A stretch of DNA of 27,059 nt. Origin: Clostridia bacterium (GTDB lineage Bacteria; Bacillota_A; Clostridia; Oscillospirales; CAG-272). Of the stretch, positions 1 through 27,059 are shown piece by piece. Position 1 is the stretch's first letter. Every line of letters starts with the position of its first letter. A program made the position numbers and the translations under genes. The stretch lies in assembly GCA_017632155.1 (NCBI GenBank), contig JAGBRZ010000184.1, forward strand, positions 1-27,059, written 5' to 3'. Below the pieces are notes generated by a model, which did not search any database, had not been told where the DNA came from, and saw only the letters and a list, made by a program, of their open reading frames with translations.

Positions 1-2012
1 CCGAGGAAGCAAGACTCACTATGTTCTGGCGCGGCAAGCAGATCGTTGACCTTTCCCGCGAGTTCCTCAACTCCAACGGCGCGGAAAAGCACATCGACAT
101 CAAGGTTCCCGCTATTGACAAGGAAGCCCTCGACAAGGTTTCTATCTATAATTCCAAGCTTTCCTTCACCGAAAATTACCGCTCTCTCGCATCCGACCTC
201 AACTGCTGTTCGGGCAGAGGTCTTTCCGAGCGCTTTGACTCCACCATCGGCGCGGGCACGGTTATGATGCCCTTCGGCGGTAAGAATCAGTCCTCTCCCA
301 TTCAGACCATGGTTCACAAGATCTCGGTCGAAAAGGGTCACACAAACGACGTTTCCCTCATGAGCTGGGGCTACAACCCCTTCCTCTCCGAGGCATCCCC
401 CTACCACGGCGCATACATGGCTGTTGTTGAGTCTATCGCAAGACTTGTTGCATCGGGTGCTGAATACAAGGACGTTTACCTCACCTTCCAGGAATACTTC
501 AAGAAGCCCGGCCGCGACGGCGAGCGTTGGGGTCAGCCTATGGCGGCTCTCCTCGGTGCTTTTGCCGCACAGACCGCACTCGGCAGCGCCGCTATCGGCG
601 GTAAAGACTCGATGAGTGGATCGGCGCAGGATCTTGATGTTCCTCCCACCCTCGTTTCCTTCGCAGTAACCGCTGACAAGGTTGAGAATATGATCTCCTC
701 CGAGTTCAAGGTTGCGGGCAACCGAGTTCTTCTTGCAAAGCCGAAGTATGACGAAAACGGACTTCCCGTGACCGAGTCGATCCTTTCCCTCTTCTCCGCT
801 GTAACCGCAGCACAGCGCGCTGGCGATTGCGTAACCGCATTCACTCCCGGCATCGGCGGCGTTGCAGAGGCTCTTATGAAGATGGGATTTGGTAACAACA
901 TCGGCGTAACAATTAACAACGACATTGCAGTTTCCGATATCTTCAACCTCGCGGGCGGTTCCTTCATTCTTGAAGTTAAGCCCGAGGCTGTTGTCGCTGT
1001 GGATAACTTCGACCTCATCGAGCTTGGTACTCTCAACGCAGAGGCTGTCATCACTCTCGGAAGCGAGAGCATCGCGCTTGCAGATCTCCTCAAGATCTCC
1101 GAGGACAAGCTTGAGTCGGTTTACGCTTGCAACATCACTCCCCCCGAGCGCAAGATCGAAACCATCAGCTGTGCTCCCAAGGCATATCCCACCAAGGCTC
1201 CCATCGCTGTGGCAAGACCCAAGGTTCTCATCCCCGTCTTCCCCGGCACGAACTGCGAATTTGACACCGCAAAGGCATTCGCAGACGCGGGCGCAGATCC
1301 CGAGATCTTCGTTATCGCAAACCTCAGCGCGGAAACCGTTGCTCGCTCGGTTGAGCAGTTCGCAAAGAAGGCGCGCGAGAGCCAGATCATCTTCATCCCC
1401 GGCGGATTCTCGGGCGGCGACGAGCCCGACGGTTCGGGTAAGTTCATCACCGCATTCTTCCGTAACGGCGAGGTCAAGGACGCAGTCACCGACCTTCTTG
1501 ACAACCGCGCGGGACTTATGGGCGGTATTTGCAACGGATTCCAGGCGCTCATCAAGCTCGGACTTGTTCCCTACGGTAAGATCATTGACACCGACGAGAA
1601 CTGCCCGACCCTTACCTACAACGACATCTCGCGCCACCAGTCGAAGATCGTCCGCGTAAGAGTTGCTTCGAATGCTTCTCCTTGGCTTTCCGCTTGCAAT
1701 GTCGGCGACGTATTCAGCGTTCCGATCTCGCACGGCGAGGGTCGCTTCGTAGCATCCGATGCACTTCTTGCAGATCTTGCTAAGAACTCGCAGATCATGA
1801 CCCAGTACGTTGACGCTTGCGGCAACGCAACCGGCGACATCCGCTTCAACCCCAACGGAAGCGCAAATGCTGTCGAGGGTATCCTTTCTCCCGACGGCCG
1901 CGTATTCGGTAAGATGGGCCACTCCGAGCGTAAGGGCTACGGCCTCTACAAGAATGTCCCCGGCGAGTACGATATGAAGCTGTTTGAGTCGGCAGTGAAG
2001 TATTTTAAGTGA
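1..2012 (+). CDS. purL: Phosphoribosylformylglycinamidine synthase (large PurL), 5'-truncated by window edge
   Basis: This enzyme converts FGAR, glutamine and ATP to FGAM in cytosolic purine synthesis. The reading frame is open from base 3, so the N-terminal half lies outside the window and the ATG at 21 is internal. Two domains are visible. The first is the second PurM/AIRS-like half, with GGKDSMSG and a glycine-rich PGIGGVAEALMKMGFG stretch. The second is a C-terminal class I glutamine amidotransferase domain that starts near VLIPVFPGTNCEFD. It has the nucleophile Cys in GGICNGFQ and the catalytic His in SHGEGRF. This fused synthetase-glutaminase layout is the large PurL form of Clostridia and Proteobacteria rather than the split PurS/PurQ/PurL form of Bacillus. 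A good hairpin terminator follows about 100 bp after the stop. Identification is secure; the upstream pur context cannot be seen. Confidence 0.97.
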   Translation, partial: EEARLTMFWRGKQIVDLSREFLNSNGAEKHIDIKVPAIDKEALDKVSIYNSKLSFTENYRSLASDLNCCSGRGLSERFDSTIGAGTVMMPFGGKNQSSPIQTMVHKISVEKGHTNDVSLMSWGYNPFLSEASPYHGAYMAVVESIARLVASGAEYKDVYLTFQEYFKKPGRDGERWGQPMAALLGAFAAQTALGSAAIGGKDSMSGSAQDLDVPPTLVSFAVTADKVENMISSEFKVAGNRVLLAKPKYDENGLPVTESILSLFSAVTAAQRAGDCVTAFTPGIGGVAEALMKMGFGNNIGVTINNDIAVSDIFNLAGGSFILEVKPEAVVAVDNFDLIELGTLNAEAVITLGSESIALADLLKISEDKLESVYACNITPPERKIETISCAPKAYPTKAPIAVARPKVLIPVFPGTNCEFDTAKAFADAGADPEIFVIANLSAETVARSVEQFAKKARESQIIFIPGGFSGGDEPDGSGKFITAFFRNGEVKDAVTDLLDNRAGLMGGICNGFQALIKLGLVPYGKIIDTDENCPTLTYNDISRHQSKIVRVRVASNASPWLSACNVGDVFSVPISHGEGRFVASDALLADLAKNSQIMTQYVDACGNATGDIRFNPNGSANAVEGILSPDGRVFGKMGHSERKGYGLYKNVPGEYDMKLFESAVKYFK

Positions 2013-2108
2013 TTAGTGGTTAGTGGACAGTGAACAGAAAGTTGCGGGTTGATAATTTAATTTGCGACTCTGTCCATTGGAAAGCTATATAATTTGAAAA
2101 ATTAACAG

Positions 2109-2155
2109 AAAACTCGGATATTTTGAAGTTAAAAGCTTCTTGATATCCGAGTTTT
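2109..2155 (+). terminator. Rho-independent terminator after purL
   Basis: A 13-bp perfect stem (2109-2121 with 2143-2155, AAAACTCGGATAT and its complement) encloses a smaller GAAG/CTTC stem. TTTTGTTTT follows the descending arm. Position and orientation fit the end of the purL transcript. Confidence 0.8.
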
Positions 2156-2685
2156 GTTTTGTGCCTTATACTTCGTGCAGTACAGACTCCGCCACCCCTC
2201 ATCCACCGCCCTACGCCCGAACCCCGAAAACGCGCAAGCGCGTTTTCGGGAACCCGGCGGCGGTCCCCCTTCCCCCAAGATCCGGGGGAAGGCTAGGAGG
2301 AAAGTGCTATCCGCTTATTTGTGCGACGAATATTTATTTAGTGCAATAACTTTGTTGGTTAAAGAGGAAAATTTTATCACAATAAATTAAGCAAATTCAA
2401 CCGTATATCCGTATTTTTTAATACAAATATTCCTATTTGCTTTGAAAGATTAAGCTTAAACGATGTTCGCTGAATATCGAAGAAATTCACACCTATATTT
2501 AGCCTTCTCCCGGACCTTGGGAGAAGGTGTCGACCCTTGGGGTCTACGTGATGAGCTCCTTGCTTCGCAAGGGGGTGGCACCAAGTGAGTCTATGTTCGA
2601 TTCACTATAATATCTCAAAATTATCATAAAAACGATAAAATTTTAGTATCATATCCCAAATTTTCCCGATTTTTTCTCAAATCCA
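2156..2685. repeat. Gene-free, hairpin-rich intergenic region
   Basis: I see no convincing gene here; the short reading frames lack ribosome-binding sites and family resemblance. The stretch holds several perfect inverted repeats: 2223-2235 with 2238-2250 (13 bp, CCCGAAAACGCGC arm); 2268-2276 with 2284-2292 (CCTTCCCCC arm); 2503-2511 with 2519-2527 (CCTTCTCCC arm); GACCCTTGGGGTC at 2532-2544; and 2558-2562 with 2568-2572. The GC-rich, hairpin-forming blocks in AT-rich surroundings look like dispersed intergenic repeat modules rather than regulatory RNA. Confidence 0.6.
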
Positions 2686-2714
2686 TTGACAAATGGAAAA
2701 TATAGGTTTATAAT
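2686..2714 (+). promoter_or_regulatory. Consensus sigma-A promoter for the Nudix gene
   Basis: The -35 hexamer TTGACA (2686-2691) and -10 hexamer TATAAT (2709-2714) are both perfect, with a 17-bp spacer. They lie about 25-30 bp upstream of the Nudix start, so the leader is short. Confidence 0.9.
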
Positions 2715-2738
2715 AATAACATAAAGATTAGCGGGGCG

Positions 2739-3170
2739 ATGAAAATGAAAGAAAAATCCTGCGGAACGGTGCTTTACACCGTCAAAGACAATGTGATACA
2801 CTATCTTCTCATCAAAGCGACGGACACATACTGCGGGTTCCCGAAGGGGCACGTTGAGGCGGGCGAGACCGAGCACCAGACCGCTTTGCGCGAAACTTGG
2901 GAGGAGACCTCGATCCGCGCCGAGATCGTGGGCGATTTTCGCCGCGAGGTGACGTACAGAATGAAAAACGGAAATGAAAAGACTGTCGTTTACTTTCTCG
3001 CGCGCTATTCGGACCAAACACCGAAACACAACCCCGGATTTGAGATCCGCCATTTTGTATCCCTCCCCCTCGATGATGCCTGCCGCGCGCTGACTTTTGA
3101 AAACACCAGAGAGATCCTCCGCGCCGCCGAGAAATACATCAAGGAAAACTCACTTTGCCCAATAATATAA
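2739..3170 (+). CDS. Nudix hydrolase (MutT/Ap4A-type), 143 aa
   Basis: This is a small cytosolic pyrophosphohydrolase of the Nudix family. The Nudix box runs from GHVEAGE to REtwEEtsI at about residues 38-60 and matches the G-x5-E-x7-R-E-U-x-E-E-x-G-U pattern except that Ser or Thr stands at the usual final Gly. An opening KSCGTVLYT and GFPKGHVE just before the box resemble diadenosine tetraphosphate hydrolases and related bis(5'-nucleosyl)-tetraphosphatases; the substrate cannot be fixed from sequence. Two starts are possible. ATG 2739 is only a few bases from the purine run GGGG at 2733-2736, whereas in-frame ATG 2745 has about 8 bp spacing and may be the true start. The gene is monocistronic, with a consensus promoter upstream and a terminator directly downstream. 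Confidence 0.92.
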   Translation: MKMKEKSCGTVLYTVKDNVIHYLLIKATDTYCGFPKGHVEAGETEHQTALRETWEETSIRAEIVGDFRREVTYRMKNGNEKTVVYFLARYSDQTPKHNPGFEIRHFVSLPLDDACRALTFENTREILRAAEKYIKENSLCPII

Positions 3171-3172
3171 AA

Positions 3173-3195
3173 AATCCGCCCACGGGCGGATTTTT
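3173..3195 (+). terminator. Terminator of the Nudix gene
   Basis: A short GC-rich hairpin (TCCGCC, loop, GGCGGA) is followed by TTTTT immediately after the stop codon at 3170. Confidence 0.9.
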
Positions 3196-3443
3196 CATTT
3201 GCTATGTCCCTCAAAAAGACTGAAACTTAAAAGTTTTTGCGTCGCTTTTTTCAAAAAGCGACCGCGGATCCAACGCGCGAAGCGTTGGTCGACCTCCGAA
3301 GAGGTCGAAACATCCCATTGCCATCAAAGCGCCGCGAGGGGTGAATTTGCAAAGCAAAGCTTTGCAAAGAGGGGAACACACAAGTGGGGGTTCCCCTCTA
3401 TAATTAAACATCACTCATATTTGATGACATAGCCAAATGAAGT

Positions 3444-3466
3444 AATCCGCCTTTTAGGCGGATTTT
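3444..3466. terminator. Second ATCCGCC/GGCGGAT hairpin
   Basis: An AATCCGCC stem with a TTTTA loop and GGCGGATT, then TTTATATTTTA. It has the same stem as the Nudix terminator 270 bp upstream. The interval between them has no gene, so it may be a duplicated terminator or a repeat module. Confidence 0.5.
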
Positions 3467-3793
3467 ATATTTTATCAAACTTTACAGAAATTGCAACACT
3501 CGGTAAACAGTATTCAGAACGCTGAACGACAAGCTACGCGCACACAAACTTCCCCCTCCTTGTTTAAAGGAGGGGGAGCGAGGGGGTGGTTACCGCGCGG
3601 CTCTGACGGTTTTTCGATGGAACCTGTATGAGCCCGAAGTAGGCACGAGATCTCTGTCGGGCATTACGTGACCTTCGGTCACGCAGGGTGAATGAGTAAA
3701 ACCTCCCTTAAAGGAGGTTTTACTCATTCCAAACAGCCTGCGGGGCGCAGTCTGTTTGAAGCGCATATTGCAGGGCGTTGCCCCGCACCCCAC

Positions 3794-3823
3794 TAAAGAA
3801 ACTTTTCGAGAAAAGTTTCTTTA
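3794..3823 (-). terminator. Putative terminator of the PTS operon; also a dispersed repeat
   Basis: A 14-bp perfect stem (TAAAGAAACTTTTC, loop GA, and its complement) lies about 60 bp downstream of the IIBC stop codon in the operon's direction. Its arms are T-rich but no long U tract follows. An almost identical hairpin with the same flanking AATCTTCAAAAG sits at 26991-27020, away from any PTS gene, so it is at least a repeat. Confidence 0.45.
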
Positions 3824-3880
3824 GAATCTTCAAAAGCTTTTAGACTATTTTTTGATCGAAAATTTCCGAGCGCAGCGAGA

Positions 3881-5527
3881 TTACCCCCTCAAAAAATCAT
3901 CCAACTCACTCTTAATCACACTCACCTGCGGGCCGTAGACGACCTGAACTCCGTTTCCGCGTCGAATTACGCCCGCGGCACCGCTCTTTTTGAGAAGTGC
4001 ATCGGTGACGAGTGCCGAATCCTTGACCGTCACGCGGAGTCGGGTTGCGCAACAATCGACGTTCTTGATATTCTCCTTGCCGCCAAGTCCGCGCACGATC
4101 AGGGATGATGTGCTCTCAAGTCCGACGTCCGCCGCGCTCATCTCGGGCTCGCCCGCAACCTCGGCGCGCTTTTTCTCGTTATAATCTGCGCGAGTGTAAA
4201 GCTTCGTTTCGCCGTCGTCCTCTCTGCCGGGGGTGACGTAGTCGAATTTTCTTATCATAAATCTGAAAAGCAGGAAATAGACGATAAAATAGACGATTCC
4301 GATTGGAATTATTGCCATCCAGCGCGTTTTTTCGTTGCCTTGAAGCACTCCAAACAGCAAAAGGTCGATGATTCCGCCCGAAAAAGTCATTCCGACGCCG
4401 ACGTCAAACACGTGCGTGAACATATAGGAAAGCCCCGCGAAAAGCGAATGGAAAAGGTAGAGCACGGGCGCGACGAAGAGGAAGGTGAACTCGATCGGCT
4501 CGGTGATTCCTGTAAGCATCGCCGTCAGCGATGCCGAGAGAAGAAGTCCGCCCGCGACGCGTCTTTTTTCGCGCTTGGCAGTCGTATACATCGCAAGCGC
4601 CGCGCCGGGCAGTCCAAAGATCATAAAGGGGAATTTACCCGACATAAATCTGGTCGCGGACACCGAAAAGACCTCGGTCGCGGGGCTTGCAAGCTCGGCA
4701 AAGAAGATATTTTGTGCTCCCATGATGAGATTTCCGTCCACGATCGCGCTTCCGCCGACGCCCGTTTGCCAGAAAGGCAGATAAAAAACGTGGTGAAGTC
4801 CGAAAGGAATCAGAATTCGCTCGATAAATCCGTAAATTGCCGTGCCGATATAGCCCGAATTGAGCACAAGATTGCCAAGCGCGAAGATTCCCTCCTGAAT
4901 AAACGGCCAAACGAAGAACATCAGCGTGCCGATAACAACGTAAACCACCGTCGAAATGATCGGAATAAATCTCGTTCCGCCGAAAAATGAGATGACGGTG
5001 GGGAGTTTGATCTTATAAAACTTGTTATGAAGCGCGGCGACGCCGAGGCCGACGATTATTCCGCCGAAAACGCCCATTTGGAGCGAGTTTATGCCAACGA
5101 CCTGCGCGATACTTCCCTCGTGCAGGCTTCCATCCGCCGCCTTTCCCGTGATGTCGAGGAGAGTCGAGATCGTTGCGTGCATTACGAAAAACGCGATCGC
5201 CGCGGAGAGTGTTGCGGTCGCTTTTTCGCTTTCAGCCATACCGAGAGCGACTCCCATTGCGAAAATTATCGGCAGATTGTCAAAAATTATCGATCCGACT
5301 GCCGAAAGCACGCGAAGGACGGAATTGAGTATCGTTCCCTCGCCGAGAATGTTTTCGAGTGAGTAGCTTTCGATCATTGCGGCGTTCGTCAGCGACGCGC
5401 CGACACCGAGCAGAAGTCCCGCGATCGGCAAAAGCGCGATCGGGAGCATAAACGACCGCCCGACCCTTTGAAGCACCCCGAAAAGCCTCGAATCCCGCCG
5501 CTCGGGCGCAGTTTTTGTTGCGTTCAT
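3881..5527 (-). CDS. ptsG: PTS glucose-family (Glc/maltose) transporter subunit IIBC, 548 aa
   Basis: This is a membrane permease that phosphorylates a glucose-type sugar during uptake, receiving phosphate from the IIA protein encoded just upstream. An N-terminal IIC domain of about 10 hydrophobic segments covers residues 25-430. It includes LTGITEPIEFTFLFVAPVLY and GLHHVFYLPFWQTGVGG, which resemble the PtsG/MalX group more than NagE. A linker leads to a C-terminal IIB domain with the phosphorylated Cys at about 493 (NVDCCATRLR). No IIA is fused, which matches the separate IIA gene. The start is 1 bp after the IIA stop, so the two are almost certainly co-translated. The exact sugar (glucose, maltose or a glucoside) is not resolvable. 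Confidence 0.93.
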   Translation of the reverse strand: MNATKTAPERRDSRLFGVLQRVGRSFMLPIALLPIAGLLLGVGASLTNAAMIESYSLENILGEGTILNSVLRVLSAVGSIIFDNLPIIFAMGVALGMAESEKATATLSAAIAFFVMHATISTLLDITGKAADGSLHEGSIAQVVGINSLQMGVFGGIIVGLGVAALHNKFYKIKLPTVISFFGGTRFIPIISTVVYVVIGTLMFFVWPFIQEGIFALGNLVLNSGYIGTAIYGFIERILIPFGLHHVFYLPFWQTGVGGSAIVDGNLIMGAQNIFFAELASPATEVFSVSATRFMSGKFPFMIFGLPGAALAMYTTAKREKRRVAGGLLLSASLTAMLTGITEPIEFTFLFVAPVLYLFHSLFAGLSYMFTHVFDVGVGMTFSGGIIDLLLFGVLQGNEKTRWMAIIPIGIVYFIVYFLLFRFMIRKFDYVTPGREDDGETKLYTRADYNEKKRAEVAGEPEMSAADVGLESTSSLIVRGLGGKENIKNVDCCATRLRVTVKDSALVTDALLKKSGAAGVIRRGNGVQVVYGPQVSVIKSELDDFLRG

Positions 5528-5528
5528 G

Positions 5529-5978
5529 TTATTTTTCTATGCGAAGCACAATATCCTTGCCGCCTCGCACGATTCCTTTCTGAATTTTTACCTCTCCGGG
5601 GACGGTTTTTTCTGTTATCAGCAGAATGACCGACTCGCAAAGCCCCGCGGCGCGGATCTTTTTGAAATCAGCGCGGCAAAGTGGCTGTCCCGCCGCGACC
5701 TTTTGCCCCGGCTTCACCATCGGCTCAAAAACCCCCTCAAGATGCACCGTATCGACGCCGATGTGCACCAAAAGATCGCCGATATCGGACGCGATCGAAT
5801 ACGCGTGTCCGTTTTCGCTGACCGTGCCGATCACTCCACTCGCGGGAGCGCAAACCGTCTCACCGCTCGGCTTCACGGCAAACCCCTCCCCAAGCATCCC
5901 CGATGAAAAAGCCTCGTCGGGAACGGTAGAGAGATAAAGCACCTCGCCGTCGATGGGAGAAAAAATTGAATATTTCAT
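5529..5978 (-). CDS. crr: PTS glucose-type subunit IIA (EIIA-Glc/Crr family), 149 aa
   Basis: This cytosolic phosphocarrier takes phosphate from HPr and passes it to the IIB cysteine. The active-site His72 lies in VHIGVDTV and the supporting His58 in HAYSIASD, matching the two histidines of E. coli EIIA-Glc. The APASGVIGTV segment and a beta-rich fold are also typical. Length is normal for a free IIA. Its ribosome-binding site (AAAGGA) is about 12 bp from the start, looser than for its neighbours. It lies third in the minus-strand operon, separated from the enzyme I gene by a run of stem-loops (6000-6179). Confidence 0.95.
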   Translation of the reverse strand: MKYSIFSPIDGEVLYLSTVPDEAFSSGMLGEGFAVKPSGETVCAPASGVIGTVSENGHAYSIASDIGDLLVHIGVDTVHLEGVFEPMVKPGQKVAAGQPLCRADFKKIRAAGLCESVILLITEKTVPGEVKIQKGIVRGGKDIVLRIEK

Positions 5979-5999
5979 CTTCTTTTATATCCTTTCTGT

Positions 6000-6179
6000 C
6001 ACGCTTCGCGTGAATGATAATTCGCCTGCGGCGAAATGAAGGTGAATTTCCGCAAAGCGGAAATTTTCCTATTAATATTCCGCGTAGCGGACTATCATTC
6101 TGCCGAAGGCAGATCATCATTCTCGCGCAGCTAGATCATCATTTCGCCGAAGGCGAACCATCATTCCGCCGAAGGCGGA
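6000..6179 (-). repeat. String of small stem-loops between ptsI and the IIA gene
   Basis: Directly after the ptsI stop, the transcript would form about seven hairpins: 6165-6179 (TCCGCC/GGCGGA), 6143-6157 (TTCGCC/GGCGAA), a decayed one near 6122-6136, 6100-6112 (CTGCC/GGCAG), 6079-6091 (TCCGC/GCGGA), 6045-6065 (AATTTCCGC arm), 6021-6035 and 6000-6012. Centres are mostly 21-22 nt apart and are joined by ATGATGAT-like linkers. Three have CCTTCGG tips, the very stable cUUCGg tetraloop in RNA. Stem sequences differ while pairing is kept, which argues for function or origin at RNA level. Confidence 0.75.
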
Positions 6180-7847
6180 TTAATCAATACTCCTAATTCT
6201 TTCCTTCACCCTCGCAATATACGGCGGCGATACTGAAAGCTCGTCGATTCCGAGAGAAATCAGGCGCTCGGTCAAGTCTTCGTCCGCTGCCATTTCGCCG
6301 CAGATACCGATCCATTTGTCCGCGCCCGCCGCGTGAATGCCATCCGACGCCATTTTTATAAGCCGAAGCACCGGTTCGATATCGTCCGAAAGATATGCAA
6401 GGTGATGGTTCTGCCTGTCAGCCGCCAAAGTATACTGAAAAAGATCGTTCGTGCCGACGGAGAAAAAGTCGCACTCGCCCGCCAGAGTTTCCGCCATTAT
6501 TGCCGCGGCGGGCGTTTCAATCATAATTCCGAGCCCGATATTTTCGTCAAAATCGACCTCCTCGAAGCGCAAACGGTTCTTTTCCTCGGATAAAATGCGC
6601 CTCGTTTGGCGTACTTCATCGATATTCGTCACCATCGGAAGCATTATTGCGACTTTGCCGAACGCCGATGCACGCAGGATCGCACGGAGCTGAGTGCGGA
6701 ATACCTCGGGCTTTGAAAGACAAAGTCTGATTCCGCGCATTCCGAGCGCGGGGTTGTCCTCCTCACCGAACGAGAGCGAGGGCAGGATTTTGTCCGCGCC
6801 TATGTCAAGGGTCCTTATCACGACGGGGCCGTTTTTAGGCTCAAAAAGCCGCGCAACCGAAGAATACGCCTCGAATTGCTCTTCTTCCGTGGGCAGATCG
6901 TCCCTTCCGATGAAGAGAAATTCGCTGCGGAAAAGTCCGATGCCCTCCGCGCCCATCTTGTGCGCCGCCATTGCCTCGCTCGGCGAACCGATGTTGGCGT
7001 AAAGCGCGATCCGCTTGCCGCTTTTCGTGACGGCGGGAAGGGCGGTCAGAGTGCGAAGACGGCTCGCCTCCGCCTCTTTTTTCTCCTTTTTTTCGGCAAA
7101 ATGAAGCATTTCCTCGGGCGTGGGATTGATGAAAAGACATCCCGAGGCTGGGTCGATTATCGCGGGCGCGCCGTGGTATTCCTCGCCGATCTCCTCAGCG
7201 CGAACGAGGGCGGGAATGTCCATCGCGCGCGCAAGGATCGCGGTGTGCGAATTGACCGAGCCCGAAAAGGTGACGAATCCCGCCACGTCAGATGTGTCGA
7301 GATTTGCCGTGTCCCCCGGCGAAAGATCGCGGCAGATCGGTATTACTTTCTCGCCCGATGCGCGTTTTTGCTCATTTTTGCCCACTATGACCGAGTAAAC
7401 TCTCTTTGCGATGTCCCTCATATCGGCACCGCGCGCGGCAAGATACTCGTCGTCGAGCTTCTCAAAGATTGCGGCAAGCGACTCACCCGCGCTCAGCACA
7501 GCCTCCGCCGCGGGTGTGCCCGATTCTATCGCCGCGTTTACCGAATCGGCAAAATCGGGGTCGGAGAGGAGCATTTCGTGGATCTCAAAGATCGACGCCG
7601 CCTCACGCCCCGCATTTGCGAGCGTTTTTTGATAAAGGGCGCGGCTTTCTTCTTTTGCGCGGTCGAGAGCCGCAGAGAAGCTCATTTTTTCGCGTTCCTC
7701 GCCGAGAAATTCGGTGATTTTTTCCTTCTTTTCCTCTCCCTTGAGGAAATCAAGCAGCCCGAAGCCGACCGAATTGCCAATTCCTATCCCGTAAATGACC
7801 TTGTGGCGCGACCCGCGCGGCGCGGCTTTTTTGAGTGCTTCGCTCAT
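6180..7847 (-). CDS. ptsI: PTS enzyme I (phosphoenolpyruvate-protein phosphotransferase), 555 aa
   Basis: This soluble enzyme autophosphorylates from PEP and transfers the phosphate to HPr. Domains in order are an N-terminal HPr-binding/PEP-utiliser region with the phosphorylated His201 (SVNSHTAILAR), then a PEP-binding TIM barrel with RSEFLFIGRDDLPTEEEQ, the RTLDIGADK loop, NPALGMRGIR and a terminal GICGEMA containing the catalytic Cys. Its length is close to the usual 570-575 aa. The start overlaps the HPr stop as ATGA (7844-7847), a translational-coupling arrangement. The usual GGxTSH before the active-site His reads GSVNSH here, a mild divergence. It is the second gene of the PTS operon. 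Confidence 0.97.
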   Translation of the reverse strand: MSEALKKAAPRGSRHKVIYGIGIGNSVGFGLLDFLKGEEKKEKITEFLGEEREKMSFSAALDRAKEESRALYQKTLANAGREAASIFEIHEMLLSDPDFADSVNAAIESGTPAAEAVLSAGESLAAIFEKLDDEYLAARGADMRDIAKRVYSVIVGKNEQKRASGEKVIPICRDLSPGDTANLDTSDVAGFVTFSGSVNSHTAILARAMDIPALVRAEEIGEEYHGAPAIIDPASGCLFINPTPEEMLHFAEKKEKKEAEASRLRTLTALPAVTKSGKRIALYANIGSPSEAMAAHKMGAEGIGLFRSEFLFIGRDDLPTEEEQFEAYSSVARLFEPKNGPVVIRTLDIGADKILPSLSFGEEDNPALGMRGIRLCLSKPEVFRTQLRAILRASAFGKVAIMLPMVTNIDEVRQTRRILSEEKNRLRFEEVDFDENIGLGIMIETPAAAIMAETLAGECDFFSVGTNDLFQYTLAADRQNHHLAYLSDDIEPVLRLIKMASDGIHAAGADKWIGICGEMAADEDLTERLISLGIDELSVSPPYIARVKERIRSID

Positions 7848-8116
7848 CCCACACTCTCGCGGCAGACCGAGTGAAGCTTTTCCGCCGCCTCGCGTTCATC
7901 GGGGCCGTTGATGAAGAAGGTTATCGTGTCCCCCTTCCGCGCTCCGAGGCTCATAAGCGAGATGAGCCGCTTTGCATCCGCCTCCTTTGCTCCGTCGGGG
8001 GATAGTTTTCTGATCAGAATATCCGAGGAAAAGTGTTTAGCCGCGCTGACGATCGCGCCCGCGGGACGCGCGTGAAGCCCGCCGACACAGCCGAGTGTAT
8101 AATCAAAGCTTTGCAT
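7844..8116 (-). CDS. ptsH: HPr phosphocarrier protein, 90 aa, lacking the usual Ser46 site
   Basis: HPr carries phosphate from enzyme I to the IIA protein. His15 sits in GGLHARPAG, exactly at the canonical position. The helix that normally carries the regulatory serine (KSIMGVMSLG in Bacillus) reads KRLISLMSLG here, so the residue aligned with Ser46 is Arg50. The neighbouring SLMSLGARKGD is otherwise conserved, so the alignment is clear. In Firmicutes, HPr kinase phosphorylates that serine to drive catabolite repression; this copy should not be a substrate at that site. A second HPr elsewhere in the genome is possible. The gene opens the operon, and its leader contains AAGG before the ATG. 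Confidence 0.95.
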   Translation of the reverse strand: MQSFDYTLGCVGGLHARPAGAIVSAAKHFSSDILIRKLSPDGAKEADAKRLISLMSLGARKGDTITFFINGPDEREAAEKLHSVCRESVG

Positions 8117-8474
8117 TCAAATTACCTTCGCTTTCGTTGTTTGTAATTATTATTTTGCCGATGACAGAAAAATATTCAAAGTTTTGGTCAACCTTTTTTA
8201 AAAGGTTGCAGTTTCTTAAGGCAGAGCCTTAAGCCGACCTCCGCAGACATATTTGCCTACGGCAAAAGTCGACTCTGTCTTGTCTGCTCCCGCCTCCATT
8301 TTCCTTCGGAAAACCGCCAGAGCCGTACAAAACTTCCCATGCGCTTCGAACAGACTGCGCCCCGTCGGCTGTTTGGAAGGAGTAAAACCTTCCCTCGCGG
8401 GAGGTTTTCGCTCCTTCGCGCTTTTCAAGTAGAAAAATGCTACGATCCGTAGAATCAAATCTATGTTGCGGTTA
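8117..8474. repeat. Intergenic region with hairpins and dispersed repeats between ptsH and the XRE gene
   Basis: No gene is supported. The PTS promoter must lie in the AT-rich part (about 8117-8190); a TTTGAA/CAAAAT pair is the best match but weak. Inverted repeats are at 8189-8208 (CAACCTTTT arms) and 8215-8233 (CTTAAGGC arms). A 79-bp dispersed repeat lies at 8247-8325 in minus orientation, and 8339-8390 repeats 3714-3766 in inverted orientation. Confidence 0.6.
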
Positions 8475-8503
8475 TTGATTTTTGCAAAAAAATGCTTTAT
8501 AAT
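8475..8503 (+). promoter_or_regulatory. Promoter of the interrupted XRE regulator
   Basis: TTGATT (8475-8480), a 17-bp spacer and TATAAT (8498-8503) form a strong sigma-A type promoter about 43 bp upstream of the ATG at 8546. It now also points into the left end of the mobile element, toward the gene at 8746. Confidence 0.8.
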
Positions 8504-8545
8504 ATATCTAGACGCGTCGGAACACTTAAAAATGGAGGTTCAACT

Positions 8546-8680
8546 ATGGTACTTATGATCGGTAACAAACTTAAAAAGCTTCGCCGCAGCTTATACTTGA
8601 CTCAGGAAGAAGTCGCGGCTCACCTTGGGATTTCTTATCAGGCAATAAGCAAATGGGAACGCGGGGTTTCCCAAACTTAA
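8546..8680 (+). pseudogene. XRE-family regulator, N-terminal fragment cut by element insertion
   Basis: The start ATG 8546 is preceded by GGAGG with 7 bp spacing. The fragment encodes a complete Cro/C1-type helix-turn-helix: a KLKKLRRSLYLTQEEVA segment followed by HLGISYQAISKWERG. The reading then leaves the native sequence after about 8666, adds a few foreign codons (V-S-Q-T) and stops at 8680. The rest of the protein is found at 25845-26524. Fusing 8546-8666 to 25845-26524 gives exactly 801 bp in frame (266 aa), reading KWERG-ESGEGYPDITMLP. This HTH-only stub may still be made, but it lacks the dimerisation/effector part. Confidence 0.9.
8664..8666. other. attL core (GGG)
   Basis: This is the left crossover core: host codons ...CGC GGG G on the left, element TTTCCC on the right. 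The exact dinucleotide within GGG cannot be set from one junction pair. An alternative alignment sharing CGGG would leave the target gene out of frame, so the GGG alignment is preferred. Confidence 0.65.
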
Positions 8681-8695
8681 AGATACTACACTAAA

Positions 8696-8715
8696 AACCC
8701 ACGCTTACATTACTT
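8696..8715. repeat. Left-end copy of the recombinase-promoter repeat
   Basis: These 20 bp (AACCCACGCTTACATTACTT) match 24125-24144 in inverted orientation with one mismatch. The latter lies at the start of the recombinase transcript, so both may be bound by the same protein. Confidence 0.7.
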
Positions 8716-8745
8716 CCAAACAATACAATTTTGGAGGTAAACCCT

Positions 8746-8991
8746 ATGAAAAAGCTGATTTCCTGCGAATATAACTTTGACACCTGCTGTGTAGAGCTGA
8801 AATTCAACGACGGCAGTATGATCGCCATCGATACCATCGCTGTGGAGAATGAAATTGCCGACAATATGTATCAGCGGTCAGAACTGGACTATCTGATTTA
8901 TAACGATCCAGTTGCGTATGCCGAGCTGATACTCAACGGCGATCCAGAGACATATCTGAAAACAGTAACCGAGTATAAACCTTTAGATTAA
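8746..8991 (+). CDS. Small DUF6061-like protein, 81 aa
   Basis: The product starts MKKLISCEYNFDTCCVELKF and ends in an acidic stretch. It resembles the DUF6061 family, small soluble proteins often found on Firmicutes conjugative and mobilizable elements; their function is unknown. ATG 8746 is chosen over an upstream in-frame TTG (8731) because GGAGG (8733-8737) sits 8 bp before it. No signal peptide or membrane segment is visible. In the integrated state it lies 66 bp behind the truncated XRE fragment and can be read from that host promoter. In the excised circle it would instead lie downstream of the serine recombinase gene, so its expression may depend on the state of the element. Confidence 0.75.
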   Translation: MKKLISCEYNFDTCCVELKFNDGSMIAIDTIAVENEIADNMYQRSELDYLIYNDPVAYAELILNGDPETYLKTVTEYKPLD

Positions 8992-9028
8992 AATACACCC
9001 CTCTGCCAGTTAGGTAGAGGGGTGTATT
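8992..9028. terminator. Bidirectional terminator between convergent genes
   Basis: A 13-bp perfect stem (AATACACCCCTCT at 8992-9004 with 9016-9028) and an 11-nt loop sit between the DUF6061-like gene and the 3' end of the reductase gene. Read on the minus strand, the hairpin is followed by TTTTAA; on the plus strand the trailing tract is weaker. Confidence 0.8.
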
Positions 9029-9060
9029 ACATATACCGTATAAAGTTAAGCTATGGAATA

Positions 9061-12012
9061 TTACTGTATCTTTTTCATATACAGCAAATATCGAAGTCCC
9101 GCATTCGACCATCGAAAGCCAAGCTTTTGGAGCTCGTTTACCGTGAATTCGTTGCTGATCGGAATGTTTTTAGATACAGAAGCGATGGAATTATAGAATG
9201 CCAACACTGCAACGTCGCTGTCATCCATCTGTGCTCTCAGTACCTTTTCAAATTCAGGTTGTGCTGTTTCTTTGATTCGGCACAAAAGCTTACGGCTTAA
9301 TGCTTCAAGGCTATATGTATGTGGATTGTATAGATGGTAGATGTTGTTTATCTTTTTATGGAAGCATAATGCAACATAAGCTGCAGCACATTCATCCACC
9401 GCTGTGAAATCAATCGGGTAGTCCGCAAGTTGATCTCCGTACACACCGACTTTCAGAAGACCTCTGGTTCGCTGAACAAAACCGTTATCCTTGGCATTCT
9501 TCTGGAATTTTCCGTCCGACATTCTCCATGTAAGATTACCGATACGGAAAATATTTGCCTTCAATCCTTCGCTTCTGGCAAGCAGTACAAGCTCTTCCGC
9601 TTTATACTTGGAGTGAATATATACGTTCTGCGTATATTTCTGACCGATATTCAAGCAGAACTCATCATATTTGGCGTCAGAGCATGTTTGCTCGACAGTT
9701 CCGGAACCGCTGATACTTGCTGTTGATGTATGCTGCAGTACAGCTCCGGACTCTTTACAGAAGTCGATCACATTCTGTGTGCCGATTACATTGGTTCGCT
9801 CAAAATCCTCATAATGTCCGGCATGGCTGACATTTGCGGCTGTATGGATCACCATATCCACTTCGCTTACCATCTTTGCGTATACTTCATCGGTAAGACC
9901 GAACCTTGGCTTTTCAATGTCTCCTTCTACGGTCACATAGGTGAAGCAGTTCTTTTCCTTCGGGAAGTAATATTCAAGAACACGTTTCAGTTTGAAATAA
10001 TCTCTTACAAGGCAGACGATGGTTACGTTTTTCAGTGATAATTCCCGTAAAATGTGGGAGCCTAAGAAGCCGGTTGCGCCTGTCAGAAGAACACATTTCG
10101 GTTCTGCCGAAAAATCCAGATCTGCGTTTTGCCGGATCAGCTCATTGACATCGACACTGTCATTCTCGGGTGCCATAGCTTCCTGACTTGCAGACAGGTG
10201 TTTTTCCAGCAGCTCGGCAGTAGGATACATATAGAGATCCTGAACCTGTATATCCAGAATGATTGAAGTTTCCACAGCACCCAAACTATCGCCGCCGATG
10301 TCAAAGAAATCATCCTGAATGCCGATTCCCGTGCGTCCGAGTACTTCCTCAAAAGCAGCAACGATCTTTTTCTGCATCGCTGTGGTTGGCGGAATGTGTT
10401 CGGCAGCATTCTTCTCTATGATTTCATCGATCATCTGCCGTGCTTCTTTACGCTTGATTTTAAGCGTTGTGGTTTTAGGGAACTCTCTTGCGATAAAGTC
10501 ATAAGCAACGATTTTCTTGTAGGAAGGCAGTTCCGAATTAACTTCATTCAGGCGTGTTTTGATATGATGGATCACATCTGTGTCATTGATGTCGGTCGGA
10601 TGGAAGGCGGCACAGATTTTGCCGTCTCGGTCGTATACCATGACATCCTTAACACCGTCTATGGTCATAAGCTGTGATTCCAGCTCTTCCGGATATATAT
10701 TTTTGCCGTTGGCAAGAATGATCAGATTCTTTGAGCGACCGGTGATATACAGATATCCGTCTTCGTCCAGATATCCGAGATCCCCGGTATGAAACCATCC
10801 GTCTTCCGTGATTACCTCTGCGGTCGCCTCGGGATTCTTGTAATAGCCGAGCATCACGCAATCGCCTTTTACAAGGATCTCACCGTCTTCGATCTTTGCT
10901 GTCATACAGGAGATCGGTTTTCCCACAGAGCCAAGCCTGTTTCCTCTGGGGTAATTGCTCGCAACCAGCGGTGCACATTCCGTAAGTCCGTATCCCTGGA
11001 ACATATTTACGCCAAATTCGGTGAAGGTTTCTGCAACGTCCCGGCGAAGTGCCGCACCGCCGACAACAATGCTTGTCAGATTCCCTCCGAATTTATCCAG
11101 CAGGCTTTTGTACAGTTTTCTTCGGATATCGATTCCGAAAAAGCTGCATATACGGTTGATTCTTTTTGCGAATGCAATTTTTCGCTGATTTGCTCCCGAT
11201 GCAATCCCATCCATGATTTTCTTATAAAATGCTTCTGCGATCGCGGGAACAACAAGAATGAAACCGGGCTTGAACCGATTCATATTGGCTGCGATATTTT
11301 CAAGCCGGTCATTGATGCAGATTGTTACGCCACGATACAGCATTCCGAGGTGACCGATGGTCAGCTCATAGGTATGATGGATCGGCAGAACGGACATTGC
11401 CACCGGTTCACAGTGCGTTTTATCAAGGATATTCAGGCTGTAGTAATCCGATATATTGGCGCAGAGGTTCTTCTGGCTGATCATGACACCTTTGCTGATA
11501 CCCGTTGTACCGGAGGTAAAAAGAATCTCTGCCATCGCTTCGGGATCAATGCGCGGAAGTGAAACCGCCTCTGTCCGTAAAATCTCCCCGAAACATTCAT
11601 CCGCAAAACAAATTACATTTGTTATCCGAGAATTGCTCTGTTTGATGGATTCGGATAAATGTGCAAATTCCTCCGAAACGAATACGGTATCCACATCACC
11701 CATTTCCAGAATGTTCAGCATCTCTTTGGCAGAAAGCATTTTGTCCACGGGGACAACAACATTGGCACTGCACAGTATGCCAAGAAACGTGGATATCCAC
11801 GGATAAGAGGTAGAGCCAATGACAGCGATATGCTTTCCTCTGTATCCCTCCTTTATAAGCCATGAAGCGATGGCTTTTACGTCATGGGAGAGTTGTGCGA
11901 ACGTCTTGTCCACGATCAGATCATCAACAAGGTATCGGTATGCAACTCTGTTGCCATACGCTTTTTCGATTATGTCTATAAACATAGGTAAATCAGTCAG
12001 TTTTGAAAACAT
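9061..12012 (-). CDS. Adenylation - acyl carrier - thioester reductase enzyme (CAR-like), 983 aa
   Basis: Three domains are visible. Residues 1-530 form an acyl-activating (AMP-binding) domain with FTSGTTGISKGVM at 164-176, GYGLTE at 339-344, HTGD at 407-410 and the terminal lysine region FPKTTTLKIKRK. Residues 541-605 form a carrier domain with the phosphopantetheine Ser575 in GGDSLGA. Residues 637-983 form an NAD(P)H thioester reductase with GATGFLG at 644-650 and catalytic Tyr797/Lys801 (YIHSK). This A-T-R order is that of carboxylic acid reductases and reductive NRPS-like enzymes: the acid is adenylated, loaded on the carrier and released as aldehyde or alcohol. The A domain looks more like fatty-acyl ligases than amino-acid A domains, and no condensation domain is present. 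ATG 12012 is chosen over 12066 because GAAAGGAG lies 8 bp upstream. A host phosphopantetheinyl transferase would be needed. The substrate is unknown. Confidence 0.9.
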   Translation of the reverse strand: MFSKLTDLPMFIDIIEKAYGNRVAYRYLVDDLIVDKTFAQLSHDVKAIASWLIKEGYRGKHIAVIGSTSYPWISTFLGILCSANVVVPVDKMLSAKEMLNILEMGDVDTVFVSEEFAHLSESIKQSNSRITNVICFADECFGEILRTEAVSLPRIDPEAMAEILFTSGTTGISKGVMISQKNLCANISDYYSLNILDKTHCEPVAMSVLPIHHTYELTIGHLGMLYRGVTICINDRLENIAANMNRFKPGFILVVPAIAEAFYKKIMDGIASGANQRKIAFAKRINRICSFFGIDIRRKLYKSLLDKFGGNLTSIVVGGAALRRDVAETFTEFGVNMFQGYGLTECAPLVASNYPRGNRLGSVGKPISCMTAKIEDGEILVKGDCVMLGYYKNPEATAEVITEDGWFHTGDLGYLDEDGYLYITGRSKNLIILANGKNIYPEELESQLMTIDGVKDVMVYDRDGKICAAFHPTDINDTDVIHHIKTRLNEVNSELPSYKKIVAYDFIAREFPKTTTLKIKRKEARQMIDEIIEKNAAEHIPPTTAMQKKIVAAFEEVLGRTGIGIQDDFFDIGGDSLGAVETSIILDIQVQDLYMYPTAELLEKHLSASQEAMAPENDSVDVNELIRQNADLDFSAEPKCVLLTGATGFLGSHILRELSLKNVTIVCLVRDYFKLKRVLEYYFPKEKNCFTYVTVEGDIEKPRFGLTDEVYAKMVSEVDMVIHTAANVSHAGHYEDFERTNVIGTQNVIDFCKESGAVLQHTSTASISGSGTVEQTCSDAKYDEFCLNIGQKYTQNVYIHSKYKAEELVLLARSEGLKANIFRIGNLTWRMSDGKFQKNAKDNGFVQRTRGLLKVGVYGDQLADYPIDFTAVDECAAAYVALCFHKKINNIYHLYNPHTYSLEALSRKLLCRIKETAQPEFEKVLRAQMDDSDVAVLAFYNSIASVSKNIPISNEFTVNELQKLGFRWSNAGLRYLLYMKKIQ

Positions 12013-12052
12013 ATGATTTACTCCTTTCTGTGGTGTATTTTGAACGATAACT

Positions 12053-12439
12053 TTACAGTGATGCAAGAGTTGACATCAGATAGCTTGCCGTAACGGAGGT
12101 GTATAGGAAACCGTCGATCAGACGATCTTTTTTTAACTGTGTGACTTTATGGGCAAGTTCGGGAGCGGCAGTGTCATCACAAAATGCTACAATCTTACAT
12201 TCCGGCTCGTTTTTGCGAAGCTGTTTGATTTCTTTCAGCCGACCTTCCATGGTTGCTCCCGGAAGATAGGAGATTTCCATCAATAAAATGTCGGCATCCA
12301 TCGATGCGGACTTGTCGGAAGTATTTGTGCTGACTTCAGAAGTCACCTGACACGGCAAAAACTCTCCGCAATCCTTCAGTGTACGGATAACGGCTGTTGA
12401 CAACAGGTCATTTTTGATACTGACAAGAACTTTCTTCAC
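12053..12439 (-). CDS. Stand-alone degenerate receiver (REC-like) protein, 128 aa, GTG start
   Basis: The fold reads as a response-regulator receiver: KKVLVSIKNDLL for strand 1, DADILLMEISYLPG for strand 3, KIVAFCDD for strand 4 and DGFLYTSVT near strand 5. The key residues are altered. The acidic pair is replaced by S-I, the phospho-Asp position is Glu55, and the conserved Lys is not evident. It therefore probably cannot be phosphorylated normally and may act as a fixed-state or ligand-responsive adaptor. There is no output domain. GTG 12439 is chosen because AGGAGG lies 7 bp upstream; the longer frame would run through the promoter. It is first in a two-gene unit, 40 bp ahead of the reductase gene. 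Confidence 0.75.
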   Translation of the reverse strand: MKKVLVSIKNDLLSTAVIRTLKDCGEFLPCQVTSEVSTNTSDKSASMDADILLMEISYLPGATMEGRLKEIKQLRKNEPECKIVAFCDDTAAPELAHKVTQLKKDRLIDGFLYTSVTASYLMSTLASL

Positions 12440-12485
12440 ATGCACTCCTCCTCTCAGAAGAAGCTCCTCTCTAATTCTTATATAT

Positions 12486-12528
12486 ATTTTATCATTCCGG
12501 CAGGTTATCCACATCGTACTTTCGTGCA
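12486..12528 (-). promoter_or_regulatory. Promoter and 19-bp activator-like box of the REC-like/reductase unit
   Basis: Read on the minus strand, the box TGCACGAAAGTACGATGTG (12528-12510) is followed by exactly 18 bp and the -10 TAAAAT (12491-12486). No good -35 hexamer exists; the box occupies that place, as expected for an activated promoter. The same box with the same spacing precedes the sensor operon at 16254-16212. Confidence 0.85.
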
Positions 12529-12535
12529 TAAATAA

Positions 12536-12566
12536 AAGAAGTACCGTCGATTTGACAGTACTTCTT
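12536..12566 (-). terminator. Terminator after the LuxR-type regulator gene
   Basis: A 13-bp stem (one G-T pair) with a 5-nt loop lies just after the regulator's stop codon. A TTTTATTT tract follows on the minus strand. It separates the sensor operon from the reductase unit, which has its own promoter. Confidence 0.85.
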
Positions 12567-12579
12567 GAAACATTTCGGA

Positions 12580-13212
12580 TTATTCGGTTTCTTTATCAAC
12601 TATGATCAGCCCGCAGTCTCTGGCACGAACGGCAAGTTCCGTGCGATTTCTGAATCCGGTCTTGTCACGCATGGACTGAATATGTCCTTTTACGGTTCGC
12701 AGAGACATATACAATTTTTCCGCAATTGCCGCATCACTTTCACCGGCTACGACCTCACGTAGAACCTCAAGCTCACGAGCCGTCAATTCATCGCTGGTGA
12801 TATATCCGAACTGCAACGGCGGTGTTGATTCCGGATAAATATTTTCACCCGCCATGGTTCGCTCCATGACATTGAGGATGCTCTCCGCCGTTTCGGTTTT
12901 ATACCAGAAACTGTCCACCCCGGCTTTTCGTGCGCGATCAATGAAACTGCATTCCGGCTGACCGGTAATTATAATGATTTTGGTCTGCGGGAAATTTTGC
13001 TTGATTTTTTCGGCCGCATCGATTCCGTTGGCGTACAGCGAAGTGCAGACATCCATCAGGATCAGATCTACTCTGGTTGTCCGACAGCAGAATTCCGCAA
13101 ACGCCGCACTTTCTACGGAGGGAACCAGTTCATATTGACCGCTTTGTTTGACATATAACTCCAAAAGCTGTCGATCCATAGGAGCGTCTTCCACAATCAG
13201 AACTCGTGTCAT
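12580..13212 (-). CDS. NarL/LuxR-type response regulator, 210 aa
   Basis: The N-terminal receiver has the acidic pair in VEDAPMD, phospho-acceptor Asp54 (DLILMDV), Thr83 (IIITG) and Lys105 (WYKT), so it should be phosphorylatable. The C-terminal LuxR helix-turn-helix, about residues 142-200, contains LTARELEVLREVVAGESDA and LYMSLRTVKGHIQSM, a standard DNA-binding helix. The start overlaps the kinase stop as ATGA at 13209-13212, so the two are translationally coupled and form a two-component pair. The identical 19-bp boxes in front of this operon and of the reductase unit are the obvious candidate targets. That binding is inference. Confidence 0.95.
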   Translation of the reverse strand: MTRVLIVEDAPMDRQLLELYVKQSGQYELVPSVESAAFAEFCCRTTRVDLILMDVCTSLYANGIDAAEKIKQNFPQTKIIIITGQPECSFIDRARKAGVDSFWYKTETAESILNVMERTMAGENIYPESTPPLQFGYITSDELTARELEVLREVVAGESDAAIAEKLYMSLRTVKGHIQSMRDKTGFRNRTELAVRARDCGLIIVDKETE

Positions 13213-14492
13213 ATGTTTTCAGACCCTCCTTTCGGCATTGTAATGGTAAGGTTGTATTCGGGCTGACAGTCAATCTGCATGATGCCACCGGTAGTCTCAA
13301 CCTTGCGTCGGAGAGAACTTAGTCCGCCGCCTTCTGTAATTGCATTTTCAGGTATCTTCCCGTCATTGCGGAAGCAGACCTGATAATCGGTATCTGTTTC
13401 GGTAAGACGGATATGTAAAGTTTTTGCATCCGCATGGCGCACCGCATTGGTCAGCGCTTCGGTTGCCGCTTCAAGGAAGATTTTTTCTACCGCTTTCCGG
13501 TCGGGCATTTGTCCGACCGCTTCTACGGAAATACCGAATGCAGTTGCTGTTTGAATCAATGTCTGCAGAGTGAACTGTTCCGTATTTTCGACGATATTCT
13601 GCCGCAACAGTGCAATACTACGCTTCCATGCTTCTGCAGGCAGTGCTTTGTTATCATTGTTATCAAGCAGATAACTGCGGGTGGCAAGGAGCGTCTGTCC
13701 CAATTCACTGTGGATGCCGATTTTCGTTTCCAGTCGTTCACGGTTACGGGTCAGCACTTCAACATCCTTCTCATAATCCTTGAGTCGCTGATACAGTTCC
13801 TCAAGGGCAATATTTTTCTGTTCCAATTCTTGTGCAAGGTTGTGAAGCTGCGTGATGTCAGCGGCTGTGATCTGAAACATATCCAGCAGCTGTGTCCGTG
13901 AGAAACTCCAGACCGTTCCATCGGACAGACGGAAGTTTGGTTGACTGTCTGTTGACAACCGCATGATATCCGGCTGTATGGATCCTCCGCAGAGGTCATC
14001 CCACACAAGGGCAGCATTTTGAAGATCGCGTCCCAATATGACATGGCAAAGCTGATTCATGCGATGATTGACCAATAGGATTCTGCCGTTTTCTGCATAG
14101 AAGCAAAGTCCGGTCGGGAGATGGTCAATGCTCTCTTTGATAGCGGAACGGGAAAGCGTCGTCTTGCTGAGCTGTATTTCATGCAGAACCAGGAAAATCA
14201 GAAAAGCAGCCATCACAGCCATAAGGATGATGATATATACAACCGGCAGTTCACAAAACCAACGGCTGACAGCCGCAGGAGCCAGTTCCTTTTTCTCACT
14301 GCGTACATCGGCAGTATACAGGAGCATCATACCCGCACTGAGTACAACCGTACAGAGGGTTGGAAGAATAAGAGGAATTGATTTTCTGCGAAAGACAGGA
14401 TAGAGCATATGGATACTGCCGCACAGAATCAAAAATAAGCCGAGCATCAGCATGATGCGAAAGAGAACAGAAATGGTATCATAATTCATCAT
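13209..14492 (-). CDS. Sensor histidine kinase (DesK/NarL-type), 427 aa
   Basis: Three hydrophobic segments lie in the first 105 residues (about 8-32, 40-60 and 82-104). A PAS-like region follows around 125-215 (LPTGLCFYAENGRILLVN), then a coiled coil at about 215-258. The phosphorylated His is probably His261 in IHSELGQTLL, which resembles the HisKA_3 H-box. The ATPase domain carries the N box TEALTNAVRHAD (Asn349) and GGGLSSLRRKVE (about 388-399). All elements of an active HPK7-type kinase are present. ATG 14492 overlaps the upstream gene's stop (ATGA), with GGAGG 9 bp upstream. It is the likely phosphodonor for the neighbouring LuxR-type regulator. Confidence 0.93.
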   Translation of the reverse strand: MMNYDTISVLFRIMLMLGLFLILCGSIHMLYPVFRRKSIPLILPTLCTVVLSAGMMLLYTADVRSEKKELAPAAVSRWFCELPVVYIIILMAVMAAFLIFLVLHEIQLSKTTLSRSAIKESIDHLPTGLCFYAENGRILLVNHRMNQLCHVILGRDLQNAALVWDDLCGGSIQPDIMRLSTDSQPNFRLSDGTVWSFSRTQLLDMFQITAADITQLHNLAQELEQKNIALEELYQRLKDYEKDVEVLTRNRERLETKIGIHSELGQTLLATRSYLLDNNDNKALPAEAWKRSIALLRQNIVENTEQFTLQTLIQTATAFGISVEAVGQMPDRKAVEKIFLEAATEALTNAVRHADAKTLHIRLTETDTDYQVCFRNDGKIPENAITEGGGLSSLRRKVETTGGIMQIDCQPEYNLTITMPKGGSENI

Positions 14493-16156
14493 TTATCCGC
14501 ACCTCCTTCGGCTATTTCATAATCAATAACGATGTCTTCCTCCTGAACGGTATAAGTAAAATTGCCGCTGTGAGCACAGATTGCATCCAGCACAGAACTT
14601 TCAATCATGTTTGTGCACCCAATCTGAAGATTCAATTTCAAAGTTCCGTCTTTACAGGTAATGCGCACCATCATGGCTGTGATCTGATCAAACAGCATTT
14701 CAACCAGACTCTCATAAAAGTCGTAAGCGGCAAGGAGACAGGAAAGCGGTATATTGCCTTCGCACTTTGCGTTCAGCAACACGGAAACAGAGGCAAGCTG
14801 CAGATTGTCCAGCGATTCACGAATGCAGTATTCGATCTCACGAGCCTGAACAATCGGATTTTCCTCACCAAGCAGAAGAAGGTTACTGCGTCGCTTCACA
14901 TAGGAACCGATCACGCACATCTTCACCAATGCATTTTCGGTCAACTGCGAATTTTTGGTCTGTTCCAGCAAAGCTTCGATTTTCTCGATCTGCGGTGAGA
15001 CTTCTTTTGCAATACGATTATACAGATGGTTTTTCTCTTCGAGCTGTGCCTGCTGTTCTTTCAGTTTCAGCTCTGCCTGCAGGAGCGAATTTTTTCTGCC
15101 GAGCTGCTTATGTACATCCTGCAGCTGCTTCGTCAGTTTGTTGATTTCCGTGACATCATCCTGCCACACTACAAATCCGGCTTTGATCGGCTTGGCGTGC
15201 AGAATGGTGTCGTCCCTATGGATAGGCTGTTCGCTGATTTGTCTGATCTCATCCTGTGTCAATGGGATAGCAGAGGAAGAAGCAAAGCACGGCTGATAAT
15301 CAAGGTTGACGATTTGTGCCGCAACGGTGGAAGCGTTGAACATCTTTTTGTAATTCGTATTGGAGGCTATCAAGCCACTCTGAATTGCACTTTCCAGAAG
15401 CAGTGAAAGAATCAGACAGTCAACGACAGTAAGATCACAATCCCGGAAAATTCCGCAGCAGTAAAGCGTCCAGAAAACCACCGCACCGCCCATAATCATG
15501 GCTGGCATTTTCTGCAATCTTTTGCTGCCGGGAACACGGGATTTTTTCAGTAGCATAACGACCACATAGATACCGCCGAGCACAAACCATGCCATTGCTG
15601 CAAAATAGATCGGACCGTATCCATATGTATAGTCGAACTGTTTGATGCCGTCAGGAAAGCTGAAGGTTAGCTCATGCAGATCGTTTGTAAAGATGCCGCC
15701 AAGAATCGCAAATGCGGGAATATAGAGGGCATTCATCCACCGGGGATTCCGATATCCTTCCGGCTTTCCCATGTGGTCAATGATGAATACACCGAGCAGC
15801 GGAATCAGAATCATAGGGACGTAGTAGCTGTACCAGATATAACGTCCCAGCCAGAAGGTTCGGTCAGCTATAAATTCGTACTTGATGACTTTGGCTGTCA
15901 GCCAGAAAATCATCAGAATGCTGACGGAAACGAGATTGCGGCGCACTTGCACACTCATGATTCTTCGCTGCAAAGATACACACCAGCTCGTCAGCAGTGA
16001 GATATGGATTACACCTCGGAGTCCTCGCATCAAAGCCTGTATAACGGTATTTGCAGTGATGCCGTCTAACTCATCTCCCAAATAGGCAATGATAAGCAGG
16101 ATGGCTATACCGACGGTAAATTGGATATAGCGATTGCTCTTTTTCAAATGATTCAT
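14489..16156 (-). CDS. 7TM sensor with degenerate kinase core (pseudo-histidine kinase), 555 aa
   Basis: About seven hydrophobic helices occupy residues 10-265, resembling the 7TM N-terminal domain found on some Firmicutes histidine kinases. A PAS-like segment follows (VVWQDDVTEINKL is typical of a PAS end), then a coiled coil and a region shaped like a kinase core. The expected H-box reads IAKEVSPQIEKIEALL without histidine, and no clear N box or glycine-rich G boxes follow, so catalysis is unlikely. It is the first gene of the sensor operon. The start is uncertain: ATG 16156 directly abuts GGAAAGGAG, whereas in-frame TTG 16147 has 8 bp spacing. A longer frame to 16255 is excluded because it would include the promoter. 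It may bind the ligand and steer the active kinase encoded next. Confidence 0.8.
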   Translation of the reverse strand: MNHLKKSNRYIQFTVGIAILLIIAYLGDELDGITANTVIQALMRGLRGVIHISLLTSWCVSLQRRIMSVQVRRNLVSVSILMIFWLTAKVIKYEFIADRTFWLGRYIWYSYYVPMILIPLLGVFIIDHMGKPEGYRNPRWMNALYIPAFAILGGIFTNDLHELTFSFPDGIKQFDYTYGYGPIYFAAMAWFVLGGIYVVVMLLKKSRVPGSKRLQKMPAMIMGGAVVFWTLYCCGIFRDCDLTVVDCLILSLLLESAIQSGLIASNTNYKKMFNASTVAAQIVNLDYQPCFASSSAIPLTQDEIRQISEQPIHRDDTILHAKPIKAGFVVWQDDVTEINKLTKQLQDVHKQLGRKNSLLQAELKLKEQQAQLEEKNHLYNRIAKEVSPQIEKIEALLEQTKNSQLTENALVKMCVIGSYVKRRSNLLLLGEENPIVQAREIEYCIRESLDNLQLASVSVLLNAKCEGNIPLSCLLAAYDFYESLVEMLFDQITAMMVRITCKDGTLKLNLQIGCTNMIESSVLDAICAHSGNFTYTVQEEDIVIDYEIAEGGADK

Positions 16157-16211
16157 CTCCTTTCCAGTCGAGAGTTGAACATGGCAAATATCCATAACAA
16201 CCCATTTTAAT

Positions 16212-16254
16212 ATTATAACAGTGCAATGAAATCCGCACATCGTACTTTCGTGCA
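16212..16254 (-). promoter_or_regulatory. Promoter and 19-bp box of the sensor operon
   Basis: The box TGCACGAAAGTACGATGTG (16254-16236, minus strand) is followed by 18 bp and a perfect -10 TATAAT (16217-16212). Box and spacing are identical to those at 12528-12486, while the surrounding bases differ. This points to selection on a regulator site. Confidence 0.88.
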
Positions 16255-16561
16255 AAAATTTGAAACTCCATTTTTGGGGAGCAAATTTTCCACATCAAAA
16301 GGAAGTTTGATGCTGCATACGACAGGAGTAGCGGCTTCCTTTTGTATTTTCTGAGGAAAGGTGTCAAACTGCATTTTTACAGTTTGGGTACCATTTTCGA
16401 GGAAAATATACGGGGTGTCCAGAGGGGTGCGGGTCTCCGGTGGAGACCTCAAAATGAGAAGCATTTTGAAGCACTGACCGAGCCGGCAGGCGAGACGCAT
16501 CCCTTGGCTTTGGGTTTCCAATAGGGGCGAGAAGCATCCCTGTTGGCACACGATTTTGCTT

Positions 16562-16589
16562 GCAAAGTCTAGTGTGTTATACCTTTTGC
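16562..16589 (+). other. oriT: oriT with pMV158/MobV-type nic site
   Basis: The sequence around AGTCTAGTGTGTTATAC (16566-16582) is nearly the core of the pMV158 origin of transfer (TAGTGTG/TTATAC), where MobM nicks after TAGTGTG. Here that would be between 16576 and 16577. The core is flanked by the imperfect inverted repeat GCAAAG / CTTTTGC, as in MobV origins. The matching MobV relaxase is encoded at 22704-23678. By analogy, bases rightward of the nick would enter the recipient first and the cargo block last. Confidence 0.85.
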
Positions 16590-16814
16590 GACCGCTGACG
16601 CTGGAAAGGGGCTGTCCCACGCCGGACAGACACTTTTCGGCGGCAGCATGAACAGCGGAGTTCACGTTGTGAACTCCCGATTTTGTGGGCTGAAAGGAAC
16701 ACAAAACGAAGGATTTAGCATGAGCAAAATCCGACTGTTCGCGTGTAGTTGACATAGGAAATCTTGTAGCGAAGCGGAAAGATTTTCTGTGACAACGGGG
16801 GCGCAAGAGGTATA

Positions 16815-16833
16815 TAAAAACCCGCGAGCCGCG
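16815..16833 (-). terminator. Weak terminator after the sigma-like gene
   Basis: Immediately after the stop codon the minus strand reads a CGCG-GCT-CGCG hairpin followed by GGTTTTTAT. The stem is short but GC-only. Confidence 0.5.
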
Positions 16834-16834
16834 A

Positions 16835-18061
16835 TCAGCTCCCGTATCGTATTTTCTCCTGCTCCAACTCAAAGGGAATCGTCATTTTTTTCGGAAGCTC
16901 ACTCATGGAGAGTTTCCGAATTTGACGGATTGCGATTTTTGCAAAGACGTTCGTCCTGCTCAAATCACCGTCTGCCAACTTTACGATTTCCGCAGTTCCG
17001 GCAGAAAAGTCAAAACGGATTTCTCCCCATTCATCGTCGTCGCTTACATACCGATGTACTGCTTTGTACTCGTATGTAGCGGCGGCGATTTTTTTGTTTT
17101 TATCGATCAGCTTCAATTCCACAACACCAAGAACACCCGCATCCACCAAATGTCCCGTCAGCTTGTCCAGAGCTTTCTTATAGGCTCGCTCCGCACCGCT
17201 GGCTGTGCTGCCTTCAAACATTACCGCCAGATCTTCAAAGATGGGGCGTTCCTCCCATGAGCCGACCCGTCCACAGGTCATGCAGATCGCATTACGCTTT
17301 TCAAGATAGGTCTGCTCCTTGTAACTGAGCTTGTCAAAGGCGGCTTGTACCGCATCGGCACGAATACCGTTCCAGAGAATGTCCGCATAGTTCCAGCTAT
17401 CGTCACGGGTAACATCCTCGCCCGTTTCCTCGCTGTCCTCGTCTTGTATGGTCGCATAGAACGGAACACGGCTGCGGTTTTGTCTTGCAAGGGTCAGATG
17501 CTCGGCGGCGGTTTCTTCGGTGCAATTCTGTTCGGCAGCATACTCGGCAATGACTTCCTTTGCGGTCTTGCCGGAATTGTTATAGAGCCAAGCAATGCCA
17601 CGGGCAGCTTTGTACTCGTCCAGAGATTTGAATGAGCCTGTTTCTTCCTGTCGGCGGCAATCCAGAAGTGCGTTGCCGATGAAGTGATGGGCATAGGTCA
17701 GAAAGTCTGCGCCCTTGTCGGGAACGTAATTCTGCAAACACTCCAACATGGCAAGAACACAACTGAGCTTGTAATCCAGAAAACGCAAAGGGTCGTATCG
17801 GTCAATGCCCTCGGTCAGCAGAAAACGGTACACTCGCTTGTTCAGCCTGGACTCGTAGTGATGCAGGAAGTATGTAAAGTAAGTCAGATCATTTTCACGG
17901 AAAGCGGTAATGATGTAATCATTGATGTCCTCCACCTTGGGCGGCGCAGGGTCAAGACGGAAGATGCGCCCTGCCTGTCGCATGGTCATAGCCCCGTCAT
18001 GCACAGCGAATTTTGTTGTACTGACATATTCGTCGGTATTCCAGAAGCGTTCTTCTGCCAT
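16835..18061 (-). CDS. Divergent sigma-70-like protein of mobile elements, 408 aa
   Basis: Residues about 110-145 (PDKGADFLTYAHHFIGNALLD, then CRRQEE) resemble sigma region 2 of FliA/SigF-type factors, where F-x-T-Y-A-x-x-x-I-x-x-A-x-x-D is common. A C-terminal part (KLSYKEQTYLEKRNAIC, then a helical segment ending AERAYKKALDKL) resembles region 4. The remaining 130 residues, rich in beta strands, are not recognised. GGAGG lies 10 bp before the ATG. It is the last gene of a minus-strand trio, next to oriT. It may direct transcription of element genes or be a recruited regulator; resemblance is moderate and no activity is proven. Confidence 0.6.
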   Translation of the reverse strand: MAEERFWNTDEYVSTTKFAVHDGAMTMRQAGRIFRLDPAPPKVEDINDYIITAFRENDLTYFTYFLHHYESRLNKRVYRFLLTEGIDRYDPLRFLDYKLSCVLAMLECLQNYVPDKGADFLTYAHHFIGNALLDCRRQEETGSFKSLDEYKAARGIAWLYNNSGKTAKEVIAEYAAEQNCTEETAAEHLTLARQNRSRVPFYATIQDEDSEETGEDVTRDDSWNYADILWNGIRADAVQAAFDKLSYKEQTYLEKRNAICMTCGRVGSWEERPIFEDLAVMFEGSTASGAERAYKKALDKLTGHLVDAGVLGVVELKLIDKNKKIAAATYEYKAVHRYVSDDDEWGEIRFDFSAGTAEIVKLADGDLSRTNVFAKIAIRQIRKLSMSELPKKMTIPFELEQEKIRYGS

Positions 18062-18102
18062 CAGCGGCGCACCTCCTCTCAGTTCAATCTGTTAGATTCT
18101 TG

Positions 18103-18702
18103 TTATTCAAAATATACATTTAGCACGTATCCTGCCGGATAGCATTCGACGTAGTCATCTACCGGAGGAAGATGGTTTAGAATCATATCTACAAACTCAC
18201 ACAGATAATCAACATCAAGCAAAAAATCCAAAGGTGTACCAATGTCTTTATAGATAAAAGAATGAATTGCATTTCGCTTCTTCTGAATACTGTTTACCCA
18301 GAGATAATCCTTTGATTTCTCGTCATCCCAAAGAATCCCCGTACTAAATTTTTTCAAATCTTCAAATCTCATATCTTTTTCGGGTTCAAGAATTTGCCCT
18401 TTTTTATTTTTCATTGGTTGATTGATGTAATCATCATAAAAGACACAATAGAAGAAACGAAGCCATGATTCCACAACAGCACCCAAGTTTGCTCTTGCCA
18501 AAATCAGTTCGCCAACGGTCATATCCAAGCCTTTATCAATCCAAATTTTCAGTGTTTTTGTAAGTTCGCTTTGCCAATCCAACATTGCTATGTCAAGTTT
18601 TTTTGCAGCATTATCAGGTGCAATGCCATGAACATCTTTCCAAATCAAAGCTGTATTATTAGTCTGTATCGTCAAAATCTCAAAACTCGATCTTCTCGCC
18701 AT
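18103..18702 (-). CDS. Unknown protein, 199 aa
   Basis: I do not recognise this family. The product is soluble, mainly helical and AT-richer than its neighbours. A KKRNAIHSF segment near the C-terminal third is similar to the RNxIH motif seen in some HEPN-like and abortive-infection-type helical proteins, but spacing does not match the strict R-x4-H nuclease motif, so this is only a hint. ATG 18702 is preferred over 18744 because TGAGGAAA lies about 7 bp upstream; an intermediate ATG at 18714 is possible. It lies between the zinc-ribbon protein gene (gap 16 bp) and the sigma-like gene (gap 41 bp), so probably one transcript. Its lower GC may mark a separate acquisition. Confidence 0.7.
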   Translation of the reverse strand: MARRSSFEILTIQTNNTALIWKDVHGIAPDNAAKKLDIAMLDWQSELTKTLKIWIDKGLDMTVGELILARANLGAVVESWLRFFYCVFYDDYINQPMKNKKGQILEPEKDMRFEDLKKFSTGILWDDEKSKDYLWVNSIQKKRNAIHSFIYKDIGTPLDFLLDVDYLCEFVDMILNHLPPVDDYVECYPAGYVLNVYFE

Positions 18703-18718
18703 ATATTTCCTCATTTCA

Positions 18719-19831
18719 TTATTTAACTGATAGTTGCGCCTCATTCAACAAGGCATCCTGCGACATCTCCGCTTCATAGCTGCCCTTGGCATACACATGA
18801 TCGGAGATCGCACGCTCCATTTTGTTTTTCGCCAACCGCTTCATCACGGCGGCGGTCTGCTCGTCCAGAGTGCTACGGTGGAGATACTGCGTGATCGTAT
18901 TCATGCGGCGAGTGTAGATCGCCTTAATGGGATGATCGTCCGCAAGCTCCCTTTGCTCTCTGCCTTTCAGATTGCCGATCTGACGGCAGGTGCGTCCGAG
19001 CTTGTCACCCGGTGCAAGTCCTCCGCAGTATTTTGTCTGCCTTGCATCGGTGGTTAAAAACCATTTGCCGCAGATGGGGCATAATCTTGGCGCATGACCG
19101 ACACATAATCCCTCAAACAAATCCGAACGGAACATTCCCACAAAGGAAACGTAGTGCATACGCTTCACAAGCTGCGGTGTCTCGTTCTCCGGCATGACAG
19201 CGGACACATACTGCATTGTGGTGTTGGTCAACTGCATCCACATGGGATTATCCAATGACAAGGTTGGAGCAGCATTGAAATGTTCCGCAAAGGTTTCTGC
19301 ATATCCGTCCGGCGTTCGCTTGCTATTGTGGAGCTTGTGGGCAAATTCAATCATACCTTGCTTGTAAATCATCAGAGTACCGCCAAGCTGCGCCAGCTCA
19401 CTTATCAGCTTTACAACACCTACGCCCTTTTTGTATTGTTCATCAAAGACAGCTGCCATGCCGATTTCCTGCGCTGCCTTTATGTAGGCAATGGCATTGT
19501 CCGTATATTCCCGTGAGAAGATCTGCTGAATGTCATGTCCGTCGGTGGGAAAGTCGAACAACGAAAACGGATATGTGGTACGCATCATCTGCGTGATCTG
19601 CAACACGCTCTCCTTGGCAACCGTGAAATGCTCTGCGGTAGGTGTTCCGTCCTTTATCAGTTCAACAACAGCCGCCAGAGGAATGGCAAGCTGTACGAGC
19701 TGTCCGATCTGTTCATCGGAAATATTCATAGCAGCACAACCAATACTGCCCGTGGGCAAGGTATGTCCGGCATAGGTTACTTTGTCCTGCCAAAAATCAA
19801 GGGTTAGCAATTCTCGTTTTATGATGCTCAT
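18719..19831 (-). CDS. DUF6076-like zinc-ribbon protein, 370 aa
   Basis: The C-terminal half carries a likely zinc site: CPICGKWFLTTDARQTKYC followed by a further Cys about 14 residues on (GRTCRQIGN). The N-terminal 250 residues are helical and not recognised in detail. The arrangement matches proteins annotated DUF6076 that occur on Firmicutes integrative elements; no function is established. ATG 19831 has GGAGG 7 bp upstream, and an extended -10 promoter (TGGTATAAT on the minus strand) lies 40 bp further. It opens the minus-strand trio and is divergent from the primase gene. Confidence 0.7.
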   Translation of the reverse strand: MSIIKRELLTLDFWQDKVTYAGHTLPTGSIGCAAMNISDEQIGQLVQLAIPLAAVVELIKDGTPTAEHFTVAKESVLQITQMMRTTYPFSLFDFPTDGHDIQQIFSREYTDNAIAYIKAAQEIGMAAVFDEQYKKGVGVVKLISELAQLGGTLMIYKQGMIEFAHKLHNSKRTPDGYAETFAEHFNAAPTLSLDNPMWMQLTNTTMQYVSAVMPENETPQLVKRMHYVSFVGMFRSDLFEGLCVGHAPRLCPICGKWFLTTDARQTKYCGGLAPGDKLGRTCRQIGNLKGREQRELADDHPIKAIYTRRMNTITQYLHRSTLDEQTAAVMKRLAKNKMERAISDHVYAKGSYEAEMSQDALLNEAQLSVK

Positions 19832-19847
19832 GTGCCTACCTCCAATC

Positions 19848-19995
19848 TGTCATGTTTTTTGTTTTCTTCTATTATACCATATAATTGTGACAAAATATAG
19901 AACACCAGTTGGTTTTATAGTCTTGTTAATCCAAGATTTTACGCTGTTTTCTTCAAAAAAACGCTTGTCATGTTTTTTGAAATGAGCTTGTCATG
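19848..19995. promoter_or_regulatory. Divergent control region with TGTCATG repeats
   Basis: TGTCATGTTTTTTG occurs identically at 19848-19861 and 19966-19979, and CTTGTCATG occurs at 19964-19972 and 19987-19995. The minus-strand extended -10 (TGGTATAAT, 19879-19871) lies between the copies. The AT-rich stretch to 20070 has TAATAT at 20026-20031 as the only -10 candidate I see for the primase operon. These repeats could be operators or iteron-like sites. Confidence 0.6.
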
Positions 19996-20083
19996 CCATT
20001 AGCCTGTTTTTTTCGATTTTCCTCATAATATACACGAGGGGATGAAAAATCGTCCCTATCAATAAGAATTATGGAGGAACTGA

Positions 20084-20701
20084 ATGAATGTATTTGCAAC
20101 AGTAAAGACAAGCATCAACACAAGAGAAGCGGCGGCGAGGTACGGCGTGGAGGTCAACCGGCATGGGAAAGCCCTCTGCCCGTTCCACAATGACAGCCAT
20201 CCAAGCCTGTTTGTGGACGATGATCACTACTATTGCTACGCTTGCGGCGAGCATGGGGACGTGATCGACTTAACATCCAAGCTCTACGGTCTGTCCATGC
20301 TCGATGCGGCGAAGAAGCTGGCATACGACTTCGGCATCACGCAGGACAAGCCGCCCGACAGGGCAATGCGGGAAAAACTCAACAGGAAAAGCAAAGCACA
20401 GCGACTCAGAGAAAATGAGAAGCTGTGCTTTTCTACGCTCATGGAGTATTACAAGCTCCTGCAGGAGTGGATGGTGCTGTATGCACCGAAAACACCGGAG
20501 GACGAGGTGGACAGCAGATTTTCCGAAGCTTGTCATTGGCTGTCTTATGTGGAGTATCTGGTGGACACGCTCATCGGCGGCACTTCCTACGAGCGCACCG
20601 AGGTAATCGACATGATGATGTCCGACGGCAAGCTGAAAAAGCTGCAAGAACATTTGAAAAAACACAGAAAGGAGAGTTCTTATGAGCAAGAAGAAAGATG
20701 A
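20084..20701 (+). CDS. CHC2 zinc-finger primase-like protein, 205 aa
   Basis: The N-terminus carries the DnaG-type zinc ribbon of bacterial primases: Cys32-x2-His35 (CPFHNDSHPS) and Cys51-x2-Cys54 (YYCYACGEHGD), followed by DVIDLTSKLYG. The TOPRIM catalytic core of full DnaG is absent, so this is probably the template-binding half of a split mobile-element primase acting with the ATPase encoded next. The rest is helical. GGAGG sits 6 bp before ATG 20084, and the 3' end overlaps the next gene by 20 bp. It likely supports replication of the excised or transferred form. Confidence 0.88.
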   Translation: MNVFATVKTSINTREAAARYGVEVNRHGKALCPFHNDSHPSLFVDDDHYYCYACGEHGDVIDLTSKLYGLSMLDAAKKLAYDFGITQDKPPDRAMREKLNRKSKAQRLRENEKLCFSTLMEYYKLLQEWMVLYAPKTPEDEVDSRFSEACHWLSYVEYLVDTLIGGTSYERTEVIDMMMSDGKLKKLQEHLKKHRKESSYEQEER

Positions 20702-22001
20702 TTGCATGGAAGAACAGCCGGGGTGGTACAACGGTCAATTCTTGGATGAAGTCGGTTTTTGCTGTGATTTCATCTGCCGTCACCCTATGGTCTGTGTGGG
20801 CGGCAAGTTCTTTTCCAAAGAGGGGCGTATCTATGATGAAAACGGCATCAAGAAGCAGATTTATGAAATGCTCCGTCCCTATCTGAAAGTGGGGTTGGCT
20901 AAGAAGTGTTCCAATCTGCTTGAAATGCTCCGCATGGAAGCATACAAGGACAACTTACCCGTTCACGAGGACAGACTGCACGTTGCCAATGGCACTCTGT
21001 TTGTAAAGGGCGAGTTTGACGAACACAAAGAGTTTTGCCGCAACCGTCTGCCCGTCAAATACAATCCCGATGCTCCGCAGCCTGTGACATGGCTGCATTT
21101 TTTATCGGAACTGTTGGAGGACGAGGACATTCTGACCTTGCAGGAATATCTCGGCTACTGCCTTATCCCCACCACAAGAGGACAGACCATGATGCTTCTG
21201 AAAGGCAACGGCGGCGAAGGCAAAAGCCGTATTGGTGTTGTCATGCAGGCTATGCTCGGTGCCAATCTCAAAAACGGCAGTATCGCCAAGGTAGAGCGCA
21301 GTCCCTTTGCAAGAGCCGATCTGGAACATGAGCTTGTCATGGTGGACGATGACATGAAGATGGAAGCACTCAAATCTACACATTATCTGAAATCCATTAT
21401 CACAGCGGAAATGCCGATGGATTTAGAACGCAAGGGCGAACAGAGTTACCAAGGGGAAATGTACGTCCGTTTCCTTGCGTTCTCCAACGGTGATCTGGAA
21501 TCCCTCTATGACCATTCGGACGGGTTTTACCGCAGACAGCTTATCTTGTCTGTCAAAAAGAAACCCCTTGATCGTGAGGACGATCCTTTCCTTGCGGACA
21601 AGCTTGTTGCGGAGGTCGAGGGAATTTTTCTATGGTGTCTGGACGGTTTGCGTAGGCTGATCGCAAACAACTACCGTTTTTCCGAAAGCGGCCGTACCAA
21701 GGACAACCGTGAACAGGCAAGGCGGGAGGCGGACAATGTGCTGCTGTTCCTGCGCTCAGAGGGATATATCCGTCTGAAAGCGGACAGCACCATTACCTCC
21801 GCCGATCTGTATGCCATCTATTGTATTTGGTGCAACGATAACACTTATAAGCCGTTGGCGGCACGAACGGTCAGCATGACCTTGAAGAAACACGCAGACG
21901 AATTTGGTCTGGAACACGACAACCACATCACAAATTCTCTCGGCAAACAGGTCAACGGCTTTTGGGGCATTGAAGCATTGATCTCGCCGGGAGTTTTGTA
22001 A
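20682..22001 (+). CDS. Phage/plasmid D5-type primase-helicase (SF3 ATPase), 439 aa
   Basis: The Walker A motif GNGGEGKS is at residues 175-182 and a Walker B-like LVMVDDDMK at about 219-226. A YNPDAPQPVTWLHFL region precedes them, typical of the D5 N-terminal domain, and a winged-helix-like end (SADLYAIYCIWCND) follows. These are signs of a P4/D5-type superfamily 3 helicase that unwinds phage and plasmid origins. RBS AAAGGAG lies upstream of ATG 20682 inside the end of the primase gene. It is presumably the replicative helicase of the element; a long inverted repeat follows directly and could be its origin. Confidence 0.9.
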   Translation: MSKKKDDCMEEQPGWYNGQFLDEVGFCCDFICRHPMVCVGGKFFSKEGRIYDENGIKKQIYEMLRPYLKVGLAKKCSNLLEMLRMEAYKDNLPVHEDRLHVANGTLFVKGEFDEHKEFCRNRLPVKYNPDAPQPVTWLHFLSELLEDEDILTLQEYLGYCLIPTTRGQTMMLLKGNGGEGKSRIGVVMQAMLGANLKNGSIAKVERSPFARADLEHELVMVDDDMKMEALKSTHYLKSIITAEMPMDLERKGEQSYQGEMYVRFLAFSNGDLESLYDHSDGFYRRQLILSVKKKPLDREDDPFLADKLVAEVEGIFLWCLDGLRRLIANNYRFSESGRTKDNREQARREADNVLLFLRSEGYIRLKADSTITSADLYAIYCIWCNDNTYKPLAARTVSMTLKKHADEFGLEHDNHITNSLGKQVNGFWGIEALISPGVL

Positions 22002-22005
22002 CTGA

Positions 22006-22106
22006 ACTCAAATTTATCCATCCATCTATCCCATCCATCCCGAAAAGGGCAAAAACGGTTGTACCTCGGATAGATGGATGGATAGGATAGATGTTTTTAA
22101 GTTCAG
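22006..22106. repeat. Long inverted repeat downstream of the helicase gene (candidate replication site)
   Basis: A 16-bp perfect inverted repeat (ATCCATCCATCTATCC at 22016-22031 with 22068-22083) is nested inside weaker outer arms (TGAACTCAAA near 22004-22013 and TTTAAGTTCA near 22097-22106). The arms are made of ATCC/GGAT tandem units. The 36-bp centre includes GTTGTACCTCGG. It may be an origin, a single-strand initiation site or a terminator of the replication genes. Confidence 0.65.
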
Positions 22107-22482
22107 CCGTGAGATTAGCGGCGTTTTGGTAAAAGGTCATTTTGACCACTTACCATATCCGCAACACACATCGTTTACAAGGTAGAAAACGGGCATCGAA
22201 AATCAAGCCTTGTGCAATCCGTGAAGATTTACACCGCAGGAAGTACAGAAATCATCATTCGGTGATTTACGGGGCGGTGAAGCCAATTCACGGAACTGTG
22301 TTTTTTCTTCCTGTTCGGTCTGCTCTCCCACAAAATAGTAAACCCGATAGGGTGCTGTTATGAACAGGACTACGCAGAGCGAAATCTGAGAGGAAAACGC
22401 CATCTTCAAAAATATTATTCAGCGGTGACGGCAGTTCACCGCACAGAAAACCAATATCACGAATTTATGGAGGAATTTTTAT
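22107..22482. other. Gene-free stretch before the mobilization genes
   Basis: No supportable gene. A short minus-strand frame (about 22203-22403) has a hydrophobic start and a CTSCG motif but no ribosome-binding site. A small inverted pair GCGGTGA/TTCACCGC lies around 22423-22442, just ahead of the HTH-like gene. The promoter of the mobilization operon is presumably here, but I see no clear hexamer pair. Confidence 0.5.
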
Positions 22483-22704
22483 ATGAAATCGAATTTGAGA
22501 AATGAAATCAAGTCGTACATTGTACGGCAAGGGCTGACCATGCAGGTGGTCGTTGACCTCTTATCGGATGAATACGGATGGAGTGACAGCGTTTCCAATC
22601 TATCCAACAAGCTTCAGCGTGAATCGCTTCGCTATACCGAAGCGATTCAGCTTGCCGATGTGCTGGGCTTTGAAATTGTATGGAGAAAGAGGGGTGATCG
22701 CTGA
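22483..22704 (+). CDS. Small helix-turn-helix-like protein preceding the relaxase (DUF6471-like), 73 aa
   Basis: The product begins MKSNLRNEIKSYIVRQGLTM, has a WSDSVSNLSNKLQRESLRY segment and ends GFEIVWRKR. It resembles a compact XRE-like HTH family (similar to DUF6471) that often stands directly before MobV relaxases on Firmicutes elements. A role as relaxosome accessory or regulator of the relaxase gene is inferred. GGAGG is 8 bp before ATG 22483. Its TGA overlaps the relaxase ATG by one base (TGATG), giving coupled translation. The coding sequence contains a perfect 12-bp inverted repeat at 22620-22649. Confidence 0.75.
   Translation: MKSNLRNEIKSYIVRQGLTMQVVVDLLSDEYGWSDSVSNLSNKLQRESLRYTEAIQLADVLGFEIVWRKRGDR
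22620..22649. repeat. Intragenic 12-bp inverted repeat upstream of the relaxase start
   Basis: TGAATCGCTTCG (22620-22631) and its complement (22638-22649) with a 6-nt loop lie inside the small HTH-like gene, 55 bp before the relaxase start. It could be an operator or an RNA hairpin that modulates relaxase translation. Confidence 0.7.
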
Positions 22705-23678
22705 TGGCAGCACCGCAGTACGCTATTTTACGATTTGCCAAGTATAAGGGACCGGAAATCAGCGGCATTGAAGCTCATAACGAGCGCACTAAGGAGAAGT
22801 ACGCAAGCAATCCCGACATTGACCCTACCCGTACACACCTCAATTTCCACCTTATCAAGCCGGAACGCAAATATCGTGCAGAATCCGAAAAGCAGATTGC
22901 AGAAGTCGGATGCCGCACACGCTCTGACAGCGTTCGTGTGGTGGAAGCTCTGATTACTGCTACACCGGAATTTTTCAAGGGAAAAAAGCGTTCCGAGCTA
23001 AAAGAGTTCTTTAATGAAGCGTTGGAGTTCATCAAACAGCATCAGTATCCCGAAACAATTATATCTGCTGTGGTGCATCTGGACGAGAAAAATCCCCATA
23101 TGCACCTTTGCTTTGTTCCGCTGACGGAGGATAAGCGTTTGTGCGCTAAAGAAATCTTGGGCAACAAGAAAAAGCTAACGGAGTGCCAGGACAAGTATTG
23201 GGAACACATGGTTAAGAAATATCCCGATCTGGAACGTGGCGAGAGTGCCAGCGAGACTGGGCGTGACCATATCCCTACGAGAGTATTCAAGCAAATGACA
23301 CGGCTGACCAAGCAGCATGACAAGCTGGAAGAAATGCTTGCCGATGTGAAGTTTACGAATTACAAGGAACGCTCCGCACAGATTGCGGCGTTTCTTGAAA
23401 AGTATATTCCCGATGTTGCCGCTATGGAAACGCAGATGAAGAAATACCAGAAGTGCTTCACCACGGCTGAATCGGAGAAAAAGGCGCTCAAAAAGAAAAA
23501 CGCCGATCTGTCCGCTGCTTTGGAAAAGAGCCAGCAGCAAAGTACGCTGAAAAAATTACAGGAAACCAAGCTGCAACAAGATTATGCGGCAGCCTGTGCC
23601 ATTCTTGACCGCATCCCGCCGGAGATCATCAGAGAGTACACCCACCGCAGCACACAGAAACACGATATTAACCGATAA
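22704..23678 (+). CDS. MobV-family relaxase (Mob/Pre), 324 aa
   Basis: This enzyme nicks DNA at oriT and pilots the strand during mobilization by a helper conjugation system. Motif I is HNER at 25-28 followed by NPDIDPTRTHLNFHL. Motif III HLDEKNPHMHL at 125-135 supplies the histidines that bind metal in MobM. R-x-D-x-V (residues 73-78) precedes a typical TATPEFF segment. The C-terminal 100 residues are a coiled coil. This is the TnpZ type of relaxase found on Tn4451. The matching nic sequence is 6 kb away at 16562-16589, not directly upstream as in pMV158. RBS AGAGGGG precedes the ATG. Confidence 0.95.
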   Translation: MAAPQYAILRFAKYKGPEISGIEAHNERTKEKYASNPDIDPTRTHLNFHLIKPERKYRAESEKQIAEVGCRTRSDSVRVVEALITATPEFFKGKKRSELKEFFNEALEFIKQHQYPETIISAVVHLDEKNPHMHLCFVPLTEDKRLCAKEILGNKKKLTECQDKYWEHMVKKYPDLERGESASETGRDHIPTRVFKQMTRLTKQHDKLEEMLADVKFTNYKERSAQIAAFLEKYIPDVAAMETQMKKYQKCFTTAESEKKALKKKNADLSAALEKSQQQSTLKKLQETKLQQDYAAACAILDRIPPEIIREYTHRSTQKHDINR

Positions 23679-23693
23679 GAAAGGATTTTGCCT

Positions 23694-24074
23694 ATGAAGA
23701 AGAAAAAGACCTATACTGTAGATCAGCTTAACAAAATGATGATGCGTGATGACCTCTCCCTGTGGGAGATCATCGAAGCCTGTGCCTTTATCGACATCTG
23801 CGACTGCTATGAGCCGATGGAGGTTCCTCCCAAGGAACAGGAGGACGAATGGCGCAGGATGCGTGGAGAATACGAGCCGGAGCCTACCTTAGAGAATACT
23901 TCGTTCTATGTCACTGAGCCTGATGGAACGAAGTATTTTTATTGCGGCAATACCCGTACAAAGGTAACGGAGTTCTTTTCTCCCAACGGACAGACCATGG
24001 ACAAGCTGATCGAAAATCTTGTCCGTTTCGCCGCAAGAAATACCGAATCCGCAAATATTTCGATGAACTGTTAA
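23694..24074 (+). CDS. TnpW-like element protein, 126 aa
   Basis: The C-terminal half (GNTRTKVTEFFSPNGQTMDKL, then IENLV) resembles TnpW-type proteins of Tn4451-like transposons, whose core pattern is a beta strand, F-x-x-x-G-x-T-x-x-x-K and a helix. The N-terminal half is acidic and not recognised. The start ATG 23694 (KKKKTYTVDQL) is preceded by AAAGGA, whereas ATG 23688, six bases upstream, is not resolved from it. No enzymatic motif is visible. It sits between relaxase and recombinase, the usual place for this family. Function is unknown. Confidence 0.6.
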   Translation: MKKKKTYTVDQLNKMMMRDDLSLWEIIEACAFIDICDCYEPMEVPPKEQEDEWRRMRGEYEPEPTLENTSFYVTEPDGTKYFYCGNTRTKVTEFFSPNGQTMDKLIENLVRFAARNTESANISMNC

Positions 24075-24084
24075 CAGAATCGCA

Positions 24085-24144
24085 TTGAATCACAGCCCAC
24101 GCTTATGGTACAATATTTACAGGTAAGTATTGTAAGCGTGGGTT
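24085..24144 (+). promoter_or_regulatory. Recombinase promoter overlapped by a palindrome
   Basis: TTGAAT (24085-24090), 18 bp, then TACAAT (24109-24114) form the promoter. Palindrome arms CCCACGCTTA (24096-24105) and TAAGCGTGGG (24133-24142) enclose the -10 and probable start site. Inner arms CAATATTTAC (24111-24120) and GTAAGTATTG (24123-24132) also pair except for one base. A repressor or the recombinase bound here would block transcription. Confidence 0.7.
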
Positions 24145-24169
24145 GTTTCACGAATTAGGAGGATTTTTA

Positions 24170-25774
24170 ATGAAACAACCGTACAATACAGCACTATATA
24201 TGAGACTCAGCCGTGATGACGAGAATTATGGCGACAGCGTTTCCATCGAGACCCAGCGCACCATTTTACAGCAGTTCGCAGAGGAACAGGAGCTTCATGT
24301 GGTTGGCGAGTACATCGACGACGGATGGAGTGGCACTACGTTTGAAAGACCGAATTTCAAGCGAATGATGGCAGATGTGGATGCAGGACGAGTAAACTGC
24401 ATTGTTACCAAAGACCTCAGCCGCTTCGGACGTGACCACATCATGGTCGGCTACTATCTGGAATACGAGTTTCCGGAGAAGCAAGTGCGATATATCGCCG
24501 TATCCGAGAATGAGGATACCAAGAAAGGCTTGTCAGATTTCGTCCCCTTCAAGAATCTGTTTAACGAATGGTTTGCCAAGGACACCAGCCGCAAGGTCAA
24601 GACCGCACTTCATGCCAAGTTTGCCGCAGGAGAACGCACCTTTGCCTATGCGCCCCTTGGGTATGTCCGACATCCCGAAATCAAGAACGCCATTGTGATT
24701 GATGTAGAGACACGCTGGATCATCGAGAAAATCTTTGACCTTGCCTATCATGGGGCGGGTGCTGCCAAAATCGCAAGAGTATTGGTGGATGAACACGTTC
24801 CTACTGCCGGTTGGCTGAACTATCAGCGATATGGGACATTCGCTCATATCTACGAGGGACAGCCGGAGGAAAAGTCCTACGCATGGACGCTGGCACAGGT
24901 CAAGAGCATCTTAAAAGACGAAACCTATATCGGCAACAGCGTACACAACAAACAGACCAACATTTCCTACAAAAACAAGAAAAAGGTACGCAAGCCGCAG
25001 GAAGAATGGTTCCGAGTGGAGAATACCCACGAAGCCATTATTTCTAAGAAAGTCTTTGAACAGGTGCAGGAACAGATCGCCAACCGCCGCAGACAGCAAA
25101 AGGACGCTACCACGCAAATCTTCTCCGGTCTGGTGAAGTGTGCGGACTGCGGATGGTCGATGCGCTTCGGTACGAACAGTCAAAACAAGAAACCGTACAG
25201 CCATTACACTTGCAGCCAATACGGACAGGGGTTAAGACAGTGTTCTGCCCACTATATCCGCTATGACTACCTCTACCACTACGTTCTGACGAGAATACAG
25301 GATTTGTCAAGACAGGCGCAGCTAAATGAAACAGAGCTTCTGCATCGGCTGCTGAAAGGAAGCGAACAGGAACTTGCCGCCAATGCCAAAAGGCAAAGTG
25401 CCGAGCTTACCAGAGCCGAGAAGCGCAGAACGGAGGTTGACCGCAAGTTTGCGAAGCTGTATGAGGACTGGTCGGACGGTCGTATCACGGAGTACAATTT
25501 CAACATGATGTCTCAGAAATATCAGACCGAGCAGCAGGAGCTTAGCGAGAAGATCGAAAGGCTGACTGCCGAGCTTGAATCTGAAAAGCAAACAACTGTC
25601 GATGCGGAAACTTGGATTTCACTTCTCAAACAGTATGCCAATCCTACCGAACTGACAGCGGAGCTTCTGAATACGCTGATTGAAAAGATCGTTATTCACG
25701 AAGCTGCCACCGTGGACGGTATGCGTGAGCAGAATATTGACATCTATTACCGCTTAATCGGCAAAATTGAGTAA
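24170..25774 (+). CDS. Large serine recombinase (TndX/TnpX-like), 534 aa
   Basis: This enzyme excises and inserts the element. The N-terminal resolvase domain has YMRLSRDDENYGDSVSIETQ with nucleophile Ser14 and the DLSRFGRDH arginine motif. The recombinase domain follows, then a zinc ribbon (CADCGWSM, then a Cys in YTCSQ and one in RQCSAHY), a long coiled coil (about 385-475) and a helical tail. Its length matches TndX of Tn5397 (about 533 aa) better than TnpX (about 707). ATG 24170 is chosen over 24143 because AGGAGG lies 7 bp upstream. Position at the element's right end, 70 bp from attR, fits the role. Confidence 0.97.
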   Translation: MKQPYNTALYMRLSRDDENYGDSVSIETQRTILQQFAEEQELHVVGEYIDDGWSGTTFERPNFKRMMADVDAGRVNCIVTKDLSRFGRDHIMVGYYLEYEFPEKQVRYIAVSENEDTKKGLSDFVPFKNLFNEWFAKDTSRKVKTALHAKFAAGERTFAYAPLGYVRHPEIKNAIVIDVETRWIIEKIFDLAYHGAGAAKIARVLVDEHVPTAGWLNYQRYGTFAHIYEGQPEEKSYAWTLAQVKSILKDETYIGNSVHNKQTNISYKNKKKVRKPQEEWFRVENTHEAIISKKVFEQVQEQIANRRRQQKDATTQIFSGLVKCADCGWSMRFGTNSQNKKPYSHYTCSQYGQGLRQCSAHYIRYDYLYHYVLTRIQDLSRQAQLNETELLHRLLKGSEQELAANAKRQSAELTRAEKRRTEVDRKFAKLYEDWSDGRITEYNFNMMSQKYQTEQQELSEKIERLTAELESEKQTTVDAETWISLLKQYANPTELTAELLNTLIEKIVIHEAATVDGMREQNIDIYYRLIGKIE

Positions 25775-25783
25775 ATTTACAGA

Positions 25784-25819
25784 TATGAGTGCCTGTGCAA
25801 GTAGGCGTAGGCACTCATA
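25784..25819 (+). terminator. Hairpin after the recombinase gene
   Basis: An 11-bp perfect stem (TATGAGTGCCT and its complement) with a 14-nt loop lies 10 bp after the stop and just inside attR. No U tract follows, so termination is uncertain; it could also be a recombinase-binding or stability element. Confidence 0.5.
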
Positions 25820-25841
25820 CATAACCAATATCTTTAAGTAC

Positions 25842-25844
25842 GGG
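25842..25844. other. attR core (GGG)
   Basis: This is the right crossover core: element ...TTTAAGTAC to the left and host AATCCGGCG to the right. Joining element ends predicts an attP in which 11-bp arms flank GGGTTTCCC almost symmetrically. Confidence 0.65.
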
Positions 25845-26524
25845 AATCCGGCGAAGGATATCCCGATATCACAATGCTGCCCACACTCGCAAACTACTTC
25901 GGCGTGTCCGTTGATGAATTGATCGGTATGGACGAAATATCCTCAGCAAGCAAACTCGATGAAATCAATCTGACTTGGAAAGAAAACAGATCACTCTGCA
26001 AACACAAAGAAAACGTTGAACTAATGCGAAACGCACTGAAATCCTACCCAAACAATCCTCTTCTAATGATCCAACTTTCGGCTTCCCTCGAACGCCTTGA
26101 AGGCAGCGAAAAGGAGAAACACGAATATTTGAGGGAATCAATTATGATACAAGAGCAGATTCTGAGATACTGTGACGATTCAGAAATCCGTGGCGCGGCA
26201 CTTTTCAACATAGCCGATGCATATTACAGATACGGCGACTATGAAAAAGCTGTCGAATATGCTGAAAAACTTCCGAATCTATATAAAACAAGAGAAACCG
26301 CATTGGTTCGCATTCTGAAGGACGATGAAAAAAAGAATGAAATCGCAAAATCAGCCATCGAACCCTTGGCCTGGCTTATATTTTTTCATCTTACGGCACT
26401 GGCAGAAACCGAAAACGATCCCGAATATAATGAGAAAATTATTAAAATATTGGATATTCTTTTTAAGGGAAATGAAAGTGATTTTATTTGCGAAATTCGT
26501 AAGAAAGTGAATTATTTGACTTAA
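25845..26524 (+). pseudogene. XRE-family regulator, C-terminal fragment separated from its HTH by the element
   Basis: Frame is open from the right junction as ESGEGYPDITMLPTLANYFGVSVDEL, which is the usual continuation of the KWERG helix at the end of the left fragment. Residues after about 40 form helical repeats (AALFNIADAYYRYGDYEKAVEYAEK is TPR-like), the presumed dimerisation or ligand-sensing part. No ribosome-binding site is evident before ATG 25874, so this piece is probably not translated while the element is present. Excision would restore a 266-aa regulator. Its target is unknown. Confidence 0.88.
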
Positions 26525-27059
26525 GTTTCCCCTTCCCGTGCGGCTCTGGCGGTTTTCAGTAGGAAAATGGAGGCGGAAGCCGACAAGACAGAGTCGGCTT
26601 TTGCCGTAGGCAAATATGTTTACGGGAAGGGGAGTAAGGGGATGGGCACCGATTTGCAGATACAAAATTATGAGGATATCGGCAAGGACTCTGTTCGGGC
26701 GCAAAATTACCTTTACCGTACCCGCAGAATGTACGAAATCTCTATTATTCATTGCGTGACAGAAGGTCGCGCGGAGTGACAGGAGCGCGTACTTGCCTTC
26801 GGCAAGTTGCAACTCTTGCTTGTCGGATCCCGCCTCCATTTTCCTTCGGAAAACCGCAAGAGCTGCACTTCCCTACATTCGGGAAGTATTGACTCTGTCC
26901 GAAATGTCGAAGCGAAGCTTCGTCATTTTGGAGCACGGTAGCGAGAGCTAAAGCTCTCGCATTAGTCCGAGGCTCTGCCTCGTGCTCCGTTTAAGAAACT
27001 TTTCAAGAAAAGTTTCTTAAAAATCTTCAAAAGATTTTAGGACGAGCGCGGCTCTGGCG
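26525..27059. repeat. Intergenic array of dispersed repeats
   Basis: No gene is supported. A 79-bp repeat lies at 26541-26619 (plus); a diverged copy runs in minus orientation at 26791-26865; and an 11-bp start of a further copy (CGGCTCTGGCG, 27049-27059) runs off the window. Between them lie a nested hairpin structure at 26930-26988 and a 14-bp stem at 26991-27020 that matches 3794-3823. The 79-bp unit also occurs inverted at 8247-8325. Confidence 0.75.

Follow-up and report, generated by a model that had tools for sequence, protein, structure and literature searches.

A mobilizable element in a Clostridia bacterium carries a sensor cassette and an acyl-reductase-like enzyme behind twin 18-bp sites

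We analyzed a contig of 27,059 nucleotides, referred to in full as the window. Judged by gene content and by the reading frame split across its two ends, an integrative mobilizable element of ~17 kb with a five-gene cargo lies in the window. Our leading explanation for this cargo, to which we would give slightly under an even chance, is an envelope-responsive acyl-reductase cassette. Its two transcription units likely answer to a common regulator through a putative 18-bp operator that stands, in identical copies, before both of them; these twin sites are new relative to an earlier, sequence-only reading of this DNA. In our best reading, a cassette that senses the envelope would have taken over an acyl-reductase from a lipid-linked enzyme family. 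The features are listed by position in the window.

8546..8680 including the stop codon, plus strand: N-terminal fragment of the split XRE-type HTH frame, at the left joint
9061..12012, minus strand: A-T-R (adenylation, carrier, thioester reductase) enzyme, 983 aa; acyl-ligase-like A domain, carrier GGDSLG, thioester reductase YIHSK
12053..12439, minus strand: degenerate receiver domain protein; Glu replaces the phospho-Asp
12486..12491, minus strand: -10-like hexamer TAAAAT, 18 bp past the second 18-bp site
12510..12527, minus strand: second 18-bp site, identical to the first, upstream of the receiver/A-T-R unit
12536..12566, minus strand: terminator-like hairpin, 13 pairs, between the sensor and receiver/A-T-R units
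12580..13212, minus strand: NarL/LuxR-type response regulator; Response_reg and GerE both over the Pfam cut-off
13209..14492, minus strand: histidine kinase, NarX/UhpB-like; His261, Asn349, and Gly390-Leu391 kept
about 14489..16147, minus strand: 7TM pseudokinase (HisKA_7TM); kinase-like segment without the conserved His
16212..16217, minus strand: -10-like hexamer TATAAT, 18 bp past the first 18-bp site
16236..16253, minus strand: operator-like 18-bp site GCACGAAAGTACGATGTG, upstream of the sensor unit
20084..22001, plus strand: CHC2 primase-like and D5-like proteins
22704..23678, plus strand: MobV relaxase (family search)
24143..25774, plus strand: large serine recombinase (family search)
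25838..26524, plus strand: C-terminal (TPR) fragment of that split frame, at the right joint

The relaxase, the primase-like and D5-like proteins, and the large serine recombinase support mobility. With an integrase and a relaxase in place, the ends of the element are defined in the sequence by an interrupted XRE-type reading frame, one piece of which lies at either end (the XRE name is a by-eye call with no family search behind it). The relaxase, the recombinase, and the split frame bear out the earlier proposal of a single mobile package. A 71-bp repeat found close to each end was weighed as a possible attachment repeat; since it falls outside the two joints, we discarded it. The family scan assigned no family to the element ORFs at 18103-18744 and 23688-24074. 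Against phages we found no near DNA match and only protein matches below 60% identity, and plasmid matches were likewise all below 60%. Viral contigs gave no match to a single A-T-R query or to the 7TM query; the A-T-R alignment picked up two weak matches there, both confined to the reductase part.

All five cargo ORFs lie on the minus strand, and the coordinates place 4-nt overlaps at both the 7TM/kinase and the kinase/regulator junctions. The two-unit layout described earlier held up. Start codons were chosen by eye from Shine-Dalgarno-like sequences; the longer ORF starts at 16255, 12529, and 12066 are mechanical. Each 18-bp site stands at the same distance, 18 bp, before its -10-like hexamer, and the chance expectation for such a repeated site is 0.01 matches with up to 3 mismatches allowed. 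A promoter scan returned neither proposed promoter as sigma-70-like because neither has a -35. The 8-kb region has 17 terminator-like sites against an expected 7.2, and of these the 13-pair hairpin between the units has the longest stem. The regulatory coupling of the units that had been suggested before is strengthened by the common site.

The 7TM gene matched Pfam HisKA_7TM at 36.9 bits (cut-off, 28.6). Across the 24 columns of its H-box-like segment, no column had His in more than 6 of 41 sequences. The HATPase_c domain of the kinase scored below the Pfam cut-off (21.9 versus 26.4), while the H-box His261 and N-box Asn349 were present in all 40 aligned kinases, the window kinase included. 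The residue following the His is Asp in 31 of these 40 and Ser in the window kinase. By these domains and residues, the genes form a two-component system of the NarL/LuxR class, with phosphotransfer predicted.

The 7TM-kinase-LuxR cassette is a real module. Of 250 genomes from a single family, the one to which the genome with the nearest reference A-T-R (L010, below) belongs, 36 carry it. We examined 40 of the 46 7TM matches, with one locus (L171, G115 C8) added later. The kinase gene adjoined the 7TM gene in 39 of the 40 loci and the LuxR gene came next in 36, the same order and strand as in the window. An SPFH envelope-type gene occurred in 8/40 cassette loci and in 0/80 control loci (Fisher p 9e-5), the controls being A-domain/A-T-R search loci from mixed Clostridia-type records different from the cassette family. 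Without the query's own locus, the linkage was 7/39 (p 3e-4). This is a post hoc observation on one fifth of the 40 loci, and the window itself holds no SPFH-type gene. AIM24, TPM, and surface proteins were also among the cassette neighbors. The TPM and zinc-ribbon neighbor genes presumably resemble ydjG and ydjH. Concerning the pspA-ydjGHI operon of B. subtilis, the sections available of PMC8581546 describe YdjI as an SPFH protein; the recurrence of SPFH genes near the sensor cassette is the point of likeness, whereas the window lacks such a gene. A narrow literature search did not meet HisKA_7TM, which proves little.

The receiver-like gene had no Pfam match. Its AF2 model (pLDDT 88) returned receiver domains first in Foldseek, led by a chain of the DesK-DesR complex and including FrzS and PhoB, but the matches also included non-receiver folds, for example an arginine decarboxylase domain. 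Glu replaces the phospho-Asp in 29 of the 31 aligned sequences. The gene is present in 12 of 397 genomes of the family and in each of these neighbors the cassette, following the LuxR gene in 11 and preceding the 7TM gene in L171.

In the A-T-R enzyme, AMP-binding, PP-binding, and NAD_binding_4 all exceeded their Pfam cut-offs, and a Pfam scan found no condensation domain, as the earlier reading had it. We take GGDSLG to be the carrier motif and YxxxK the reductase motif; the carrier Ser and YxxxK are invariant in 19 aligned sequences. By domain order and motifs, this is the architecture of an A-T-R carboxylate reductase. The order, GGDSLG, and YxxxK are shared with CAR/A-T-R reductases; the window enzyme differs in its length of 983 aa and in scoring far under the NCBIfam carboxylic acid reductase cut-off (NF041592, 145 versus 1300 bits). 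It also fell below the models for aureusimine-type NRPS (NF047350, 268 versus 2500 bits; condensation domain absent) and Thioester-redct (153 versus 213). Many fatty-acid ligases were among its NCBIfam matches, all under cut-off. Against the PDB, luciferases and 4-coumarate ligases (aromatic acids) equaled or beat fatty-acyl ligases, so the A domain does not fix the substrate class. The AF2 model is moderate (pLDDT 69) and too weak for reading the A-domain pocket. The probable reaction of the enzyme is the reduction of a carboxylic acid to an aldehyde, with a fatty acid as a possible substrate.

We collected at least 14 A-T-R loci from reference genomes; 66 of the 80 matches listed covered the A-domain part only. 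Flanks of up to 10 kb per side were fetched, shorter or absent at contig ends. Among the matches listed, a PlsA-like gene (plasmalogen-synthase type) lies directly downstream of the A-T-R gene in 9/14 loci and a PlsR-like gene is present in 8/14; L012 and L014 break off within the A-T-R gene, leaving their downstream neighbor unreadable. The other PlsA-like proteins share 71-86% identity with the L001 copy. In a tree restricted to A-T-R proteins longer than 950 aa, with L012 and L014 left out, the window falls in a clade of 29 sequences (support 1.0) nested among PlsA-linked loci. The best reading is that the acyl-reductase would stem from a lipid-linked enzyme family. The nearest reference A-T-R, that of L010, has no PlsA neighbor. 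The window itself contains neither a PlsA-like nor a PlsR-like gene, as the L001 PlsA/PlsR-like proteins gave no tblastn match there at 1e-3. The plsA-plsR operon of C. perfringens, in the sections available of PMC12838417 and PMC9702350, corresponds in its two-gene layout and its size of about 4.2 kb to the PlsA/PlsR-like pair beside the enzyme's homologues; the window has no such gene. Those sections make no mention of an A-T-R gene in plsAR operons; those of PMC9702350 state that bacterial plasmalogens use long-chain aldehydes and not alcohols.

From these data we infer the substrate and product of the enzyme and the signal of the sensor as follows. The 7TM pseudokinase would detect a membrane or envelope condition and partner the histidine kinase, which would phosphorylate the LuxR-type regulator. 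At both promoters, the regulator would then occupy the 18-bp site, which would cover the -35 region, and so amplify its own sensor unit and turn on the second unit. The Glu-bearing receiver protein may modulate either the enzyme or this regulator step. The A-T-R enzyme would activate a carboxylic acid, with a fatty acid the likeliest, load it onto its carrier domain, and reduce the bound acyl group to an aldehyde (or alcohol) that would enter membrane lipids. LiaSR, a system of the same regulator class, controls membrane genes. By analogy, we infer that the cassette may work like DesK-DesR or LiaSR, driving a carboxylic-acid-reductase-like enzyme. DesK-DesR of Bacillus subtilis, as far as described in the sections available of PMC3996569 and PMC11237406, likewise sets a membrane histidine kinase and a regulator over an acyl-chain-modifying enzyme; here, in contrast, there are two sensor proteins, an extra receiver-like protein, an A-T-R target, and a mobile element. 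A stronger form is a horizontally mobile membrane-lipid switch, in which the element would deliver to a recipient an acyl-reductase derived from the plasmalogen-gene-linked family, twin operators, and a two-sensor envelope-sensing system, and the recipient would produce aldehyde-derived (vinyl-ether, acetal, or alcohol) lipids on demand under envelope stress; we regard it as unlikely, at something like one chance in five. If true, the membrane-lipid chemistry of anaerobes would be partly mobile and switchable, beyond a fixed chromosomal trait. The linked A-T-R/PlsA-like operons are a candidate route by which anaerobes make or use long-chain aldehydes.

The earlier reading had proposed a quorum-type loop, in which a secreted aldehyde or alcohol is sensed by the 7TM protein, which in response would increase expression of itself and of the enzyme. 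The twin sites would supply the wiring for such a positive loop, and a contig of the same size, 13,170 bp, in both the 73% A-T-R and the 73% 7TM clusters is a weak hint of joint inheritance. However, co-occurrence speaks against a dedicated pair. No sensor gene was found in the fetched flanks of the 14 reference A-T-R loci among the matches listed, and none of 13 A-T-R genomes (L007 left out; L010 included) had a 7TM gene at E<=1e-10, with positive controls detected 4/4. Reductase homologues routinely lacking the sensors had been named in advance as refuting the loop, and this is what the reference genomes showed, the nearest being L010 at 74%; in the clade of the closest A-T-Rs, at up to 93% identity, a stable pair with the sensors may exist. 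Nor are the sensors tied to the reductase, as A-T-R was found beside the cassette in 0/48 fetched loci. The sensor thus works with other targets. In addition, for the large 7TM- and receiver-bearing contigs, of 207,762 and 216,908 bp, the list of 120 A-T-R clusters shows no counterpart of matching length, although clustering could mask one. We consider the loop improbable.

An effector metabolite, that is, a reactive aldehyde or alcohol secreted under envelope attack as an inhibitor or antimicrobial, strikes us as equally doubtful. Reactive aldehydes are the product of A-T-R chemistry, among NCBIfam models the enzyme matches that of AusA best, AusA and gramicidin-synthase chains are among its top PDB matches, and envelope-type genes are among the sensor neighbors. 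Against this, the enzyme has no condensation domain, no exporter or immunity gene was recognized among the scanned element ORFs, and its homologues adjoin PlsA-like genes. That same linkage, seen in 9 of the 14 loci among the matches listed, argues against an alternative unrelated to lipids, in which the enzyme would make an alcohol from a short or aromatic acid for redox balance or detoxification. An Fe-alcohol dehydrogenase gene, which we also count toward the lipid link, lies immediately upstream of A-T-R in L011 and L013, the A domain scores well with aromatic-acid ligases, and the layout is common to carboxylic acid reductases; but no such dehydrogenase was recognized among the scanned element ORFs, and we rate this explanation as a slim chance, marginally below the effector.

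We also considered the 18-bp site as a wider cassette motif. Other cassettes do not conserve it, and we therefore propose no motif beyond this element. Among 37 other loci tested, a duplicated upstream site was clear only in L133, with a different sequence, and four further loci were slightly above their own shuffles. Against viral contigs, the 18-mer gave two single matches. In L117, one near match to the site, with 1 mismatch to its degenerate form, lies before the 7TM gene.

All five genes proposed in the sequence-only reading were borne out on the minus strand of the window, in the two units that it had described. The sensor unit comprises genes for a 7TM pseudokinase, a histidine kinase, and a LuxR-type regulator joined by 4-nt overlaps (the cassette), and the second unit encodes a 128-residue receiver-like protein followed by the 983-residue adenylation/carrier/thioester-reductase (A-T-R) enzyme. 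Across the five proteins, HisKA_7TM, Response_reg, GerE, AMP-binding, PP-binding, and NAD_binding_4 scored over their Pfam cut-offs; HATPase_c of the window kinase scored under its cut-off, and the receiver-like protein had no Pfam match. All 40 sequences of the kinase alignment retained His261 and Asn349, with the position after the His being Asp in 31 of the 40 and Ser in the window kinase. The 7TM segment matching this His region held a His in at most 6 of 41 sequences in any column. The receiver-like protein is predicted to fold as a receiver, and its PDB fold matches were receivers first, with some other folds lower down. Its phospho-Asp position was Glu in 29 of 31 members, and a Glu-bearing protein of this kind could plausibly serve as a permanently "on"-like partner. 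The A-domain stretch LPIHHTYELT is without the Asp of amino-acid-activating domains.

Overlooked in the earlier reading was an 18-mer, GCACGAAAGTACGATGTG, identical before both units (16253-16236 and 12527-12510), for which 0.01 matches would be expected by chance in the window with up to 3 mismatches allowed. At both sites it stands exactly 18 bp from a -10-like hexamer (TATAAT and TAAAAT) and overlaps the -35 position. The -35 there is poor (ATGTGC and ATGTGG), and for this reason neither proposed promoter was listed in a sigma-70 promoter scan. A 13-pair terminator-like hairpin separates the LuxR gene from the second site and has the longest stem among 17 terminator-like sites found in the scanned region (7.2 expected). 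To judge from sequence, this layout is what would be expected if a single activator served two promoters, and we infer that the LuxR-type regulator may be the activator acting at both sites. A duplicated element was clear in only 2 of 38 cassettes tested, the window counted in: the window itself (score, 21.5; shuffle maximum, 10.5) and L133, a locus from another genome (22.5; shuffle maximum, 12). The two duplicated sequences are not the same. Four further loci (L114, L122, L124, and L125) scored slightly above their own shuffles. The duplicated element of L133 is 25 nt long, its copies 24/25 alike, and stands before the 7TM gene and after the LuxR gene (before both units), which suggests that twin operators evolve separately in some cassettes.

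These genes are carried by a mobile element encoding a serine recombinase, a MobV relaxase, a primase-like protein, and a D5-like protein. An XRE-type frame is split between its joints:

8546-8680, N-terminal part of the XRE-type HTH frame (named by eye), ended by a stop codon at the left joint (~8.67 kb)
25838-26524, C-terminal TPR part of the frame, resuming at 25.84 kb, the right joint

The split, between ~8.67 and 25.84 kb, gives an element of ~17.2 kb. GGGAA..CGG is common to both joints and is a candidate for the site at which the serine recombinase attaches the element. On its left side the element is flanked by PTS genes and a GATase_5 protein. A 71-bp imperfect repeat outside both joints (8253-8323 and 26793-26863) may be a dispersed host repeat. 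Two proteins adjoin the cargo: one is sigma-region-2-like (16835-18061; Sigma70_r2 under its Pfam cut-off), and the other is a DUF6076 protein (18719-19831).

L010, the nearest reference A-T-R locus, is carried by a Lachnospiraceae bacterium; of 250 genomes searched from that bacterium's family, 36 had 7TM homologues, and we fetched 40 loci out of 46 matches. The kinase gene follows the 7TM gene in 39/40 loci, and the LuxR gene comes next in 36/40; outside the usual order are L126, L127, and L138, with no LuxR match (all but L126 reach a contig end), and L139, with its LuxR gene elsewhere. The receiver gene occurred in 12 of 397 genomes, always near the cassette (downstream of the LuxR gene in 11, ahead of the 7TM gene in 1), and in L166 and L167 one further gene separates it from the LuxR gene. 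An SPFH gene was present in 8/40 cassette loci versus 0/80 control loci (Fisher p 9e-5; 3e-4 without the query's own locus), p-values that are only a guide because the controls were mixed Clostridia-type records and the association was spotted post hoc. Some SPFH-bearing loci also have zinc-ribbon, DUF4428, and TPM genes. Eight later loci, picked for a receiver gene or close 7TM gene, held SPFH in 4 and an edge fragment in 1. Further neighbors were AIM24, solute-binding, choline-binding, dockerin, and Ig-like surface proteins. PMC8581546 describes B. subtilis YdjI as the SPFH protein of the pspA-ydjGHI operon, linking PspA to the membrane. At L110 (9585-19998) lies a second cassette with a receiver gene, possibly another mobile one; close by are an AIM24 gene, a sortase-family gene, and a stretch resembling a serine recombinase. 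At L108, the 7TM gene is immediately preceded on its strand by a tRNA-Leu gene (9338-9423), a possible insertion landmark.

The sequence-only reading had also suggested that the sensors and the enzyme's product could form a dedicated circuit. In the contexts examined such a pairing is not supported, since A-T-R relatives occur without the sensors: sensor genes were found in the fetched flanks, some of them short, of 0/14 A-T-R loci, and the 7TM protein (E<=1e-10) in 0/13 A-T-R genomes, with known carriers recovered as positive controls (4/4). A kinase search of the same 13 genomes, run without a positive control, was empty, and the A-T-R was absent from all 48 cassette loci examined. Among 392 genomes of one order, only G001 itself had the A-T-R at E<=1e-200. 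L010, the sole source of context evidence for A-T-R homologues at 70-93% identity, has no cassette beside the enzyme. Its neighbors with homologues in cassette loci (a split solute-binding-protein gene, a LuxR-type gene, and DUF6935) hint at shared gene neighborhoods, within which A-T-R-type enzymes and the cassette may both move. The solute-binding-protein gene adjoining this A-T-R (8334-9721) is split into two overlapping frames. Given this separate occurrence, the window is an uncommon union of a sensor cassette that recurs and an enzyme that is patchy in occurrence and often PlsA-linked.

The protein search with the A-T-R scored 8,000 candidates, of which 7,999 passed; the best 120 span 93% to ~60% identity. 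In the species-genome search, at least 14 A-T-R loci stood out among 80 kept. In 9 of the 14, the A-T-R gene is followed directly, on its own strand, by a gene that is PlsA-like by its families (BcrAD_BadFG plus DUF2229). The proteins from the other loci were 71-86% identical to that of locus L001, and a PlsR-like gene follows in 8 loci. The L008 contig stops within the PlsA-like gene, and L012 and L014 stop within the A-T-R gene; no PlsA-like gene was found nearby in L010 or the outgroup loci L011 and L013, nor any PlsA/PlsR-like gene in the window. Of 14 control genomes, just two had a DUF2229 match, those of Thermotoga maritima and Lactococcus lactis. Genomes G001, G002, G600, and G601 had one match each, adjoining the A-T-R only in G002. 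In PMC12838417, a Lactococcus cremoris plsA produced plasmalogen in E. coli; PMC8788747 deals with Thermotoga ether lipids. In a tree of 130 A-T-R sequences, with L011 and L013 as the root, the window falls in a clade of 29 sequences (support, 1.0) that sits within PlsA-linked loci (enclosing nodes, 0.76 to 1.0). The link to PlsA is therefore probably the older context.

From what was directly observed (genes, motifs, twin sites, mobile setting, and neighbor counts), we propose, at slightly under an even chance, an envelope-sensing switch driving acyl reduction. The cassette would respond to an envelope signal, and the A-T-R would take a fatty acid to an aldehyde or alcohol that might enter membrane lipids. 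Luciferases and 4-coumarate ligases in the PDB score at least as high against the A domain as fatty-acyl ligases, which counts against the fatty-acid step. In both outgroup loci, an iron-containing alcohol dehydrogenase gene lies immediately upstream of the A-T-R gene (L011, 2259-3425; L013, 8808-9998), which suggests that the aldehyde is further reduced to an alcohol at these loci.
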